A stretch of 64,000 nt of DNA from Tissierella sp. MB52-C2 (lineage in GTDB: Bacteria; Bacillota; Clostridia; Tissierellales; Tissierellaceae): positions 2,148,643 through 2,212,642 of the forward strand of contig NZ_CP133261.1 in assembly GCF_030931715.1 (NCBI RefSeq), given 5' to 3'. The notes beneath the pieces were generated by a model. That model did no database searches. It saw only the letters and a list, made by a program, of their open reading frames with translations, and was not told the origin of the DNA. Below are positions 1 to 64,000 of the stretch, piece after piece. How positions within the stretch are numbered: position 1 is the stretch's first letter; every line of letters begins with the position of its first letter. A program made the translations under genes and the position numbers.

Positions 1-3
1 CTA

Positions 4-1287
4 TCAGTTAATAATATATTGACTATATTTCTCCCTATCGATTTGATTAATAGTTAATTCTAGTTTTGTTCCATCTTCAATATATTCCAAATTATCTATT
101 TGATAATTTTTACAGAAATAATTTACTATATTTTGATTATCATATGGTATCTTTAGGGTCACAGTTTTATATTGCTGAGGTAATGAATCCTCAACATTTT
201 TTAGTAGATTTTCTAGGTTTTCTCCAGATTTTGCTGAGATAAATATTTTTTCATCAATATATTTATGATCATAAAATAAATTGTGTATATCGACTTTATC
301 CATTTTATTAAATACAGTTATAATAGGCTTATCTAGTACCTCTAAATCTTTTAATATATTATAAGTAGTTTGAATTTGTATATCTAAATCTTTATTTGAA
401 GCATCTACAACATGAAGCAATAAGTCTGCATATTTTACTTCTTCTAAAGTACCCTTAAAAGCTTCTATTAATCTTGTAGGCAGCTTCGATACAAAACCTA
501 CCGTATCTGTCAGTAAAAATATTTGCCCATTTGGTAGCTTCCCACGTCTCAAAGATGTGTCCAATGTGGCAAATAACATATCCTTTACAAATACTTCCTT
601 AGACTCTGTGTATTCATCATTAAATTCTATTAACTTGTTTAATAAAGTTGACTTACCAGCATTAGTATAACCTACTAAGGCAACTATTGGAAGGTTTGAA
701 TCTTCTCTTTTTCTTCTTTTTATATCTCTGTTTTTCTCTACTTCTTTTAATTGCCTTTCTATATTATCAACTTCTCTTAATACATGTCTTCTATCTGTTT
801 CAAGCTTTTGCTCTCCTGGTCCCCTTGTTCCTATACCTCCCCCTTCCCTAGATAAATAATCTCTAAATCCAATTAGTCTAGGAAGTCTATATTTAAGTTG
901 AGCCAGCTTTACCTGCAGTTTTCCTTCTTTAGAATTTGCCCTATTGGCAAATATATCTAAGATTAAATTAGTTCTATCTACAATTTTTTTATCTATAATT
1001 TTTTCTAAATTCCTAAGTTGAGCCCCTGATAATTCATCATTAAAAACAACAGTTGTAATATCTAATTCCTCACAATAGTTTTTGATTTCTTCTGCTTTTC
1101 CCTTTCCTATAAAATAAGCAGGGTTTATACTTTCCTTTCTTTGAATCACTCTAGTGACTACTACACCACCTGCTGCCTTTACCAATTCTTCTAATTCATC
1201 TAATGATATTTCAATGTCTATTTCATCACGATCTAGTTCTACACCAATTATTAAAACTCTTTCCATGTTTGTTGTTTCTTGGTTCAA
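4..1287 (-). CDS. hflX: GTPase HflX
   Basis: HflX is a ribosome-associated GTPase that binds the 50S subunit and splits stalled or stress-damaged ribosomes. The N-terminal HflX domain ends in the signature GIGTRGPGEQKLE, followed by a basic coiled linker and the G domain with G1 GYTNAGKST, G3 DTVGF and G4 NKMD. Length is normal for the family. An in-frame GTG lies at 1302 with only a crowded ribosome site; the TTG at 1287 has GGGAG eight bases ahead and gives the N-terminus MNQETTNMERVLIIG, which fits the family better; an ATG at 1266 is a third choice. It is divergent in function from, and upstream of nothing on, the left edge, so its downstream partner is not visible. Confidence 0.95.
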   Translation of the reverse strand: MNQETTNMERVLIIGVELDRDEIDIEISLDELEELVKAAGGVVVTRVIQRKESINPAYFIGKGKAEEIKNYCEELDITTVVFNDELSGAQLRNLEKIIDKKIVDRTNLILDIFANRANSKEGKLQVKLAQLKYRLPRLIGFRDYLSREGGGIGTRGPGEQKLETDRRHVLREVDNIERQLKEVEKNRDIKRRKREDSNLPIVALVGYTNAGKSTLLNKLIEFNDEYTESKEVFVKDMLFATLDTSLRRGKLPNGQIFLLTDTVGFVSKLPTRLIEAFKGTLEEVKYADLLLHVVDASNKDLDIQIQTTYNILKDLEVLDKPIITVFNKMDKVDIHNLFYDHKYIDEKIFISAKSGENLENLLKNVEDSLPQQYKTVTLKIPYDNQNIVNYFCKNYQIDNLEYIEDGTKLELTINQIDREKYSQYIIN

Positions 1288-1356
1288 TTTATCAACTCCC
1301 ACTATTCCTTTGAAATATTTTCCTATCTAATATTATTATACCATTATTATAAAAAC

Positions 1357-2022
1357 TTATCTAATTATATCTATAGTATCTTCCTTCGGTACAGAAATAT
1401 ATTGTTCCGGCACCTCTCCTACTATGACAGTCTCTGCAATAGGTATATTGGTAGTTACCCTTAAGGTTTCTGAAGTCAATGGGATAATCATTCTTATATC
1501 TGTCATCACAATTAGATATATTCTATGACGGGTTTGATTTATTCCTGCCTCCTCAAATTCTGTAGAAAAGTCTACATTGACAGAGCCTTGGGGCTGTATT
1601 TCTAATTTTATGCTTGGGAGGCGTATCATTTGTCTATTAAAGGCGTTACCTAAGGGAACATCTACTTTATTTGCAGATAGTTTTCCCAGTTGTTCCTGAA
1701 CTTCCAATGCCACATCTGCAGCTATGGTATTCATCATCATCATATTTGCTTGAACTAATGTTGCCCTTCCATTGTTATCGTATTTTATAAGGATTAAATC
1801 ATCATAACTGATATTGTTTTTTAGTCTTGATTTTATTGTATCATTTATCGCCGTTGTAGTTACTGCCTTAGCTTTTATTTCCGACAGTGCTATTAAAGTG
1901 GGCTTAATATTATTATCTATATAAAAATACACATATATAGCAAATAAAATAATAATAACTATTGAAATTATAAGTTTCTTTTCTTTCCATCTATGTATTG
2001 TTCTGCCCATCATTTTTTTCAT
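1357..2022 (-). CDS. yunB: sporulation protein YunB
   Basis: YunB is a conserved spore-former protein needed for proper sporulation; its biochemical role is not established. The protein has a basic N-terminus, one membrane segment (roughly residues 16-36) and a soluble domain with the typical pattern IKLEIQPQGSVNVDFSTEF and a C-terminal part ending in VGEVPEQYI. The frame opens at a GTG at 2031, but an ATG at 2022 has GGGGTGAT seven bases upstream and is the better start. It stands alone between hflX and the divergently transcribed PBP gene. Expression by a mother-cell sigma factor is known in Bacillus; I did not find a convincing sigma-E box here. Confidence 0.85.
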   Translation of the reverse strand: MKKMMGRTIHRWKEKKLIISIVIIILFAIYVYFYIDNNIKPTLIALSEIKAKAVTTTAINDTIKSRLKNNISYDDLILIKYDNNGRATLVQANMMMMNTIAADVALEVQEQLGKLSANKVDVPLGNAFNRQMIRLPSIKLEIQPQGSVNVDFSTEFEEAGINQTRHRIYLIVMTDIRMIIPLTSETLRVTTNIPIAETVIVGEVPEQYISVPKEDTIDIIR

Positions 2023-2114
2023 TTTAATCACCCCTTATAATAATATATGATACGAATTAATATTATTGTTACTTTCGTCACCATATTGTAATAATTATTT
2101 AAGGTCTAGAAATA

Positions 2115-2143
2115 TTAACATTATCATATTTCTATGGTATAAT
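2115..2143 (+). promoter_or_regulatory. sigma-A promoter of the PBP gene
   Basis: TTAACA at 2115-2120 and a perfect TATAAT at 2138-2143 are separated by 17 bases. The start codon follows 40 bases downstream, with AAGGAGGT at 2170-2177 as ribosome binding site. Confidence 0.75.
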
Positions 2144-2183
2144 TAATTAGTTCAAGCCTTTTCTTAACTAAGGAGGTAATTTA

Positions 2184-5099
2184 ATGGATAGTAATAACGA
2201 TAATCAAAAGAAGAAGCCATCAACTAAGAAAACTATTTTTAAATCTTTAAAGATATTTCTAATTGTAATTCTAACTTTATCAGTTGTAGCTGGTGGTGCT
2301 GTAGTGGGTGTAGTGCTTTCTATTTTAAAGGATGCACCAGATATAGATCCTACAAAAATCAATGCATCTTTAGATCTTACTTCAACCATATATGATTCTT
2401 CTGGCAATCTTATAGAAAAAATTCAAGCACCAGAGTTTAGAACTATAGTAAAAATAAACCAAATGCCTGAATATCTTAAAGACGCATTTATCTCAATAGA
2501 AGATGAAAGATTTATAAAACATATTGGTGTAGACCCTAAGGGTATAATTTCTGCTGTCATGGATAATTTAAAGGCTGGCTCAACTGTAAGAGGTGCTAGT
2601 ACTATTACTCAGCAATTAGCTAGAAACGTTTACTTGACTTTAGAAAAATCTTGGGACAGAAAAATTAAAGAGGCTTATCTTGCTCTACAAATTGAAAAGG
2701 TTTTAACAAAAGATCAAATACTTGAAGCATATTTAAATAGAGTAAATTTAGGTCAAGGTGCTTATGGGGTTCAAGAAGCTTCACAAACATATTTCTCTAA
2801 AAATATAGAAGACCTTACTCTTGCAGAATCTGCTTTATTTGCAGGTATTGTAAAATCTCCAACTAGGTATGCTCCTTATCACACCATAAGACCTGAAAAC
2901 TTTGATCCAAATAAACATCACGAAGTTGGAAGAGTTGAAATATTAGGAGAAAAGTATATAACAGTTTATAATGAAGAGGCAGTGAAAAGACAAAAGATTA
3001 TACTTAAAAAAATGTTGGAATTAGAAAAAATTAGTGAATCTGAATATCAAAGTGCTTTAAATGAGAATATTAAAGAAAATTTGAAACCTGGACAAAAGAA
3101 AATAGAAGGTATTTCTTCTTATTTTACAGACTATGTAAAAACACAAACTGTAAACGCACTTATGGAAAGATTCGGATACACTAAGGAACAAGCTCAAGAT
3201 CAACTATTTACAGGTGGATTAAAAATTTATGCTACTATAGATGTAAAACTTCAAAGAGAACTTGAAAATATTTATAATAATTTTACTGAAATCTTAGTAG
3301 GAAATCCTAGTAAAGTCAAGGGACCTATATTAGTAGACTGGAAGCTAAATAAAGCAAAAGATGTTATTAATGATAAAGGAAGTATTATATTTTATCAACG
3401 AAATAACTTGGTCAATGAAGTATTTGAATTGATATTAGAAAAGGGAACTTATGAACTAAGGGATAATGATTTATATATTAAAAACAAGAAGCTTACTCCT
3501 TATCCAAAACATATAGATGTGGCGGATTACTATACTATAGATGATAGAAAAAATTTAGTAACTCATACCGTTGGATCTATAGTCATACCTGAAGATCAAT
3601 TCAGCGTATCAGATAGTAAGGAAATAAGAATAGGTCAAACTTATTTAAATGATAATAAGGATTTCTATAGAATTGATGATAATGGAAATCTATTAATCAA
3701 TGAAAAATATTTTTATATATCTAAAGATGGTATTGTTCAACCTCAAGCAGCTACTGTTCTACTTGATTATAGAACAGGTCAGATTAAGGCTCTTGTTGGA
3801 GGCAGAGATATCGAAGGTACTAGTATACTAAATAGAGCTACTGCATCTCAAAGGCAACCTGGTTCTGCTATGAAACCAATAGCCGCTTATTTACCAGCAT
3901 TGGATAATGGTTATACAGCTGCATCTCCTATAGATGATATTCCTTTTTATGCTAATGGAAAATTATGGCCTAGAAACTGGAATCGAGTATATAAAGGTAT
4001 TAATACTTTAAGATATTCTGTAGAGCAATCAGTAAACGTAAGCTCTGTTAAAACTGTGGAATCTATTGGAATTAAAACTTCCATGTCCTATTTAGAAAAG
4101 CTAGGTATTATAAGTAAAACTAAGCCAGAAAATGATAGCTTCGTTACATCTCAAGAAAGTGGAACTAGTGATGAGAACTTATCTGCCTTAGGATTAGGTG
4201 GTATGACTAAGGGTGTAACTCCTCTAGAACTTACTGCAGCCTATGGAGCCATAGCAAATGATGGTGTTTATATAGAACCTATAGCCTTCACTAAAATAGA
4301 AGATAAAAACGGAAATATACTAATTGACAATACACCAAAGGAAACTGTAGTTGTTTCTCCTCAAATTGCATATATAATGGGAGATATACTAAGAACAACT
4401 GTATCTAATGGTATAGCTAGAAGAGCAAAATTATCTAATATGGCTGTAGCTGGTAAAACAGGTACAACAACAGATCAAGCTGATATTTGGTTTGTTGGAT
4501 ATACTCCCTACTATGTTTCAGCTACATGGATAGGAAATGATTCTCCTAAAATTACTCTTACACAAAGCAGTCGTACTGCTACACAATTATGGCAGCATAT
4601 AATGACAAAAATGCACGAAGGTTTAGAAGGTAAAACTTCTTTTAATAAGCCTAATAATATAGTTAGTGTCAATGTATGTACAATATCTGGAAAACTTCCT
4701 ACAGAACTTTGTGCTCGTGATCCAAGAGGCAGTACTGTGAGAAGTGAAATCTTTGCAAAAGGCACTGAGCCTACTGAGTACTGTGATGTTCACGTGGAAT
4801 TAACTATAGATAGTGCTACTGGAAAGATTGCCAATCCGTATTGTCCAGAGGAAAATCTAGTTACTAAAGTATTTATTGAACGTACACCACCATATTCTCC
4901 AGCACAACATAACGGAATAGTTCCATCTGATTACCAATATACTGCACCAACAGCAATTTGTGATGAACATGATTTAAATAGTGCAATAGAGACTCCTGAG
5001 GAGGATGATGATGGTATCCTCCCACCATTCCCTGGTTGGGGAGACGATAATGACCAAGATGGTGAGGATTATTATGAAGAGGATGAAAACGAAAACTAA
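2184..5099 (+). CDS. class A penicillin-binding protein (PBP1A family)
   Basis: A bifunctional peptidoglycan polymerase: the N-terminal glycosyltransferase extends glycan strands from lipid II and the C-terminal transpeptidase crosslinks them, outside the membrane. After a lysine-rich cytoplasmic tail there is one membrane anchor (about residues 22-47), then the GT51 domain (EDERFIKHIGVD, STITQQLARNVYL, LNRVNLGQGAYG) and the transpeptidase with SAMK (serine near 561), SVN and KTGTT (lysine near 758). An unusually long linker sits between the two domains, and the C-terminus carries paired-cysteine PASTA-like/fibronectin-like segments and a very acidic tail rich in D and E. 971 residues is on the long side for clostridial PBP1A. 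It is transcribed alone, from the promoter at 2115-2143 to the hairpin at 5092-5117. Confidence 0.95.
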   Translation: MDSNNDNQKKKPSTKKTIFKSLKIFLIVILTLSVVAGGAVVGVVLSILKDAPDIDPTKINASLDLTSTIYDSSGNLIEKIQAPEFRTIVKINQMPEYLKDAFISIEDERFIKHIGVDPKGIISAVMDNLKAGSTVRGASTITQQLARNVYLTLEKSWDRKIKEAYLALQIEKVLTKDQILEAYLNRVNLGQGAYGVQEASQTYFSKNIEDLTLAESALFAGIVKSPTRYAPYHTIRPENFDPNKHHEVGRVEILGEKYITVYNEEAVKRQKIILKKMLELEKISESEYQSALNENIKENLKPGQKKIEGISSYFTDYVKTQTVNALMERFGYTKEQAQDQLFTGGLKIYATIDVKLQRELENIYNNFTEILVGNPSKVKGPILVDWKLNKAKDVINDKGSIIFYQRNNLVNEVFELILEKGTYELRDNDLYIKNKKLTPYPKHIDVADYYTIDDRKNLVTHTVGSIVIPEDQFSVSDSKEIRIGQTYLNDNKDFYRIDDNGNLLINEKYFYISKDGIVQPQAATVLLDYRTGQIKALVGGRDIEGTSILNRATASQRQPGSAMKPIAAYLPALDNGYTAASPIDDIPFYANGKLWPRNWNRVYKGINTLRYSVEQSVNVSSVKTVESIGIKTSMSYLEKLGIISKTKPENDSFVTSQESGTSDENLSALGLGGMTKGVTPLELTAAYGAIANDGVYIEPIAFTKIEDKNGNILIDNTPKETVVVSPQIAYIMGDILRTTVSNGIARRAKLSNMAVAGKTGTTTDQADIWFVGYTPYYVSATWIGNDSPKITLTQSSRTATQLWQHIMTKMHEGLEGKTSFNKPNNIVSVNVCTISGKLPTELCARDPRGSTVRSEIFAKGTEPTEYCDVHVELTIDSATGKIANPYCPEENLVTKVFIERTPPYSPAQHNGIVPSDYQYTAPTAICDEHDLNSAIETPEEDDDGILPPFPGWGDDNDQDGEDYYEEDENEN

Positions 5100-5117
5100 G
5101 GATTAATCCTTAGTTTT
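5092..5117. terminator. bidirectional terminator between PBP gene and spoVAE
   Basis: A perfect 26-base palindrome (core CTAAGGATTAATCCTTAG flanked by A-run and T-run) overlaps the PBP stop codon. A and T tracts on both sides let it serve the plus-strand PBP gene and the minus-strand spoVA operon. Confidence 0.85.
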
Positions 5118-5466
5118 TCGTTTTTGGTTTGGATACTAATGCCATTATATAGCCAAAAAGTATGGCGGCAGCTATTCCACCTGCTGCTGCAGTTACTCCT
5201 CCTGTAAAAGCACCTATTATTCCACTTTTCTTTACACCTTCTATTGCTCCTTCTGCTAAAGCATTTCCAAATCCGACTATGGGAACAGTAGCTCCTGCTC
5301 CAGCAAACTTAACAATAGGTTCATATAGTCCCAAACCACCTAATATAACTCCTGCCGTTACAAATGATACCAATATATGTGCTGGAGTTAATTTTGTATT
5401 ATCTAATATAATCTGCCCTACCACACATATTAGACCACCTACTATAAACGCTTTAATATATTCCAT
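5110..5466 (-). CDS. spoVAE: stage V sporulation protein AE (SpoVAEb type)
   Basis: A small integral membrane protein of the SpoVA complex, which moves dipicolinic acid into the forespore and releases it at germination. The 118 residues are almost entirely hydrophobic, with four predicted membrane segments and glycine-rich motifs (GAGATVPIVGFGNALAEGA) shared with SpoVAC, its paralogue in the same operon. Start ATG is preceded by TTAGGAGTGAT. It is the last gene of the operon, 10 bases after spoVAD. Confidence 0.92.
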   Translation of the reverse strand: MEYIKAFIVGGLICVVGQIILDNTKLTPAHILVSFVTAGVILGGLGLYEPIVKFAGAGATVPIVGFGNALAEGAIEGVKKSGIIGAFTGGVTAAAGGIAAAILFGYIMALVSKPKTKN

Positions 5467-5476
5467 TTAATCACTC

Positions 5477-6493
5477 CTAATTCTTATTTACATCTATAGT
5501 AATTGCATGAGCTATTCCTGGGATAGATTCACCCTGTTGATTTATAGTGGTAGAATGAAGAGCTCCAGTTGCCATCATAAGTACTCTATTGAATTTTCCC
5601 TTCATTATTTCCTTATATATATATCCATTTAATACAACAGCTGCACATCCACATCCAGATCCTCCTGCATGAGTATCTTGCTGGTTATCAAAGATTTCTA
5701 CACCACAATCTGTATATATATCTGTTAGATCATATCCCTCTTTTTTCATTAATTCTAAAACTATGGCCTTTCCCACTTTTCCTAAGTCTCCAGATATTAT
5801 TAAATCATAATCCTTTGGAGAATAGCCTGTATCTTTAAAATGGGTAATCAAAGTATCTATGGCAGCAGGTGCCATGGCTGCTCCCATATTGTCTGCTTCT
5901 TTTATACCCATATCTACAATTTTTCCTGTAGTTGCATAAGTTATATAGGGTCCATTACCATTTGCTGATAGTACTGTTGCACCTGAACCAGTAACTGTCC
6001 ACTGGGCAGAGAATTTTCTTTGATTACCATATTCCAATGGAAATCTAAATTGCCTTTCTGCAGAACTAAAATGACTAGATGTAGCACATACTAAATTATC
6101 TGCAAAACCACCATCTATTAGCATTGCCCCAAGAGATAAGGACTCTGTCATAGTGGAGCAAGCTCCAAATAAGCCGTAATAAGGTATTTGTAACGTCCTT
6201 GCAGAATATGTTGATGATATTATTTGATTTAATAAATCTCCAGCTAATAAATAATCCATATCTTGATTTGTTAATTTCCCATTTGAAATAGCCGCTTTTA
6301 TAGCTTCTTCTTGTATTTTTGCCTCAGATTTTTCAAATGATTCTTGCCCCCACATATCATCCTCTAAAATCATGTCAAAATAATCTTTAAGGGGTCCATC
6401 ACCTTCTTTTGGTCCTACTATTGTATAGGTACTTATTATTGAAGGTGGATTTTGAAACTTTACTGTCTGTAAACCAAGTTTTTTTATTGCCAT
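5477..6493 (-). CDS. spoVAD: stage V sporulation protein AD
   Basis: The soluble subunit of the SpoVA complex; in Bacillus it binds dipicolinic acid directly. It has a thiolase/ketoacyl-synthase fold, visible as FGACSTMTESL around the position of the thiolase cysteine, TGSGATVL and the C-terminal HAGGSGCGCAAVVLNGYI. 338 residues matches the family. It lies between spoVAC (gap of 3 bases) and spoVAE, which is the usual C-D-E order of this core unit. Confidence 0.95.
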   Translation of the reverse strand: MAIKKLGLQTVKFQNPPSIISTYTIVGPKEGDGPLKDYFDMILEDDMWGQESFEKSEAKIQEEAIKAAISNGKLTNQDMDYLLAGDLLNQIISSTYSARTLQIPYYGLFGACSTMTESLSLGAMLIDGGFADNLVCATSSHFSSAERQFRFPLEYGNQRKFSAQWTVTGSGATVLSANGNGPYITYATTGKIVDMGIKEADNMGAAMAPAAIDTLITHFKDTGYSPKDYDLIISGDLGKVGKAIVLELMKKEGYDLTDIYTDCGVEIFDNQQDTHAGGSGCGCAAVVLNGYIYKEIMKGKFNRVLMMATGALHSTTINQQGESIPGIAHAITIDVNKN

Positions 6494-6496
6494 GAA

Positions 6497-6946
6497 TTAT
6501 CTTCCCTTCGTAAATAATAAATGCAGTATTCCAACAACTATAGAACTTCCTATTCCATAGACTAGTACTGGTCCTGCTATTGTAAACATCTTTGCTGCTA
6601 CACCAAATATTAACCCTTCTGTTTTAAACTCCATAGCAGGAGATACCATTGCGTTAGAAAATCCTGTAATAGGAACTGCCGCTCCTGCTCCTCCAACTTT
6701 TCCAATCTTATCATAGACTCCAAGACCTGTTAAAAATGCCCCTATGAAAACCATTATAACGGCTGTTCCCGATGCAACAGATTTTTCATCTAATCCATTT
6801 TTAGTTAACCATGCTCGCACCATCTGTCCTACGGTACAAATTGCTCCACCTACTAAAAATGCTAATATTATATTTTTGAAATAGGTTGGTTTCGGAATTT
6901 TTCTTTCTGCATAATTTTGATAATCTTTTTTATTCATATTTTCCAT
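6497..6946 (-). CDS. spoVAC: stage V sporulation protein AC
   Basis: A membrane protein that in Bacillus behaves as a mechanosensitive channel for dipicolinic acid. The first 25 residues are polar, followed by about four membrane segments; the motif GGAGAAVPITGFSNAM is the SpoVAC/SpoVAE family signature. Start ATG follows GGAGATGAT. 149 residues is normal. Confidence 0.93.
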   Translation of the reverse strand: MENMNKKDYQNYAERKIPKPTYFKNIILAFLVGGAICTVGQMVRAWLTKNGLDEKSVASGTAVIMVFIGAFLTGLGVYDKIGKVGGAGAAVPITGFSNAMVSPAMEFKTEGLIFGVAAKMFTIAGPVLVYGIGSSIVVGILHLLFTKGR

Positions 6947-6958
6947 TTAAATCATCTC

Positions 6959-7375
6959 CTATTTAAGAAATAACCAAAATATTAAGGCTCCTGCTACCTT
7001 TCCACCTAATAAGGCCCATACTGTATATTTCAAACTATCTTTTATTTTGATTTTTTTAGATAATACTGGAATTACATTTAGCACTTCTGCTAGAGAAGAG
7101 GATAATAATCCAACGAAAATTCCATATATAAGCCCAATTGGTGCAACCGCAAATTTAGGTAATTTTAAGCTTAAATCTGAAAAATAGACTATTACAGAGC
7201 AAATAAATGAAACTATAATTGTGCCTTGATAGAGTTTAATTCGATTCCATGTCTCTGTAATTTGGACTAATCTAGGTACAATCTTCAGTATAGTAAGAAA
7301 AGCTGTTATTGCACCACCAACTGTTACACCACCACCAAAGGCAATTAATACTAAGGCTAATAATCTAAAAAACAT
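6959..7375 (-). CDS. spoVAB: stage V sporulation protein AB
   Basis: A short polytopic membrane protein (138 residues, four hydrophobic segments, opening FGGGVTVGGAITAFLTIL) typical of SpoVAB. Its role in dipicolinic acid transport is unresolved in the family, but it is carried together with spoVAA in spore formers. Start ATG is preceded by AGAGGTG. It sits 15 bases after spoVAA and 12 before spoVAC. Confidence 0.88.
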   Translation of the reverse strand: MFFRLLALVLIAFGGGVTVGGAITAFLTILKIVPRLVQITETWNRIKLYQGTIIVSFICSVIVYFSDLSLKLPKFAVAPIGLIYGIFVGLLSSSLAEVLNVIPVLSKKIKIKDSLKYTVWALLGGKVAGALIFWLFLK

Positions 7376-7390
7376 ATTACACCTCTTTTG

Positions 7391-8011
7391 CTAACTCTTT
7401 TTTTTCTTTACATTGTTTAATATATCTTTTTCTAAATCTTCATCATATAATAATAATTCAATCTCCATAGGCCCAGGCTCTTGCTGCCTTCTTTTACTAG
7501 AGCTGAGAACTCTAGAAAAAAATGTAATTACTCCAATTCCAATGCCAAAACAATAGGGAATTACCATTAGTAAAGGATTTTTCTTCTTTTCTCCAGTAAA
7601 AGTATAATATAATTCTTCCATGGACTTTCTAGTATTTACGTCTTCATGGAAGTTAATTATGGCTAGGCTGGCTCCAAAAAATAAAACAATACATACTGCA
7701 GCTACTTTAATAAATTCCCAAAAAGGCCTTTCTTTCCCCCTAGATTTATACTCTATTAAAGTCTCTACTTCACCTAATAAATCTAAATCAATATTGGGAT
7801 ATTTACTTAACACCTTTTCTACTACATCTTTAGCAGTTATGTAATCCCAATCCTCTTCCACGTTCTTTTTCTTTAATCTAAGAATTTCAATATCTTTTTT
7901 TATACTTTCATTTTCACTATATACTTCTGCTATATCTTCTACTAATAAATCTTTCTCTGGATCTATAGTTGCTTTTTTACTAATAATTATATATACTTTT
8001 TCTTTATCCAC
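7391..8011 (-). CDS. spoVAA: stage V sporulation protein AA
   Basis: First classical gene of the spoVA operon. The N-terminal half is a soluble, charged domain (begins near MDKEKVYIIISKKATI); the C-terminal half has two membrane segments (about 115-135 and 150-170). The frame can open at a GTG at 8020, but the GTG at 8011 has AGGTG six bases upstream and is preferred. Both starts lie inside the end of the preceding 54-codon frame (8004-8168), so translation of the two is probably coupled. Confidence 0.88.
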   Translation of the reverse strand: MDKEKVYIIISKKATIDPEKDLLVEDIAEVYSENESIKKDIEILRLKKKNVEEDWDYITAKDVVEKVLSKYPNIDLDLLGEVETLIEYKSRGKERPFWEFIKVAAVCIVLFFGASLAIINFHEDVNTRKSMEELYYTFTGEKKKNPLLMVIPYCFGIGIGVITFFSRVLSSSKRRQQEPGPMEIELLLYDEDLEKDILNNVKKKKS

Positions 8012-8168
8012 TTGATTCACCTGACTCTATTATATTTAGTACAAAATTAGCCCTCTTAGGAGCTTCTTTATTAGTGGTTTGTTCTTTATACACAATAATT
8101 CCCCCTATAACTACTAATACTAGTATCAATAATGTAATAAACTTTTTATAGGTAAATTTGTATGTCAT
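8004..8168 (-). CDS. small single-pass membrane peptide ahead of spoVAA (54 aa)
   Basis: A 54-codon frame that starts at an ATG with GGGGTGAT as ribosome binding site. It encodes a lysine-rich N-terminus (MTYKFTYKKF), one hydrophobic stretch of about 17 residues (ITLLILVLVVIGGIIVY) and a polar tail ending in ESGESSG. It overlaps the spoVAA start by about 8-17 bases, which suggests translational coupling. I do not recognise the family. Position behind the sigma-F/G-like promoter at 8190-8218 makes it the first gene of the spoVA transcript, so a forespore membrane peptide linked to SpoVA is a reasonable inference, no more. Confidence 0.7.
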   Translation of the reverse strand: MTYKFTYKKFITLLILVLVVIGGIIVYKEQTTNKEAPKRANFVLNIIESGESSG

Positions 8169-8189
8169 GTAATCACCCCATTCTAAAAT

Positions 8190-8218
8190 TATTATTCGCT
8201 ATATTTAAAATTTCATAC
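8190..8218 (-). promoter_or_regulatory. candidate sigma-F/sigma-G promoter of the spoVA operon
   Basis: On the minus strand GTATG (8214-8218) is followed after 17 bases by AATAATA (8190-8196). This fits the sigma-G pattern GHATR-N17-CATnnTA except for the first C, and also fits sigma-F GYATA-N15/16-GGnnAnAnTR with one change. In Bacillus spoVA is under sigma-G. It lies just downstream of the sigF terminator, so spoVA is an independent unit. Confidence 0.6.
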
Positions 8219-8243
8219 AAAAAAAGGCATATATTATGCCTTT
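8219..8243 (-). terminator. terminator of the spoIIA operon
   Basis: The sigF stop codon lies inside the hairpin AAAGGCATAATATATGCCTTT, followed on the minus strand by a run of T. It separates spoIIAA-AB-sigF from the spoVA genes. Confidence 0.75.
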
Positions 8244-8992
8244 GCTAAATTTTTCCTCATTTCTTCTATTATTTTTTTCTCTATTCTTGAAACCTGTACT
8301 TGAGATATACCTAATTGATTTGCCACTTCTGTCTGAGTTTGATCTCTAAAATATCTTAAAATAATTACTTGTCTATCTCTAGGTTTTAATTTTTCTAACA
8401 TTTCTTTTAACACTATATTATCTACAATATCTCTGCTTTCTTCTGGTTCATTGCTGATCTTATCTATTAGATATAATGGAGAGCCATCATTTTGATGTAC
8501 AACATCATAAAGATAATCCGGATGATATGAGGATTCTAAAGCCATTACTATGTCTTCCTTAGGAATTTGAATTTCATCAGAAATTTCTTGGATAGTAGGC
8601 TCTCTTCCTAATTCCATAAGTAGTCTTTCTTCTGCACCCTTAGCTTTTGCTGCTGTTTGCTTTAAAGACCTACTTACCTTTACCAATCCATCATCTCTTA
8701 AAAATCTTTTTATTTCTCCCATTATCATTGGAACTGCATAGGTGGAAAACCTAACATCAAAAGAAGTGTCAAATTTATCAATAGCTTTTAATAATCCAAT
8801 ACTTCCTATTTGAAACAAATCGTCTACATCATATCCTCTATTCATAAAACCTCTTAATACAGATCTAATCAGACCTAAATTATGAGATACTAATATATCC
8901 TTAGCCTCCATACTGCCTTCTTGAGCCTCTTTAATAAGCTCCATAGTTTCTTCATGGGATAATAAAGCCTTAGTTTCACCACTAATGTTCAT
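8234..8992 (-). CDS. sigF: forespore sigma factor SigF
   Basis: RNA polymerase sigma-F, the first forespore-specific sigma factor. It shows region 2 (DLFQIGSIGLLKAIDKFD, FSTYAVPMIMGEIKRFLRDD) and region 4 with the helix-turn-helix near the end (TQTEVANQLGISQVQVSRIEKK). Length (252) and the position directly after spoIIAB identify it as sigma-F rather than sigma-G, which is close in sequence but located elsewhere. Start ATG has AAGGAG nine bases ahead. Activity is held by SpoIIAB and released by SpoIIAA. Confidence 0.96.
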   Translation of the reverse strand: MNISGETKALLSHEETMELIKEAQEGSMEAKDILVSHNLGLIRSVLRGFMNRGYDVDDLFQIGSIGLLKAIDKFDTSFDVRFSTYAVPMIMGEIKRFLRDDGLVKVSRSLKQTAAKAKGAEERLLMELGREPTIQEISDEIQIPKEDIVMALESSYHPDYLYDVVHQNDGSPLYLIDKISNEPEESRDIVDNIVLKEMLEKLKPRDRQVIILRYFRDQTQTEVANQLGISQVQVSRIEKKIIEEMRKNLAKA

Positions 8993-8997
8993 AATAT

Positions 8998-9435
8998 CTA
9001 CTCCTTATTTGGAAGGCTCTGAAATCTCTTAGTCATCTTTACTTTTGTTCCATGACCTTTAATACTCTCTACCTGAAGGCTATCCATAAAAGTTTCCATA
9101 ACTGTAAATCCCATACCTGATCTCTCCATATTAGGTTTAGACGTATAAAAAGGTTCTCTTGCCTGATCTATATTTAGTATTCCCATTCCCTTATCTTCAA
9201 TTATTATCTCTATCTCATTATCTTCAATTTTTGATTCAACTATTACTATTCCTTGTCCATATTCATATCCATGTATAATGGCATTAGTTACAGCTTCAGA
9301 TACGGCAGTTTTAATGTCTGATAATTCTTCTAATGTAGGATCCAATTGAGACGCAAATGCTGCCACTACAACCCTTGCAAAGGATTCATTATTAGACCTA
9401 CTTAGAAACTCCAATTTCATATAATTCTTTTCCAC
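8998..9435 (-). CDS. spoIIAB: anti-sigma F factor / kinase SpoIIAB
   Basis: Serine kinase and anti-sigma factor that holds sigma-F inactive and phosphorylates SpoIIAA. GHKL-type ATP site: N box [13 protein letters not shown]1 DKGMGI, G2 RSGMGFTVM. The frame could open at an ATG at 9444, but that codon touches the ribosome binding site AAAGGAG; the GTG at 9435 is nine bases away and gives [10 protein letters not shown], which matches the family N-terminus. It lies between spoIIAA and sigF with gaps of a few bases. Confidence 0.95.
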
Positions 9436-9449
9436 TTTCTTCATCTCCT

Positions 9450-9785
9450 TTATAAGTTTTCAATTGCTGCTTCAATTGTTGGATATACATTAATTATCTT
9501 AAGGAGTCCAGACATTTTCAACATCTTCTCTACATAGGAATTATCACTTACTATTGCCATAATGCCAGTTTTTTCTATACAATTTTTATATCTCCCCATA
9601 ATAAGTCCAATACCTGAGCTATCCATAAAGGTCAATCCCCTTAAATCAAGTATTATATTTTTGAGCCTTAGATCATTATACTTCTGATCTATTTTCTCCC
9701 TTACATTCTCTGTAGTGTGGTGATCTAGTTCACCTTTAAATTGTACCAATAAATTATTGTTATGTTCTTCTACTGATAGATACAA
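9450..9785 (-). CDS. spoIIAA: anti-anti-sigma factor SpoIIAA
   Basis: STAS-domain protein that frees sigma-F by binding SpoIIAB when dephosphorylated. The phosphorylation site is in MDSSGIGL (serine 57 here). Start is a TTG with AGGAGGGGG upstream. First gene of the three-gene operon, behind the sigma-H-like promoter at 9821-9850. Confidence 0.95.
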
Positions 9786-9820
9786 AATACCCCCTCCTGT
9801 CTTTTCTTCTGTACTATTAT

Positions 9821-9850
9821 ATATTCTCTACGGATATTCAAATCTCCTTC
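9821..9850 (-). promoter_or_regulatory. sigma-H promoter of the spoIIA operon
   Basis: Minus-strand GAAGGAGAT (9842-9850) and AGAGAATAT (9821-9829) are separated by 12 bases. They match the sigma-H consensus RnAGGAwWW and RnnGAATww almost fully. Sigma-H control of spoIIA is known in Bacillus and Clostridium. Confidence 0.8.
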
Positions 9851-9881
9851 AAAGAATATTGACTATTTTTGTACTAAAATG

Positions 9882-9914
9882 AAAAAAAGAGTCAATGTTG
9901 ACTCTTTTTTTTCG
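9882..9914. terminator. terminator after folD
   Basis: Perfect stem AAAAAGAGTCAA / TTGACTCTTTTT with long A and T tracts. It terminates folD on the minus strand just before the spoIIA promoter. Confidence 0.85.
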
Positions 9915-9922
9915 ATTTATAT

Positions 9923-10768
9923 TTACATTTTTTTACAAGCATCAACTACATGGGATAATAAAATAGATGTAGTTACTGAACCAACACCACCAGGAACTGG
10001 TGTTATCATAGATACCATTTCTGATACCTCTGGATAATCAATATCTCCGCTTAGTTTTCCTTCACTATCTAAACTAACTCCAACATCTATACATACTGAC
10101 TTCTCATTAAAATACTTTTTATCAAAGAATTTCGCCTTACCTAAAGCAGTTACTACTACATCTGCTTTACTGGTTATTTCATGTAAATCTTTAGTTCTAG
10201 AATGACAAATAGTTACAGTTGCATTTTTTTCAAGTAACATCATTACTAGAGGCTTTCCAAGTACCATAGATCTATTAACAACTACTACATTTTTACCTTC
10301 TAATGGTACATTATTATATAATAATACTTCTAGAGCTGCCTTTGCAGTACAAGGTCCGAATCCCGTCATATCTCCTTCGAATATCTTTGCTAAATTCATT
10401 GGGTGCATACAATCTACGTCTTTAGCTGGTGACAAAGCTTCTCTTACCTTAGTCTCATCAATATGTTTAGGTAAAGGTCTAAATACAAGAACTCCAGATA
10501 TAGAGTCATCATTATTTAATTCTTCCATTAAAGCTACTAATTCTTCTGTTGACATATCTAAGTTTTTTTCAAAAACCTTAGATTGTATACCTATGGTATC
10601 ACAATTTTTGATTATACTTCTTTCATAGGAAACATCATCAGGATTATCTCCTAATCTTACAATACCTAATGTAGGCACTTTTCCTATTTTAGCAAGTTCC
10701 TCAATATCTTGCTTCATCTTTTCTTTAATTCCAGTCGCAACAACATTTCCTTTTAAAACCTCAGCCAA
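9923..10768 (-). CDS. folD: methylenetetrahydrofolate dehydrogenase / cyclohydrolase FolD
   Basis: Bifunctional one-carbon enzyme that converts 5,10-methylene-THF to 10-formyl-THF with NADP. Visible motifs are the substrate-site segment SGVLVFRPLPKHID, the catalytic-region DVDCMHPMN, VVVNRSMVLGKPLVMML at the nucleotide site (with VVVNRS in place of the more common VVGRS) and the C-terminal TPVPGGVGSVTTSIL. The first tyrosine/lysine block is altered: the usual YVxxKxK reads DVSYERSIIKNCD, so the conserved catalytic lysine is replaced. That change is shared by a subset of clostridial FolD-like proteins that may be dehydrogenase only. Start is TTG with GAGGTG upstream. Confidence 0.88.
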   Translation of the reverse strand: MAEVLKGNVVATGIKEKMKQDIEELAKIGKVPTLGIVRLGDNPDDVSYERSIIKNCDTIGIQSKVFEKNLDMSTEELVALMEELNNDDSISGVLVFRPLPKHIDETKVREALSPAKDVDCMHPMNLAKIFEGDMTGFGPCTAKAALEVLLYNNVPLEGKNVVVVNRSMVLGKPLVMMLLEKNATVTICHSRTKDLHEITSKADVVVTALGKAKFFDKKYFNEKSVCIDVGVSLDSEGKLSGDIDYPEVSEMVSMITPVPGGVGSVTTSILLSHVVDACKKM

Positions 10769-10823
10769 TTAACAACACCTCTTTCATCTATTATCTATAA
10801 CTAATATTTGTGTAACTACTCAG

Positions 10824-10851
10824 ATTATAACATATTAGGCTTTTTATTCAA
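10824..10851 (-). promoter_or_regulatory. sigma-A promoter of folD
   Basis: TTGAAT (10846-10851) and perfect TATAAT (10824-10829) on the minus strand with a 16-base spacer. Confidence 0.7.
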
Positions 10852-10864
10852 GAATCCCTTTGCA

Positions 10865-10891
10865 AAAAGGCACCTAAAATTTAGGTGCCTT
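10865..10891 (-). terminator. terminator of the NhaC-family antiporter gene
   Basis: Palindrome GGCACCTAAA / TTTAGGTGCC followed on the minus strand by TTTTT. Confidence 0.85.
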
Positions 10892-10895
10892 ATAA

Positions 10896-12386
10896 TTATT
10901 TCGCTTTTACAGATTTATGCTTTTTTAGTTTTACATTTGGCTCAGTTGGCAAACCAAACAGAGGAACAAATCTGTCCCAGCCAGTTAAAGTTAATAATAA
11001 TATTGAACCTACGGCTACAAATGCCATAAAATTATATTTAACAAATTCTGTCCATTTAAATACTTTTATTGGATATACGGCATTGGCAATACCTATAAAA
11101 AATCCAATATATACGTGCCATGGAATAAGTTGTGAACCAAATACTCCTAGAGCATCAGAGAAGGTAGCATTTCTCAAGCGAAGTTTATACATATCCTCTT
11201 CACTTGCCTCCACATTTTCATCAGTCAATTCTTTTATAATAGGTCCAATAGTTACTATTTGAGCCATTTCATCTGCTAATGTAGCATTACCTATAATAGA
11301 CAAGATACCATTAGCAAACATTAATTGTCTCACATTTCTTACTAGCCTTGAAACTAAATTTGATATAGGTTTAAAGGCATTCATCCTATTCATTATTCCA
11401 CCAAAGGCTCCAACCCACATCATCATAACTATTACCCATTTTCCCGCTTCTGCAAAACCCGTTTCAATCATTCCTAAAAATTGGGTAGTATTTTCAACAG
11501 TACCAGCAAACATACCAAATATATAAGAAGAAATAAGTCCAAGCCCTAAGCAAGCCAAAGTAGGAATTCCCTTTATTGCAGCTATTAAAACAAGTACCAG
11601 AGGCACAACCATATAAAACGGTACACCTTCTTTTACTTGATTAAGTAAATCTACTGCTGCAGGTCTTTCTTCAGCCAATGTAGTCCATACTTCCTCTGGA
11701 ATTTGATTTATTGCATCGGCTGCACTACCAACTTCACCTGGTAATCCTAAACTTGCTACAACAAATAAAATTGCTGCTACAATTAAACATAGGCCAGACC
11801 ATACACCTTGATGCCTAATTCTATGAATAACTTCTACCTCTTGAATTCCTGAACTAACTACAGTAGTATCTGATATAAGTCCTATATTATCTCCAAAACA
11901 TGCCCCACCTGCTATTGCTCCAAAAGTAATTAATGCATTACCATCTACTATATGGCTTAGCCATAAGAAAATAGGTGCACAAGCTGCAAAAGTTCCCCAT
12001 GATGTTCCAGTTGCAATTGATAGTATTGCTGAAATAATAAATGCTATTACTGCTACAGTCTTACCTGTGATTCCAAGCCCTAATGCCATATTAATGATTG
12101 CGGCTCCAACTCCAGTTGACATAAATGCTTCTGCCATAGCATAAGCAAGCATAAGAATAAAAAATACCAACTGCATCTCCTTCACATTATCCACTGCTGC
12201 ATCTACGATTTCATTTAGTTTGTATTTCTCAGTTATGGCAGCTATTATTGCTGCATATACAGTTGCAATAGGCGCTATAACTAAAATGTCTAAACTAATT
12301 CCTAAAAAACCTAAAGCTTCAATATTGCTTACCATCATAAGTCCTGCTAGTAAAAATATTGGTGAAAACTTTAGCAATGCAATCAT
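10896..12386 (-). CDS. NhaC-family Na+/H+ (or organic acid/cation) antiporter
   Basis: A polytopic carrier of 496 residues with about twelve membrane segments and the family features GTSWGTFAACAPIFL and GACFGDNIGLISDTTVVSSG. Members exchange protons for sodium or, in some branches, import amino or organic acids (malate/lactate, arginine/ornithine-like), so the substrate cannot be fixed from sequence. It is transcribed alone from the promoter at 12435-12463. The C-terminus is short and basic. Start ATG is preceded by GGGAGGAT. Confidence 0.85.
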   Translation of the reverse strand: MIALLKFSPIFLLAGLMMVSNIEALGFLGISLDILVIAPIATVYAAIIAAITEKYKLNEIVDAAVDNVKEMQLVFFILMLAYAMAEAFMSTGVGAAIINMALGLGITGKTVAVIAFIISAILSIATGTSWGTFAACAPIFLWLSHIVDGNALITFGAIAGGACFGDNIGLISDTTVVSSGIQEVEVIHRIRHQGVWSGLCLIVAAILFVVASLGLPGEVGSAADAINQIPEEVWTTLAEERPAAVDLLNQVKEGVPFYMVVPLVLVLIAAIKGIPTLACLGLGLISSYIFGMFAGTVENTTQFLGMIETGFAEAGKWVIVMMMWVGAFGGIMNRMNAFKPISNLVSRLVRNVRQLMFANGILSIIGNATLADEMAQIVTIGPIIKELTDENVEASEEDMYKLRLRNATFSDALGVFGSQLIPWHVYIGFFIGIANAVYPIKVFKWTEFVKYNFMAFVAVGSILLLTLTGWDRFVPLFGLPTEPNVKLKKHKSVKAK

Positions 12387-12434
12387 TTTCCCATCCTCCC
12401 TTTTTTTAAAAACAGCTTGTTAAATTTTAACTAG

Positions 12435-12463
12435 AGTATAACATATTACTATTTTGTACACAA
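12435..12463 (-). promoter_or_regulatory. sigma-A promoter of the antiporter gene
   Basis: Minus-strand TTGTGT (12458-12463) and TATACT (12435-12440), spacer 17. Confidence 0.65.
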
Positions 12464-12518
12464 CATTAATTTGAGTTTGGCAGAAATTTCCGAATTATCT
12501 CTATTTTATTTTGCTAAC

Positions 12519-12558
12519 AAAAAATGCATTAAAAATTATTATAACTTTTAATGCATTT
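12519..12558 (-). terminator. terminator of the NlpC/P60 gene
   Basis: Stem AAATGCATTAAAA / TTTTAATGCATTT (12522-12534 and 12546-12558) followed by a T-run on the minus strand. Confidence 0.8.
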
Positions 12559-12566
12559 ACTTCTAG

Positions 12567-13583
12567 CTAATTATTTATAATTCTTCTTGCTGTTATATAT
12601 CTCTGCTTATAATAAGCTTCATCTAGAGATGATATCATAATCTGCCTTCTGCCTGAAGATGCGTGTATCATATTGTTATCTCCAATATATAGTCCTACAT
12701 GACCTATACCTGTCCCTGATGTTCTAAAAAATACTAAATCTCCAGGTACAAGCTCCTCTTTTTTCACTTCTACTCCGTTGGATGATTGAGAAGTCGAAGA
12801 TCTATTAAGTTTTATTCCTAATGTATTTAAATAAATAGAGTATGTGAGTCCTGAGCAATCATATCCTCTTTTTCCAGTATCTCCTGCTACATAAGGTTTT
12901 CCTAGTTCTTCATGGGCAGCCTGAACTACCTTAGTAACAGCAGTTCCTCTTCTAGATATGCTTCCTCTAGTGGCTCTTTCTCTTGACCTTCTTAAATCAA
13001 TATAGCTTTCATTAGCCTTAAACTCATTTCCATTTTCGTCTATAATAATATAAGTATTATCTTTGAAGTCCTTTATAGAGACAGTCTCACCTTTAATTAA
13101 GGTGTAAAATAAATTATTGTCTTTTAGTACCTTATCAACTTTTGAAACTCCATAAGAAATATTCTCTTCTACACTTGCCTCTAAATCCGATAGTTTTACA
13201 TATCCATCAATACCATCTTCTGTATTAAATAATCCATAGGTGTCATCTTCAAATTTAAGAATTTGTAAAATCTCATTTTCTTTTAATACCCTAATAGGTC
13301 CTTCTTCTGGCTTGTCCAGAATATATGTATCAACAGTTACTCTATATTTCTGTGAAGTTTTAGTAGTCCTTATTGTTTCATTTCTTGCTATTTCGTATAT
13401 TGCATCTTGTTTTTCTCCAATAATAGTTACTTTTTCTTCATTAAATGCAACTTGAGTAGCATCATCTATACTAACATATTCCCTAACAAATATTCCTGTA
13501 TCCTTAAATCCGATTAAACCAATAAGACATATACCTGCAATTGTTACTGGTAGCTTGTGTTTTCTATTATTCAATATGAACAC
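12567..13583 (-). CDS. SH3-domain NlpC/P60 cell wall endopeptidase
   Basis: A secreted or membrane-anchored peptidoglycan hydrolase. The N-terminus has one hydrophobic segment (about residues 10-27, HKLPVTIAGICLIGLIG) acting as signal or anchor; two SH3b-like modules follow (about 75-135 and 140-200); the C-terminal NlpC/P60 domain has the catalytic cysteine in YDCSGL and histidines in GHVGLYIG and MIHASSG. The family cleaves D-glutamyl-meso-diaminopimelate links of the stem peptide. An arginine-rich hinge (RRSRERATRGSISRRGT) joins SH3 and catalytic parts. It is monocistronic. Confidence 0.92.
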   Translation of the reverse strand: MFILNNRKHKLPVTIAGICLIGLIGFKDTGIFVREYVSIDDATQVAFNEEKVTIIGEKQDAIYEIARNETIRTTKTSQKYRVTVDTYILDKPEEGPIRVLKENEILQILKFEDDTYGLFNTEDGIDGYVKLSDLEASVEENISYGVSKVDKVLKDNNLFYTLIKGETVSIKDFKDNTYIIIDENGNEFKANESYIDLRRSRERATRGSISRRGTAVTKVVQAAHEELGKPYVAGDTGKRGYDCSGLTYSIYLNTLGIKLNRSSTSQSSNGVEVKKEELVPGDLVFFRTSGTGIGHVGLYIGDNNMIHASSGRRQIMISSLDEAYYKQRYITARRIINN

Positions 13584-13672
13584 TCCCCATATTAGATTTC
13601 AAATATAAGATTATTATATTCTATTATATTCAATGATGCAACCAAATTATTACAAAATTATTACAATTTTTG

Positions 13673-14542
13673 TTAACTCTCTTGAAAAGGTTCAATATGA
13701 ACCATGCAATGTTTAATATCCTCAATATCTTTTTCTAATTGGTCATGGACTATTTCAGAAATATCATGCCCCTCCTTCACTGTAATATAAGGGTCTACAA
13801 AAATTTCTACATCAACATAAATTTTATTTCCAAATATCCTAGTTTTTAATTCTTTTACTCCTCTTACTCCATCGATGAATTGAATTTTATTTTTGATTAT
13901 TTCTATAGTTTCTTCGCTTGCAGATTCATCAACTAATTCTTTAACAGATTTTATATATAGATCTACACCCACTTTAATTACAAAAATAGATACTATTATT
14001 CCCGCAATTGGGTCTAAAGCAGGAAAACCTAGCCTAGCTCCAAGCACACCTGCAAATGTACCAATAGAGGAAAAAGCATCAGATCTATGGTGCCAAGCAT
14101 CTGCTTCCATAGATATACTCTTTATTTTCTTAGCTACTTTAATTGTATACCAATACATTCCTTCCTTAATTAGGATAGATAATAAAGCTGCCACAAGTGC
14201 AATTAGTTTTGGTGCTTTAATCTCACCATTAATTAAAATCTTAATGGACTCATATCCTATAAATATTCCAGTTAATAGTAATAGCATACTTAAAATTTTT
14301 GCAAACACGGACTCATATTTCTCATGTCCATAGGGATGATCTTTATCTGCCTCTTTAGAGGATATTTTTAGTCCTATTAAAACCACAAAGGTAGTTAAAA
14401 TATCTGATAAAGTATGTATTCCATCTGCAATCATAGCACTACTATTTCCTATTATTCCTGCAATGACCTTAAATGCAGCTAAAATAATATTGATTATAGC
14501 CGTTATCCAAGAAGTTTTCACACCTAATTTATAATTTTCCAT
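13673..14542 (-). CDS. cation diffusion facilitator family metal exporter
   Basis: A proton-driven divalent metal exporter (Fe, Zn, Mn or Co). Six membrane segments occupy residues 10-205, with metal-site motifs ADGIHTLSD and the paired histidine/aspartate motif WHHRSDAF; DHPYGHEKYES lies in the loop after TM2. The cytoplasmic C-terminal domain (210-289) has the usual ferredoxin-like fold and ends HCMVHIEPFQ. A Fur-box-like sequence at 14572-14591 lies just upstream, which would favour iron, but the metal cannot be set by sequence alone. Confidence 0.92.
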   Translation of the reverse strand: MENYKLGVKTSWITAIINIILAAFKVIAGIIGNSSAMIADGIHTLSDILTTFVVLIGLKISSKEADKDHPYGHEKYESVFAKILSMLLLLTGIFIGYESIKILINGEIKAPKLIALVAALLSILIKEGMYWYTIKVAKKIKSISMEADAWHHRSDAFSSIGTFAGVLGARLGFPALDPIAGIIVSIFVIKVGVDLYIKSVKELVDESASEETIEIIKNKIQFIDGVRGVKELKTRIFGNKIYVDVEIFVDPYITVKEGHDISEIVHDQLEKDIEDIKHCMVHIEPFQES

Positions 14543-14853
14543 GTTTTTCAGACCTTTCTTAATTTTATATTGATAATGATAATTTAATTATACATAGATA
14601 TTATAGATAATTCAATAGTATTACCAAGATAGAAAGCATTATCAATTGATAACTGATTTAAATATAATTCTAATTTTTATTATTCCCTATATTATTTTAT
14701 TCACAAAATAAAATTTTATTTACAAATTATATAACTTTTAAATTATTTGTTTTCTTAATAGGATAAATCATTTTTATAATATTTATCTATAATTGAACTT
14801 ATGACTTATTTTTATGGTATAGTACTTATATTAGAAGTTTTGGAGGAATATTT
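14543..14853. other. 311-base intergenic region, CDF gene / PHP gene
   Basis: Divergent promoter region, very AT-rich. It contains a Fur-like box (14572-14591), a 14-base perfect palindrome TTATCAATTGATAA (14639-14652) of unknown use, and a plausible plus-strand promoter for the PHP gene (TTGAAC 14793-14798, TATAGT 14818-14823 with TGG just before, spacer 19). No small gene was found. Confidence 0.6.
14572..14591. promoter_or_regulatory. Fur-box-like operator upstream of the CDF exporter
   Basis: GATAATGATAATTTAATTAT matches the first 12 of 19 positions of the classical Fur box exactly and keeps an AT dyad after that. It is 30 bases upstream of the exporter start codon. Confidence 0.35.
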
Positions 14854-15519
14854 ATGATTATAGATACTCATATACATGAAAACAAATATTCATTTGACAG
14901 CTTTCTTGATTTTAAGGAATCTATCGAATTAGGTAAGCTTATGGGCTTAGATTCCATGTGTATTACAAATCACGATAATAATCATTTACGAAATGAACTA
15001 GGTGATTCTGCTAAGATAAACGATGTTTTAGTAATAGTAGGTGCGGAGATACTTACTTTTGAAGGAGATATACTTGTATTTGGATTAAAAGATATCCCAA
15101 AAGAAATGATAAGTGCAGAGGAACTTTTAACACTTGTTAAAAAACATAAGGGTGCTGCCATTGCCGCACATCCCTTTAGAAATAATAATCGTGGTATGGG
15201 AGAAAATATTAGAAAACTTAAACATCTCCTTACAGGCGTAGAATCTTTTAATGGTAGTACTTATTCATACCACAATCTACAGGCTTATGCCTTAGCTACA
15301 GAATTAAACATACCATCTTTAGGTGCAAGTGATGCTCATAAACTTCCTAAGCTTGGGTCCTACGCTACAAAATTTTATGATACTATACGAGATCATAAAG
15401 ACTTTATTGAGGCTCTTAAAGTTGGGAACTACCACCCTGTTATGAGGAAAAATGGTAAATATGAAAATATCAATTATTATTATGAAGATCATATAGTATC
15501 AGAAGAAAAAACCATATAA
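14854..15519 (+). CDS. PHP-domain metal-dependent phosphoesterase
   Basis: A 221-residue PHP-fold phosphoesterase. Metal-binding motifs are DTHIHENKYSFDS at the start, ITNHDNNH, GAEILT, AAHPFR and SDAHKLPKLG near the end, which make up the expected His/Asp/Glu set. It belongs to the stand-alone PHP group related to histidinol phosphatase and the RNase AM/YciV proteins; the substrate is unknown. Start has GGAGG eight bases ahead. It is transcribed alone and ends in its own terminator. Confidence 0.85.
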   Translation: MIIDTHIHENKYSFDSFLDFKESIELGKLMGLDSMCITNHDNNHLRNELGDSAKINDVLVIVGAEILTFEGDILVFGLKDIPKEMISAEELLTLVKKHKGAAIAAHPFRNNNRGMGENIRKLKHLLTGVESFNGSTYSYHNLQAYALATELNIPSLGASDAHKLPKLGSYATKFYDTIRDHKDFIEALKVGNYHPVMRKNGKYENINYYYEDHIVSEEKTI

Positions 15520-15551
15520 TTTACAGCAAATTCATTCTCTCTTATTAATAT

Positions 15552-15591
15552 AAAAAAAGAACTTCAATTTTAACTAGAAGTTCTTTTTTTT
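15552..15591 (+). terminator. terminator of the PHP gene
   Basis: Stem AAAAAGAACTTC / GAAGTTCTTTTT with a long T-run. Confidence 0.85.
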
Positions 15592-15698
15592 ACATTACAT
15601 AGTATATATAATTTTTTTGATATAAATATTATTTTTTACTTGCAATTATTTAAATTATGTGTTAACATGATAATAGTTGAAAAGTTAATAAGCGAATG

Positions 15699-15893
15699 AA
15701 GATTATTGGAAATATCTAATAGATAACCGTAGGAGCAAAAAGTAAGCATATCACTAAACTTACTTTGAAACTCTCAGGTTCTTAACAATAATCTGACGCG
15801 TTCCCTGGAGAGACTTGTTAAATCAAGCATCGAAGAAGCAATTCATATATGTATATTATGAGGAAACTTTCAGATAAAAAGACAGGGAGATAA
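15699..15893 (+). ncRNA. tandem glycine riboswitch
   Basis: Two aptamers in a row. Aptamer I is closed by GATTATTG (15701-15708) and CAATAATC (15786-15793) and has the conserved ACCGTAGGAGCAA and AAACTCTCAGG segments. Aptamer II is closed by TCCCTG (15802-15807) and CAGGGA (15883-15888) and has TGGAGAGAC, ATCGAAGAAGCAA and AAACTTTCAG followed by AAAAAGACAGG. These are the hallmark segments of the glycine riboswitch. The 3' strand of the second P1 stem is part of the following terminator, the usual layout for an ON switch: bound glycine would block termination. A TTGCAA (15640-15645) / TAACAT (15663-15668) pair may be its promoter. No glycine gene follows. Confidence 0.87.
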
Positions 15894-15938
15894 GGTGATA
15901 TTACTTTAATATATGTCACTTTATCTCCCTGTCTTTTT
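15876..15938 (+). terminator. riboswitch expression platform (intrinsic terminator)
   Basis: A 23-base-pair stem (15876-15898 with 15916-15938, all pairs Watson-Crick except one G-U) with a 17-base loop and five T at the end. Its left arm includes CAGGGA of the riboswitch P1 stem, so the two structures exclude each other. Confidence 0.85.
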
Positions 15939-16013
15939 ATGTTTTTGTAAATTAGATATTTTCTCCCTATCGAGGAGTTGTTAAGTATATATTAATTTTA
16001 TGACACACACACA

Positions 16014-16048
16014 CAAATAAAGCCATGATAATATCATGGCTTTATTTG
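16014..16048. terminator. terminator hairpin at the end of the methyltransferase gene
   Basis: A perfect inverted repeat of 17 bases per arm (CAAATAAAGCCATGATA and its complement) around one base. It overlaps the stop codon. The plus side is followed by TTTAT-rich sequence, so it may stop transcripts from both directions. Confidence 0.75.
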
Positions 16049-17892
16049 TTTATATAGTTATTTATTATTTCATAATCTAATTCATCTAATTCAAAATATT
16101 CTCCTATAATTTCATCTATATTTTTTTCTAAATCATATATCTTTTTCTGAATTTCTGCATCACCTTTACTTTTTAACTTCATTATCTCATTAACATTTTC
16201 GCTTATATCATCTACTATTTCCTCCATAATTATTTTTAAATCCAATATTGAATTAGGATAATAATCATAAATTCCTTTTCCCATTTTCTTAGCAAATAGT
16301 TTAAAGTAAAATTCATAAATACTTGAATTAAGTAATCCAACTAAATATTCCAGGGATATTCTATCTTTAAATTCATCTCTAACAACTAAAGAATATATGT
16401 CTGCACTATAATATAGATTATTATAATCTATTGTAAATCTATTGCTTCTAGATTTATAAGGAAATATTATTTTAGGCTGTTCAAATAAGTTTCTATCTCT
16501 ACCCCATTGTAGCTCATACCATTTTCTACTGCCTGTTTTACATTCTCTTCTCTTTTCTAGTCTTGTTTTATATTCTTTAATAAATTTTATACTTCTTGGA
16601 TAATCCCCCTCTTCTTCTATTAAGTCAGAATATATTAAGAATAGATCATTGTCTAAGGTATTATATCTCTCTATATTACTATTTTTTATCCATCTTTTAA
16701 GTAAGTCTTTTTCTATATTTTTTGACATTACTTCTTCTCCATTTAATACAAATGCCTTATCACATCCAGTTATAATTCCTTGGAAAGAGTTTGCTATATC
16801 TCCTAATCTATATCTCGTCTTTCTTTCTATTTTTTTATAGATATTTAAACTTCTTTCAGATATAAGTATCCATCTTTCTAGTTCTAAGCTATCCTGTTCT
16901 ACTTGAAAACTACTAAATAAATCAGACTCTATCTTTGATCTCAAATCCTTTAAATCATTAAATTTATACTTATCATTAATTAATTTATGTACCTTTATTT
17001 TATTACCTATTAGTCTATGTTTTTTAAATAAGTATATGGCAGTCGCAACTTTAACATCCTTAAAAATTTCAGCTCCATAGAAATCTACTATTTCAAAAAT
17101 ATCTGTATTTTCCTTTAAATACAATCGTAACTCTTTCCCCGTAGGGCTTTCCATGAAATATCTAGAAGTTATTATTCCAGATATTCCTTTAGGACTTAAA
17201 ATCTCAAGTATTCTTTGGAAAAAGCAGAAGGAAATATCTGATTTATCTTTGAACACATCCTTATATTCTTCCAATAACCATTCCTTATACTCTATACTCA
17301 ATTGTTTATGTCCAATATATGGCGGATTGCCTATGGAAATATCATATTTTTTACTCCAGAACTCCTTCAGTTGGTTATAATCCTTTGAATCTATAACATT
17401 GTTCTCCCATCTTACTAGACTATCACATTCTACAATATTTAAGTCTATTATATAGTCTATTTCTTCTTTAGATAATAAAGCCAATTTAGTTAAATCAACA
17501 GCTACCCCATCTTTATCAGCACCATAGATACAATGTTTCAGTATATGATAGTGAATATTTTCTTTCTGCCAATAATCTATTCCCTTTACTTTTACTATTT
17601 TCTCATACTTTTCTATGGTGTATATATTATCTTTATATTTATCTCGTATTTCCTCTAGTTTTAGTAAAAATTTTTCCTTTAAAATATCATAAGAGGCAGT
17701 CAAAAAATATCCTGCACCACAAGAAATATCTATTATACTAATAAAAGGATTTTGAATTATATCTACTTTTTCAACTGTATTTTCCAATATATATTTAATA
17801 ACAAAATTTGGTGTATAATATTGCCCTATTGATTTTCTAATTTCATTATCTGTATTTTGTTGGTAAATCTCACCTAATATATTATCTCCCAT
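16042..17892 (-). CDS. solitary Eco57I-like N6-adenine DNA methyltransferase
   Basis: An adenine-specific DNA methyltransferase with fused specificity domain. S-adenosylmethionine motif I is DISCGAGYF (about residue 55), the catalytic motif IV is NPPYIG (about residue 190), and the C-terminal part from about 330 resembles TaqI/Eco57I-type target recognition (SFQGIITGCDKAFVL, then a region ending in charged coiled segments). It begins at once with QYYTPNFVIKYILE, so there is no N-terminal PD-(D/E)XK nuclease and no separate restriction gene beside it. The frame can open at 17913, but the ATG at 17892 has GAGGTGG five bases ahead. It is likely an orphan methylase; it may protect against restriction or act in gene control. 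It is not part of the BREX operon 20 kb away. Confidence 0.85.
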   Translation of the reverse strand: MGDNILGEIYQQNTDNEIRKSIGQYYTPNFVIKYILENTVEKVDIIQNPFISIIDISCGAGYFLTASYDILKEKFLLKLEEIRDKYKDNIYTIEKYEKIVKVKGIDYWQKENIHYHILKHCIYGADKDGVAVDLTKLALLSKEEIDYIIDLNIVECDSLVRWENNVIDSKDYNQLKEFWSKKYDISIGNPPYIGHKQLSIEYKEWLLEEYKDVFKDKSDISFCFFQRILEILSPKGISGIITSRYFMESPTGKELRLYLKENTDIFEIVDFYGAEIFKDVKVATAIYLFKKHRLIGNKIKVHKLINDKYKFNDLKDLRSKIESDLFSSFQVEQDSLELERWILISERSLNIYKKIERKTRYRLGDIANSFQGIITGCDKAFVLNGEEVMSKNIEKDLLKRWIKNSNIERYNTLDNDLFLIYSDLIEEEGDYPRSIKFIKEYKTRLEKRRECKTGSRKWYELQWGRDRNLFEQPKIIFPYKSRSNRFTIDYNNLYYSADIYSLVVRDEFKDRISLEYLVGLLNSSIYEFYFKLFAKKMGKGIYDYYPNSILDLKIIMEEIVDDISENVNEIMKLKSKGDAEIQKKIYDLEKNIDEIIGEYFELDELDYEIINNYINK

Positions 17893-17972
17893 ATTCCACC
17901 TCGGTTTTCCCATCTTTTCTCACTATATTATACAAAGTTTACACTTAGTATATCAATATAAAACTAAAAAAT

Positions 17973-18013
17973 AACTTTATGAGACATATATTAAATATAT
18001 GTCTCATAAAGTT
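17973..18013. terminator. terminator-like perfect inverted repeat after the 300-residue gene
   Basis: Two 20-base arms (beginning AACTTTATGAGAC) around a single base. Position fits termination of the minus-strand gene at 18091-18993; the T-run is weak, so a DNA-site role is possible. Confidence 0.6.
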
Positions 18014-18090
18014 AAATCATTTTTGAAATTTTATTTGTTTTATTATTCAATTTAATAGCTCCTTAACAAAGCATTGCTCTTTATTACTTA

Positions 18091-18993
18091 TTATTTAACT
18101 TTATCAGGATTTTTCAGAAAAATTTCTTGCCCTGTAGAGTTTACCAATTTAAACTCTCCTGTACTACATTTGATATCTGATAAATGTGGAATATTAAAAT
18201 ATCCATCTTCATTCATGTGATATTCATTTCCTCCAATAATCCATTTAGCATCTTTTGGAACTCCATATTCAATATGGTTTCTTGAGTTGATACCATCTAT
18301 GTTATCATTAAAAGTTTTTTCATTAATTATGCCACCACTATCTTTATAAAAATATTTGTAAGTTTTATTTGCTGTTAAACCCACTTCTAAAGTTCCTGGT
18401 TTAAAACCTAACTCCTTTAGTAAATATTCAGTACTTTTTTTTGATCCATTTATATAATTCTGGTTTCTCAATAAGTCATTTATTATATCTGAAGTGTTGT
18501 CTAATACTTCATCAAAAGAATTATTTTGATCATTATAGATGTTATCAACGAATTTAATTGTTTGAAACCCTCTATTTGTTGCTCCGTAAATCCTATCTAT
18601 ACCATCATTATGACTAAATCTATAATAAGAGTTGGATTTTAAAATCAATCTGTTATCATTAACTTTTAAAGTTTCTACATTATCCAAATCTATAACTGGT
18701 GACACATCACTAATTGGTATCTCTATTATTGTACTACCACTACCAATACAAAAATTATTTGTATTGTATTCAAAAGAAACAACTTCATCTGAAAAGTCTA
18801 TCATCTTTCTGTTCTCTATCATTTTAGGTGTTATTTTTTTGAAATTAATATATTTAGTTATATTCACATTTTTATCACTCCTAATATAAGAATCTATATT
18901 CTTATTATTAGTTAGACTTAATGTGTTGTTTTTTTTACTTATATTTCCAAACAAAAAATTATTATTCTTACTAAAGAGATTATTTATATACAT
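18091..18993 (-). CDS. hypothetical protein, 300 aa
   Basis: I do not recognise this protein. It has no signal peptide or membrane segment. The N-terminal 40 residues are rich in asparagine, lysine and serine (MYINNLFSKNNNFLFGN), followed by a beta-rich region (60-150) and a C-terminal part with WIIGGNEYHMNEDGYFNIP and EFKLVNSTGQEIFLKNP, which looks like small beta modules. The opening resembles asparagine-rich starts of clostridial cell-surface or flagellar-associated hypotheticals, but that is a weak impression. Ribosome site AAGGAGAG supports the start. It precedes the solitary methyltransferase, separated by a strong inverted repeat, so the two are probably separate units in an accessory segment. 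Confidence 0.65.
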   Translation of the reverse strand: MYINNLFSKNNNFLFGNISKKNNTLSLTNNKNIDSYIRSDKNVNITKYINFKKITPKMIENRKMIDFSDEVVSFEYNTNNFCIGSGSTIIEIPISDVSPVIDLDNVETLKVNDNRLILKSNSYYRFSHNDGIDRIYGATNRGFQTIKFVDNIYNDQNNSFDEVLDNTSDIINDLLRNQNYINGSKKSTEYLLKELGFKPGTLEVGLTANKTYKYFYKDSGGIINEKTFNDNIDGINSRNHIEYGVPKDAKWIIGGNEYHMNEDGYFNIPHLSDIKCSTGEFKLVNSTGQEIFLKNPDKVK

Positions 18994-19219
18994 TTATTTC
19001 TCTCCTTAATTTTAAAATTATTTTAAAACAGGATGTACATATTTAAAGACTATAATTGAAAAAGTATAACTTTTTTTCATTAAATAATCATACTTTCTTT
19101 TAAAAAACTTATATTATAAGTACTATCGACAATATTTATGATAAATATAGTAATATTACTATATTTATATATTTTATATTATATTAGCTATACTAATCGA
19201 ACTCAATAACACTTCACAT

Positions 19220-19249
19220 AACAAAAGCATCCCTAGGGATGCTTTTGTT
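19220..19249 (-). terminator. terminator after nagA
   Basis: Perfect palindrome of 15 bases per arm, core AAGCATCCCTAGGGATGCTT, overlapping the nagA stop codon. It ends the amino sugar cluster. Confidence 0.85.
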
Positions 19250-20390
19250 AAAATACTAATTTTCCATCTAATACAACATTTTTAATATTTATATCCTTAT
19301 CAAAAATAATTAAATCAGCTTTTTTACCTATTTCAATACTTCCCAACTGGTCATCTACATTTATGGCTTTTGCAGCGTTTAAACTAGCCGTTTTTACTGA
19401 TTCATAAATAGGAATGTTTAAAAATTTTACCATATTGTATACAGCCTTTTGCATATTAAGAGTGGAACCAGCTAAACTTCCTGATTCTAGCCTTGCTGCT
19501 CCTTTTGAAACATCAACCCTTTGCCCACCTAGTTCGTATTCTCCATCTTCAAGTCCAGCTGCTCTCATGGCATCTGAAACCAATACTATTTTATCATACC
19601 CCTTCATCTTTAAGGCAATATTTACAGCTCCATCATGTAAATGGATTCTGTCATAGATTATCTCACAGTATACTCTATCATCCTCAAGGGAAGCTCCTAT
19701 GACTCCAGGCTCCCTATGACTAAAGGCTCTCATGCCATTGTATAAATGAGTAGCGACAGTTACTCCACAGTCTATGCCCTTTTTAGTCTCTTCAAAGGTT
19801 GCATTTGTATGAGCCATGGCTATTGTTATATTTCTTGCTTTTAAATATTTTATTATATCTAAGGCACCTTCCAACTCTGGAGCTATGGATACCATTTTCA
19901 TTTTATCCTTTGCTATATCTACTATTGATTTTATCTTATCTAAATCTGGAGTTTTAATATGTTCTTCTGGCTGAGCACCTTTTTTACCTAAATCAAAAAA
20001 TGGCCCTTCTAAGTGTACCCCTATAATACGGGATATATCATGTTTATTTGTATAATTATTTATATTTTCTATTGCATTCATTATATTATCATAGGAGGAA
20101 GTAATTACAGTACCTAAATAAGATGTTACACCATTGGAAATATGGTATTTCCCAATTTCATCTAAGGCTTCCTCACTACTATCCATTATATCAAATCCTT
20201 TGTTTCCATGGTTATGAATATCTATAAATCCTGGACTAAGATAATTTCCATCTCCATCAATTATTTCATGTTTTCCATTACTAAACTTTTCTTCCAAATC
20301 TATATCTACTATTTGTCCATTTTCTACTAAAACCCCGTATCCCTTTAAAACTTCATAAGGAGTAATAATATCTACGTTTTTTATTAACAT
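19248..20390 (-). CDS. nagA: N-acetylhexosamine-6-phosphate deacetylase (NagA/AgaA type)
   Basis: Removes acetate from N-acetylglucosamine-6-phosphate or N-acetylgalactosamine-6-phosphate in the cytoplasm. Amidohydrolase motifs are FIDIHNHG (metal HxH), GVHLEGPFF (glutamate ligand), MAHTNAT, THLYNGMRAFSHREPG and VSDAMRAAG with the catalytic aspartate. Length (380) is standard. In this setting (AgaS, tagatose-phosphate kinase and aldolase nearby) the galactosamine substrate is more likely than glucosamine. A terminator at 20485-20522 sits between it and pfkB, so it may need readthrough or its own promoter. Confidence 0.92.
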   Translation of the reverse strand: MLIKNVDIITPYEVLKGYGVLVENGQIVDIDLEEKFSNGKHEIIDGDGNYLSPGFIDIHNHGNKGFDIMDSSEEALDEIGKYHISNGVTSYLGTVITSSYDNIMNAIENINNYTNKHDISRIIGVHLEGPFFDLGKKGAQPEEHIKTPDLDKIKSIVDIAKDKMKMVSIAPELEGALDIIKYLKARNITIAMAHTNATFEETKKGIDCGVTVATHLYNGMRAFSHREPGVIGASLEDDRVYCEIIYDRIHLHDGAVNIALKMKGYDKIVLVSDAMRAAGLEDGEYELGGQRVDVSKGAARLESGSLAGSTLNMQKAVYNMVKFLNIPIYESVKTASLNAAKAINVDDQLGSIEIGKKADLIIFDKDINIKNVVLDGKLVF

Positions 20391-20484
20391 AAACTCGCCT
20401 CCATATAATCCTAAATAATTACCTCTAATATAACTCTTTACCTCTTTTATCTAAACTTAATCATATATCTATATAATTTTAGAT

Positions 20485-20522
20485 AAAAAATGCCTATAAC
20501 CAATTTAGCTATAAGCATTTTA
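20485..20522 (-). terminator. hairpin between the PfkB kinase gene and nagA
   Basis: Minus-strand stem AAAATGCTTATA / TATAGGCATTTT with a T-run after it. It could terminate or attenuate transcription before nagA. Confidence 0.65.
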
Positions 20523-20545
20523 ACTTGTATTTTGTATAATTATAA

Positions 20546-21478
20546 TTATATTTTTATTTTTTCAATTTTTATCCTATTGATTAACTTATCTACATTGTCT
20601 AAGTCTACCTTACCTGTTTCCAACTCCATGGCATTTGCAGTTCCACAGGCAGAAGATAATCTTAACATACTTTCAAAATCATATCCCCTCAATAAGGATA
20701 CTGCAAATCCTGCAACCATAGAATCTCCAGATCCTACAGTATTCATAACCTCCACCTTGGGAATATCTACTCTATACATATATTCATTATTAAATACTAA
20801 TGCTCCCTTATCTCCTAATGATATACATATTACTTCTATGCCATTTTCAATAAAACCCTTTACTCCCCTAATAATATCTTCTTCAGAGTTAATATTTCTG
20901 CCTATGAGTTTACTTAGCTCCTCTTTATTAGGTTTTATTAAATATGGTCTTTCCATTATACCTTTTGCTAAATGCTCACCACTGGTATCTAAAATAAATT
21001 TTTTCTCTTTTTTATTGGCTCTTTTTATTAGTTCATTATATATATCTACTGGTAATCCATTAGGCAAACTTCCAGATGCACATATTATATTATATTTATC
21101 CAATAGACTATCATATAGCTGGTAGAACTTATTTAATTCTTCTTCATCTATAGTAGGGCCAGATTCAAGTATTTCTGTATTACTTCCATCACTTGATGCT
21201 ATATTAATACAAGACCTAGTCTCTCCATTAATAAATATAAAATCATTTTCTATATTGATTTTAGCCAGTTTATCTATTATATATGTTCCATTTCTGCCAC
21301 CTAAAAATCCTGTAGCTAAAACTGGATCTCCAAAGGTATTTATTACCTTAGTAACATTGATACCTTTTCCACCAGCTGTATATTGATATTCATTAGTTCT
21401 AAATATTTTTCCTTTTTCAAAATCCTTTACATCATATCTTCTATCAATAGAAGGATTTAAAGTAATAGTTAAAATCAA
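20546..21478 (-). CDS. PfkB-family hexose phosphate kinase (tagatose-6-phosphate / fructose-1-phosphate kinase)
   Basis: Ribokinase-fold sugar phosphate kinase of the LacC/FruK group. Signature 1 is GGKGINVTKVINTFG (about 37-51) and signature 2 is NTVGSGDSMVAGF with the catalytic aspartate (about 251). In this cluster the expected reaction is tagatose-6-phosphate to tagatose-1,6-bisphosphate, feeding the aldolase encoded 21 bases upstream. Sequence alone does not separate LacC from 1-phosphofructokinase, so no symbol is given. Confidence 0.9.
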   Translation of the reverse strand: MILTITLNPSIDRRYDVKDFEKGKIFRTNEYQYTAGGKGINVTKVINTFGDPVLATGFLGGRNGTYIIDKLAKINIENDFIFINGETRSCINIASSDGSNTEILESGPTIDEEELNKFYQLYDSLLDKYNIICASGSLPNGLPVDIYNELIKRANKKEKKFILDTSGEHLAKGIMERPYLIKPNKEELSKLIGRNINSEEDIIRGVKGFIENGIEVICISLGDKGALVFNNEYMYRVDIPKVEVMNTVGSGDSMVAGFAVSLLRGYDFESMLRLSSACGTANAMELETGKVDLDNVDKLINRIKIEKIKI

Positions 21479-21499
21479 CTATATTCCTCCTTATAAGTT

Positions 21500-22354
21500 T
21501 TAATATCTATTTGCACTTCCACAGACTTTTATTTTTTCCATGGCTATTTTCTTTACCATATCCTTAGCCGGAGTTAAATAATATCTTGGATCATTTGCAG
21601 ATGGATTTTCTTTAAAATATTCCTTAATAGCTTCAGCAAATGGTATTTTTAGTTCTGTTGCTATATTTACTTTACTAATTCCATTTTCTACTGCTTTTAT
21701 TACACTTTCGTGAGGTACACCAGATGCACCATGTAATACAAGAGGTATGCTTACCATACTATTGATTTTACTTAATCTTTCAAAGTCTAATTTAGGTTCA
21801 GATTTATAGACGCCATGAGCAGTTCCTATGGCAACAGCTAAGGAATCTACATTTGTCTTTTGTATAAAATCTAAGGCGATATGTGGCTCTGTAAGGGTAG
21901 TATCCTTTTCATCTATATCTCTATCATCTTCTTGTCCACCTACTAGTCCTAATTCTGCCTCTACACTAACTTCATATCTATGGGAATACTTAACTACTTC
22001 CCTTGTAATACTTATATTTTCTTCATAAGACTTTAGAGAAGCATCTATCATTACTGATTTATATCCTGCTTGAATACATTGCTTTAATAATTCTACATCT
22101 GTACAGTGATCTAAGTGTAGTGCTATGGGAATATCATATTTTTTAGCTGCTGCTCTAGCCATAGCAACTATAAATTCTAATCCAGCATATTTTACAGTTC
22201 CTGGAGTTGTGGCAATCATCAGAGGAGACCTAAGTTCATAAGCTGCTTCTATTACTCCCTTCATAGTTTCTAGATTATGAATATTAAAAGCAGGAACAGC
22301 ATATTTGTTTTTTCTCGCTTCTATTAACATTTCTCTATTTGATACAATATCCAT
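21500..22354 (-). CDS. class II tagatose/fructose-bisphosphate aldolase (KbaY/GatY type)
   Basis: Zinc-dependent aldolase that splits tagatose- or fructose-1,6-bisphosphate into dihydroxyacetone phosphate and glyceraldehyde-3-phosphate. Metal ligands lie in ALHLDHC, GTAHGVY and LHGASGVP. 284 residues is the short GatY/KbaY form rather than the longer glycolytic Fba, which agrees with tagatose bisphosphate in the galactosamine route. Ribosome site GGGAGAGG. Confidence 0.92.
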   Translation of the reverse strand: MDIVSNREMLIEARKNKYAVPAFNIHNLETMKGVIEAAYELRSPLMIATTPGTVKYAGLEFIVAMARAAAKKYDIPIALHLDHCTDVELLKQCIQAGYKSVMIDASLKSYEENISITREVVKYSHRYEVSVEAELGLVGGQEDDRDIDEKDTTLTEPHIALDFIQKTNVDSLAVAIGTAHGVYKSEPKLDFERLSKINSMVSIPLVLHGASGVPHESVIKAVENGISKVNIATELKIPFAEAIKEYFKENPSANDPRYYLTPAKDMVKKIAMEKIKVCGSANRY

Positions 22355-22379
22355 GGATTTACCTCTCCCAGTTATTAAT

Positions 22380-23477
22380 TTATTTTATTGCTAATTCCGT
22401 ATCTTTATCAAAAAAGTGTAGCTTTCTTTCGTCAAAGTATATTTTTATATCTTTATGATTTTCTATATTTATATCTGAATCTATTATTGAAATCAATTGA
22501 TATTTTCCTAATTTAATATATACATATTTCTCAGAGCCTAACATTTCAATTAATTCTACAAAACCATTTAATTCTATTTGAGTTTTTCTTGTTTCGTTAT
22601 AAATATGTTCAGGTCTTATACCTATGATTATAGCCTTATTTAAATATCCTTTATCAGCTAATCCTTTACCTACTTCTTTGGAAATATTAAGTCTAATATC
22701 ATCTATCTTAATACTATAGTTATCCCCTTCAGAGATTAATACTCCTTCCATAAAATTCATTTGAGGACTTCCTATAAACCCAGCTACAAAAACATTTGCT
22801 GGATTTTGATATACGCTTTGTGGTGTATCTACCTGTTGTATTACACCATCTTTCATTATTACAATTCTATCTCCCATGGTCATGGCTTCTGTCTGGTCAT
22901 GGGTCACATATATAAAAGTAGTCTCTAATCTTTCGTGGAGCTTTATTATTTCTGCCCTAGTTTGGACTCTAAGCTTTGCATCTAAATTAGATAGGGGCTC
23001 GTCCATAAGAAATACTTGTGGATCTCTAACAATGGCCCTTCCAAGGGCTACCCTTTGTTTTTGTCCTCCAGAAAGTGCCTTAGGTTTTCTGTCTAAATAT
23101 TCTTCAATTCCTAGTATCTTCGCTGCTTCTGTAATTCTAGCATTGATTTCATCTTTAGGATATTTTTTTAATTTAAGGGCGAAGGCCATATTATCATAAA
23201 CTGTCATATGAGGATAAAGGGCATAGTTTTGAAATACCATAGCAATATCTCTATCTTTCGGGGGAACATCATTAACTAAAGTATCTCCAATATATATTTC
23301 TCCCTTTGAAATTTCCTCAAGTCCTGCAAGCATTCTTAAAGTTGTAGATTTACCACATCCTGAAGGTCCTACGAATACTACAAATTCCTTATCTTTAACT
23401 TCTAAGTTAAATTCCTTAACAGCTTCTACATCTCCTGGATATATCTTATATACATTTTTAAAAACTAATCCTGCCAT
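22380..23477 (-). CDS. sugar ABC transporter ATPase (MsmK/UgpC family)
   Basis: Energises the importer whose permeases are encoded at 25790-27590. Walker A GPSGCGKST (37-45), Q loop, signature LSGGQKQRVALGRAI, Walker B VFLMDEPLSNLDAKLR and a C-terminal MOI/TOBE regulatory domain from about 240 to 365. This family often serves several sugar importers, but location inside the cluster argues for a dedicated role. Confidence 0.95.
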   Translation of the reverse strand: MAGLVFKNVYKIYPGDVEAVKEFNLEVKDKEFVVFVGPSGCGKSTTLRMLAGLEEISKGEIYIGDTLVNDVPPKDRDIAMVFQNYALYPHMTVYDNMAFALKLKKYPKDEINARITEAAKILGIEEYLDRKPKALSGGQKQRVALGRAIVRDPQVFLMDEPLSNLDAKLRVQTRAEIIKLHERLETTFIYVTHDQTEAMTMGDRIVIMKDGVIQQVDTPQSVYQNPANVFVAGFIGSPQMNFMEGVLISEGDNYSIKIDDIRLNISKEVGKGLADKGYLNKAIIIGIRPEHIYNETRKTQIELNGFVELIEMLGSEKYVYIKLGKYQLISIIDSDINIENHKDIKIYFDERKLHFFDKDTELAIK

Positions 23478-23505
23478 TCTTATCCACCCTTCTCAATATC
23501 TTAGG

Positions 23506-24492
23506 TTAAATCTTCCATTTTATTTCTTCTTCTTTTAAGGTAACTACTACAGATTCTTCATACTTATTTGAATCTATCATCTTTGCATATAATGCTGCAC
23601 CAGTTATTGGCTGCAAAATAGGTTTCATTAATTTAACCTTTCCATGTTCCTCTAAGTATTTTTTTAAAGGTTCTAATACAAAACTATCTGCATTAAATAC
23701 ACCACCTGAATAGGAAATGAGTATTTCCTCATCCTGTAGATTTAACTGATTGATTACAGATTTTATAGTAAGGTAGTGTTCAAAAGCTGCTTCTTCAAAG
23801 ACCTTAATAGCTTCATTATCATTTTCTAAGGCAGCCTTATATATTATCTTTGAAAATTTTGCAATTTCATCTCTTTTCATAGATAGCTTAGTAATAACAA
23901 TATCTATTAGGTCAAAATCATTTTCTATATCTAATTCTTCTCTTAATATATTATAAAGAGGAGTCTTACTAATTCTCCCATCAGATTCCTTACTAAATAT
24001 TTCTATGGTTTTTTTTCCTATCCAATAAGCTGATCCCTCATCACCACAGAAGTGTCCCCATCCACCTGCTCTAGTAGAATGTCCTTCTTTATCCATTCCA
24101 AATGCAATAGTACCTGTACCTGCGACCATATTTATTCCAGCCTTACAAGCCAATGATCCTGCCCAAGCAGCGACTGCATCATTGTCACAAGTAAATGGAA
24201 CATCATTTAGCATCTCTTTTATAATGTTTAATAGTAGAGGAATATCCTTTTTAATTTCACCAAAGCCAGGAATTCCTAAAAATGCATAATTGATTTCTTC
24301 AATAGATATTTTAGCTTCATTACAAATATCTTTTATCCCTTCTCTTATTACATTTTCAAAGTTCTTAAGTGATGATTGCTTATAGTGGCAAGTCGGCTTT
24401 ATATTATAGGCTAATATCTTGCCCTTATCATTTATTAAGACAAATGCAGTTTTGGTTCCTCCACCATCAACTCCTAAATATAACAAGTCCAA
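23506..24492 (-). CDS. BadF/BadG-type N-acetylhexosamine kinase
   Basis: An actin-like (ASKHA) sugar kinase with the phosphate-binding loop GVDGGGTKT (7-15), a second loop AGTGTIAFG and HFCGDEGSAYWIG, as in eukaryote-like N-acetylglucosamine kinases. It would phosphorylate the sugar delivered by the ABC importer, giving the 6-phosphate for NagA; this step is needed since no PTS is present. Start is a TTG behind GGGGG. It ends 28 bases before the ATPase gene and begins 8 bases after the oxidoreductase gene. Confidence 0.85.
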   Translation of the reverse strand: MDLLYLGVDGGGTKTAFVLINDKGKILAYNIKPTCHYKQSSLKNFENVIREGIKDICNEAKISIEEINYAFLGIPGFGEIKKDIPLLLNIIKEMLNDVPFTCDNDAVAAWAGSLACKAGINMVAGTGTIAFGMDKEGHSTRAGGWGHFCGDEGSAYWIGKKTIEIFSKESDGRISKTPLYNILREELDIENDFDLIDIVITKLSMKRDEIAKFSKIIYKAALENDNEAIKVFEEAAFEHYLTIKSVINQLNLQDEEILISYSGGVFNADSFVLEPLKKYLEEHGKVKLMKPILQPITGAALYAKMIDSNKYEESVVVTLKEEEIKWKI

Positions 24493-24500
24493 ACCCCCAA

Positions 24501-25757
24501 TTAAAATCCATTAGTATAATCTTTTGTATTTATTACTTTCTTAGTTTTTCTAGCTTCTTCTGCTGCAAAGGCCATCATATGACTTTGTACTGAAATACTT
24601 GCAGAAGTTAAACCAGTTTCTGAATTTGCATCAGATTTTACCAGTGCTATAAAGTCTTCCATAATACCAGTGTCTCCACCACCATGACCACCTGATACTA
24701 CTTTTGGTGTTATGACCTTCTTCTCATTTGAAGTAAATAATTGTACTTCAATTTCATTTTTAACATCATCGCCTATGATTTCTCCCATAGTACCCATTAT
24801 CTTAATATTTCTATGAACTTTATTTGTAAATGCAGAAAGATTAAATACAACAGTTACTCCGTTTTCAAAGTTTAACACAGTTCCTTGATGATCAACTACG
24901 TTATTATCACAGCCTCCAAAAACACATCTGCCATAAGGTCCTTCCTCTAAAGCCTTATCAACATTTTCCTTAGTTTGAATTTCTGTTATTACAGAAGTTG
25001 GCCATCTGCCGATATTATCATAATATAGTTTTAATGCTGAATAAGGGCATTCATTCTCAACCTTACAAGTTACGCAACGATCAGATGCCCCTTTTGGTCT
25101 GTTTTCCAATTTAAAATGACTTAATTCTCCAAAGGATGCTATATCTGTACAATCGCTATTAACTAGCCATAAAAGTATATCCATATCATGACAGCTCTTT
25201 TGTAATATTAAAGGACTTGATTCATCACTATTTCTCCAGTTTCCTCTAACAAAGCTATGGGCAAAATGATAATACCCTATATTTTCATTATGTTGAATAG
25301 ATATAACTTTACCAATTACTCCACTATTAATCAATTCCTTAAGTTTAGAATAAAAAGTAGTATATCTTAAAACATGGCATATCATAAATACTTTATTATT
25401 TTGTTTAGCAAGTTTTCCAAGTTCTGCAACTTCTTCTGGTTTATTTGACATTGGTTTTTCAAGTAATATATGATATTGTTTTTCTAAGGCTAATTTCGCC
25501 GGTACAAAGTGAGTATTGTCTGGCGTAGCTATTACTACTGCATCACAGCATTTTTCCTTGCTAAAAAACTCTTCATAGGATTCAAAAGCCCATTCATCAC
25601 TTATATTATGTTTTTTACAAAATTCTTCTCTTTTTAATTTATTGGGTTCTGCAACTGCTACAAACTCTATATTTTCTGGATGTAAAAGAGCGTAATTTCC
25701 ATATATATCCTTTCCACGTTGACCTGCACCTATTAAAGCTACTCTTATCTTTGACAT
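24501..25757 (-). CDS. Gfo/Idh/MocA-family oxidoreductase with cysteine cluster
   Basis: An NAD(P)-dependent sugar oxidoreductase. The Rossmann domain (1-125) has GAGQRG and the catalytic-region EKPMS (100-104); the second domain carries HDMDILLWL. Distinctive is C-x2-C-x5-C (residues 228, 231, 237; RCVTCKVENECPYSA) plus C278 and C283 (GRCVFGGC), a possible metal site seen in one subgroup of this superfamily. The frame opens at 25778, but the ATG at 25757 has AGGAGG upstream. Its role is not fixed: no oxidation step is needed in the GalNAc pathway, so it might modify or cleave an imported glycoside (GH109 enzymes share this fold and act on alpha-GalNAc). Confidence 0.85.
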   Translation of the reverse strand: MSKIRVALIGAGQRGKDIYGNYALLHPENIEFVAVAEPNKLKREEFCKKHNISDEWAFESYEEFFSKEKCCDAVVIATPDNTHFVPAKLALEKQYHILLEKPMSNKPEEVAELGKLAKQNNKVFMICHVLRYTTFYSKLKELINSGVIGKVISIQHNENIGYYHFAHSFVRGNWRNSDESSPLILQKSCHDMDILLWLVNSDCTDIASFGELSHFKLENRPKGASDRCVTCKVENECPYSALKLYYDNIGRWPTSVITEIQTKENVDKALEEGPYGRCVFGGCDNNVVDHQGTVLNFENGVTVVFNLSAFTNKVHRNIKIMGTMGEIIGDDVKNEIEVQLFTSNEKKVITPKVVSGGHGGGDTGIMEDFIALVKSDANSETGLTSASISVQSHMMAFAAEEARKTKKVINTKDYTNGF

Positions 25758-25789
25758 ATTTTTTCTTCCTCCTAACATATATTAAACTC

Positions 25790-26635
25790 TTAACCTTTCG
25801 AACCGGTAGATGCCATTCCTTCAACAAAGTGTTTTTGGAAGATAGCGAATAATACTATCATAGGCCATACTGCCAGTACAGTACCTGCCATTGCAACAGG
25901 GAAGTTTGTTCCGTGCTGACCACTCAAAGTTGATAATCCTGCTGATAATGTCATTTTATCTATAGATGTATTTACTATTAAAGGCCACATCAATGAGTTC
26001 CAACAATATAAACAAGCTGTAATAGCAAGGGCTGCTATTCCTGGCTTCACCAATGGAGTCATTATTTTCCAAAATATTGTAAAATGATTACATCCATCTA
26101 AACGAGCTGCCTCTTCCAATTCTTTTGGAATTCCCATATAAAATTGTCTCATAAGAAAAGTTCCATAGGCACTAAATAGACCTGGAAGCACTAGTGCAGT
26201 AATAGAGTTTAGTAATCCTAGCTTTTTCATAATCATAAACTGTGGTATTAAAAATATTTGTCCTGGTACCATTAATACAGATAAAATCAATACAAATATA
26301 AAGTTCTTACCTTTAAAATTAATTCTTGCAAAGGCATATCCTGCCATGGAACAAAATACAATTTGTCCTATAGTTGTCAGCATTGTATAAACAATAGTGT
26401 TGAAATAAAACTTTCCATAAGGTAAAGTTCTCATAGCCTCCTTATAGTTTTCCCATTGCATTTGTTTAGGAAATATTGTAGGAGGAATAATTGTTGATTC
26501 ACCTAAAGTTTTAAATGATGTTAAAATCATCCAAACAAATGGTATTATAGTTATAATCGCACCTAAAATAAGTAACAGATGTATAATTATTTTGTTGATT
26601 TGCATTCTTTTTTTATTAGATGAAATTTCCTTCAT
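25790..26635 (-). CDS. sugar ABC transporter permease (MalG/UgpE type)
   Basis: Inner-membrane half of the CUT1-type importer. Six membrane segments; the EAA loop that contacts the ATPase reads EAARLDGCNHFTIFWKIMTPLVKPG. It pairs with the MalF/UgpA-type permease at 26655-27590, 19 bases upstream. Ribosome site AGGGAGTAGGA. Confidence 0.94.
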   Translation of the reverse strand: MKEISSNKKRMQINKIIIHLLLILGAIITIIPFVWMILTSFKTLGESTIIPPTIFPKQMQWENYKEAMRTLPYGKFYFNTIVYTMLTTIGQIVFCSMAGYAFARINFKGKNFIFVLILSVLMVPGQIFLIPQFMIMKKLGLLNSITALVLPGLFSAYGTFLMRQFYMGIPKELEEAARLDGCNHFTIFWKIMTPLVKPGIAALAITACLYCWNSLMWPLIVNTSIDKMTLSAGLSTLSGQHGTNFPVAMAGTVLAVWPMIVLFAIFQKHFVEGMASTGSKG

Positions 26636-26654
26636 ATTCCTACTCCCTTCACTT

Positions 26655-27590
26655 CTAGTAGTTTACCCATTTTTTCTGTAGCCTTAATTGAATTGCAGTA
26701 ATAACCAAGATTATCATAAATAATACAATTGATATGGCAGAAGCATATCCTTTTTCTTGGAATTCAAATGCATATTTATAAAATAAATATACTATTGACA
26801 TGGTACTATCTACGGCTAAACTAGTTTTACTAATCATTAAAAATATTAAATCAAACATTTGAAGTGCACCAATTAGTGAAGTTATCATTACAAAAAATAT
26901 AGTTGGTGTTAAAGAAGGAAGCGTTATAGAAAAAAATTGTCTAATAGGACCTGCTCCATCTATGGTTGCCGCTTCGTAATATGCCTTAGGTATGCCTTGT
27001 AATCCAGCTAAGAAATATATAATCTTCATTCCTAATGAACTCCATATTCCTACAATAATTAACGCTCCCATGGCAAATTTAGGGTCTGCAATCCAAGCCT
27101 GTCCTTCAATTCCTACTTTAGCTAGTAGTTGATTAAGTAATCCATACTGTCCGTTATATAACCATTTCCACATCATGGCAATAGCTGCCGGCATAGTAAC
27201 AGCTGGTAAAAAGTATAAAGTTCTATATAATGATAGTCCCTTTATTTTTGAATTTAATAATGTAGCTATAAATAAAGATATGATAATACTAATAGGTACA
27301 CTAATAACTGTAAATTTAACAGTATTTATTAGGGCCTGTGGCACCTTAGGATCAGAAAACACATTTATATAGTTTTCCATTCCAATCCACTTATATTTAC
27401 CGAAAGCTCCCAGGTTTGTAAAACTATAGTATAAATTTTGAAAAAATGCAGCTATATAAAATACTGCTAGTCCCAGCACTGTTGGTAAAATCAATAAATA
27501 TCCCCAAAAAAGATCATTAAGCTTTCTTTTTCCAGATGCCTTTGAGGCCTTATTGTTCTGGTTGTCTTTAATATCAGTAATAGCTTTCAT
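26655..27590 (-). CDS. sugar ABC transporter permease (MalF/UgpA type)
   Basis: The other permease half. Six membrane segments after a polar N-terminus of about 30 residues; EAA loop reads EAATIDGAGPIRQFFSITLPSLTP. AGAAGGAGG precedes the start. A stem-loop region separates it from the binding-protein gene. Confidence 0.94.
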   Translation of the reverse strand: MKAITDIKDNQNNKASKASGKRKLNDLFWGYLLILPTVLGLAVFYIAAFFQNLYYSFTNLGAFGKYKWIGMENYINVFSDPKVPQALINTVKFTVISVPISIIISLFIATLLNSKIKGLSLYRTLYFLPAVTMPAAIAMMWKWLYNGQYGLLNQLLAKVGIEGQAWIADPKFAMGALIIVGIWSSLGMKIIYFLAGLQGIPKAYYEAATIDGAGPIRQFFSITLPSLTPTIFFVMITSLIGALQMFDLIFLMISKTSLAVDSTMSIVYLFYKYAFEFQEKGYASAISIVLFMIILVITAIQLRLQKKWVNY

Positions 27591-27603
27591 GTGATCCTCC
27601 TTC

Positions 27604-27699
27604 TATAATAAGCCCCCGCAGGGTGTAGTTCAAGTTGTCCTGTAAGGGCTTTTACAATCTAAGAGTCAATTAGCCCTGTTTATTATAAGGCTAATTGAC
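27604..27699 (-). promoter_or_regulatory. intergenic stem-loops between binding protein and permease genes
   Basis: On the minus strand GTCAATTAGCC and GGCTAATTGAC (27665-27699) form a perfect 11-base-pair stem with no T-run after it, and AGCCCTTACAGG / CCTGCGGGGGCT form a second, imperfect one. Such structures usually stabilise the binding-protein message and reduce transcription into the permeases. Confidence 0.6.
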
Positions 27700-27712
27700 A
27701 GAATTCAAACTA

Positions 27713-28981
27713 TTATTGTTCTTTAGTTAAAGCCTCATTCATTAACTCAGATATTTTCTTTAATCCTTCTTCTACAGTTATACCTCTATTCCATATTTGT
27801 TTAATATACTCATTTTCTACGTCATTCCATTTTGAAGTATTCAGTGAAACTGGATACATAACTGCATAATCTAATTCATCAACGAAAGCTTTTAAGTTAA
27901 TCTCTGGATGAGCAGCTTCCCAGATATCTAATACTTCTTTATGAGCTGGAATTACTACTCCTGACTTAGCCCATACTTCGTTTGCTTCTTTACTTCCTAA
28001 GAACTTTACAAAATCCCATGCTTCATCCTTATGTTTAGAATTAGCAGCTATGGCATTTGATAATCCATGAATAGTTGCAGCACGCTCTTTTATTAAAGGC
28101 ATTATAGTTAAATCTATATGGTCTTTAATAACTTCATTTTGCATAAATACTGGTACATTCCATGATGCTGCGTACACCATAGCTACTTTTTCACCTTTAA
28201 ATAATTCTATGGCATTTGTGTCAGCTTGTTCTTCAAGGGTTGGTGACAATCCTTCTTCTAAAAGATCTATCCAAATTTTTGTTCCTTCTAAAGCTTCTTT
28301 TGTATCATATCCTGAAGTTTTTCTATCTTCAGAAATTATATATCCTCCCGCTTGAGGAATAGTATCATATATACCTTCTTGTGTGTCAGGTCTTGCAGCT
28401 ATACCATATATTCCTTTTTCTTTATCTGTTAGTTTTCTTGCCGCTTCAACCATATCATCCCAAGTCCAGTTTTCATTTGGATATTCTACGCCCTTTTCAT
28501 CGAAAAGTTTTTTATTATACCAAAGTGCTGTAAGATCCCAGTCTTTTGGTATACCATATAATTTACCATCTACAGTATAAAGATCTATTAATCCTTCTGG
28601 ATAAACGCTAAGATCAATATTATTAGATTCAACTAATTCATCTAATGGAACTAGCATATCATTTGCAGCATATTTAACTATATTAGGTCCATTAATCCAA
28701 AATATATCTGGAAGTACTTCCCCAGTTGCAGCTGTTTCAAGCTTTGTCCAATATTGTCCATATGGAGTTAATTGTATGTCAATTTTTATATTTTCGTTTT
28801 TAGCTTCATACATATCTGCTAGTTCTCTCATAATTGGCTCTTGATATTTATCCCATAGACCAAAAGTTAATGTTGTCTTACCATCTGCCGAGCCATCTGA
28901 ATCTTTTTTTGTGCACCCTGCTACTATAGCAACAAGCATCATCACTACTAATAAAATTGATAAACTTCTTTTAATTTTCAT
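27713..28981 (-). CDS. sugar-binding lipoprotein of the ABC importer
   Basis: Family 1 extracellular solute-binding protein. It has a lipoprotein signal (MKIKRSLSILLVVMMLVAIVAGC) with the lipidated cysteine at 23, a short acidic linker, then the two-lobed binding domain including DIFWINGPNIVKYAANDML. 422 residues is normal. It captures the sugar outside the membrane and hands it to the two permeases. Ribosome site AGGGGGAAG. Confidence 0.93.
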   Translation of the reverse strand: MKIKRSLSILLVVMMLVAIVAGCTKKDSDGSADGKTTLTFGLWDKYQEPIMRELADMYEAKNENIKIDIQLTPYGQYWTKLETAATGEVLPDIFWINGPNIVKYAANDMLVPLDELVESNNIDLSVYPEGLIDLYTVDGKLYGIPKDWDLTALWYNKKLFDEKGVEYPNENWTWDDMVEAARKLTDKEKGIYGIAARPDTQEGIYDTIPQAGGYIISEDRKTSGYDTKEALEGTKIWIDLLEEGLSPTLEEQADTNAIELFKGEKVAMVYAASWNVPVFMQNEVIKDHIDLTIMPLIKERAATIHGLSNAIAANSKHKDEAWDFVKFLGSKEANEVWAKSGVVIPAHKEVLDIWEAAHPEINLKAFVDELDYAVMYPVSLNTSKWNDVENEYIKQIWNRGITVEEGLKKISELMNEALTKEQ

Positions 28982-29041
28982 TTTCTTCCCCCTAACAATT
29001 TTAATAAAGTCCTTTAAGATTCATATATACCTTCAAATGTA

Positions 29042-30208
29042 TTAATATTTATATATAGTAACCCCCTTTACTACTCTATTTACTAATCCACTTGGATTTG
29101 GATTATCTGGTTCAACTTCCGATTTTACAGAAGAAAGCAAAGAAAAAACTTGAGCATATATTGCATACAATAAGGATATAAATCCAACATTAGTTATTCC
29201 ACTATTGTCTTTAGCTAAATATAGATACTCATCTGTAATATCTTCTATTTCTTCATAATAATTATTTGATATTGCTATTAATTTATGGTTACCTGCATCA
29301 TGATAAATTTCCTTCAATATATCGATTTCATATTTACGTGTATAGTCATTATCAGATATATAAACTATGATAATAGAATCATCATTTACTATAGATTTAG
29401 GACCATGTCTAAACCCTAATACAGTTTCACTTTGAGAAACAATTTGACCCCTAGTTAACTCTAAAAGTTTTAATGAACTTTCCTTTGTCAATCCTCTAAA
29501 ATTACTAGAACCTAAATATATGACTCTGCTATAATTAACATCAATAGTTGATTGTATCCCTTTATAATCCTCATCTAATATTCTTTTGCCAGTTGATATA
29601 AGTTTTGCAACTTGCTTTTCATTTTCTTTTAAATTTTCTAAATCAAATATCAATAATGATGTCAGGGTCATACATGAAAAGCTACTTGTCATGGCAAAAC
29701 CTTTATCATTTGATTCCTCTGGCATAGTTAATAATAAAATATTCTCCTTGTCCTTAGATATCTCTGCAAGTTTTCCTTTGCTATTGCAAGTTATGAAAAT
29801 ATGAGATATATCTGATACTAATTCGTTAGCAAGATTATATGCTGCAACACTTTCTGGACTATTTCCTGATCGAGCAAAAGATACTAATATTGTAGGTATA
29901 TCTTTCTTTAAATAAAGCCCTGGATTATCTACTATATCAGTTGTAGCTATGGCCTCATAAATATTTTCTTGGCCTGCATTTAATTTAGCAGCTACTATTT
30001 CACCAACGTAAGCCGAAGTACCAGCTCCTGTTAAGATTACTCTAATATCCTTTTTATTTAATCTTTCCTTTAAGTAATTCCCTATTTCTTTTATATTTGA
30101 CTTTACTATTTCTAGTACTTCACCCCATAGTTCAGGCTGTTGATATATTTCACTGGCTGTATTCAGTCCATTTATCTGAGTCCAGTTTTCCTTAGTGTAT
30201 CCAAACAT
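29042..30208 (-). CDS. agaS: AgaS-type SIS-domain sugar isomerase/deaminase
   Basis: Two SIS domains (about 45-185 and 215-375); the first contains ILTGAGTSAYVGEI and the SIS motif SFARSGNSPESVAAYNLA. AgaS converts galactosamine-6-phosphate to tagatose-6-phosphate with release of ammonia; the length (388) and FRHGPKSIVNDDS in the second domain fit AgaS rather than GlmS or FrlB. It is the first enzyme gene of the cluster, 77 bases after gntR with a candidate operator between them. Confidence 0.9.
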   Translation of the reverse strand: MFGYTKENWTQINGLNTASEIYQQPELWGEVLEIVKSNIKEIGNYLKERLNKKDIRVILTGAGTSAYVGEIVAAKLNAGQENIYEAIATTDIVDNPGLYLKKDIPTILVSFARSGNSPESVAAYNLANELVSDISHIFITCNSKGKLAEISKDKENILLLTMPEESNDKGFAMTSSFSCMTLTSLLIFDLENLKENEKQVAKLISTGKRILDEDYKGIQSTIDVNYSRVIYLGSSNFRGLTKESSLKLLELTRGQIVSQSETVLGFRHGPKSIVNDDSIIIVYISDNDYTRKYEIDILKEIYHDAGNHKLIAISNNYYEEIEDITDEYLYLAKDNSGITNVGFISLLYAIYAQVFSLLSSVKSEVEPDNPNPSGLVNRVVKGVTIYKY

Positions 30209-30239
30209 TTGATCATTCCTTTCTTTAACATCTACTCAT

Positions 30240-30267
30240 AATGACGTTATGATGTTATGATGTCATT
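30240..30267. promoter_or_regulatory. candidate operator between gntR and agaS
   Basis: An imperfect inverted repeat, TGACATCAT and ATAACGTCA around AACATC on the minus strand, with internal repeats of TTATGATG. It lies 32-59 bases upstream of the agaS start codon. Confidence 0.4.
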
Positions 30268-30285
30268 ACCAGTTAGTTTAAATTT

Positions 30286-31005
30286 TTACTTGTTTAATAC
30301 TACTTGATATTTAAATTTATCTCCTCTTGCAACCCCCTTTGTATATTCTATTATAGAATCATTTTCATAAGTAACCCTTTCTATCATCATACTAGGAAAT
30401 CCAGCCTTATATTCTAGAAGATCAGCTTCTAATTCTCTCGTTAATACTGGCTGAAGTGTCTCTTCTGCTTTTGTAAAATTAGCATTATGTTTTTTCATAA
30501 ATATATCATACATTGGAGTGGACTCTAACTCTTCTTTAGTTAGGCCTGGAAATCTATCACAAGGTACAAAACTTGTTTCTAACATCATTGGTTTAAGATC
30601 TGCTAATCTTAGTCTTGTAAAGCAATACACCTTATCTCCTTGTTTTAACTTCATTTTTCTAGATAGCTTTTCATCGCAAGTTATTATATCGAAAGATAAC
30701 ACCTTAGAACTAGGTATTTTTCCTAATTTCTTCATTTCCTCTGTAAAACTATAGAATTTTAATAGGTTCTGTTTAAAAATTTCCGGAGATATGAAAGTTC
30801 CTTTTCCATGGACTCTATAAATATATCCTTCGTTTTCTAATTCTTGTATTGCTTGCCTTACTGTAGATCTACTGATATTATAATTGTTACATAATTCTCT
30901 CTCCGATGGAAGTTGGTCATGGGCCTCTAAGTTACCTTCTTCAATCATTCTAATTATTTCATCCATTAACTGATAGTACAAAGGTATTATGCCACTTCTA
31001 TCCAT
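30286..31005 (-). CDS. GntR/HutC-family regulator of the amino sugar cluster
   Basis: N-terminal winged helix (about 10-72; SERELCNNYNISRSTVRQAI is the recognition unit) and C-terminal UTRA effector domain (about 95-235), the layout of NagR/YvoA and DasR. Effectors of that branch are amino sugar phosphates. It heads the cluster and has a TGGT-N4-ACCA operator overlapping its own transcription start region, so negative autoregulation and control of agaS onward are expected. Confidence 0.92.
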   Translation of the reverse strand: MDRSGIIPLYYQLMDEIIRMIEEGNLEAHDQLPSERELCNNYNISRSTVRQAIQELENEGYIYRVHGKGTFISPEIFKQNLLKFYSFTEEMKKLGKIPSSKVLSFDIITCDEKLSRKMKLKQGDKVYCFTRLRLADLKPMMLETSFVPCDRFPGLTKEELESTPMYDIFMKKHNANFTKAEETLQPVLTRELEADLLEYKAGFPSMMIERVTYENDSIIEYTKGVARGDKFKYQVVLNK

Positions 31006-31071
31006 TATCTCTTCCCTCCATAAAGTTTCTCCTAGTTATATTTGCTGCGTAATTATCATTGTTCTATAATC

Positions 31072-31083
31072 TGGTTAGTACCA
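31072..31083. promoter_or_regulatory. DasR/NagR-like operator (dre-type)
   Basis: TGGTTAGTACCA has the half-sites TGGT and ACCA of the amino sugar regulator box. It begins about 10 bases after the -10 element of the gntR promoter. Confidence 0.6.
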
Positions 31084-31092
31084 CTTTATATT

Positions 31093-31121
31093 ATCATATA
31101 GTATGGCGTATTAAATGTCAA
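31093..31121 (-). promoter_or_regulatory. sigma-A promoter of gntR and the amino sugar cluster
   Basis: Perfect TTGACA (31116-31121) and TATGAT (31093-31098) on the minus strand with a 17-base spacer. Confidence 0.8.
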
Positions 31122-31193
31122 TAATATTCTAAAAATAGTTATATAGCATAATAAAGTGTTATATATTTTGCAATATAATATATCTAAACAACA

Positions 31194-31235
31194 AAATTTC
31201 TCCTAAACTCATAATCTAAAATTTAGGAGAAATTT
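31194..31235. terminator. terminator after the BceB-type permease gene
   Basis: Perfect stem AAATTTCTCCTAAA / TTTAGGAGAAATTT with a 14-base loop. It insulates the Bce module from the amino sugar cluster. Confidence 0.75.
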
Positions 31236-31258
31236 AAACTAATATACAAATATAAATC

Positions 31259-33157
31259 TTATTCAATCATAGATAAAATAGATTTTCTATAGTTCTTTAC
31301 CACAAAGATATATCCTATGGTTTGAATTATAAAAAATATAATAAAGCTAATAAAGATTATTTCAGAATAAATAAAACCTAATCTTGAAACTAAAATACCT
31401 CTCTGTAAAAATAAAAATATAGAAGCTATAGTGAATGGTACATACATTAATATTGCTATATTTTTATAAATTATTGTTGAAAACTCTTTTTTAGACAATC
31501 CTATTTTCATTAAATTCTTAAATTTTATAGCTTCTCTTTCTTTTTCTGTAACTAATCTGAAATAGATCATACTGGCGGAAGCTAATATAAAGATTACGCT
31601 TAGTGCACCGCCAATATATAGTGATAGATTTTTTGTCATCTTTTCTACTTCATAAAGACTGCCGGCAGTAAAGAATCCTACTGGATTTTTCCCATTGTCT
31701 GTTACTATCTGCTCTAGACTACTAGTTGTATCTAAATCTTCCTTCCAATCATAAACATTAAAAATATTGACTTGGTTTATCTTAAATTCGCTTTTATTTA
31801 AGCCATTATAAAGCCCATCTTCTACTACTAAAATGTTTTTAAAATATCCTTCAGGTGTAATTAACTTTTTACCCTCTCCTATAACTTCTAACTCTAGAGT
31901 AGACTCATTCTCTAAGACTTTAAAACTTTCATTGTTATCTAGATCGAAATTCAAATTCTTATTTCCAGGTACTATAAATATTTGATTTTTAGCTAGATTT
32001 AAGAGATCTATATCTAATATTTTTGCAGATTTATTATAATCACTTTCAGAAATAATACCTGTACCTAAATAAATAGTATCCTTTAACGTAAGAACATCAA
32101 ATTTTGAATTTATATATTCATCTTTTTTAGACAATATATTTTTCAATGTTTCTAGTTTTTCTTCTGGATTTACTGTATTTTCATCAACAATGTATATATA
32201 ATTAAATGGATAGCTTTCTAATGTCTTAGCCTCTACATCTTTTCTCATTCCATATAAAAGTGTAGTTGTAGAAAAAGCTGATATCAGCAAAATAGTCAGC
32301 ATAAATATCATATTTATATTAGTTCTAAATTTTGATTTAAACTCGGATATTAGAAGCATATTGATTTTCTTATAATAATGTCTACTTTTAATAAATAATC
32401 CTAGAGCTAATTTAGTAATCAATATAATTGAAAAATATAGACTCATTAATCCCAATAAAAAGACTCCAAATATTCCTATGATATTACTTAATGCTAATTC
32501 CATTTTTCCTAGAAGAATTAGAGTTATTAGAATAGAAATAGATATAATTCCTAAAGATATAAAAAGTGGCGATAATCTTACATCTTTTTCATCCTTTTTA
32601 TGAGACTTTAGTAAATTTAAGGTTTTCTCTTTTCTTATAAATCTAGGTGATATAGTAGATACTAAGGCAAATAATCCGAAAAACATAACGGATGTTAATA
32701 TCATGGCTTTTATGGGAAAATACATATTGAAACCCTCTATTCCTAAAGCATAACTAGAAACCATAAGGGCAAGGGGACTAAGAGCTACTCCTAAAATAAT
32801 TGCCACTATAATTGCAGCAATACCAATTATCATGTTTTCTATAAATATCATTCTGTTGATATGTTTTTTACTTGCACCATTTAATATAAAAATCCCCAAT
32901 GTCCTTTCCCTATTTTTTAAAAAAGCGCCTATAGAATAAGATATAAAGAAAAAAGAAAATAGATAGATCAATATATTCCCAGCTGCCATAGACAGAGATA
33001 GAGACGACCCATGAGCAATTACACTTAAATCTGGATGAAACATAGAAACTGAAAATAAGAAAAATAGTAAAACTGAAAATATGCTACTTAAAAAATATGC
33101 TAAATAAGTCCATTTGTCTCTCCATACATTATTAAAAGCTAACTTTCTAAATGTCAT
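31259..33157 (-). CDS. BceB-type ABC transporter permease
   Basis: Membrane subunit of a peptide-antibiotic detoxification transporter. 632 residues with ten predicted membrane segments and a large outside domain (about 300-525) between segments 7 and 8, the diagnostic BceB layout; FtsX-type domains occur near both ends. BceB proteins free lipid II cycle intermediates from bacitracin-like or lantibiotic peptides and signal to the BceS kinase. The start ATG has TAGGAGGGA and overlaps the end of the ATPase gene by 11 bases. Confidence 0.92.
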   Translation of the reverse strand: MTFRKLAFNNVWRDKWTYLAYFLSSIFSVLLFFLFSVSMFHPDLSVIAHGSSLSLSMAAGNILIYLFSFFFISYSIGAFLKNRERTLGIFILNGASKKHINRMIFIENMIIGIAAIIVAIILGVALSPLALMVSSYALGIEGFNMYFPIKAMILTSVMFFGLFALVSTISPRFIRKEKTLNLLKSHKKDEKDVRLSPLFISLGIISISILITLILLGKMELALSNIIGIFGVFLLGLMSLYFSIILITKLALGLFIKSRHYYKKINMLLISEFKSKFRTNINMIFMLTILLISAFSTTTLLYGMRKDVEAKTLESYPFNYIYIVDENTVNPEEKLETLKNILSKKDEYINSKFDVLTLKDTIYLGTGIISESDYNKSAKILDIDLLNLAKNQIFIVPGNKNLNFDLDNNESFKVLENESTLELEVIGEGKKLITPEGYFKNILVVEDGLYNGLNKSEFKINQVNIFNVYDWKEDLDTTSSLEQIVTDNGKNPVGFFTAGSLYEVEKMTKNLSLYIGGALSVIFILASASMIYFRLVTEKEREAIKFKNLMKIGLSKKEFSTIIYKNIAILMYVPFTIASIFLFLQRGILVSRLGFIYSEIIFISFIIFFIIQTIGYIFVVKNYRKSILSMIE

Positions 33158-33902
33158 CTCTATTCCCTCCTAGGAAACTTAACATATCTATTATTTTCTT
33201 ATAAAAAATTGATTTATTATCTCCTTTATAAATTTCATTATATAAGTTTCCATCTTTTATAAAGATAACTCTATCACAAAAACTTGCTATATAAGGATCA
33301 TGGGTGACCATTAAAATAGATGTATTTAATTCTGAATTGATAGTAGTAAATATATTCATTACATCTTTTGCAGCTTTAGTATCTAAGTTACCAGTTGGCT
33401 CATCTGCCAATAATATAGATGGATTATGGATAATTGCCCTTGCTATGGAAACTCTCTGTGCTTGACCTCCTGAGATTTCAAAAACTCTTTTATCTAATAT
33501 GGTTTCAATTTCTAGAAATTTAATAGTCTTATCTAATCTCTCTTCCATAACCTTCAAATTTATATTATCTAATACTAATGGCAGAATTATATTTTCTTTT
33601 ACTGTTAAAGTATTCACTAAATTAAAATCTTGAAAAACAAAACCTAGCTCTTCTCTACGAAATTTAGCTAACTCTTCTTCTTTTAATTTATGTGGGTTTT
33701 TATCATTTATTAAGACTTCGCCACTTGAAGGTTCATCAATAGTTGAAATGCAGTTTAATAAAGTAGTTTTTCCACTTCCAGAAGGTCCCATAACCCCTAC
33801 AAACTCTCCTTCTTTTAAATTAAAGGTAATATTTTCTAATGCTGTATAATTAATCTTTCCCAAGTAAATCTTCGATAGCTCTTTTACTTCTAATATATTC
33901 AT
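33147..33902 (-). CDS. BceA-type ABC transporter ATPase
   Basis: ATPase partner of the permease encoded next. Walker A GPSGSGKTT (39-47), signature ISGGQAQRVSIARAI, Walker B ILLADEPTGNLD. 251 residues. It is the first gene of the transporter unit, with response regulator boxes upstream (33973-33999). Confidence 0.94.
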   Translation of the reverse strand: MNILEVKELSKIYLGKINYTALENITFNLKEGEFVGVMGPSGSGKTTLLNCISTIDEPSSGEVLINDKNPHKLKEEELAKFRREELGFVFQDFNLVNTLTVKENIILPLVLDNINLKVMEERLDKTIKFLEIETILDKRVFEISGGQAQRVSIARAIIHNPSILLADEPTGNLDTKAAKDVMNIFTTINSELNTSILMVTHDPYIASFCDRVIFIKDGNLYNEIYKGDNKSIFYKKIIDMLSFLGGNRDDI

Positions 33903-33972
33903 ATATATTTCCTCCTCTTTTTTCCTCTAGATTAATTATAGTTTACGTTATAAAATCTTGCTATTTAGATAG

Positions 33973-33999
33973 ATTACAACTTCATTACATATTTGTAAT
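33973..33999. promoter_or_regulatory. candidate BceR binding site upstream of bceA
   Basis: ATTACA (33973-33978) is repeated 11 bases on (33984-33989) and followed by its complement TGTAAT (33994-33999), giving a direct repeat plus a 6-4-6 inverted repeat. A TATAAT with a poor -35 lies between it and the bceA start, as expected for an activated promoter. Confidence 0.55.
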
Positions 34000-34004
34000 A
34001 AAAC

Positions 34005-34032
34005 AAAAAACCATGAATAGTTCATGATTTTT
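34005..34032 (-). terminator. terminator after the BceS-type kinase gene
   Basis: Minus-strand stem AAAAATCATGAA / TTCATGGTTTTT with T-rich tail. Confidence 0.75.
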
Positions 34033-34999
34033 AAAAATATATGCTAAATGTAGTTTTTCCATTTGGAATAGATTTTACCATAATATTATGAGATAAGAGG
34101 TCTAGTGTTTTCTTTACTATATAAAGTCCCACACCACTAGATTCTCCATATATTCTTCCATTGTCTCCAGTATAAAAAATATCAAATATCCTATCTTTAT
34201 CACTAGGAGTTATTCCAATTCCTTCATTTGTTATATTTAATACAGTATCCTCAGTTTTATTTTCTACCCTAAAGTCTAATTTACTGTTTTTCTTACCATA
34301 CTTTATTCCATTAGTTACTATCTGATAGATAACATTTTTGATTTGCTTTCTATCTGTGAAAATAAATATACTTTCATCCATATTTATAGAAGGATAAATA
34401 GAATTTAATATAAAGAAATCTCTTAATTCATTAATAATCTCTACGATTAAAACTCTTAGATTTATTTTTTCAATTTGTATATCCTTTGCAATATCACTTA
34501 ATCTTAAAAAGCTTAAAGTCTGTGATAAATAATAATCTAAGCTATTTACTTGAGTTAACAACTTTTTGAAATCTCCATTTTCTCTATTGTTTTGAGAAAT
34601 CATACTTATTACTGATAGAGGTGTTTTCATCTGATGGATGTTCTGATCTATGAATATCTTATATTCCTTCTGAATATTTTCTAATTCCCGTATCTTGTTA
34701 TTAAACAGTTTAAAGCATTCTCTTTGATTTCTAGAAAACTCCTCTTCTAAAACTGACCTAGGATTGTCCAATAAAATATCTTCAAGTTCTTTGGGCTCAC
34801 TTGATAAGATGTTATAAATTCTATAATTATTAAGATATCTAATAATAAGAAATATAAGTAACTGAAAGAAGCCTAAAAATATAAAGTACTTAAAATTATT
34901 TTCAATTCCTCCTAGACTTTCAATTATAAATCCTAAGCCTATAAATACAAATATAAACAAGATTATGAAAGAAATATGATGTTTTATAAATAACTTCAT
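34031..34999 (-). CDS. BceS-type intramembrane-sensing histidine kinase
   Basis: Two membrane segments (about 9-27 and 37-55) are joined by only about ten outside residues, so it has no sensor domain of its own and relies on the transporter. HisKA box QNIHQMKTPLSVI holds the phosphorylated histidine; the ATPase domain shows NGIKYG, NEGIGI and SGVGLYIVK. 322 residues fits the BceS family. It starts right after the response regulator stop codon. Confidence 0.93.
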   Translation of the reverse strand: MKLFIKHHISFIILFIFVFIGLGFIIESLGGIENNFKYFIFLGFFQLLIFLIIRYLNNYRIYNILSSEPKELEDILLDNPRSVLEEEFSRNQRECFKLFNNKIRELENIQKEYKIFIDQNIHQMKTPLSVISMISQNNRENGDFKKLLTQVNSLDYYLSQTLSFLRLSDIAKDIQIEKINLRVLIVEIINELRDFFILNSIYPSINMDESIFIFTDRKQIKNVIYQIVTNGIKYGKKNSKLDFRVENKTEDTVLNITNEGIGITPSDKDRIFDIFYTGDNGRIYGESSGVGLYIVKKTLDLLSHNIMVKSIPNGKTTFSIYF

Positions 35000-35689
35000 T
35001 TATTCTACCTCCACAAGTCTATATCCTACCCCTCTTACAGATTCAATTAAAAATTCCAAATCTACCTCTGCTAATCTTTTTCTAATTCTTGTTATATTCA
35101 CATTTAAAGTGTTTTCTTCTACAAATATTTCATCATCCCATAAAGTCCTTAGTAAATCTTCTCTAGAAATTACCCTAGGATAGTTTTCTATAAATAAAGA
35201 TAATAATTCTACTTCCTTTTTAGTCAACCTTACTTCCCTATCTCTATTTCTTAATAGAAAGGATTCACAGTATAGAGTTAAATCCTTTAGTTTTAGTATT
35301 CTTTCTTTATTTAAATTGCTGTAACTTCCATAGGCTCTTCTAATATTTGCATTTATCTTTGCAATGACTATATCTAATGAAAAAGGTTTGACAATATAAT
35401 CATCAGCACCATTATCCATGGCATATATTTGCTCTAAATCACCTGCTCGAGCAGATATAAATATTATAGGTAGATTGGATACATTTCTAATTTCTCTACA
35501 CCAGAAAAAGCCATCATATACAGGTAAATTCACATCTAAAAGGATCAAATCAGGTTTATATCTATTAAACTCATCTATTATATTTTTGAATTCCTTTACT
35601 ATAAAAACCTCGTAGTTATATTTTTCAATATAGGATTTTAAATTTTCAGCTATAGAAATATCGTCTTCTATAATCATAATCTTATACAT
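35000..35689 (-). CDS. BceR-type response regulator (OmpR family)
   Basis: Receiver domain with the phospho-accepting aspartate in LILLDVNLP (about 52) and a C-terminal winged helix of OmpR type (about 130-225; ENTLNVNITRIRKRL). It would activate bceAB when the transporter meets peptide antibiotics. Cotranscribed with the kinase. Confidence 0.94.
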   Translation of the reverse strand: MYKIMIIEDDISIAENLKSYIEKYNYEVFIVKEFKNIIDEFNRYKPDLILLDVNLPVYDGFFWCREIRNVSNLPIIFISARAGDLEQIYAMDNGADDYIVKPFSLDIVIAKINANIRRAYGSYSNLNKERILKLKDLTLYCESFLLRNRDREVRLTKKEVELLSLFIENYPRVISREDLLRTLWDDEIFVEENTLNVNITRIRKRLAEVDLEFLIESVRGVGYRLVEVE

Positions 35690-35900
35690 AATCTTCCTCC
35701 GTATTTATAATAATCTCCATAGAAAAACTATAACCTATATAGCCTCAACATACCACTCTAAAATTCAACATATTTTATTTTATATCAAATTGTTTTTTAT
35801 AGCATACTATTGTATATTTCCTCAAATAGACTTTTTTCTTATTATTATCTTTCACCAATTTAATAAAATTTATCATATATAAAGATGCCACAACATTTTT

Positions 35901-35933
35901 ATATTAATAAATAAAGCACTTATTTATTAATAT
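35901..35933 (-). terminator. terminator after the SAM methyltransferase gene
   Basis: Stem ATATTAATAAATAA / TTATTTATTAATAT overlapping the stop codon. Being pure A/T it is weaker than the others. Confidence 0.55.
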
Positions 35934-36700
35934 GGTTTTCTAAATGATAGACAATACATCAGCCCTTTACAAACTTCTCTATAGTTTATATCTAGCATTT
36001 CCTTTGGGATTAATTCTATAGGTGCAGATATATCATATTCTTCATCATAATACTTTTTAGTTATTGGAGTCTTTTTGTAAGTTCCATTGACTAGCTTTTC
36101 AGTTTCATCTACTATTACAATCTTAGTTCCACTTTTAGCTATCCTTATCATTTCATTAATTGCCTTATCTTTATGGTTAAAGTAATTTATTCCTCCAACA
36201 TGATATACAACGTCAAAACTGCCATCTTTAAAAGGTAAACTTTCTGCTGCTCCCTGGAAAAGTTGTGCATTTATGTTCCATTTATTCAAATGTTTCTTAG
36301 CTTGCTTTAACATTCCCAATGAAATATCAAGACCATATAGATCTATATTCTTAGGTAGAAATGGAAAATTATCAGCTGTTCCAACTGAAATTTCTATAAC
36401 TTTATCCTTATCTTTTATTTCAAGTTCAGATAAAAATTCTTTTCTATAATTTTCTTCACTTCCAAACTTAAAAATAAAGTAAAGTTTATTGGCAAAATTA
36501 TAAAATGGTGCAATCTTATTATAAAATTCAAGGTATTTTTTATTATTTCCTGTGATTTCATCATCTTCCATAAACCTTACAATATTTTTTTCAATCCCAT
36601 AGGTATTTCTATTATAGGTGTTTACAATACAATTATCCTTTGTTGTAAGATCTTCAAATGTATAGGGGTCCCTTAGTATCTTTATTGTATCAATATCCAT
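35927..36700 (-). CDS. class I SAM-dependent methyltransferase
   Basis: A UbiE/Coq5-like methyltransferase. The first 45 residues look like a short Trm112-like beta domain (LRDPYTFEDLTT) but lack its zinc cysteines; the catalytic fold starts near 95 with motif I VIEISVGTADNFPFL, then GLDISLGMLKQAKK and FDVVYHVGGINYF. The substrate is unknown. It lies 33 bases downstream of a TetR gene and is probably its target. Confidence 0.82.
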   Translation of the reverse strand: MDIDTIKILRDPYTFEDLTTKDNCIVNTYNRNTYGIEKNIVRFMEDDEITGNNKKYLEFYNKIAPFYNFANKLYFIFKFGSEENYRKEFLSELEIKDKDKVIEISVGTADNFPFLPKNIDLYGLDISLGMLKQAKKHLNKWNINAQLFQGAAESLPFKDGSFDVVYHVGGINYFNHKDKAINEMIRIAKSGTKIVIVDETEKLVNGTYKKTPITKKYYDEEYDISAPIELIPKEMLDINYREVCKGLMYCLSFRKPY

Positions 36701-36733
36701 TTTGATCTCCTTCCTCTAGAGTTTTGTATTATT

Positions 36734-37312
36734 CTAATTTACCAATATGTCTTTAATATAATTAAACTGCTCATCTATTAGCTCATCTGTAATGTTCATT
36801 ACTTCCGATGAAACTCTTATTCCTTCAAGTAACAAAATAATATTTTTTGCCGCAATCTCTTTGTTTACGGAGTTAAATTCTCCTCTGTCCATGCCATATT
36901 GAATTAACTCAGATAATATTTTTACTGCTGAATCAAATTGTTCCTTTAAAATATTTTCTTCAATATTACCAATGTTTAGAAAGAAGAATTCATAGATAGC
37001 AACTGCCAAATTTTGATCTTTATTTAGTAATTCCTCTTTCTGTTCTTGTAAAAAATCTTCAAGTATTTCTACTCCTGAAATTCCATTCTTCATTCCATCT
37101 AAAAATCCAAATCCTACTCCCTCTTGATCTATACGCAATACTTCTAGAAATATTTCATGTGTGCTCTTATAATACATGTAAAGACCTCCACGGCTGATTT
37201 CACAGGCTTCTACAATATCTGTCATAGTAACTTTTTTGTATCCCTTTTCTATAAATATCTTTCTTGATTTTTCCAATATAAGTCTTTTTTTAAGTTCTGA
37301 TTTAGTAAGCAT
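36734..37312 (-). CDS. TetR-family repressor
   Basis: N-terminal helix-turn-helix VTMTDIVEACEISRGGLYMYY (about 28-48) and an all-alpha ligand domain to residue 192. It likely represses itself and the methyltransferase: an 18-base palindrome fills the spacer of its own promoter. Start has GGAGG seven bases ahead. Confidence 0.92.
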   Translation of the reverse strand: MLTKSELKKRLILEKSRKIFIEKGYKKVTMTDIVEACEISRGGLYMYYKSTHEIFLEVLRIDQEGVGFGFLDGMKNGISGVEILEDFLQEQKEELLNKDQNLAVAIYEFFFLNIGNIEENILKEQFDSAVKILSELIQYGMDRGEFNSVNKEIAAKNIILLLEGIRVSSEVMNITDELIDEQFNYIKDILVN

Positions 37313-37350
37313 AATAAGCCTCCAATTAAAAATGATATTATTATGATTTA

Positions 37351-37379
37351 ATTATATGACACTAATGTCATATTGTCAA
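37351..37379 (-). promoter_or_regulatory. consensus promoter with built-in TetR operator
   Basis: Minus-strand TTGACA (37374-37379), 17-base spacer, TATAAT (37351-37356): a perfect consensus. The palindrome TATGACA-CTAA-TGTCATA (37355-37372) fills the spacer and would block polymerase when bound. Confidence 0.85.
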
Positions 37380-37468
37380 TTATTTATATAATTCTTTATC
37401 TTATTTTAAATCCAACAAATCAAAAATTTGCAAAATATTAACTAATAATGCGACTTTTTTTCTATATA

Positions 37469-37520
37469 AAAGAGAGACTCTAGGACTTAAAGTTTCCCTT
37501 GTCCATTTGGGTCTCTCTTC
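37469..37520 (-). terminator. terminator downstream of the decayed gene
   Basis: Two-part stem, AAGAGAGAC / GTCTCTCTT with inner GGAC / GTCC, followed on the minus strand by TTTATAT. It probably ended the gene whose remains lie at 37586-38295. Confidence 0.6.
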
Positions 37521-37585
37521 ATTATTTTCAACAAAAGCCGAAGCGTACTCAGTACCTTTTCTTTCTTAAGCTTACTCCAATTTTT

Positions 37586-38295
37586 CTATTTTCTATTATC
37601 TAGGATTTCTTTTTTCTCCCAAGTGTTCATATCAATAGTGTTTCCTTAGAATCAACTGCTCTATCTTCCATAGTTTTAACATTAACAGGTCTTAATTCTA
37701 ATTTGTGTACCCCTGTATAAATCCCAAAATCATAGATTTCATCAGAACCTTGGACATAGTATATAATATCTTTTCTTTTCCCAAGAATATTAGCTACACC
37801 CTTTTTATCAACTAAAATTCTTGTTTTCCCTGTTTTAGTATTTCTTTCCTTTATCCTTAAATAGTTTATATTGTAGTCTGCTGTTACGTAATATATGTAA
37901 TCGGCCTCTATTATCATTTGTGGTACAGAGTTATCAATTCCATATTCTGCTGTAATTCCTTCCTCATAGGATTTTATCTCTGGATTCATATTAATCTTAT
38001 CTTTATTATATTTATAGTATTCTCTCTCGGATACTATCTCATATCTAAGTCCCTTTTCTTTTAAAGAATAAGAGTTAAGAAGATCTTTTTCAGCTAATTT
38101 TTCTGCTAAAATAATATTTTCTTCTCCTCCGGGAACTAGTAAAAAAGCATTATATATTAAATAAAGAGCATCCTTAATTTAAAATTCCTTTAACTCTTTT
38201 AAATTTTCGGCCTCTTCAAAATCTAAAAGATAGATATCTTGGGCTAAAGTATATATATCTTTACCATTTGTATCATTCCCTCTTTTTTGAGTATT
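37586..38295 (-). pseudogene. decayed gene, beta-propeller-like protein remnant
   Basis: A run of coding-like sequence on the minus strand broken by a TAA at 38179-38181 and a frame change near 37630. The longest intact piece (37627-37989 from an internal ATG) reads IIEADYIYYVTADYNINYLRIKERNTKT; the repeated pattern of IYY, LRIKERN, IIYYVQGSDEI recalls DUF5050/TolB-like beta-propeller proteins, which I cannot confirm. The frame upstream of that ATG continues as EREYYKYNKDKIN, and past the TAA as LLDFEEAENLKELKEF. No start codon with a ribosome site remains. Confidence 0.6.
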
Positions 38296-38340
38296 CTACT
38301 GTAATTAATCTCTCTAACCCTTCACGATAATTTAAAAATC

Positions 38341-40497
38341 TTATAACCTATCATATATATTTTCAATGTCTATTCTAGATTCTTTCAATACTTTCTCTGT
38401 ATTTTTTATATCAACTAACTCATATTTAAGAACTTCTATTTGTGCAAATCTAGGTAAATGTTTATAAAATTTAGAATGACTTTCAAAGTTAGAAGATATT
38501 AGTGCCTTCTCAATTATTTCTTCTATTTTATCTGTATCTATTTTATATCTATTGAAAATATCTAAAATATGTTTTTCAGTAATATCTTTTTCTACTTCTC
38601 TAACCTTAAGTTTGTCATAAGAAACACTAAATTCAAGCTCAAGTTCATATTGAAATATTAATCCAAGGGTAAAATTCACCTTTTGTCCTGCGTAAGTATA
38701 TATATCAAATCCATCTTTTATTACATCAATGAGAACTTCATCTAAATCTAAAGAAAATGCAGAATGCTCTAATCGTATACTCTTTAATACAGACTTAGAT
38801 TTCATATCAATGTATGGATAGTCACTGTTACTATTAAGTACTTTTAGCATTTGCTTGGCTATCTCATAAGATATAACCATTCCACTACCCATCCATGTGG
38901 CAAGTCCACCTTCTTTAGATATTTTCACATATATTCTATATCTATCATAATCTATCTTATCTATCTGCCATGTATTTCCTGCTAATACAAATTTAGATGT
39001 CTTGTTTTCCTTTAATAGTGAATAGATGAACCAAGATTGTAAAGTTCCAATTTCCTTATTTTTATGTATAATTGAAAATTCAGATACCGTTTCAAATACA
39101 GATATAAAGTTCATTAAAAAATTATAGCCATATTCCTTCTCAATTTCCTTGCCAAGCAGATATTCACCATTACTAAATTCCAGATAGTTTTCATCTATAA
39201 GATATTGAATAAAGCCTAATAACTTATCCTCGTTAATATCTTTAAATGAATTTGATTTCTCCACAATTTCTTTTAAATATGGCTGATTTAGCCCAAATTT
39301 TTGTTGGATCATAGAAAATAATTGTTGAAATAGTACAGTATATGCTGCTAATGGAGTTGGAGTAGACTCTATCCACTTTTGTCTTGCTAATTCAACAATT
39401 GCAATGGCATTAATTAGGAAGAATTCTTGGCTAACACAGAACTCATAATGAGATATAGTTCCTTGCCTTCTACCCGTCCTCCCCATTCTTTGTCTAAATG
39501 AAGCCACTGTTGAAGGACTGTTTAATTGCATAACAACATCTAGTTCGCCTACATCTATTCCTAATTCCATAGTAGAAGTGCAGCATAAACACATTTCACT
39601 TGGAGTATTTTTTAATTTATCCTCAGATATTTCTCTTAAATTCTTACTAATGGAAGAATGATGAACTTTTGCATTTAACCCTAAGTTCTTTAGGATTCTA
39701 GACATCATTTCGCTATTGGTTCTACTATTACAGAAAAATAATGCCTTTTTGTCTCTTAACTCAGGTAGGAGACAACTAACGGTATCTTCACTAAACTCAT
39801 CAAAGTATCTAATAAATATTCTAGATTTATTACCTTTGTTTTCTGGCTTAATAACAGATTTTCTTCTTTTACTAGATCCAGATATCCAATTTAAAATTTC
39901 TTCTGGATTACCTACTGTTGCAGATAAACCTATCCTTTGAATATCATACTTTGAATAAGACTGTATCCTTTCAATGATACTCATTAGTTGAGCCCCTCTA
40001 TAGTTTTCTGCAAAATAATGTACTTCATCTATTACTATGAATCTTATATTTGAAAACAATTCCTCTGAGTCATATGAATCTGACATTAGTATAACCTCTA
40101 GTGATTCCGGAGTAGTGGCTATAATATGTTTTGGTTCTATCTTAAACTTTCTCTTATTGCTATAATCAACTTCTCCATGCCATTTAAAAGCATCTATGGA
40201 TCCAATTTTCCCAAGTTTTTTCAATCTAAATTCTTGATTATTAAGGAGCGCCCTAATTGGAGATACATAGATTACAGAAATAGGTTTCAAATTTTCTTTA
40301 TAAATTTCAGATATAATGGGTAAAAATGCTGCTTCTGTTTTCCCTCCAGCAGTTTGTGCAATTAGGATACAGTTATCTCCATTTAGAAGACATGGAATAG
40401 TCTTTTCTTGTATAGGTGTTAAACTATTCCACTTTAAAATATCTTTGATTCCATTCTGAATTTTACCATCCAGTAAGAAATAACTAGATTCCATCAT
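38341..40497 (-). CDS. brxHI: BREX helicase BrxHI (Lhr-like)
   Basis: A superfamily 2 DNA helicase of the Lhr type. Motif I AQTAGGKT (47-54), motif II DEVH, motif III LSATVG, motif VI QRMGRTGRR; the C-terminal half (from about 370) is the unclassified domain found in BrxHI. BrxHI is present in BREX types that have BrxD, here as the last gene of the operon. Its start overlaps the brxD stop by four bases (ATGA). How the helicase contributes to blocking phage DNA replication is not known. Confidence 0.9.
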   Translation of the reverse strand: MMESSYFLLDGKIQNGIKDILKWNSLTPIQEKTIPCLLNGDNCILIAQTAGGKTEAAFLPIISEIYKENLKPISVIYVSPIRALLNNQEFRLKKLGKIGSIDAFKWHGEVDYSNKRKFKIEPKHIIATTPESLEVILMSDSYDSEELFSNIRFIVIDEVHYFAENYRGAQLMSIIERIQSYSKYDIQRIGLSATVGNPEEILNWISGSSKRRKSVIKPENKGNKSRIFIRYFDEFSEDTVSCLLPELRDKKALFFCNSRTNSEMMSRILKNLGLNAKVHHSSISKNLREISEDKLKNTPSEMCLCCTSTMELGIDVGELDVVMQLNSPSTVASFRQRMGRTGRRQGTISHYEFCVSQEFFLINAIAIVELARQKWIESTPTPLAAYTVLFQQLFSMIQQKFGLNQPYLKEIVEKSNSFKDINEDKLLGFIQYLIDENYLEFSNGEYLLGKEIEKEYGYNFLMNFISVFETVSEFSIIHKNKEIGTLQSWFIYSLLKENKTSKFVLAGNTWQIDKIDYDRYRIYVKISKEGGLATWMGSGMVISYEIAKQMLKVLNSNSDYPYIDMKSKSVLKSIRLEHSAFSLDLDEVLIDVIKDGFDIYTYAGQKVNFTLGLIFQYELELEFSVSYDKLKVREVEKDITEKHILDIFNRYKIDTDKIEEIIEKALISSNFESHSKFYKHLPRFAQIEVLKYELVDIKNTEKVLKESRIDIENIYDRL

Positions 40498-41819
40498 AGT
40501 TCCATCTCCATGGCCATTTCTCTACCATATAGTTCGATCTGCTTATTGACTTCTTCAATTTCTTTTTCAGAAATGTTTAGAAGTGATTTTATTTTACTCA
40601 TAGGTTCTCTTTTTGCTGCTTCCAAGATGAATATAAAGTTTCGTAAAAAAGTCCTCGGTAATATACTTACTTCCTTTCCAAATGCATTGGTAAAACTTTG
40701 AACATAATCTCTAATAAACTCGTCTGATATTTTACTTTCAGGATTCCATTCATGGACAATTCCATGAATGTATCTTACTTTTCTAGAAACTTCTATCAAT
40801 TGACTTGAATCAAATCTTGACAATTTAATAAGAGGTTGTTCTAATATTCGAATATCACCTAGTTTAATTGGTTCTATTCTGGTATATAAAGCATCATGCT
40901 CCTTTATACCTTTTTCTTCGTCTTCTATCAATTCTTCTGTACCAGTTAGAAGAAGATAGCAACCGGGCAGGTTATCTTTACTAACCATATCTATAAGTAA
41001 TCTTAAATTTTCATAAGCCTGATATCTTATATCTTTTCTCTCTTTTCTTACAGTCTCAACTTCATCTATTATTACTAATAAACCTGCATACCCAGATTTT
41101 TCTATGATATAAAGTAATGTTTTAAGAAACTCAAATACATTTCCCTTATCTACTGATCCTTTAACCCCTATGCTCTTCTTTATATCGGCAGGTATATTTG
41201 TATCACCAGCAAACCAAGCAAGAGACTTTCGTGCCAATGTATTGTCGCCACTTAATAGCCCCGTACAAAATGATATAACTGCATTTACAATAGAAACATT
41301 AGTTGTATTTGCTTTCGCTAGTTCTAATGATATCTTATCTCTAAGCCTTACTATAAGTTTTTCTTCGTCCTCCTCATTATCATCAGGATCTAAATTGTAT
41401 TTACTTATAATCTCAGATTTTTCTTTTTCAATCCAACTTTCAATTATAATTCTAAAAGCAGAGAACTCTCTAAACTCATTTGTTCGCATCCCAACCATTA
41501 TTTTATTATATATTGTTTCAAAATTATGAAGTTGAGTATTTTTAGATATTACTATTTCTGAGATAACAAAATTATCCTTCAGTGCTTCCTCTTTTAATAC
41601 TTCGCATAAAAAAGATTTACCACTTCCATATGGGCCATATATCATTTTGAATCCTGAATGTGCGTTACCATTCGATTTGAATCTTATATAGTTCAAATCT
41701 TCTAGTATTGCATCTCTCTCTTCTTCATGACCACACATAATATGTTTAGCACCTTCATATGCTGGTACACTTCCATTGTGTAAAGCCCTTAAAATTTGTT
41801 GTCCTTCGTTTATATTCAT
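40494..41819 (-). CDS. brxD: BREX ATP-binding protein BrxD
   Basis: An AAA-type ATPase with Walker A GPYGSGKS (62-69) and Walker B LLVIIDEVETV. Family BrxD (DUF2791) is found in BREX types 2 and 6. 441 residues is typical. It follows pglZ by 15 bases and overlaps brxHI. Confidence 0.9.
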   Translation of the reverse strand: MNINEGQQILRALHNGSVPAYEGAKHIMCGHEEERDAILEDLNYIRFKSNGNAHSGFKMIYGPYGSGKSFLCEVLKEEALKDNFVISEIVISKNTQLHNFETIYNKIMVGMRTNEFREFSAFRIIIESWIEKEKSEIISKYNLDPDDNEEDEEKLIVRLRDKISLELAKANTTNVSIVNAVISFCTGLLSGDNTLARKSLAWFAGDTNIPADIKKSIGVKGSVDKGNVFEFLKTLLYIIEKSGYAGLLVIIDEVETVRKERKDIRYQAYENLRLLIDMVSKDNLPGCYLLLTGTEELIEDEEKGIKEHDALYTRIEPIKLGDIRILEQPLIKLSRFDSSQLIEVSRKVRYIHGIVHEWNPESKISDEFIRDYVQSFTNAFGKEVSILPRTFLRNFIFILEAAKREPMSKIKSLLNISEKEIEEVNKQIELYGREMAMEMEL

Positions 41820-41834
41820 CCTATGAATTCCCCC

Positions 41835-44477
41835 CTATTTCAGATAGTACTCGTATGTTGACATACCTACAACCTTAAAACCTATCCAATCATATCCTTC
41901 ATTGTTAAGTTTTGAGATGAAATCTTGCATAAATGCCATTACTGATTGAGATATAAACCTAATACCATTCTCATTACATATTTCTTGTATCTCAGAATCT
42001 GTATAAGAAGATGCTCTTAAGAATAACTCTAGTATTCTTTTCTCTTTCTTACTTAAACCATTACTGTCTATATAGTTTTCTATTTGTTCTTTAACTGATT
42101 TAGGAATTTCCCTTGCCTCATTTTGAGCAATATCCATATTTAAGCCAACATCATCCAAACTAATTTGTTCTACTACCTCAGGAGTATATTTCTTTATTAC
42201 TTTTTCATCATTTTTCTCTATAACTATTACAGGTACTAGTAATTCTTGAAGCGATATTCCTCCATGGTGAAATTTAGTACCTCCACTAACTGGAAACACA
42301 TTTATTCCCCTTGGAAAATTAAAATATAAATCTCCATCATAATTAGAGGAGTAGGCACTCTTAGTTATATAGTTTCCGTCTACCTTTTTTCTTGAAATAG
42401 TATATCTTCGTTTCTTTACAACATTATCCATATCCTTTGAAATATCAACCTTCATCCATTCCTCTAGCCCAGAAGTTAATATGAAGCCATGATCTGCAAC
42501 AACAACTATTTTTTCAATATCAATCTGTACCAATTTCTTTATTGCACTTTGTATCTTATTGAGCAATCCGGGAAACATCTGAATGTTGCTATCTTCAATG
42601 TGACCAGCCTCATCGATTTCATTTGAAAAAATTAATATTCTATCCTTTTTTTCAAATTCATTCTTTAAACTATTTATTGGAATATCTACAATTTCATTTA
42701 AGTTCTTAACTACTCCATCGCCATCAGATATTTCTAAGAAATACTTTACACGTTCCGATTTATTATTTAATGGATAATTAAGGTTTCCGTCTGTTATTTT
42801 AACCGAATCATTCTCTTCATTTAGGCTAAGTTTTGTATAACCGTTAGGTAACAAACTAGCCATTCCGAATTCCGTAACTGTTGGTATAGAAGAAATAATT
42901 GGTGTGATTGTTTTATGTTTAATTTCATTAAGCATTGAGAATATTTCTTTTCCCATTTCATATCTTAAAGCATCTACTATTACTACTGCTGTCTTCTTAT
43001 CAGAGTTTGATACATATTTAGACCAAAAATCTAATTGTATATCTGTCTTAAATTCATAATCGTGTTTACTCTCAATAATATTAGATATTTCTTCATTTAA
43101 GGGTTTAAGATATTGGTAATAATATCTCTTGTCCACAAAGTTTAGAAGTTGAGATATAAAATCATCAATCAAAGTGTAATCTTCTTGAATTTTCCTATAC
43201 AATAAGTCTATCTTCCACCAACTTTTAGTTTCATAAAGAGAAATTATATTATCTATGTTATTATCTATTATTTTAAACTCTTCTTCAAATATATAAATCA
43301 TGTTTATTAACTGAAATATATTATTAAGGATATTCCATTTATTAAATATCTTTGATTTAGAAAAATAGTATCTTCTCCTAATATCTACAAATACATTTAG
43401 ATCTTTTAATTGGCTCCTCAGTGATTCTATATCTATACCATTTTCACTTTCGCTATATTGATAACTTTTTTGCTCTTCCTTCACATATAAACCATTTAAA
43501 TATCCCAATAAATCTTCTTTTATTAAATGTGGATCCTGAACCCCTTTAAATATCTGAATCTCTAATTTTTTATATAAAATTTCCTCTATACCATATAGAT
43601 ATTCAATAGCAAATAACTCGTCAACTTCCATTTCATTAAGTACATCAATCATATGTTTTTCAGAAACCTTTTTAGAGTACTCAACAAACTTTTCTCTATA
43701 AACTTCATGATTAGCCCATGTTTCTAGAAGTTGAACACAATTCATTATTTTATTAGTATTTGATAATCTAATTCCAAAAGGTCTTATATCTTTATTTCTA
43801 CTTTTCTGGATCAACTCACTTTGGAATAAACTATCTGCAATGTATTCAACAACTTTAGCCTTTGACTCAAAGTTTGATACGTTAATACCATACTCTAAAG
43901 AGAGGAACTCAAAAAATTTATCTTTAATTCTTGCCTCTTCAAGAATAGATTCATACTTATCTGTTTCACAAATATATTTAAGTATTGTATATTCTTTACT
44001 AATATCAACATATCCAAATCCATTAGTTAAGACAATGTCATCTAGTGTTTCTTGATTAAGGCTTCTAATGACACTTTCAGGTATTACATCCCATAATCTT
44101 TTCAATATATTTAGGCGTTCTTCCAGTGTTGATATGTCAAATTGTCCAAAATCTATCCTGTGATTTTTTTCTAAGATATCTTTTACTGACGCAATATATG
44201 TGTCTCCAAAATATTCAAACTCAGTTAAAAAACCCTGCTTATTCTCTACATTAGAATATATAAGCCACTTTTTTGTAAGTTCACTATCAGCCAATAGGAT
44301 TTTGTAGCGGAGTTCAATAAAACTGCCTTCATAGGCAATTTTATTGACTCCTTGTTCATCAAATAAATTAAACTCTTGTAAAAATTCATTCTGCCAATCA
44401 TACCATATAACAATATTAGAGTTCTTAAATTTTTCCCTTATCTCTGCTTGAATCAATTTATAAAATGGTGTTTTCAT
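41835..44477 (-). CDS. pglZ: BREX phosphatase-like protein PglZ
   Basis: Defining BREX component of the alkaline phosphatase superfamily. The PglZ domain is in the second half: AVVIVDALRYEMGKEI (about 495-510) and VVVADHGFILTSG (about 655-668) hold metal ligands. The N-terminal half is mixed alpha with coiled parts; the C-terminal 100 residues look like a winged-helix tail. 880 residues. Its ATG overlaps the pglX stop codon (TAATG). Confidence 0.93.
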   Translation of the reverse strand: MKTPFYKLIQAEIREKFKNSNIVIWYDWQNEFLQEFNLFDEQGVNKIAYEGSFIELRYKILLADSELTKKWLIYSNVENKQGFLTEFEYFGDTYIASVKDILEKNHRIDFGQFDISTLEERLNILKRLWDVIPESVIRSLNQETLDDIVLTNGFGYVDISKEYTILKYICETDKYESILEEARIKDKFFEFLSLEYGINVSNFESKAKVVEYIADSLFQSELIQKSRNKDIRPFGIRLSNTNKIMNCVQLLETWANHEVYREKFVEYSKKVSEKHMIDVLNEMEVDELFAIEYLYGIEEILYKKLEIQIFKGVQDPHLIKEDLLGYLNGLYVKEEQKSYQYSESENGIDIESLRSQLKDLNVFVDIRRRYYFSKSKIFNKWNILNNIFQLINMIYIFEEEFKIIDNNIDNIISLYETKSWWKIDLLYRKIQEDYTLIDDFISQLLNFVDKRYYYQYLKPLNEEISNIIESKHDYEFKTDIQLDFWSKYVSNSDKKTAVVIVDALRYEMGKEIFSMLNEIKHKTITPIISSIPTVTEFGMASLLPNGYTKLSLNEENDSVKITDGNLNYPLNNKSERVKYFLEISDGDGVVKNLNEIVDIPINSLKNEFEKKDRILIFSNEIDEAGHIEDSNIQMFPGLLNKIQSAIKKLVQIDIEKIVVVADHGFILTSGLEEWMKVDISKDMDNVVKKRRYTISRKKVDGNYITKSAYSSNYDGDLYFNFPRGINVFPVSGGTKFHHGGISLQELLVPVIVIEKNDEKVIKKYTPEVVEQISLDDVGLNMDIAQNEAREIPKSVKEQIENYIDSNGLSKKEKRILELFLRASSYTDSEIQEICNENGIRFISQSVMAFMQDFISKLNNEGYDWIGFKVVGMSTYEYYLK

Positions 44478-47400
44478 TACGTTCCTACCTCTTCATAGTA
44501 GTTATCTCTTTCTCTCTTAGTTGCTACTGGGGCTGATAGTATAGGTTCTATAGGTATTATATTGTACAATACCCCTTCATCTATATTGGGTTTGTATGGC
44601 AATATCTCCATTATCTTCTTATCTAAAATGCTTAGATCTTCTAATTTTGCTTCTAAGTCACTACATTTATCTTTGACATCTTTTTCTTTACTCTTATCAC
44701 CGTTAGTCCTTGCCTCAATTAATTGATTGGTATAATACTCTAAATCTTCCTCGTATCTATCAATCATTTGACTTAAATAGATGCTCTTAACTTTATATAA
44801 AGTATCATCGTCTAGTTTATGATAGTATACAAAACAATTAAAAGTTTTCTTAGGGCTACAAATATGCCAGTATATTGGACGTTTTTTATAACTTCTAGAA
44901 TGATTTTTAAAGAAATCATTAATAATATATTTTTCAAGAGTTGTACCAAGAATCTCTTCAATTTCTTCAAAAGTATTATCAGAATTTTCTACACCAAAAT
45001 ATTTCCCAATAATAATATATATCTGTTCTATAATATCTTTTTCTAAATAGATCGAAGAATTGACTGGAACAATACCATCATCTATAGACTTTATATCATT
45101 ATTCCATCTATCAAATATGCATCCAATTAAAATACTTATAATGTTTTCTAGTTCCTTCTTTATTGCCTTATCTCCATATAATTTTTCTTCTATTCTTTTT
45201 TTGATTAAAATATCCTTTCTTAAATTTAACTTTTTACTTACTAGATTATAATTTGGATTATTGTCTTCATTTATCAATTTGATGTAATCAGACTTATCTA
45301 CATCGATATTATTATTTACTCCATTTTCCTCTTCAATAAATTCAACTTCATCTTCGCTTATCTTGTATGTATCATAGACTAATCTATTAATTATTTCATC
45401 CCTATTGTATACATCTAAATCAATCTTATCTTTTATATTAAGAAAATTTAAAATAGTCATCTCCATAGAGTCAGAAAGTAACTTTATTATATTTTCAAAA
45501 TTGAAATATCTAGATATTTCTATAAGAGAGTATTTATGCCTTAAATCCTCAATGTTTTCTAATACATTTTTTTTAATTATATTATTGTTTTCCAAACTAA
45601 ACTTCTTAATAGGCAACCGATTTACATCTCCAACTTGACAATGATTAGTCGGATTTATAACATTTAAAAAGTAGATTATTAAGTTTGAATTCATTAAGCC
45701 TAATAAAAAGAAATTATCAACACCTTTTTTAGGAAATATACCTGGTTTATCATCTTCGATTATAGTGTTTTCGTGAAGATATTTGGCACTAAAATTGGCA
45801 CCGTATGGTGATCTGGGATAATACATGCCTTCAGTATTAAAGTAGTTTATACCTGTATAACCTCCCTTGCTTTTATAAAATTCTATAGCATTTTCAGAAA
45901 AATCTACCACTGTATTATCTAAAGATACATATCTGTCTCCACCAGGTATTTGGTTAATCCATTTCCATTTTTCGTAGTTATTAACTTCCCAATAAAATCT
46001 AATATATTTATAATTAGCATATGTACTTATCCCTCTTTGGACGTGTGCATATTCTTTGTAGTTAGATTTTAAAAAATAATTTAATATATTCTCAGATAAT
46101 TTATAGGTAAAAGGATACCCTTTTATTATTTTAAACTTTTCTTGATTTATTTGATATTCTTTTATCCCTTCTGTTATATTTGGATAGTCTGCCCGATTTT
46201 CACAACTAGTTATATCCACAAACTCAGACTTTAAATTTTCTTGTTTAGTTTTATTTAGTGTAAACATTACACTATTAACCTTCTCACCTGTAAGTTCTTC
46301 AAATATTCCAGTTCCTAGATGAACAACCTTTTCTATTTGATTAAATTCTAATATGTTTTTTCTAAGATCTTTATACTTAGGAGTAAACATAAATCCATGT
46401 TGAACAATCATACCTAATATCCCATTTTCATTCAAAAATTCTTCGCATCTCATTATAAATGCCGAATATAAATCTTCACTGCCTGCATTATAATTACTTA
46501 TTATAAAGTTCTTTAATTTTATATCCATATTTCCAATACCCATATACGGAGGGTTAGTAACTACTACATCATAGCCTGTTTTTTGCATGAATATATTTAC
46601 AAGTTTGATTGATTTTGTAGCCTCAGTGGCAAATAGTTGTCTTGATATATCATTGGCTTTAATTGCCTCACTATAAATGGCATTCAAACTGTCCATAAGT
46701 TCTCTTTCTTCCTTGGTAAAGTCTCGCTGAGATTTATACTCGTCAAAAGAAATGGTTTGGTCTTCTAGTAAATTTTCTTGACCTTTAGTTTGCTTCTTCT
46801 TTGTTCTTTTCGCTTTACTTAATTCCTTCCTTGCAATTCTGTTCTTAAATTCCTCAAACAATGGAAATAATTTCTTTTCTGGTTGAATAAGGCTCCCTTT
46901 AAGCCTTACATCTTCAAATTCTTCATAAATAATTTCTATCATTTTTAATATTGTCTTATTGTTTTTATGTTTTTCTTTTAAATCTTCCAATCTACTTCCG
47001 TTTAACAAAATTGCATCAGCACATACCAAATTAACTGAAAGTTTACCTTTAGTATTTGTGTTATAACCATTTTCTTTTAGATAAGTCTTAGTTTTTATAA
47101 ATAATATTAACCCTGTCAATTGAACTGCTCTTAAATCTATATCTATACCATGAATGTTATTTTCTAATATTTTATAAGGTATTTCCTCTATTGTATATTT
47201 TCCTTCTTCTAAATACATCTCAAAAAATACATCGTATGCTCTTACTAAGAAGTGTCCACTTCCACAACAAGGATCTATAAGTTTAATGTCTTCAACATTT
47301 TTTTTGTCCCTTAATCCATTCTTCATTTCAGAATATACTTTATAAAGAGAATTATCTATTATCCAATTCACAACCCAATCTGGAGTAAATATTTGAGTTG

Positions 47401-48091
47401 TTGCTGGAACTTCATCTACGCTGATGAAAAAGTCTTTTTGATCCTGCCTTGTATAGATCTCACTTTTTTCTATGGAATTAAAATATTGATAAATCCAACC
47501 TATGATTTCATCCTGTCTCCATGATTCCTCATCAATATTGGAGCATAAAAGTTCTATTACTTTTAATAAACTTGTACTTGATGGAGTTACGAAGGAATAT
47601 TCATCCTCCGTATTAAACAACATCTTTATCTCCTCACTGATTTCTTCAAACATTATATTTAAGAGATAGGCTAATCCTCCATCCATTTCATACTTACAAT
47701 ATTCTCTTGCAACTTCATAGAATCTTGACCCAATAAATGATCTATTACCATATTCACCTCTAGGTATTAAAATTTCATCAATAAGACCTCTGACTTCCAT
47801 TACCCTAAGTGCTGCTAAACGATTAAGATAGGTGTATGAAACTTCCTTTATATACTCTATAACGGCTTTGTCTTTCTCAAATCCACCTTTTTTAAGTTTT
47901 TCAATTGCTTTTTCTATATTCTTTCTGTTCTTCTCTTGTTTCTCAGTTAAATTTTTTAAATCCCTTAAATTAACCCAGTCTTTATTAATATAAATACCAT
48001 AATTTATTAAAACCTGTTCTATATCTTCTTCTAATATGTCTCTACACTCAAGAATAGTAGACTTAATAGACTTCTTTTGTTCTGCATTCAA
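44477..48091 (-). CDS. pglX: BREX adenine-specific DNA methyltransferase PglX
   Basis: Methylates host DNA at N6-adenine in a fixed non-palindromic site to mark self. SAM motif I is DPCCGSGHFLVRAYDVFFE (about 275), catalytic motif NPPYMG (about 513). Target recognition and coiled-coil regions fill 600-1204. 1204 residues equals typical PglX. The frame is intact, with no sign of the phase-variable tracts known in some pglX genes. It is separated from brxC by 11 bases. Confidence 0.95.
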   Translation of the reverse strand: MNAEQKKSIKSTILECRDILEEDIEQVLINYGIYINKDWVNLRDLKNLTEKQEKNRKNIEKAIEKLKKGGFEKDKAVIEYIKEVSYTYLNRLAALRVMEVRGLIDEILIPRGEYGNRSFIGSRFYEVAREYCKYEMDGGLAYLLNIMFEEISEEIKMLFNTEDEYSFVTPSSTSLLKVIELLCSNIDEESWRQDEIIGWIYQYFNSIEKSEIYTRQDQKDFFISVDEVPATTQIFTPDWVVNWIIDNSLYKVYSEMKNGLRDKKNVEDIKLIDPCCGSGHFLVRAYDVFFEMYLEEGKYTIEEIPYKILENNIHGIDIDLRAVQLTGLILFIKTKTYLKENGYNTNTKGKLSVNLVCADAILLNGSRLEDLKEKHKNNKTILKMIEIIYEEFEDVRLKGSLIQPEKKLFPLFEEFKNRIARKELSKAKRTKKKQTKGQENLLEDQTISFDEYKSQRDFTKEERELMDSLNAIYSEAIKANDISRQLFATEATKSIKLVNIFMQKTGYDVVVTNPPYMGIGNMDIKLKNFIISNYNAGSEDLYSAFIMRCEEFLNENGILGMIVQHGFMFTPKYKDLRKNILEFNQIEKVVHLGTGIFEELTGEKVNSVMFTLNKTKQENLKSEFVDITSCENRADYPNITEGIKEYQINQEKFKIIKGYPFTYKLSENILNYFLKSNYKEYAHVQRGISTYANYKYIRFYWEVNNYEKWKWINQIPGGDRYVSLDNTVVDFSENAIEFYKSKGGYTGINYFNTEGMYYPRSPYGANFSAKYLHENTIIEDDKPGIFPKKGVDNFFLLGLMNSNLIIYFLNVINPTNHCQVGDVNRLPIKKFSLENNNIIKKNVLENIEDLRHKYSLIEISRYFNFENIIKLLSDSMEMTILNFLNIKDKIDLDVYNRDEIINRLVYDTYKISEDEVEFIEEENGVNNNIDVDKSDYIKLINEDNNPNYNLVSKKLNLRKDILIKKRIEEKLYGDKAIKKELENIISILIGCIFDRWNNDIKSIDDGIVPVNSSIYLEKDIIEQIYIIIGKYFGVENSDNTFEEIEEILGTTLEKYIINDFFKNHSRSYKKRPIYWHICSPKKTFNCFVYYHKLDDDTLYKVKSIYLSQMIDRYEEDLEYYTNQLIEARTNGDKSKEKDVKDKCSDLEAKLEDLSILDKKIMEILPYKPNIDEGVLYNIIPIEPILSAPVATKRERDNYYEEVGT

Positions 48092-48102
48092 CGAACTCCC
48101 CC

Positions 48103-51100
48103 CTATTCAATCATTATGCTGTTTCCAGCACTAATCTCTTCCATTAATTGTTTCTCAATTTTTTTCAGATAGTCTTTAAGAGACTTCGGACTTTGAATAA
48201 GTACGTTTTTAGGAAAATTGCTTGTACTTAGATACTTAATTACTGGTTTTGGAACTTCAACCTCATCTTCTTCCATTTCTTCTTCAATTTGCTTGTTAAG
48301 ATACTCATATAACTTATCTATGGCTTTTTCATTATAAACATCTACTGCATCTATAATTGTTTTCATATCCCTAATAAATGTTCTACAACTAGGACATGGA
48401 ATCTCTAATTTAGAAATATTATGAGAACATAATTTGTCAGAAAATGTACTTAATATGTCTCCTTTTGCTATTTCACTTTTCAGATTTAAGAAACTCTTAT
48501 TCTTGCTCATTTCTTCTATTTTCTCATTATAAAGTTTATATAGAGTTTCATGAGTTTCTATATATTCTTTTACATATGGATCATAGAGTTTATAAAAATC
48601 ATCTCTAACAGTAGGCCATGAATCTATAAATGCTTCACTTTTTAAATCCTTCATTATTTGGGCATATATTTTTTCTTTAATTTCTATATCCTCATCATTG
48701 CGATCTAGTTCTATTATCCATACATTGTTTAAGAAATACTTCATTTTCTTATATTCTTTTAAGTTCCCATTATCAATAAAATTCTTTAATTTCTCATATT
48801 TTGATAAGAAGGTTCCATATTCTGAGGCTTTTTGAACAAAGTTGTTTATAGTTTCACCTTGTGTCTTTGACTTTAATATAGTGTTGAAAATCTCATCTAA
48901 CTTATCTATTGAATCTTTAAATGCTAAATTATTGCTAGATATTATTTCTTTTATTGCTGAAATATCATTTCTATAGTCAATTAATATATTTCTCGTATTG
49001 CTATATAACTCAACTAAGGTATCTTCAGATCTTTTGTCAAACATATTCATTAAAATATCCTGACATTTTTGTCTAGTGGATGCGTCAACTACTACTGCTA
49101 ATTTGAATATTGCTTTTCTAAAATTAGGCTCATTTTCAAATATATCTCTTACTCCTGATTGATTGTAGTCAAGAAAATCTTTGCCTTCGTAATTAAGTTC
49201 TATATTTCCATTTTTAAATAGTAAGGCCGTAAAAAGCCGTACTGCATCTGAGGCCCAGCCATATGGCTCATTATCAAATACACTTAATAAATCCTTACCA
49301 ATACATTGTCCATATTTATTTTTCAAGGTTTTTATTTCATTTAAAACTTCTTTTAATACAGCAGATTCTGCATTTACATTGGTGTCCTGTATTAGATTTA
49401 ATCCACTTAAATCTATAGATAATTGATTTCCTTTAAATACACTCTGTATATCTTCTTTTGTTATCTTAACACCTACTGTATCAAATCTATGATAGACTTT
49501 TGGTATTGCTAGATTAGCAATATCTTCAAATATGGATTTTAAATCATTTTTATCTGGTGTAGGAAATTCCTTTCCTTGATATATATAGGTACCATCAATA
49601 AAAGACTTTTTAATCTTCTCTTTTATATCTTCATCTAACTTTATATTCTTTTGTTCTTCTTTTCTTAAAAAATAACTCTTATCTTCGTCCGAACTCCATT
49701 TTCTTCTATATTCATCTATTATTTTATTAAAGATCAAATATTGCTGCATATCTTCATCAATTGAATTATCATACTTTGCATACCAATATATATTTCTACT
49801 ATCTCCAATACTTTTCATTAGATGCTGTTGTTTTCTCAATTCATCTGAAGATTGCATCACACTATTTAAATTAAGACTTACTAGACCCCTACTATTCCTT
49901 ACCTCATCATCTATAGTTAGTTGTATATCAAATGGTCTAATATTTTTGTAATTTATTCTTGTTATGGTAAATATGCCATCGATTACTTCTTTTACTTTTT
50001 TATTTATATCTCTAACTCCAATTTCATTTAATCTAGAAATTGCTTCTTGCCTAAAACTCTGCTCCTCAGGCGCTATGAACTTATAGTTTCCATGGGCATC
50101 TTTTTCCACATATCCATGCCTGTATAATATATCTAGACTTGATTTAACCTCTTCTAAAATATCAATAAAGTCTGCATCTACATTGTTTATAAGTAATTTT
50201 GCAATAGTATCTATGTCTTTTTGTAATTTATCATCATTGTCTAATAGATAAAGCACTTTTAAAATCTTTACTAATAATTCTCCATTATTTGGGTCCAGTT
50301 GTTCCGCTTCTTTAATACTTATTTGAATTTGATCATCTATAAATTCTTTTGCCTGTTCAAAGAACATATCTAAAGTAACTAATTCACCAATATTCTTCTC
50401 TTTCACATTAACATTACTGTCAATAAGTATCCCTTGAGTTGCTTTAATCATACTTCTGTTAGTTCCACCTAGTTTCTTGTTAACTTTTGAATTTGAGATT
50501 ACATTATAGTAAATAGGCTGAATTAGTCTTATATGATAAGGAAGAAAAGGATAAGTATCTATAAAATCTTCTTTATTTAGTTTAGGCATATACCTTTTAA
50601 AATCTTTGAACTCTAAGATAGATGATAACTTTCCTTTATTACTCTCATATAATCTATCAATATCTTTTACTACGTCTGACTTTTTCTTTAAGACTCTTTC
50701 ATTTATAACCTTATCTAAGTTTTCTGGAGTTAAATGTATTCTTACTTCAAATCTATCTATTACTTTATTTACCTCATCCTCAGTCTTTAAATACTGCTCT
50801 GTTATTTGTTCTAATTTGTTTTGTGAAGATACTGCAAACCATAGTTTGCCTTTACCTTTTCTTGCAAATGTACTTTCTATGGCTTGTAAATATCCTATTA
50901 CCTCTGGATTTGCTGAAATGTATTGACCTATTTCATCTACGATTACAAATAATCTATTATTTAGCCCATTCTGTTTGTCTAGTTCGTCAACATACTTACA
51001 TAACTCATCTGCCAAAATAGACGCAGAAATACTTTTACTTCTCTTAAGGTCTTCTATATAATCTTTTGCTATTGATTCCGTGGGAATTTGCTCCGGTAAT

Positions 51101-51729
51101 ACCCTAACTAGTGCTCTTTGGATATAGTTTTGACCTATTCTTGTTGGCCTTATATCCTCCCATTTTCTATTACTCATTTCTTCAATGGTTTGTACAAATT
51201 CTTCATACTTTCCTTCATCAGATAGTTCTTTTTCCATCTCTGCTACCCAAAGTTTCCCAGTATAAAATCCTCTCTTGCTTAGCCATTGTTTATAAATAGT
51301 TTGCTCTATAGGCTCAACTTTGCCTTCTAATTTTGCTGCTTCTTCTAAGATGTCGAACATTACTACAGTAGTTTTATAAGTTTCATTTATTTTTTCTATA
51401 TAGTTTTTTAAAGTATTTGTTTCGTCTCTTCTAATAAAAATATCTGCAGCAGAAGAATCATCAAATTGATGGTTTTCTAGTAAGTAACCAAATATCTTTA
51501 AGAAATGTGATTTACCTGAGCCAAACCATCCTGATATCCAATATCCAACTTTGTTTTTATCATTAAGATATTTATCCAAACACTTCTTAAAATGTTCTCT
51601 TAATTGGTCTGTAATAACGTACTCCTGTAATTCTTGTTTAGCCACATTTACATCGTCTTCTTGTACCTTAATTACCGGATTTATGTATCTTTCTATAGGA
51701 TCCCTAAATAAATCTTTAATTATTATCAT
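48103..51729 (-). CDS. brxC: BREX P-loop ATPase BrxC
   Basis: Large AAA+-like ATPase, essential in studied BREX systems, with Walker A ISGWFGSGKSHF (65-76) and Walker B LFVIVDEIGQYI. DUF499-type core, then a long helical C-terminal region with CPSC near 1090 that may bind zinc with a distal cysteine/histidine. 1208 residues, as expected. It follows brxB by 15 bases. Confidence 0.94.
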   Translation of the reverse strand: MIIIKDLFRDPIERYINPVIKVQEDDVNVAKQELQEYVITDQLREHFKKCLDKYLNDKNKVGYWISGWFGSGKSHFLKIFGYLLENHQFDDSSAADIFIRRDETNTLKNYIEKINETYKTTVVMFDILEEAAKLEGKVEPIEQTIYKQWLSKRGFYTGKLWVAEMEKELSDEGKYEEFVQTIEEMSNRKWEDIRPTRIGQNYIQRALVRVLPEQIPTESIAKDYIEDLKRSKSISASILADELCKYVDELDKQNGLNNRLFVIVDEIGQYISANPEVIGYLQAIESTFARKGKGKLWFAVSSQNKLEQITEQYLKTEDEVNKVIDRFEVRIHLTPENLDKVINERVLKKKSDVVKDIDRLYESNKGKLSSILEFKDFKRYMPKLNKEDFIDTYPFLPYHIRLIQPIYYNVISNSKVNKKLGGTNRSMIKATQGILIDSNVNVKEKNIGELVTLDMFFEQAKEFIDDQIQISIKEAEQLDPNNGELLVKILKVLYLLDNDDKLQKDIDTIAKLLINNVDADFIDILEEVKSSLDILYRHGYVEKDAHGNYKFIAPEEQSFRQEAISRLNEIGVRDINKKVKEVIDGIFTITRINYKNIRPFDIQLTIDDEVRNSRGLVSLNLNSVMQSSDELRKQQHLMKSIGDSRNIYWYAKYDNSIDEDMQQYLIFNKIIDEYRRKWSSDEDKSYFLRKEEQKNIKLDEDIKEKIKKSFIDGTYIYQGKEFPTPDKNDLKSIFEDIANLAIPKVYHRFDTVGVKITKEDIQSVFKGNQLSIDLSGLNLIQDTNVNAESAVLKEVLNEIKTLKNKYGQCIGKDLLSVFDNEPYGWASDAVRLFTALLFKNGNIELNYEGKDFLDYNQSGVRDIFENEPNFRKAIFKLAVVVDASTRQKCQDILMNMFDKRSEDTLVELYSNTRNILIDYRNDISAIKEIISSNNLAFKDSIDKLDEIFNTILKSKTQGETINNFVQKASEYGTFLSKYEKLKNFIDNGNLKEYKKMKYFLNNVWIIELDRNDEDIEIKEKIYAQIMKDLKSEAFIDSWPTVRDDFYKLYDPYVKEYIETHETLYKLYNEKIEEMSKNKSFLNLKSEIAKGDILSTFSDKLCSHNISKLEIPCPSCRTFIRDMKTIIDAVDVYNEKAIDKLYEYLNKQIEEEMEEDEVEVPKPVIKYLSTSNFPKNVLIQSPKSLKDYLKKIEKQLMEEISAGNSIMIE

Positions 51730-51744
51730 ACTCTTGACCCCTTT

Positions 51745-52287
51745 CTATATTATTAAAGCCCTAAGGGCAGTTTCCTTATATTCGTCCAATAGTGTTACTG
51801 AGAATCTGTCATAACTCCCCGGATAAAAGAATACGACTGGAATTTGAACTCTTCCTTCTAAATAAGATAGTAATCTTATAAAGTTAAAGTATATAGCCGT
51901 TGCCCCTACTCTAGTCACCAATATTCTTCCTTTAGGACCTATTTCTTTTGCCTTGGATATGAAGTGAGACCTTACTTTTTCTAATAAAAATTCTCCTAAT
52001 TCCTCTACCATGTCAATGTCTTCTTCTATCTTTTCTAATTGGATAATGCCCTCTATAGTCTCGTATTCCTCTATAATATCAAATAAAAGTTGCTCCATAT
52101 TTATCAATTCTATATGAAACGCTTCTATTTCCTGTTGCAATTTGTTTATTATATACATAACATCCTTATGTTCCTCTTTTTCATATGGACAAATGACAAA
52201 AGGAACTCCTGAATGTCGTACCCAAGCAAGGCTATCATTATTGATTAACTCTGTTATCTTAGTGTATTTCTCCATTAACGTAGCCAT
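51745..52287 (-). CDS. brxB: BREX protein BrxB
   Basis: DUF1788 family, about 180 residues, small alpha/beta protein with unknown activity but needed for BREX. Visible hallmarks are WVRHSGVPFVICPYE near the start and IPVVFFYPGSYD near the end. AAGGAGAT lies ahead of the ATG, which is 29 bases inside brxA. Confidence 0.92.
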   Translation of the reverse strand: MATLMEKYTKITELINNDSLAWVRHSGVPFVICPYEKEEHKDVMYIINKLQQEIEAFHIELINMEQLLFDIIEEYETIEGIIQLEKIEEDIDMVEELGEFLLEKVRSHFISKAKEIGPKGRILVTRVGATAIYFNFIRLLSYLEGRVQIPVVFFYPGSYDRFSVTLLDEYKETALRALII

Positions 52288-53050
52288 CTATTATCTCCTT
52301 CATAGTTTTATATTTATATATTAAAGTTTTAGGTTCTTCTCTTCCAAAGTCTAAAACTCCATTTCTATATGCTTCTTCAAGTAACATATGAATGTCGCTT
52401 TCTAATAACAAAAACAAATGTAAATCCTTGCATTTATATACATCTTCTGTAGTTTTAATATTATCTTTATTCATATATAAAACATAGTAAAAAATTATTG
52501 ATGGAATAAATGGTTTATTAAATGTAGGTCTTTTTCTACTATCAATAAAACCAAATTCCTTTAATACTCCCATCATACCTGAACGTACATCGTTAATGGT
52601 CCTTTCTGACCATTTAGATACATTTTCATCTTTATCAGCAAGACCTAAAATAAACTCTGTAGTGTCCGCTGAAGATATCCCTAAAAAGCCATCTGTATAT
52701 TTTTCATATACTAGATTTGCTATATATTCGTATATGATTCTTTCTTCCTTGCATAAATAGTAGTATAAAAGGAGGTTGATAATACTATCTGAATCAATCT
52801 TTTTCAAAGAATAGATAAACGAAGTTTCTTTATAGCCATCTAATTGATTGTATAAATATCTTTTTCTTAACTCGTAAAATATTGTCTCTGCTCTTCTTTT
52901 TGAAGTTTTCAAGATTAAATTATTATCGAGTACCTCTTTTCTTAAAAGTTCTACATCTTTTAATTCTAGATATTTTTTTAATATTAGTTTTGTGTCTGGT
53001 AGAACTGTACCTACCACTTTAATACTAGATCTGTAATCCTTTGATTCCAT
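52259..53050 (-). CDS. brxA: BREX protein BrxA
   Basis: DUF1819 family, a helical DNA-binding protein of BREX. Pattern LKKYLELKDVELLRKEVLDNNLILKTSKRRAETIFYELRKRYL matches the BrxA N-terminal helical region. At 263 residues it is longer than the Escherichia type 1 protein (about 200). The frame extends to 53104, but the ATG at 53050 has AGAAGGA upstream and overlaps the brxE stop (TAATG), so it is chosen. Confidence 0.88.
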   Translation of the reverse strand: MESKDYRSSIKVVGTVLPDTKLILKKYLELKDVELLRKEVLDNNLILKTSKRRAETIFYELRKRYLYNQLDGYKETSFIYSLKKIDSDSIINLLLYYYLCKEERIIYEYIANLVYEKYTDGFLGISSADTTEFILGLADKDENVSKWSERTINDVRSGMMGVLKEFGFIDSRKRPTFNKPFIPSIIFYYVLYMNKDNIKTTEDVYKCKDLHLFLLLESDIHMLLEEAYRNGVLDFGREEPKTLIYKYKTMKEIIDGYVNGEIH

Positions 53051-53670
53051 TATATAGCCATCCTTCTCATATAGTATGGAGTTACAACGCTTCCTAGCGT
53101 GCATAAATCATAAATTGATATAAATGATTTTATTACATCTTCAAAGTTTTCTTTATTTTTGTAAAAAGTTTCGCTTATGCTACCTAATTCTATAGTCTTT
53201 TTATCATCTAAAGTATGAGTAGTTAATTTAGGTAGATTAAAAAATTCTCTAGCCCATGGGTCTGTAAACTTTTTGTCCTTGATATTTTCAATCATATCTA
53301 ATACTTCTTGCCAACCATTAGAGTTTGATATTTCCCTTATAAATGGAGTAAATATCTTACTCTCAAACTCATATCCAAAATTAAACAACGTAGTGAATCT
53401 TTTTTTAGCAATTTCTCTATTTTCTTTTTGAATTATTATCTTTCTTGCAATATCATAACGTTGCTTATGAAAAGTATTAGGGAAAAACTTCTCTAAGTTT
53501 CTTCGTCCTACTTCACCTAAGATACTAGACTCCCACCACACATTATTATCCTCTTCTCCTAAACGGATAATAGTTAATCTATAAAAAAGTGTATCTGCTA
53601 ATATTTCTGCATTAACTTCTGAGTTATGTTTCTTTGCTAATTCATGAATTTTATTCCTTATGGCTTGCAT
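53050..53670 (-). CDS. brxE: BREX protein BrxE
   Basis: First gene of the operon. Sequence features RLTIIRLGEEDNNVWWESS and LEKFFPNTFHKQRYDIARK match the BrxE family (RLGE, WW-S, L-FP-T, then a helical region), which is diagnostic for BREX type 6 and of unknown function. 206 residues is the usual size. GGAGG is seven bases ahead of the ATG. Confidence 0.85.
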   Translation of the reverse strand: MQAIRNKIHELAKKHNSEVNAEILADTLFYRLTIIRLGEEDNNVWWESSILGEVGRRNLEKFFPNTFHKQRYDIARKIIIQKENREIAKKRFTTLFNFGYEFESKIFTPFIREISNSNGWQEVLDMIENIKDKKFTDPWAREFFNLPKLTTHTLDDKKTIELGSISETFYKNKENFEDVIKSFISIYDLCTLGSVVTPYYMRRMAI

Positions 53671-53704
53671 ATGAATTCCTCCAATCTGTTATGTACTACT
53701 TATG

Positions 53705-53771
53705 ATTATATCCTTTTTAGTGGAAAAAATAAAGAATTCCAGCAATCTTTTTTTTATTGCTGGAATTTCTT
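53705..53771 (-). promoter_or_regulatory. BREX operon promoter with overlapping hairpin
   Basis: A TATAAT (53705-53710) lies 35 bases upstream of the brxE start. Its -35 (TTTATT) is poor. Just upstream is a strong inverted repeat (53732-53746 with 53756-53771, core ATTCCAGCAAT) with an A8/T8 loop. It could terminate incoming transcription or be a regulator site. Confidence 0.5.
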
Positions 53772-54334
53772 AAAATTTGTCTTAGTTCTACGTCATCATA
53801 TATAGATATTTTACAAATTTTTACAGATAATCATTTATTTCTATTAAATTTAATTTATTTATAAAAATCTTTATTGGTCTATATTTATATATTAAAGCAC
53901 TCCTGTATAAAAACTTAAATTTTATTATTTTCGGATATATATACTAACTTGTTTTATTCGGTCGAAAATAATGTCCCTATAGATGTCGGTAAATAGGGTA
54001 AATCTAATATTGTAAGTATAATATTTATTAAATCTTACTATTATATATTATATATTTTATTAGGGTTTAAGATCAAATATATATGATTAAAGAATATATT
54101 CTCTAATGTCAAATAATAAATCATTTAGTACCTAATATATTTAATATATCTGATATTAACTCCTAGTAAATTATAATAAATAATATATTAGATGTATTAA
54201 ATATATTATATGATTTAAATATTGAAGTACCCTCAAAAATTAGACAATAATTTTAGCTTTTAGGCTATATATGGTCTAATAAAGTAAACACAAGGATAAG
54301 AGGAAAACATGAGTGGGTAGTATTTCATAAATAG
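53772..54334. other. AT-rich gene-free flank of the BREX island
   Basis: Roughly 560 bases without any supported gene. It is very rich in TATA-type repeats (for example around 54040-54215). Near its right end (54223-54246) it holds a sequence that looks like the end of an IS3/IS150-type insertion sequence. Confidence 0.5.
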
Positions 54335-54367
54335 CAAAAAACACCTGACTAAAATCAAGTGTTTTAT
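54335..54367 (-). terminator. terminator of rnpB
   Basis: Minus-strand stem AAACACTTGA / TCAGGTGTTT followed by TTTTT. Confidence 0.85.
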
Positions 54368-54378
54368 ATGTATTGTAT

Positions 54379-54714
54379 GAGTAAGTCTATAAGCCGTGTT
54401 CTGTTTAAATGGTCATCTATCTAAGACCTATCGTTACCAATAGGTTCATGCGACCTACCTCTGGAACGGCAGCGGGCAACCGCCTTCTTATGTTCCCTTT
54501 TGGTCTTGCTCCAGATGGGGTTTACATAGCCATTTAGTCACCTAAATGCTGGTGAGCTCTTACCTCGCCTTTCCACCCTTACCTAGTAAATCTAGGCGGT
54601 ATCTCTCTGTTGCACTATCCTTAGGGTCACCCCCACTGGACGTTATCCAGCATCCTGCCCTATGGAGCACGGACTTTCCTCATGTGTTTCCACACGCGAC
54701 CACTCAACTTACTC
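54379..54714 (-). ncRNA. rnpB: RNase P RNA, class A-like
   Basis: The catalytic RNA that trims tRNA 5' ends. Conserved blocks on the minus strand include GAGGAAAGTCCGTGCTCC near the 5' end, GGGTGACCCTAAGGATAGTGCAACAG (split motif), GGTAAGGGTGGAAAGGCG, and at the 3' end AGAACACGGCTTATAGAC. GAGTAAG at the 5' end pairs with CTTACTC at the 3' end, which defines the boundaries. The ending resembles class A RNAs rather than the Bacillus class B. Confidence 0.95.
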
Positions 54715-54729
54715 ATAATCTAGATATAT

Positions 54730-54758
54730 AATATAACATAAATCGTCAAAATATGCAA
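54730..54758 (-). promoter_or_regulatory. sigma-A promoter of rnpB
   Basis: Minus-strand TTGCAT (54753-54758) and TATATT (54730-54735) with a 17-base spacer, 16 bases ahead of the mature RNA. Confidence 0.6.
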
Positions 54759-54834
54759 AGGATATATTTTCTATGATTTACATAATCTCTCTTTCTTATC
54801 TTTATCTTATCCTTAAAATCATTAAATATTCAAT

Positions 54835-55626
54835 TTAATATACTTTATAAAATGGACTTGGATTATCATATACCTCTATATATAAACTATTTTTTCTTTT
54901 CATCTCTAAATACTCTTTTATAGCCGGCAATATAACCTTTTCTGTATGATAATGGCCTGCATCTATTATGGTTAGACCTAGTTCATCACCTATTTGAGCT
55001 TCGTGATATTTTATATCTCCTGTTATATAAATATCTGCATTTTCTTTATATACATCATATATAAACTCAGCACCACTACCACCGCAGACTGCAACTCTTT
55101 TTATAGTTCTTTCTTGATTTCCATATACTATTAGATTTTCAGTCTCCAACTTTTCTTTTATAACCTTTATATAATCCATTAATTTTATTTCTTCTATATT
55201 TCCTATTCTCCCATATCCAGAGGGCTTTTCGAAACTTAAATTTGTTAAATGCAAGGGCTTAGCATCTTTTAGTTCAAGAATCTTTCCTAGTTGGTGATTC
55301 ACTCCCCCTTCAGCTCTATCTAAGTTTGTATGGGCATTATATACCACTATTTCATTTTTAATTAAATTATATATAAGCTTCTCCTTATGATTTAACGTAG
55401 TTATCCTGTTCATAGGCTTAAATATAATAGGGTGATGGGTTATTATCATATGGAAGTTTTCTTCTACTGCCTTTTCATAAACCTTTTCACTTAAGTCCAA
55501 GGCAACTAATATTCTACTTACTTCTTTACTGTCATCACCTATTTGAAAACCAGTATTATCCCAGTGATCAATTAATTCAGGCGATGCCCAAGCATTCATC
55601 AAGTTGATTATTTCTTTAGCTTCCAA
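54835..55626 (-). CDS. Nif3-like dinuclear metal-centre protein (DUF34)
   Basis: YqfO/YbgI family, a toroidal hexamer with a two-metal site; proposed as GTP cyclohydrolase I-like or metal chaperone, function not settled. Metal motifs are ITHHPIIF (HH), YNAHTNLD and DAGHYHTE near the C-terminus. 263 residues is the short form without the PII-like insert. It starts at a TTG overlapping the trmK end by 11 bases; rpoD-trmK-nif3 neighbourhood is the usual one in Firmicutes. Confidence 0.92.
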   Translation of the reverse strand: MEAKEIINLMNAWASPELIDHWDNTGFQIGDDSKEVSRILVALDLSEKVYEKAVEENFHMIITHHPIIFKPMNRITTLNHKEKLIYNLIKNEIVVYNAHTNLDRAEGGVNHQLGKILELKDAKPLHLTNLSFEKPSGYGRIGNIEEIKLMDYIKVIKEKLETENLIVYGNQERTIKRVAVCGGSGAEFIYDVYKENADIYITGDIKYHEAQIGDELGLTIIDAGHYHTEKVILPAIKEYLEMKRKNSLYIEVYDNPSPFYKVY

Positions 55627-56311
55627 TTTCCTTTAGCACCCCCTCATATTCTTCTAAGGAATTCTTTAGCTCTAAATATCTTTCCTGGGATTTTTCTGAA
55701 TTTATACCCTTTATTTCTTCCATTATTTTTTTAGTTGCTGCTATCTTTTCTTCTATAAATTCTTTCAATAAAGGATGTTTTTCTTTAATTAATAATTGAC
55801 TAATTTCATAATATATTTCTCTTTCTACAAAGGATAATCCCTTTCTTGCATGGATTATTTCATAGTACTTATTTTCTTCCTTTACTAAATCTTCTTCTAT
55901 AATTTCAAATTTATTTTCTATTAAATATTGTCTTAGCTCCTTTGAAGCCACCATGGGCTGTAATATAAAGTCAACTATGGAATCTGACACTTTCTTATCT
56001 TTCTCGAGTATATCTCGAATTAATAACCCACCCATACCTGCAATAATTACTGTATCTATTTCATAAGGTTTTATGACTTGTAGCCCATCACCTAGTCTAG
56101 TATCTACCTTATGTTCTATTTCTAATTCTTTTATATAATCTATTATTTTTTCCAAAGATCCCTTTGATATATCTGTACCTATTATCTTTTTAGAAATATT
56201 ATTTTGAATCAAATATGCTGGTATATATCCATGGTCTGTACCTATATCTGCTACTATTGAGTTATTAGGTACAAGGTTTGCTATGGCTTGTAATCTTTGC
56301 GATAATTTCAT
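55616..56311 (-). CDS. trmK: tRNA (adenine(22)-N1)-methyltransferase TrmK
   Basis: SAM-dependent enzyme making m1A22 in tRNA. Rossmann motif I VADIGTDHGYIPAYL (about 19-33), then GTDISKGSLEKI and AGMGGLLI; the C-terminal 80 residues form a coiled coil. 231 residues. Operon with the Nif3-like gene. Confidence 0.93.
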   Translation of the reverse strand: MKLSQRLQAIANLVPNNSIVADIGTDHGYIPAYLIQNNISKKIIGTDISKGSLEKIIDYIKELEIEHKVDTRLGDGLQVIKPYEIDTVIIAGMGGLLIRDILEKDKKVSDSIVDFILQPMVASKELRQYLIENKFEIIEEDLVKEENKYYEIIHARKGLSFVEREIYYEISQLLIKEKHPLLKEFIEEKIAATKKIMEEIKGINSEKSQERYLELKNSLEEYEGVLKEIGS

Positions 56312-56369
56312 TGTTTCCTTCCTTTCTAAGTTGTAGATATAGTCACCACTACAATTATATTGAATATAA

Positions 56370-56398
56370 TAAAGATTCGCCTTAGGCGAACCTTTTTA
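56370..56398 (-). terminator. terminator after rpoD
   Basis: Stem AAGGTTCGCC / GGCGAATCTT on the minus strand with TTATT after it, touching the rpoD stop codon. Confidence 0.75.
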
Positions 56399-57553
56399 TT
56401 CTAAGAAATCCTTTAATTTTTTAGATCTGCTTGGGTGACGTAACTTTCTTAGAGCCTTAGCTTCTATTTGTCTAATTCTCTCCCTTGTAACTTCAAACTC
56501 TTTACCTACTTCCTCTAAAGTTCTTGCTCTACCATCATCTAATCCAAATCTAAGCCTTAGAACTTTTTGTTCTCTAGGGGTTAAAGTATCTAATACGTCT
56601 ATTAATTGTTCTCTTAACATAGTAAATGTAGCTGCCTCTGCCGGTGCTAGAACTTCATCATCAGGGATAAAATCTCCTAGGTGGCTATCTTCTTCTTCAC
56701 CAATTGGAGTCTCCAATGAAACTGGTTCTTGGGCTATTTTCATTATTTCTCTAACTCTCTCAACTTCCATACCCATTTCCTTACCTATTTCTTCTGGGCT
56801 AGGATCTCTTCCTAACTCTTGAACTAGTTGTCTTTGCACCCTAACTAATTTATTTATTGTTTCAACCATATGAACTGGAATTCTTATGGTTCTAGCTTGG
56901 TCAGCTATGGCCCTTGTAATTGCTTGACGTATCCACCATGTAGCATAAGTACTAAACTTAAATCCTTTTTCGTAGTCGAATTTTTCTACTGCCTTCATCA
57001 GTCCTAAATTTCCTTCTTGGATTAAATCTAAGAAAAGCATACCTCTACCTACATATCTTTTAGCAATACTTACCACTAATCTAAGGTTAGCCTCTGCAAG
57101 TTTCTTTTTGGCTTCTTCGTCTCCATCTTGCATTCTCTTGGCTAGTTTAATTTCCTCATCTCCAGTTAGTAGTGGTATTTTTCCTATTTCTTTTAAATAC
57201 ATTCTAACAGGATCGTCTACATTTATTCCCTTAGGAACTGATAAGTCTTCCTTTACATCTGTATCTTCCAAATCTTCTTTATCTATATTATCCTCTAAGT
57301 CATCATCCACATCGTCTTTTTCCAATAATAGTTCTTCTTCCTTATCCCCAACTACTTCGATACCCATGCCTTCTAGATTTTGATATATCTCATCTATTTG
57401 CTCCGCATCTATATTAATATCTTCTAATACTTCTATTAATTCACTATATGTTAGCATTCCTTCTTTCTTTCCCTTGGCAATTAATTTTTTAACTGCCTCC
57501 ATCTTAGCCACATTTATCTTTGCTTTATCTTTATCCTTATTTTGTTGATCCAA
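56396..57553 (-). CDS. rpoD: primary sigma factor SigA/RpoD
   Basis: Housekeeping sigma-70 factor. Acidic region 1.1 (D/E-rich to about 105), region 1.2 [17 protein letters not shown], region 2 with [36 protein letters not shown] and [14 protein letters not shown], region 3, and region 4 [20 protein letters not shown]. 385 residues. Follows dnaG by 5 bases, the classical macromolecular synthesis operon arrangement. Confidence 0.97.
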
Positions 57554-57558
57554 CTGCC

Positions 57559-59409
57559 TTACCTCCCATCCTCATGTCTCATGAGGTTTAGTTCTTTGTT
57601 TAACTTAGTTAGCTCCATACATAGTAGAAGAAATTCTTCTTTCTCACTGGAATTCATCTCTGATTTATTTTCCAATTTTTCTATTTCTTCTTTCACTTCA
57701 TTTCTCTTATCTCTTAATTTATTTACCTTAATTGTATTAATCAAATCTTTTATCATTTGCTCCACATCTTCTGGTGAAAATTTTATTCTTTTTTCAAATA
57801 CTAAGTGGAGTAATTCTTCACTTATATTAGGTATCTCCTTTGACATTTTATATAGTAAATCTTCATTTAAAGTTTCATTTTCATTATATAAATCAATTAT
57901 TATTTCAAGGATTTTCTTACACTCTATATTTGTGTATTCATCCAAAGAAATCTCATTAATTATCATATCAAAATAAATCTTATCAAAAATCATTAGTTTT
58001 ATTAAATCAATTTCAGCTGTAAGACTAGCTGAAGGTAATATAATTTTAACTGGAGCTATATTCTCCCTTTTATATTTATCATCAACTTTAGGCTTTTCTC
58101 TAAAGTTGCTATTTCCTACGTGCTTTATAGTATTACCAAATACTTCCTTTTCTATTGCTTCTTTTGATATATTCATTTCTTTGGAAATTTTTTTTATATA
58201 AACATCCTTTTCTATAGGAGATTTTAGTCTTTTTATTATCTTTGCAATTTCAATTGTAAATTTTATTTTTCCTTCTGCTTCTTCTATATTATATTTTCTC
58301 TTATTAATATAAATTCTATAATCTATATGATTGAATGATTCATTTATTATTTTTTCAAATTCATTTATTGAATTTTCTTTTAAAAAATCATCTGGATCTT
58401 TATATTTTCCAAGACTTATTATCTTAGGGTCAATTCCTTCCTTCAATAAAACTTCTATGGCTCTATTAGTAGCATTTGTTCCTGCTTGATCTGAATCATA
58501 ACAAATGTATACATTCTCTCCATATCTTTTCAATAATTTTGCTTGTCTATCAGTTAAAGCTGTTCCTAAACTGGCTACGGCGTAATCTATACCTTTGCTA
58601 AATAGCGTAATTACATCCATATATCCTTCTACTAATATTATTCTTTTTTTATCGGAAAACTTATTTACTAAATTTAGTCCGTAGAGATGTTCTCCTTTAT
58701 TAAATACAGGAGTTTCTTGAGAATTTAAATATTTAGGCATGGAATTATCTAAGACCCTTCCACCAAAACCAATTACCCTACCTCTAGTATCGATTATGGG
58801 GAACATAATTCTATTTCGAAATTTATCATAATATCCATCATTATTTGATTTTTTACCTATTAATCCTAATTTTTCAATATCTGGTTCTTTATATCCCCTA
58901 AACTTAAGATATTTATATAAATCATCCCATTTATTTAAGGAATATCCTAAACCAAACTGCTTTATAATTTTATTGTTTATTTTTCTATTATATAAATAAT
59001 TTAACCCTACTTCAGTTTTAGTTAAATTACCAAAGAAAAACCTTGCAGTTTCCTTATTAATTTCATATGCTTTGTTTTTTTCATCTATTACTTTTTGATT
59101 TTTGGAACTTGTTTCCTCTATGGCAATACCTAGCTTATTGGCTAAAAATTTAACTGCCTCTGGAAATTCTAGATTTTCTACTTTCATTATAAAAGATAAA
59201 GCATCCCCACCTTCTCCGCAGCCGAAGCAGTGGAAAAATTGCTTTGTATCTGATACTGAAAATGAAGGAGTTTTTTCATTATGAAAAGGACATAATCCCA
59301 CATAGTTCCCACCTGTTCTTTTCAGCTGAACATATTCTGAAATAATATTAACTATATCAGAAGACTCACGTACCTTTTCAATTGTTTCATCATTTATATA
59401 ACTTGTCAT
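57559..59409 (-). CDS. dnaG: DNA primase DnaG
   Basis: Makes RNA primers at the replication fork. The N-terminal zinc ribbon is [13 protein letters not shown] with FHCFGCG; the Toprim catalytic core shows [10 protein letters not shown] and [10 protein letters not shown]; the C-terminal part contacts the DnaB helicase. The frame opens at 59430, but the ATG at 59409 ([20 protein letters not shown]) has TAGGTGAT ahead and fits the family start. Confidence 0.96.
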
Positions 59410-59505
59410 ATTATCACCTAAATACCTCACCTACCATTATCTTTTCTAATGATTTTACCTCATAAGAATATATTCGACATAAAGTTTAAAAATCCTTCTT
59501 TTTTT

Positions 59506-60522
59506 TTAATATTTTTGCCATGGCTTAGGTAAAAATATATTATTAAATAAATTTACTACATATCTATCTGTTGTTCCTGCTATATAATCACATATAATAT
59601 CCTCTATATCACAATCTATATTCTTATAAATTTTTAAATGTTCTTGTGGTAGTGCATCTATATTTTTAAAATAATATTTATATAACTGTTCTATAACATA
59701 TTCTGCTTTATATTCTTCAGACTTTGCATTATTGTTAAGATATACATTTTGGAACATATAATCTCTCAAGGCATTTGTTGCCTCTCCTACATCGTCACTC
59801 ATCTTTATAACATCTTTTTCTATACTATTCTTAATTATATCTAAAATCATGGTATTTATTCTTTCACCGTGACTTTTTCCCAAAATTTCTACAGAATTCT
59901 TTGGTAAACTCTCTCTTTTAATGACTCCTGCTCTTATGGCATCGTCTATATCGTGATTAATATAAGCTATTCTATCTGAATATTTGACTAATTGTCCCTC
60001 TAAAGTATTGGAGGTTTTTTTGCCAGAATGATTTATTATGCCTTCTCTTACTTCATAAGTTAGATTTAGTCCTATTTTATCATCCTTACGTTCTAAAAAA
60101 TCTACTACTCGTATGGATTGCTCATTATGATTGAAGCCCCTAGGATGTAGTTCATTTAATACCCTTTCTCCTGTATGTCCAAAGGGTGTATGTCCTAAAT
60201 CATGGCCTAGTGATATGGCTTCTACCAGGTCTTCATTTAATCTCAAGGCTCTTGCTAAAGTCCTTCCTATTTGTGCCACCTCAAGAGTATGGGTTAGTCT
60301 TGTTCTAAAGTGATCTCCCTCTGGTGCTATAAATACTTGTGTCTTATGTTTTAACCTGCGAAAAGATTTAGAGTGGATTATTCTATCCCTATCTCTTTGA
60401 AAGTCCGTTCGCATAGTACATTTTTCTTCAAAACTTTTTCTTCCCTTTGAGTTTTGGCTAAGCATGGCATATTGAGATAAATTATTTTTTTCTGCCTTTT
60501 CTATCCTTAATCTTATATTCAT
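59506..60522 (-). CDS. dgt: deoxyguanosinetriphosphate triphosphohydrolase-like HD protein
   Basis: Splits dGTP (or other dNTPs) into nucleoside and triphosphate. HD motif residues: TRLTHTLEVAQIGRTLA, SLGHDLGHTPFGHTGE and DRIAYINHDIDDA. 338 residues, the short Dgt type 2 form common beside dnaG in clostridia. Monocistronic, from the promoter at 60553-60581. Confidence 0.93.
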   Translation of the reverse strand: MNIRLRIEKAEKNNLSQYAMLSQNSKGRKSFEEKCTMRTDFQRDRDRIIHSKSFRRLKHKTQVFIAPEGDHFRTRLTHTLEVAQIGRTLARALRLNEDLVEAISLGHDLGHTPFGHTGERVLNELHPRGFNHNEQSIRVVDFLERKDDKIGLNLTYEVREGIINHSGKKTSNTLEGQLVKYSDRIAYINHDIDDAIRAGVIKRESLPKNSVEILGKSHGERINTMILDIIKNSIEKDVIKMSDDVGEATNALRDYMFQNVYLNNNAKSEEYKAEYVIEQLYKYYFKNIDALPQEHLKIYKNIDCDIEDIICDYIAGTTDRYVVNLFNNIFLPKPWQKY

Positions 60523-60552
60523 TATTTACCCCTCTAATACATCATTTATCTA

Positions 60553-60581
60553 TAATATATATATACAACATAAGTTTCAAT
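60553..60581 (-). promoter_or_regulatory. sigma-A promoter of dgt
   Basis: Minus-strand TTGAAA (60576-60581) and TATTAT (60553-60558), spacer 17. Confidence 0.6.
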
Positions 60582-60623
60582 AATCCTTCTTTTTATATAA
60601 AATAAATTTTATTTTTAAATAAA

Positions 60624-60650
60624 ATAGAAGTGTTTTTAAAACACTTCTAT
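60624..60650 (-). terminator. terminator after ppsR-like gene
   Basis: Perfect stem AGAAGTGTTTT / AAAACACTTCT with T-rich tail; ends the glyS-ccpN-ppsR unit. Confidence 0.8.
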
Positions 60651-61474
60651 TGGAATATCTTATCTCCAAAGTTTTTCTTCATATATTCTATCACAAAACC
60701 TGCTGTTTCTTCAATAGCTTTATAGGATACATCTATTACCATACAACCAAGTTTATCCATTATTTCCCTAGAATATTCTAATTCTAAATTAATTCTATCT
60801 ATATTGGCATAATTTGCATTGTCCCCTAGCCCTAATGATTTTAATCTTTCCTGCCTAATTTCATTTAGTTTGGCTGAATTTGCAATAAGTCCAATGATCC
60901 TTTTATTATCTTTTTGAAATAATTCATTTGGAGCTGGTACCTCTGGAACTAAAGGTACATTTGCTACCTTAAAGTTCTTATGTGCTAGATACATACTTAA
61001 AGGCGTTTTAGATGTTCTAGATATACCCACCAATACAATATCTGATTTCTTTATTCCCCTTGGGTCTTTCCCATCATCATATTTTACAGCAAACTCAACA
61101 GCTTCAACTTTTCTAAAGTAATTTTCATCTAATCTTCTAATTAATCCTGATTCACGCTTTGGCTGGTACTCAAGAATGGATTCAATTGCATTTAAAGTTG
61201 GAGTCATTAAGTCTACTGTTGGAATATTAAACTCCTGTCCCTTAAGTTTTATAAAGCTTTTTAACTCCTCTATTACTATTGTATAGACTATAACACTAGG
61301 TTCATTTTTAGCTTCCTCGAATATTTCCATTATCTGATCTTCTGCTGTAATAAAGGGGAATCTTCTAACTTCATATCTTCCTGAGTTAAATTGACTTAAA
61401 GCTGCACGTGCTAATAATTCCCCCGTTTCCCCTATGGAGTCTGACAGTACGTAAATTGTTAAGCTTTTGTCCAT
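60647..61474 (-). CDS. pyruvate phosphate dikinase regulatory protein (PpsR/PDRP family)
   Basis: DUF299 bifunctional ADP-dependent kinase and Pi-dependent pyrophosphorylase that switches pyruvate phosphate dikinase or PEP synthase off and on. The P-loop is VGISRTSKTPLS (about 148-159), and SDSIGETGE at the N-terminus is the family start. 275 residues. It is cotranscribed with the CcpN-like regulator, the usual pairing in Firmicutes. Confidence 0.93.
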   Translation of the reverse strand: MDKSLTIYVLSDSIGETGELLARAALSQFNSGRYEVRRFPFITAEDQIMEIFEEAKNEPSVIVYTIVIEELKSFIKLKGQEFNIPTVDLMTPTLNAIESILEYQPKRESGLIRRLDENYFRKVEAVEFAVKYDDGKDPRGIKKSDIVLVGISRTSKTPLSMYLAHKNFKVANVPLVPEVPAPNELFQKDNKRIIGLIANSAKLNEIRQERLKSLGLGDNANYANIDRINLELEYSREIMDKLGCMVIDVSYKAIEETAGFVIEYMKKNFGDKIFQ

Positions 61475-61486
61475 AATTATGCCCCC

Positions 61487-62125
61487 TTAATCATTATTAC
61501 CTAATTCTACGAATAGCCTTGTTATTGTTGTTTTTGTTATTCTACCTAATACTTTATAACCTTTTGCTTCTACATTTTCTTCTATTACAGGCAAACTATC
61601 TATTTCATGATCTATTAACTTAATTGCTGCGTCTAAAACACTATCTTCTGGCTCAACATAAACTATATTAGGCATTCTTGTCATTATCATACCAATGGGC
61701 ATTTTATTTAAATCAATACCACCTATGGCATTTCTTAAGAAATCTTTCCTTGATACTACACCTGACAACAAGCCTTTAGATGTAACATAAATAGAACCTA
61801 CATCTTCTATAAACATCAGTACTATGGCATCATAGATGCTAATGGTTTCATCCACTATTACTGGCATGGATTTTATATCCGAAACTTTTATACTCTTTAT
61901 CTTTTCTGAAATATAAGAAAGACTAGTTTTTCCCGTATAAAAATATCCTACCTTTGGCCTTGCATCCAGTATCCCAGACATGGTCAAAATAGCCAAATCT
62001 GGTCTTAAAGTTGATCTTGTAAGTTTTAACATACTAGCAATAGCCTCAGACGTAATAGGCTGATTTTCTTTAACTATGTCAATTATCTTTTCTTGTCTTT
62101 CACTTAATTGAATAATAGTATCCAC
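61487..62125 (-). CDS. ccpN: CcpN-like transcriptional regulator with CBS domains
   Basis: Helix-turn-helix (about 15-55; ITSEAIASMLKLTRSTLRPDL) and two CBS domains (about 80-135 and 145-205), which sense adenine nucleotides. CcpN represses gluconeogenic genes in Bacillus. The frame opens at a TTG at 62131; the GTG at 62125 gives MDTIIQLSERQEKI, matching the family N-terminus. It follows glyS by about 35 bases. Confidence 0.9.
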   Translation of the reverse strand: MDTIIQLSERQEKIIDIVKENQPITSEAIASMLKLTRSTLRPDLAILTMSGILDARPKVGYFYTGKTSLSYISEKIKSIKVSDIKSMPVIVDETISIYDAIVLMFIEDVGSIYVTSKGLLSGVVSRKDFLRNAIGGIDLNKMPIGMIMTRMPNIVYVEPEDSVLDAAIKLIDHEIDSLPVIEENVEAKGYKVLGRITKTTITRLFVELGNND

Positions 62126-62162
62126 CCCCAATATTTTTATTGTCTAAAAATATAAGTAAGGG

Positions 62163-64000
62163 TTATTTATTTACTATCTTTGATAAGTCACAAATTTGAA
62201 CCATTGTATCGTATATTTTCTTTAATAATCCTAACCTATTATTTCTTAACTTTTCATCATCTACCATTACCATTACTCTTTCAAAAAAATTATCTATAGG
62301 CTCTTTTAATACTACTAATTGATCTAGTGCCTTATCATATTCTTTTTTAAGAAGTAAATTATTTACCTTTTCCTCTACATTATTAAATTTCTCATATAAT
62401 TCGATTTCATCTTCTGTAAGTAAATTTCTCTGTACTTCATCTGAAATCGCCTTTTCAGCTAAATTCGATACTCTGTTAAATGCAGATAGTATTTCTGATA
62501 GTCCTTCTTTCTTCAACCACTCATTTAATTTATTGGCTCTTATTTTCATATCATAGACATCATCTATATTTGTTCCAATTACTGCATCTACAATATCATA
62601 TCTAATACCAATATCTATAAACATATTTCTTATTCTTCCATTTAAAAATTCAATTATCTCTTGCTTCACCTTTTCATAATCAAAAGCCAATCCATTTATA
62701 TCTACATAGAAATAAAGGGCTGTTTCCACTAATTCATTAATAGATATATTTAACTTTTTATCTAATATTATATTTATAATCCCAAGGGCTTGACGTCTTA
62801 ATCCAAATGGATCCTGAGAACCTGTTGGATGAATTCCTATGGCAAATAATCCAGCTATAGTATCTACTTTATCTGCAATGCTTAAAATCGCACCTGCTGT
62901 AGTAGTTGGAAGTTCATCCCCTGCAAATCTAGGTAAATATTGTTCAAATATAGCTAAGCTAACTATTTCATTTTCTTCTGAGGTCTTAGCATATTCCATA
63001 CCCATTTTACCTTGAAGCTCTGTAAACTCAGTTACCATCTTTGTAACTAGATCTGCCTTAGATAAATATCCCGCTCTTTCTATATTCTTTTCTGTTTCTT
63101 CTCCTACTTCTAAGTATTCTCCTACTTTTACACCTAAGCTTTGAATTCTCTTAGTCTTATCATACAATGTCCCTAATTTATCCTGGAAGGTTATTTTCTT
63201 AAGCTCCTCTACATAGGATTCTAACGGACTTTTAATATCCTCCATATAGAAAAACTTAGCATCTTCTAATCTAGCACCAAGCACCTTTTCATTTCCTTTT
63301 ACAACTGTTTCTATATATTCTTCGTTTCCATTTCTCACAGTAATGAAATAAGGTAATAATCTATTTTTATCGTCTAATACCGGAAAAAATCTTAATTGTT
63401 CCTTCATAGGAGTTATGATTACATCTTTAGGCAGAGAAAGATATTCTTCTTTTATTCTTCCTATTATAGGAGTAGGATATTCTACTATATTAGTTACTTC
63501 ATCCAAAAGACTTTCATCTTGTGGTAAATTACCACCTTTTTCTTTTACCAGCTTTTCAGACCCGTATTTAATAATATCTTTTCTTTCTTCTTGGTCTAAT
63601 ATTACAAAGTTTTTCCTTAAAATTTCCATGTACTCATCTACGCTAGGTACTTCTATTTTTCCACTTCCTAGGAATCTATGACCCTTTGTAATATTAGATG
63701 CTATTATTCCTTCTAAGTCAAAAGAAATTATCTTATCATCTAATAAAGAAACTAACCATCTAATAGGTCTAGCAAATCTTATATTCTTTCCTCCCCATCT
63801 CATGGATTTAGGAAAATTAATCATCTTTATTATATTAGGCATATTTAAATTTAAAATTTCTTCTATGGTTTTACCAGCCTTTACTACATCTGCATAAACA
63901 TATTCTACACCGTTATATTCTTCAGTATATATTGCTCCTAAGTCTATTCCTTGGCCTCTCATGAATCCTAATAATGCCTTACTTGGACTATCGTTTTCAT
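62163..64000 (-). CDS. glyS: glycyl-tRNA synthetase beta subunit (5' end beyond window)
   Basis: Partial: the coding frame is open to the right edge, where it reads ENDSPSKALLGFMRGQGIDL, a GlyS core segment; the first part lies outside. Typical motifs are MRWGGKNIRFARPIRWL, GHRFLG and the HD-type middle KADLVTKMVTEFTELQGKMG, PTTTAGAILSIADKVDTIAGLF, then FGLRRQALGI and a C-terminal anticodon domain. It works with GlyQ as an alpha2beta2 enzyme; glyQ should lie further right. Confidence 0.96.
   Translation of the reverse strand, partial: ENDSPSKALLGFMRGQGIDLGAIYTEEYNGVEYVYADVVKAGKTIEEILNLNMPNIIKMINFPKSMRWGGKNIRFARPIRWLVSLLDDKIISFDLEGIIASNITKGHRFLGSGKIEVPSVDEYMEILRKNFVILDQEERKDIIKYGSEKLVKEKGGNLPQDESLLDEVTNIVEYPTPIIGRIKEEYLSLPKDVIITPMKEQLRFFPVLDDKNRLLPYFITVRNGNEEYIETVVKGNEKVLGARLEDAKFFYMEDIKSPLESYVEELKKITFQDKLGTLYDKTKRIQSLGVKVGEYLEVGEETEKNIERAGYLSKADLVTKMVTEFTELQGKMGMEYAKTSEENEIVSLAIFEQYLPRFAGDELPTTTAGAILSIADKVDTIAGLFAIGIHPTGSQDPFGLRRQALGIINIILDKKLNISINELVETALYFYVDINGLAFDYEKVKQEIIEFLNGRIRNMFIDIGIRYDIVDAVIGTNIDDVYDMKIRANKLNEWLKKEGLSEILSAFNRVSNLAEKAISDEVQRNLLTEDEIELYEKFNNVEEKVNNLLLKKEYDKALDQLVVLKEPIDNFFERVMVMVDDEKLRNNRLGLLKKIYDTMVQICDLSKIVNK

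Follow-up and report, generated by a model that had tools for sequence, protein, structure and literature searches.

A tandem glycine riboswitch without a downstream gene in Tissierella, and the conserved noncoding element that follows it

The window analyzed here, a 64-kb stretch of a Tissierella genome of 3.89 Mb (G000), carries a tandem glycine riboswitch and a terminator with no gene behind them, and the same layout is found in 4/4 genomes of the genus. With modest confidence, we read the locus as a free-standing noncoding RNA gene, descended from a glycine riboswitch after the loss of its coding target; its likely output would be a conserved element located beyond the terminator. Riboswitches are usually regarded as gene leaders. 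If our reading is correct, a riboswitch that stayed under selection once its gene was lost, and behind which lies a conserved noncoding output, would show how a cis-acting switch becomes a metabolite-controlled regulatory RNA. Since Tissierella simiarum (G004), which represents a sister genus, keeps a gene-bearing version, it offers a 'before' state with which the 'after' state seen here can be directly compared. The features of the locus, in window positions, are the following:

14854-15519, plus strand: PHP-domain gene, the upstream neighbor, which has a terminator-like hairpin of its own near 15551-15591
15640-15668, plus strand: candidate promoter (TTGCAA, 17 nt, extended -10 TGT-TAACAT), with a predicted start near 15675
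15692-15799, plus strand: leader (GCG..AUGA), aptamer I and linker (UGACGC), from the RF03166 alignment and the RF00504 match
15700-15708 with 15786-15794, plus strand: P1 of aptamer I
15800-15889, plus strand: aptamer II, with P1 at 15801-15807/15883-15889
15874-15940, plus strand: terminator 1, a stem of 28 pairs with a T-rich tail behind it; the 5' arm overlaps P1 of aptamer II
15941-15974, plus strand: spacer of weak conservation that separates terminator 1 from the element and serves as an internal yardstick
15975-16012, plus strand: conserved noncoding element (AGTTRTTAAGTATATATTAATTTT-ATGACACRCACACACA), predicted to lie mostly outside strong helices, with an exact core at 15981-16006
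16013-16049, plus strand: second hairpin, 17 pairs with a U-rich 3' side, overlapping the last camA codons; candidate end of read-through transcription
16042-17913, minus strand: convergent gene for a CamA-type adenine methyltransferase (PDB 7lni, E 2.9e-138; Eco57I/N6_Mtase/TaqI_C), a neighbor outside the unit

The riboswitch and its predicted mode of action

A preliminary description of the region, made from the sequence of the window, had proposed a tandem glycine riboswitch with both aptamers, and covariance models bear this out. RF00504 matched aptamer II at 15795-15895 with 59.3 bits and aptamer I with 40.5 bits, against a cut-off of 32; cmscan of the 64-kb window returned aptamer II only, and the match to aptamer I came from a genome-wide search. 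The tandem also aligned end to end with RF03166 (tandem glycine-GGAnGA) over 15692-15889 (90.5 bits, E 1.2e-19), a likeness that stays under the curated cut-off of 110 bits for membership in that family. The fold of the riboswitch region had a z-score of -7.6, which was equaled by 0/200 shuffles. As in the transporter-type tandem glycine riboswitches of RF00504, there are two aptamers, a possible leader-linker helix (the alignment shows GCG/CGC for the orphans, GUG/CAC for T. simiarum) and a terminator that excludes P1. As also described for glycine riboswitches of transport genes, in the passages cited, aptamer II is the more conserved of the two (PMC6944388). Its helices are 96-100% paired in the four-species alignment. 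Unlike RF00504 riboswitches in general, the orphan has an aptamer I with a non-canonical core, in the J1/2 and J3/1 segments, and no gene next to it. The departures in aptamer I are partly common to the EIIC-linked and the 447-aa-ORF-linked copies of relatives. In aptamer II, the conserved GGAC is AGAC in G000 alone of the four orphans (window 15876-15886), and this change provides extra pairing for terminator 1. The sequence points to glycine as the probable ligand of the orphan riboswitch; certain variant glycine riboswitches reject glycine, according to the cited part of one study (PMC9481103).

The pattern TTGNAA-17-TANNAT, with TG ahead of the -10, was read from the alignments of the four orphans and of T. 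simiarum, and it is this conservation that suggests a promoter before the riboswitch. A consensus promoter scan gave 8 matches, no excess over shuffles (6.3), and did not list the candidate. The preliminary description had also proposed a terminator of 23 base pairs that would exclude the second P1. The exclusion was confirmed, as nucleotides 15883-15889 belong both to P1 of aptamer II and to the 5' arm of terminator 1, so that the two structures are mutually exclusive, as expected of an RF00504-type expression platform; the stem itself has 28 pairs instead of 23. Because P1 and terminator 1 exclude each other, glycine should by design allow read-through, and the predicted direction of the switch is that glycine turns it on.

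We propose that transcription would start near 15675. When glycine is low, terminator 1 would form and cut transcription short at about 270 nt. When glycine is bound, aptamer II would keep the 3' strand of its P1 and terminator 1 would be blocked; read-through would then proceed to the second hairpin, to yield an RNA of about 380 nt with the element exposed and mostly unpaired. Two transcripts, a short one and a long one, are thus predicted by this scheme. The element, as the likely output, would pair with a target RNA or bind a protein. A wider formulation, to which we subscribe only tentatively, is that of a genus-wide noncoding RNA gene born by target loss, in which glycine opens read-through to an unpaired element that regulates RNAs or a protein in trans; our searches found no target of the element.

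Absence of a downstream gene and the gene that was probably lost

That no plus-strand gene follows the terminator, as the preliminary description had stated, is upheld by the 33 plus-strand ORFs of at least 60 aa between 15900 and 64000, each of which shares sequence with a minus-strand ORF or with RNase P. Whereas an RF00504 riboswitch is expected to control a downstream gene, no same-strand gene was found behind it in any of the four genomes, the absence in G001 (Tissierella sp. P1) resting on a joint reading across contigs. To gauge rarity, we took the riboswitch matches from 60 genomes belonging to the same order, grouped them into 85 sites and scored each site for a same-strand ORF of at least 60 aa within about 0.7 kb downstream. 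Such an ORF was present at 79 sites and absent from 5, and 1 site was at a contig edge. The five gene-less sites are the four of the genus Tissierella and one in another family of the order (G034:C52:2106-3997), at which a tandem glycine riboswitch without a sizeable gene is followed by a hydrophobic ORF of 48 aa, which has a good Shine-Dalgarno sequence, and then by a convergent 300-aa ORF. A further site, G054:C84, looked like an orphan only because of ORF shadowing; plus-strand genes are present there and it is counted among the 79. The window genome also has a second glycine riboswitch (G000 C1:737105-737209) with the normal layout, next to a plus-strand gene of 312 aa, the product of which presumably resembles thioredoxin reductase.

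The 48-aa ORF of G034:C52 raises the question of whether the switch controls a very short peptide encoded after terminator 1. A frame of 6-10 aa that begins with ATGACACACACACA... does exist in all four orphans. However, the four frames (MTHTHK, MTHTQIKS, MTHTQINLII and MTRTHK) differ at their ends and lack a Shine-Dalgarno sequence at the normal distance, and we found no conserved reading frame or short ORF in the read-through region of the four orphans. We regard a peptide product as very improbable.

The suggestion that the target gene had been lost gained support from the relatives. T. simiarum has an orthologous riboswitch (72% over 278 nt), the promoter of which also aligns, and directly behind this riboswitch and its terminator is a gene for a PTS_EIIC_2 membrane protein (PF13303, 2.1e-52). 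Close homologues of this protein, with at least 64% identity (64-71%, plus the query itself), were found in 8 of the 60 genomes, including that of T. simiarum. Six of the eight are behind a tandem glycine riboswitch, one is without any, and one is at the start of a contig, in a genome in which a different contig ends in a tandem riboswitch. In the four orphan genomes no homologue was matched at E 0.001. The T. simiarum ortholog, the linkage of six of the eight homologues to a riboswitch and the absence from the four orphans lead us to conclude, with fair confidence, that the gene lost behind the orphan riboswitch coded for this PTS_EIIC_2 membrane protein. In the order, tandem glycine riboswitches regularly have this subfamily as their target (L006 7592-8650 and its homologues, 64-71% identical), suggesting a transport role tied to glycine.

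The preliminary description had further surmised that the gene was lost when the methyltransferase segment arrived. This is contradicted by the gene order of relatives. In three members of the family that lack the riboswitch at this spot (G011, G017 and G006) the order is RNase P - camA - (TSCPD) - nlpC and/or nhaC - folD, and a contig of G010 carries camA-nlpC-folD with no such riboswitch there. Since camA is in place in genera without the riboswitch at that spot, it is an old resident; judging from gene order, it is the riboswitch, with its PHP and CDF neighbors, that is the newer arrival. More likely, but not proven, the riboswitch-EIIC unit was inserted together with the PHP and CDF genes between TSCPD and nlpC, and the EIIC gene was later lost in the genus; a less likely alternative is that the riboswitch was copied without its gene. 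In T. simiarum the riboswitch unit is on the opposite side of TSCPD and camA is missing, which indicates that a rearrangement also occurred. The arrangement shared by the four species suggests one old gene loss, which most likely took place before they split.

Constraint on the unit and its downstream element

Relative to the window, aptamer II differs at 2/96 (G003), 7/95 (G001) and 6/95 (G002) positions, i.e., 2-7%, and aptamer I at 8, 14 and 19 of 102 positions, respectively, whereas fourfold-degenerate sites of the neighboring genes differ at 26-58%; the sample consists of four species only, two of them close. In the four-species alignment, nine pairs are changed on both sides, four of them in terminator 1 and five, with pairing kept, in the second hairpin. 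The covariation score for both hairpins is 0.333; slid partners score 0.063-0.152, and 0/500 shuffles reach the observed value. For the aptamer helices, which are 95.7% paired, 65/500 shuffles reach the score; these helices are too conserved to covary beyond shuffles, and their evidence is therefore one of constraint and not of covariation.

Beyond terminator 1, the spacer has mismatches to the window of 18-52% in addition to indels (15938-15976), which are large in G001 and G002. The element that follows has a core of 26-27 bases, TTAAGTATATATTAATTTT(T)ATGACAC, with 0-1 mismatch per pair of genomes over 26-28 compared bases. As an exact pattern, the core was found in a single copy in 4/4 genomes of the genus and in 0/5 others. 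In a search of the DNA of 28 genomes of the family, the element part was likewise found only in the four genomes of the genus, T. simiarum matching the riboswitch part only and G024 the hairpin part only. Two other identities for the element were considered. The first, a part of the camA 3' end, was rejected: the element was not seen after camA in five other members of the family. The second was a chromosome dimer (dif) site; a Firmicutes dif sequence, 3 mismatches being allowed, had a match in 0/7 genomes, and as no dif match was obtained anywhere, that test excludes little. A loose pattern for the complement of the element, searched in 6 genomes, matched the own locus in three, the end of contig C3 in G001 and one further place in G001, which we took as chance.

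Could the locus be a relic, a functionless leftover of the gene deletion that has simply not decayed yet? PTS_EIIC_2 is gone, no target was found and a core base of aptamer II is changed in G000; in a survey, transposon insertion, pseudogenes or annotation error account for many of the riboswitches that seem misplaced (PMC9943018). However, the loss likely predates the split of the four species, and yet aptamer II has diverged far less than the fourfold-degenerate sites, the pairing of terminator 1 has been maintained through paired changes, and the downstream element is conserved even more than aptamer II. We thus consider a relic unlikely, with the proviso that, if the gene loss were recent and repeated, the constraint could date from before it. 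Selection could, on the other hand, act only on the two strong hairpins, as an insulator that stops transcription between convergent genes. Both hairpins do covary, and they are located between convergent units. This would leave unexplained both the constraint on aptamer II, including unpaired positions of its core, and the unpaired element, and we regard it as rather improbable. The retention of an intact riboswitch with a conserved noncoding element behind it in place of a gene suggests that the RNA itself may have become the product of the orphan locus, in line with our favored reading of a free-standing noncoding RNA gene.

Convergent neighbors and related systems

The preliminary description correctly had the next gene as convergent, but placed it at 16042-17892; the ORF runs from 17913 to 16042. 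Its close homologue PDB 7lni is the methyltransferase CamA of C. difficile. A CamA-type methyltransferase is found near RNase P in several genera of the family. In G000, G002 and G003 camA is convergent about 100 nt past terminator 1, which places the riboswitch on the 3' side of an opposing gene. G003 has no PHP gene at the locus, and its unit lies between CDF and camA. In G001, the riboswitch is on contig C44, which breaks off within the second hairpin. Contig C3, which shares its outer end with C44 except for differing last bases, has hsp20, TSCPD, camA and RNase P arranged in the ancestral order. From the overlap of the contigs and this gene order we infer, across the contig break, that the two are joined; most likely, then, hsp20 faces the riboswitch unit in G001, with hsp20 and TSCPD between the riboswitch and camA (the assembly has 6% contamination). 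The stretch from the promoter to the second hairpin thus persists in all four species while both flanks change. That the unit is kept while its neighbors change argues that the RNA, and not a neighboring gene, is the object of selection, and also that the element is a part of the riboswitch transcript and not of camA.

These observations bear on the other proposal of the preliminary description, a transcript running antisense into the 3' end of the methyltransferase gene. Glycine-dependent read-through would then lower camA expression, by collision or by duplex formation. The convergent position of camA in three of the four genomes fits this view, and there are precedents, in the cited parts of the survey, in the SAM riboswitch at ubiG-mccBA and the cobalamin riboswitch at pocR, along with 32 glycine riboswitches found in antisense position (PMC9943018). 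Nevertheless, G001 keeps the riboswitch and the element even though hsp20 and TSCPD most likely precede camA there, and a second hairpin is positioned at the camA end. In addition, camA has no evident connection to glycine; to our knowledge, none has been described. The antisense proposal is therefore weakened, and we judge it improbable. That the RNA acts on its own is the better of the two options originally put forward, and the conserved element and the second hairpin, neither of which the preliminary description mentions, strengthen it. The U tract of this hairpin is imperfect, and the hairpin could serve the convergent gene instead.

For cobalamin, two kinds of RNA under riboswitch control are established, noncoding RNAs such as Rli55 and antisense RNAs such as AspocR (PMC8079631). 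As in Rli55 of Listeria, where a cobalamin riboswitch and a terminator determine whether the noncoding RNA is short or long, in the orphan locus a riboswitch and terminator are followed by a conserved noncoding segment and a transcript end, the latter assigned by structure only. The two differ in ligand and in sense: in the same account, the ligand of Rli55 causes termination, whereas that of the orphan is predicted to prevent it. They also differ in that Rli55 has an EutV-type target, and none was found for the orphan. With AspocR and the ubiG-mccBA antisense RNA, as they are presented in the passages cited (PMC8079631; PMC9943018), the orphan shares the position of the riboswitch on the 3' side of a gene that converges on it; it differs in that the facing gene probably varies (camA or hsp20) and in that its second hairpin may end the transcript before the facing gene is reached. 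The literature searches that we made found no glycine riboswitch without a gene or in control of a free-standing noncoding RNA.

Two further observations were made around the locus. In three Clostridium-named relatives (L010, L011 and L012), THF riboswitches are found a few kb from the homologue of the PHP gene. On the far side of camA, a large stretch is inserted between camA and RNase P in G000; it is absent from that spot in the other genera looked at, and it includes, at window positions 38341-53104, a BREX-type system with family matches to BrxA, BrxB, PglX, PglZ, BrxD and BrxH.

Follow-up and report, generated by a model that had tools for sequence, protein, structure and literature searches.

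How a BREX system divides its labour between a methylating and sensing core and a restricting arm is still an open question, and an operon of Tissierella sp. MB52-C2 raises it in a specific form. In our window (the whole stretch of 64,000 nucleotides that was analysed), a core with BrxE stands beside a BrxD/BrxHI arm, and we asked whether this operon is a BREX type 6 system, as an earlier note on the locus had proposed, and where its parts come from. Our answer, to which we assign a probability of about 0.72, is a complete BREX operon that is type 6 in composition, belongs to a distinct clostridial lineage, travels from genus to genus as a single unit and works along the lines proposed below.

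Eight BREX genes, all intact and tightly packed, run on the minus strand from 53670 down to 38341 in the order brxE-brxA-brxB-brxC-pglX-pglZ-brxD-brxHI, at the positions and in the order already described in the earlier note:

brxE, 53050..53670, minus strand: 206 aa, BrxE family
brxA, 52259..53050, minus strand: 263 aa, PF08849 (E 1.4e-24), start corrected from 53104
brxB, 51745..52287, minus strand: 180 aa, PF08747 (E 3.9e-13), PADLOC BrxB (E 3.3e-17)
brxC, 48103..51729, minus strand: 1208 aa, AAA+ ATPase, NF033441 (717 bits, cut-off 400)
pglX (brxX), 44477..48091, minus strand: 1204 aa, TTG start, predicted N6-adenine methyltransferase
pglZ, 41835..44477, minus strand: 880 aa, phosphatase-fold nuclease, PF08665 (E 2.6e-24)
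brxD, 40494..41819, minus strand: 441 aa, AAA+ ATPase, PF10923 (E 1.1e-95)
brxHI, 38341..40497, minus strand: 718 aa, SF2 helicase with Lhr-type winged helix (PF19306 WH_Lhr)

Each gene could be assigned to its family, with catalytic motifs present. Family models of PADLOC and Pfam matched BrxA, BrxB, BrxC, PglX, PglZ, BrxD and BrxHI (PADLOC BrxHI, E 2.9e-185), and a PglZ-domain protein (PF08665) shares one operon with a BrxC-type ATPase (NF033441), the combination that marks the BREX superfamily. Intact ATPase and helicase motifs were seen in BrxC (GWFGSGKS), BrxD (GPYGSGKS) and BrxHI (TAGGKT/DEVH/QRMGRTGR), as were DPCCGSG/NPPY in PglX and VDALRYE with conserved T and HGG motifs in PglZ. The 206-aa first protein gave no match in PADLOC or Pfam searches; it matched the NCBIfam model BrxE_fam NF033447 (E 4.5e-33; 115 bits against a cut-off of 40), and its GE..WW core is conserved with haloarchaeal and cyanobacterial BrxE. 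The profile search that the earlier note had proposed thus returned a family match for all eight proteins, and its concern that the first might fall outside BrxE is laid to rest at family level by the NF033447 match. Comparison with near-identical copies gave a brxA of 263 aa, the 281-aa version from 53104 being an over-call; its start overlaps the brxE stop by 1 nt, likewise in two near-identical copies, and the TTG start of pglX is kept in 3/3 copies. No PF20442 match (BrxL) was found anywhere in the genome, and PglW is absent from the eight genes and the flanking genes scanned. The genome encodes Spo0A, so the description of the host as a spore-forming Firmicute is plausible.

By content and order the operon is type 6: three plasmids of that type (Pseudanabaena galeata pPg_02, Aulosira laxa plasmid3, Azospirillum sp. 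TSH58) carry these eight families in an identical order. Plasmids were the only source of our type 6 reference sequences. Judged by profiles and trees, it is not classical type 6. The BREX-6 cut-offs are missed by BrxE (NF033448, 68.8 bits against 80), PglX (NF033455, 367 bits against 900) and PglZ (92.7 bits against 400), BrxD reaches 260 bits with NF033438, under its cut-off of 350, and classical type 6 differs further in the length of PglX (1313-1621 aa vs 1204) and in an unlike PglZ tail. PglX passes the BREX-1 model (NF033452, 636 bits, cut-off 500) and PglZ scores best with type A, under cut-off, both of which recall BREX type 1; the Tissierella operon differs from type 1 in having BrxE and BrxD/BrxHI and no BrxL. 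In BREX type 2 (Pgl), too, pglZ is immediately followed by genes for BrxD and BrxHI homologues, but PglW and PglY are missing from the Tissierella operon and the type 2 BrxD/BrxHI are sisters of those of type 6. In the BrxD and BrxHI trees, types 2 and 6 fall together (100/100) to the exclusion of the Tissierella lineage, and a common clade with cyanobacterial/Azospirillum type 6 was rejected for BrxD (AU p 9.7e-5) and BrxHI (1.1e-5). The helicase module (BrxD, BrxHI) has an ancestry separate from that of classical type 6. The earlier assignment to type 6 therefore stands for content, order and BrxE family, but not for the three BREX-6 cut-offs or the BrxD/BrxHI clade, and the label "type 2-like" for BrxD/BrxHI is true as distant homology only, because both lie outside type 2 in the trees. 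That type 6 is among the rarest BREX classes is contradicted by a 2026 survey, which found it in 506 taxa, more than type 4 (457) or type 5 (160) (PMC12839542); the claim that it has received far less study than type 1 agrees with our literature searches, in which no functional work on type 6 turned up among the papers covered.

Operons of the form brxE-brxA-brxB-brxC-pglX-pglZ-brxL occur on haloarchaeal plasmids (Halobaculum, Natronosalvus, Halomarina, Halomontanus, Haloarcula) and in one Bacillota genome. The haloarchaeal operons have the same front six genes in the same order and supply the best full-length BrxC matches outside Clostridia (~30% identity), but their last gene is brxL in place of brxD/brxHI, and their PglZ retains a beta-sandwich tail. 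BrxC leans weakly towards these brxE...brxL systems, grouping with haloarchaeal BrxC at a support of 94-96 over three samplings, and the nearest BrxD/BrxHI by distance belong to a different BREX of this genus, whose BrxHI is 42% identical; a clade with them was left unrejected (p 0.13 and 0.24). These observations argue for a type 1- or haloarchaeal-like brxE...brxL system that swapped brxL, along with the PglZ tail, for BrxD/BrxHI from a clostridial pool, such that "type 6" would have arisen at least twice, a history to which we give slightly less than even odds. It is tempered by the third BrxC sampling, where the grouping stood at 94 and was not starred, by a PglZ tree that gives no resolution, and by the alternative that the ancestral BrxE system had BrxD/BrxHI and changed to BrxL in haloarchaea. 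The locus could also be a divergent classical type 6, with a single origin of BrxE, core and BrxD/BrxHI and its kinship hidden by long branches. The content and order common to Pseudanabaena, Aulosira and Azospirillum speak for this, and a clade of the Tissierella and type 6 proteins is unrejected by the PglX and PglZ trees (p 0.34 and 0.35) and no more than marginally rejected by BrxC, for which two samplings gave p 0.031 and 0.076; set against the BrxD and BrxHI rejections, the missed cut-offs and a PglZ tail that matches none of the type 6 tails, we consider a single origin unlikely.

That tail is a short segment:

PglZ C-terminal tail, 41835..42173, minus strand: last 112 aa, TerB-C-like

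It replaces the beta-sandwich found in BrxL systems, where the PglZ ends of type 1 and haloarchaeal operons are homologous (hhalign E 3e-10 and 7e-9); in BrxD/BrxHI systems, PglZ ends in domains other than a beta-sandwich. Against SngA-type TerB-C tails, the Tissierella tail gave an hhalign E of 8.5e-6 (score 33.8) in one profile comparison based on four closely related sequences, and 0/200 column shuffles did as well (maximum score 20.1). The C. ultunense operon encodes, directly before brxD, an extra 691-aa protein that carries the tail as well, at 66% identity. With hhalign, the PglZ tails of type 2, type 6 and congener G003 had no detectable match to the Tissierella tail or to one another, and the idea of one tail common to type 2, type 6 and the Tissierella lineage was dropped on that account. 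AlphaFold models of the PglZ tail and BrxE were unusable (pLDDT 40 and 42).

The SngA-type tails belong to Shango (SngABC), in which SngB resembles BrxD (E 3e-55) and SngC resembles BrxHI (E 3.8e-145), and in Shango and clostridial Shango-like triads it is the protein just before sngB that bears the matching TerB-C tail. Shango differs in having three genes and neither methyltransferase nor PglZ; where it has SngA with TerB domains, the Tissierella operon has PglZ, whose tail alone resembles TerB-C. A PglZ tail common with another defence system suggests how such modules may be plugged together. BrxD-BrxHI (equivalent to SngB-SngC) might then be a portable helicase module of BREX types 2 and 6, the Tissierella lineage and Shango, joined to varied sensors via a TerB-C-like winged-helix tail on the protein encoded just before brxD, an idea that we advance tentatively and doubt rather more than we believe.

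Operons with ~90% identical DNA were found in [Clostridium] ultunense DSM 10521 and an Alkalibaculum bacchi MAG, with every sampled frame open, and a fourth carrier, G693 from another clostridial family, has BrxHI 70% and BrxD 80% identical; the MAG and G693 copies contain contig breaks. BrxE is rare in Clostridia. The conserved unit ends with brxHI, and its borders are marked by the following features:

leader of the mobile unit, 53671..53768, minus strand: hairpin, -10, ribosome site
remnant of a disrupted host gene, 37509..38276, minus strand: insertion site, including ORF 37627-37989
rnpB (RNase P RNA), 54374..54715, minus strand: Rfam RF00010 (285.7 bits), upstream landmark of the insertion site

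In a three-way alignment, homology to the two other operon copies starts exactly at the leader hairpin (a perfect 12-bp stem in the fold, 53735-53767), and the TATAAT-like -10 seen on inspection at 53705-53710 and the GGAGG ribosome site at 53678-53682 are conserved among the copies. The remnant is 94% and 93% identical in nucleotides to 3' parts of L045 3369-5036 and has lost its 5' part, with an in-frame stop and a 582-bp internal deletion; the gene is intact (555 aa) in congener G003. The insertion adjoins rnpB, which itself lies outside the BREX system. Scans of viral contigs gave no relatives with BrxC and no usable pattern with BrxE; with BrxD they gave four loci at 21-23% identity, and phage records with BrxC matches look type-1-like or are fragments.

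Relative to C. ultunense, dN/dS lies at 0.05-0.13 in 7/8 genes, pglX excepted. The Tissierella operon is a maintained, horizontally mobile unit, and because of this purifying selection and mobility we infer that it is probably active in phage defence. A decaying or silent operon, with all genes present and no expression or defence, would fit the brxE remnant with two stops in G236, another genome of the same order, the interrupted pglZ of G693, and a consensus promoter scan that found no excess of sites over chance (a terminator scan was likewise uninformative). Open frames, constraint on seven genes across genera, and the conserved -10 and ribosome site make such an operon highly improbable here.

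The exception, pglX, contains an exchanged segment:

exchanged PglX recognition region, 44867..46594, minus strand: about aa 500-1075

Identity to C. ultunense PglX falls to 12-58% at aa 500-1075, with flanks mostly at 80-96% and a dip at aa 201-300. The recognition region has been swapped in otherwise near-identical operons. We set aside the idea that a partial second copy makes pglX phase-variable, as the genome has no second copy.

We propose the following working. PglX is predicted to methylate an adenine within an asymmetric motif of the host DNA, a motif that the exchangeable recognition region would set. BrxA, BrxB, BrxC and BrxE, with PglX and PglZ, may form a surveillance complex on unmethylated DNA (the place of BrxE in it is guesswork), with PglZ as the putative primary effector; in type 1, PglX methylation and a BrxB-PglZ complex have been characterized biochemically, and PglZ is a metal-dependent nicking nuclease (PMC12205998). 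BrxD, a presumed AAA+ loader, and BrxHI, an SF2 helicase, would stand where type 1 has BrxL. The TerB-C-like tail of PglZ could serve as an adaptor that recruits BrxD, so that the sensing core would be coupled to the helicase, and BrxD in turn would load BrxHI, a role also suggested in PMC12839542.

For the division of labour in BREX, the locus offers a BrxE core akin to those of BrxL-using systems that bears a BrxD/BrxHI arm, its PglZ tail changed to match. At about 110 aa the tail is a short, concrete candidate adaptor, and its match links BREX to Shango. Natural swaps of the PglX recognition region in near-identical operons provide a ready-made panel for recognition rules. When gene content is the definition, "type 6" can take in more than one lineage, and if the portable-module reading is true, it would be a recurrent combination of BrxE core and module, not a natural group.

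Evaluating the operon gene by gene, we confirmed what the earlier note had described, namely eight intact genes in the order brxE-brxA-brxB-brxC-pglX-pglZ-brxD-brxHI (38341-53670, minus strand), with the usual motifs of the BREX proteins intact and the start of brxA better placed at 53050. A family-level profile search assigned seven of the proteins by PADLOC and Pfam, and the first to the BrxE family by NCBIfam. Across the whole genome, BrxC has only one match, that of this operon, a profile search found no BrxL, and Spo0A is present.

The same note had called the operon type 6, which held for gene content and order (the same as in type 6 plasmids of Pseudanabaena, Aulosira and Azospirillum) but not for the curated BREX-6 cut-offs or the ancestry of BrxD and BrxHI. 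BrxE scored 68.8 against NF033448 (cut-off 80, not reached) and PglZ 92.7 against the BREX-6 model (below its cut-off of 400), with PglX below the BREX-6 cut-off (367 versus 900) and above that of BREX-1 (636 versus 500). BrxE is also not confined to type 6, with brxE-brxA-brxB-brxC-pglX-pglZ-brxL found in six haloarchaeal plasmid operons (five plasmids) and one Bacillota genome. These haloarchaeal operons (L050-L053, L059, L060) have further genes between pglX and pglZ, none of them assigned to a family, and Haloarcula halophila carries two copies on one plasmid with split genes in each (brxC and pglZ; brxC and pglX).

All type comparisons rest on ~15-29 sequences and involve long branches. 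BrxC trees placed this lineage with the haloarchaeal group (support 94-96), the alternative of grouping it with type 6 giving p 0.031 with one sequence sampling and 0.076 with a second, and PglX and PglZ trees favoured neither placement. For BrxD and BrxHI, types 2 and 6 were sisters (100/100) with this lineage outside, and holding the lineage with type 6 was rejected (p 9.7e-5 and 1.1e-5; p 0.011 and 0.018 in an earlier, smaller set), such that the phylogeny indicates an ancestry separate from type 6 for both proteins. The nearest known BrxD and BrxHI by distance (39% and 42%) belong to a second, differing BREX of the same genus on contig C36 of the congener G003, and a clade of these with the lineage was not rejected.

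This second kind (G003 C36 33383-48594; L115, L120) comprises PglX-like, PglZ, BrxD and BrxHI proteins, small unassigned genes and a 1388-aa BrxC-like protein with only marginal matches to known models. The system may represent a subtype not yet described. Because contig C33 of G003 (L022) holds a type 1-like BREX (brxA, brxB, brxC, pglX, pglZ) near its end, three BREX kinds occur within one genus. Two similar genes, one for a protein of 220-228 aa and one for an actin-like protein of 308-310 aa, precede both the operon of G693 (L112 1961-5748), a carrier from another clostridial family, and the differing G003 BREX (L120 5544-8939), and this common pair suggests a shared island type.

The C-terminal end of type 1 PglZ is a beta-barrel or beta-sandwich (PMC12205998; PMC12839542), and type 2 has a winged helix in place of the beta-sandwich (PMC12839542). 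Comparison with hhalign (E 3e-10 and 7e-9) showed that type 1 PglZ and the PglZ of the haloarchaeal BrxL operons share a homologous tail of this kind. PglZ of this lineage lacks it and ends in a different segment of ~110 aa. This last segment, the window tail, matches the C-termini of proteins whose genes immediately precede those of BrxD/BrxHI homologues in Shango and in clostridial triads resembling it (E 8.5e-6; score 33.8 versus a maximum of 20.1 in 200 column shuffles); among 57 other BREX segments, the best was a stretch overlapping the tail itself, and three of the matching triad proteins have Pfam TerB_C at the C-terminus. In C. ultunense, an extra 691-aa ORF between pglZ and brxD that is absent from the window (L020; G243, contig C3, 17625-19700, minus strand, joined coordinates) has a copy of the tail (66% identical) at its end, with ~580 unassigned residues ahead of it. 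Taken together, the match to pre-BrxD proteins and this second copy suggest that the tail may be a docking element for BrxD and, via BrxD, BrxHI. The role is proposed for this lineage only, since the PglZ tails found in type 2, in type 6 and in the G003 system have no detectable homology to the window tail or to one another. The survey of BREX types makes no mention of Shango (PMC12839542), and we found no paper in the openly accessible literature searched tying the PglZ tail to it. Shango-like triads, in which a TerB-C-tailed protein is joined by a BrxD-like ATPase (PF10923) and a SngC-like helicase, are common as chromosomal genes in Tissierellales relatives (L113, L114, L116-L119).

Searching GTDB genome contigs for BrxE recovered two relatives, [Clostridium] ultunense DSM 10521 and an Alkalibaculum bacchi MAG (BrxE identity 89-91%). 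DNA of the window is ~90% identical to both copies from 53768, a hairpin 98 nt before brxE, to 38341 (brxHI stop), the A. bacchi sequence being compared only as far as inside pglZ, and the flanks are unrelated. Between window and C. ultunense, dN/dS was 0.05-0.13 in seven genes. The fourth carrier, G693, has an operon split over two contigs (BrxHI 70%, BrxD 80% identical) with an interrupted pglZ, and a further genus has a decayed brxE with two stops. The operon is maintained by selection and is mobile. Within the relatives sampled, BrxE-family proteins are rare, counting the window's own genome each time, at 3/249 genomes of the order (one a decayed remnant), 3/398 of the phylum and 2/391 of the class.

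In G003, an intact 555-aa gene comes after rnpB; of this gene the window retains only 3' pieces (37509-38276; 93-94% identity, in-frame stop, internal deletion), separated from rnpB by ~16 kb that includes BREX. The C. ultunense operon is likewise located on the rnpB side of its chromosome, ~8 kb off; a tyrosine recombinase gene directly adjoins rnpB there, and no integrase adjoins the operon in the window. Because the window has extra DNA relative to G003 at 31137-35920 (ABC transporter with two-component system) and 36128-37509 (TetR and methyltransferase genes), the region on the rnpB side is variable. Several relatives have a ~235-aa gene between the Nif3-like gene and rnpB that both the window (54716-54834) and G003 lack. 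A 623-aa N6-adenine methylase with a PglX-like C-terminal half (16042-17913), an orphan or type IIG-like enzyme, is conserved near rnpB in congeners. Directly following the BREX operon, G693 has an intact DndB-family (PF14072) gene (L127 11758-12840) and a GmrSD_N (PF03235) gene; in C. ultunense the DndB-family gene at this place seems to be split into two ORFs (L019 13025-14066).

PglX is 80-96% identical to that of C. ultunense over most of aa 1-500 and beyond aa 1078 and 12-58% in between; against Alkalibaculum, identity is 54-82% in much of aa 500-1078, with neighbouring genes at 91-95%. This is the pattern of an exchanged target-recognition region.

According to two reports, BREX tells self by PglX methylation (PMC6326788, PMC11842806); PglZ nicks DNA as a metal-dependent nuclease and binds BrxB (PMC12205998), and BrxD has been proposed as a BrxHI loader (PMC12839542). 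The gene composition, motifs, selection, mobility, exchange of the PglX recognition region, separate ancestry of BrxD and BrxHI, and tail homology were observed here. In the proposed mechanism, the PglZ tail would dock BrxD, BrxHI would unwind DNA where other systems use BrxL, BrxE would be a component of the core, and the operon is presumably active in this host. The survey lists 506 type 6 taxa and treats types 5 and 6 as type 1 subtypes (PMC12839542). The kind is already known, and it is the lineage that is new, combining type 6 content with non-type-6 sequence and a new type of PglZ tail.
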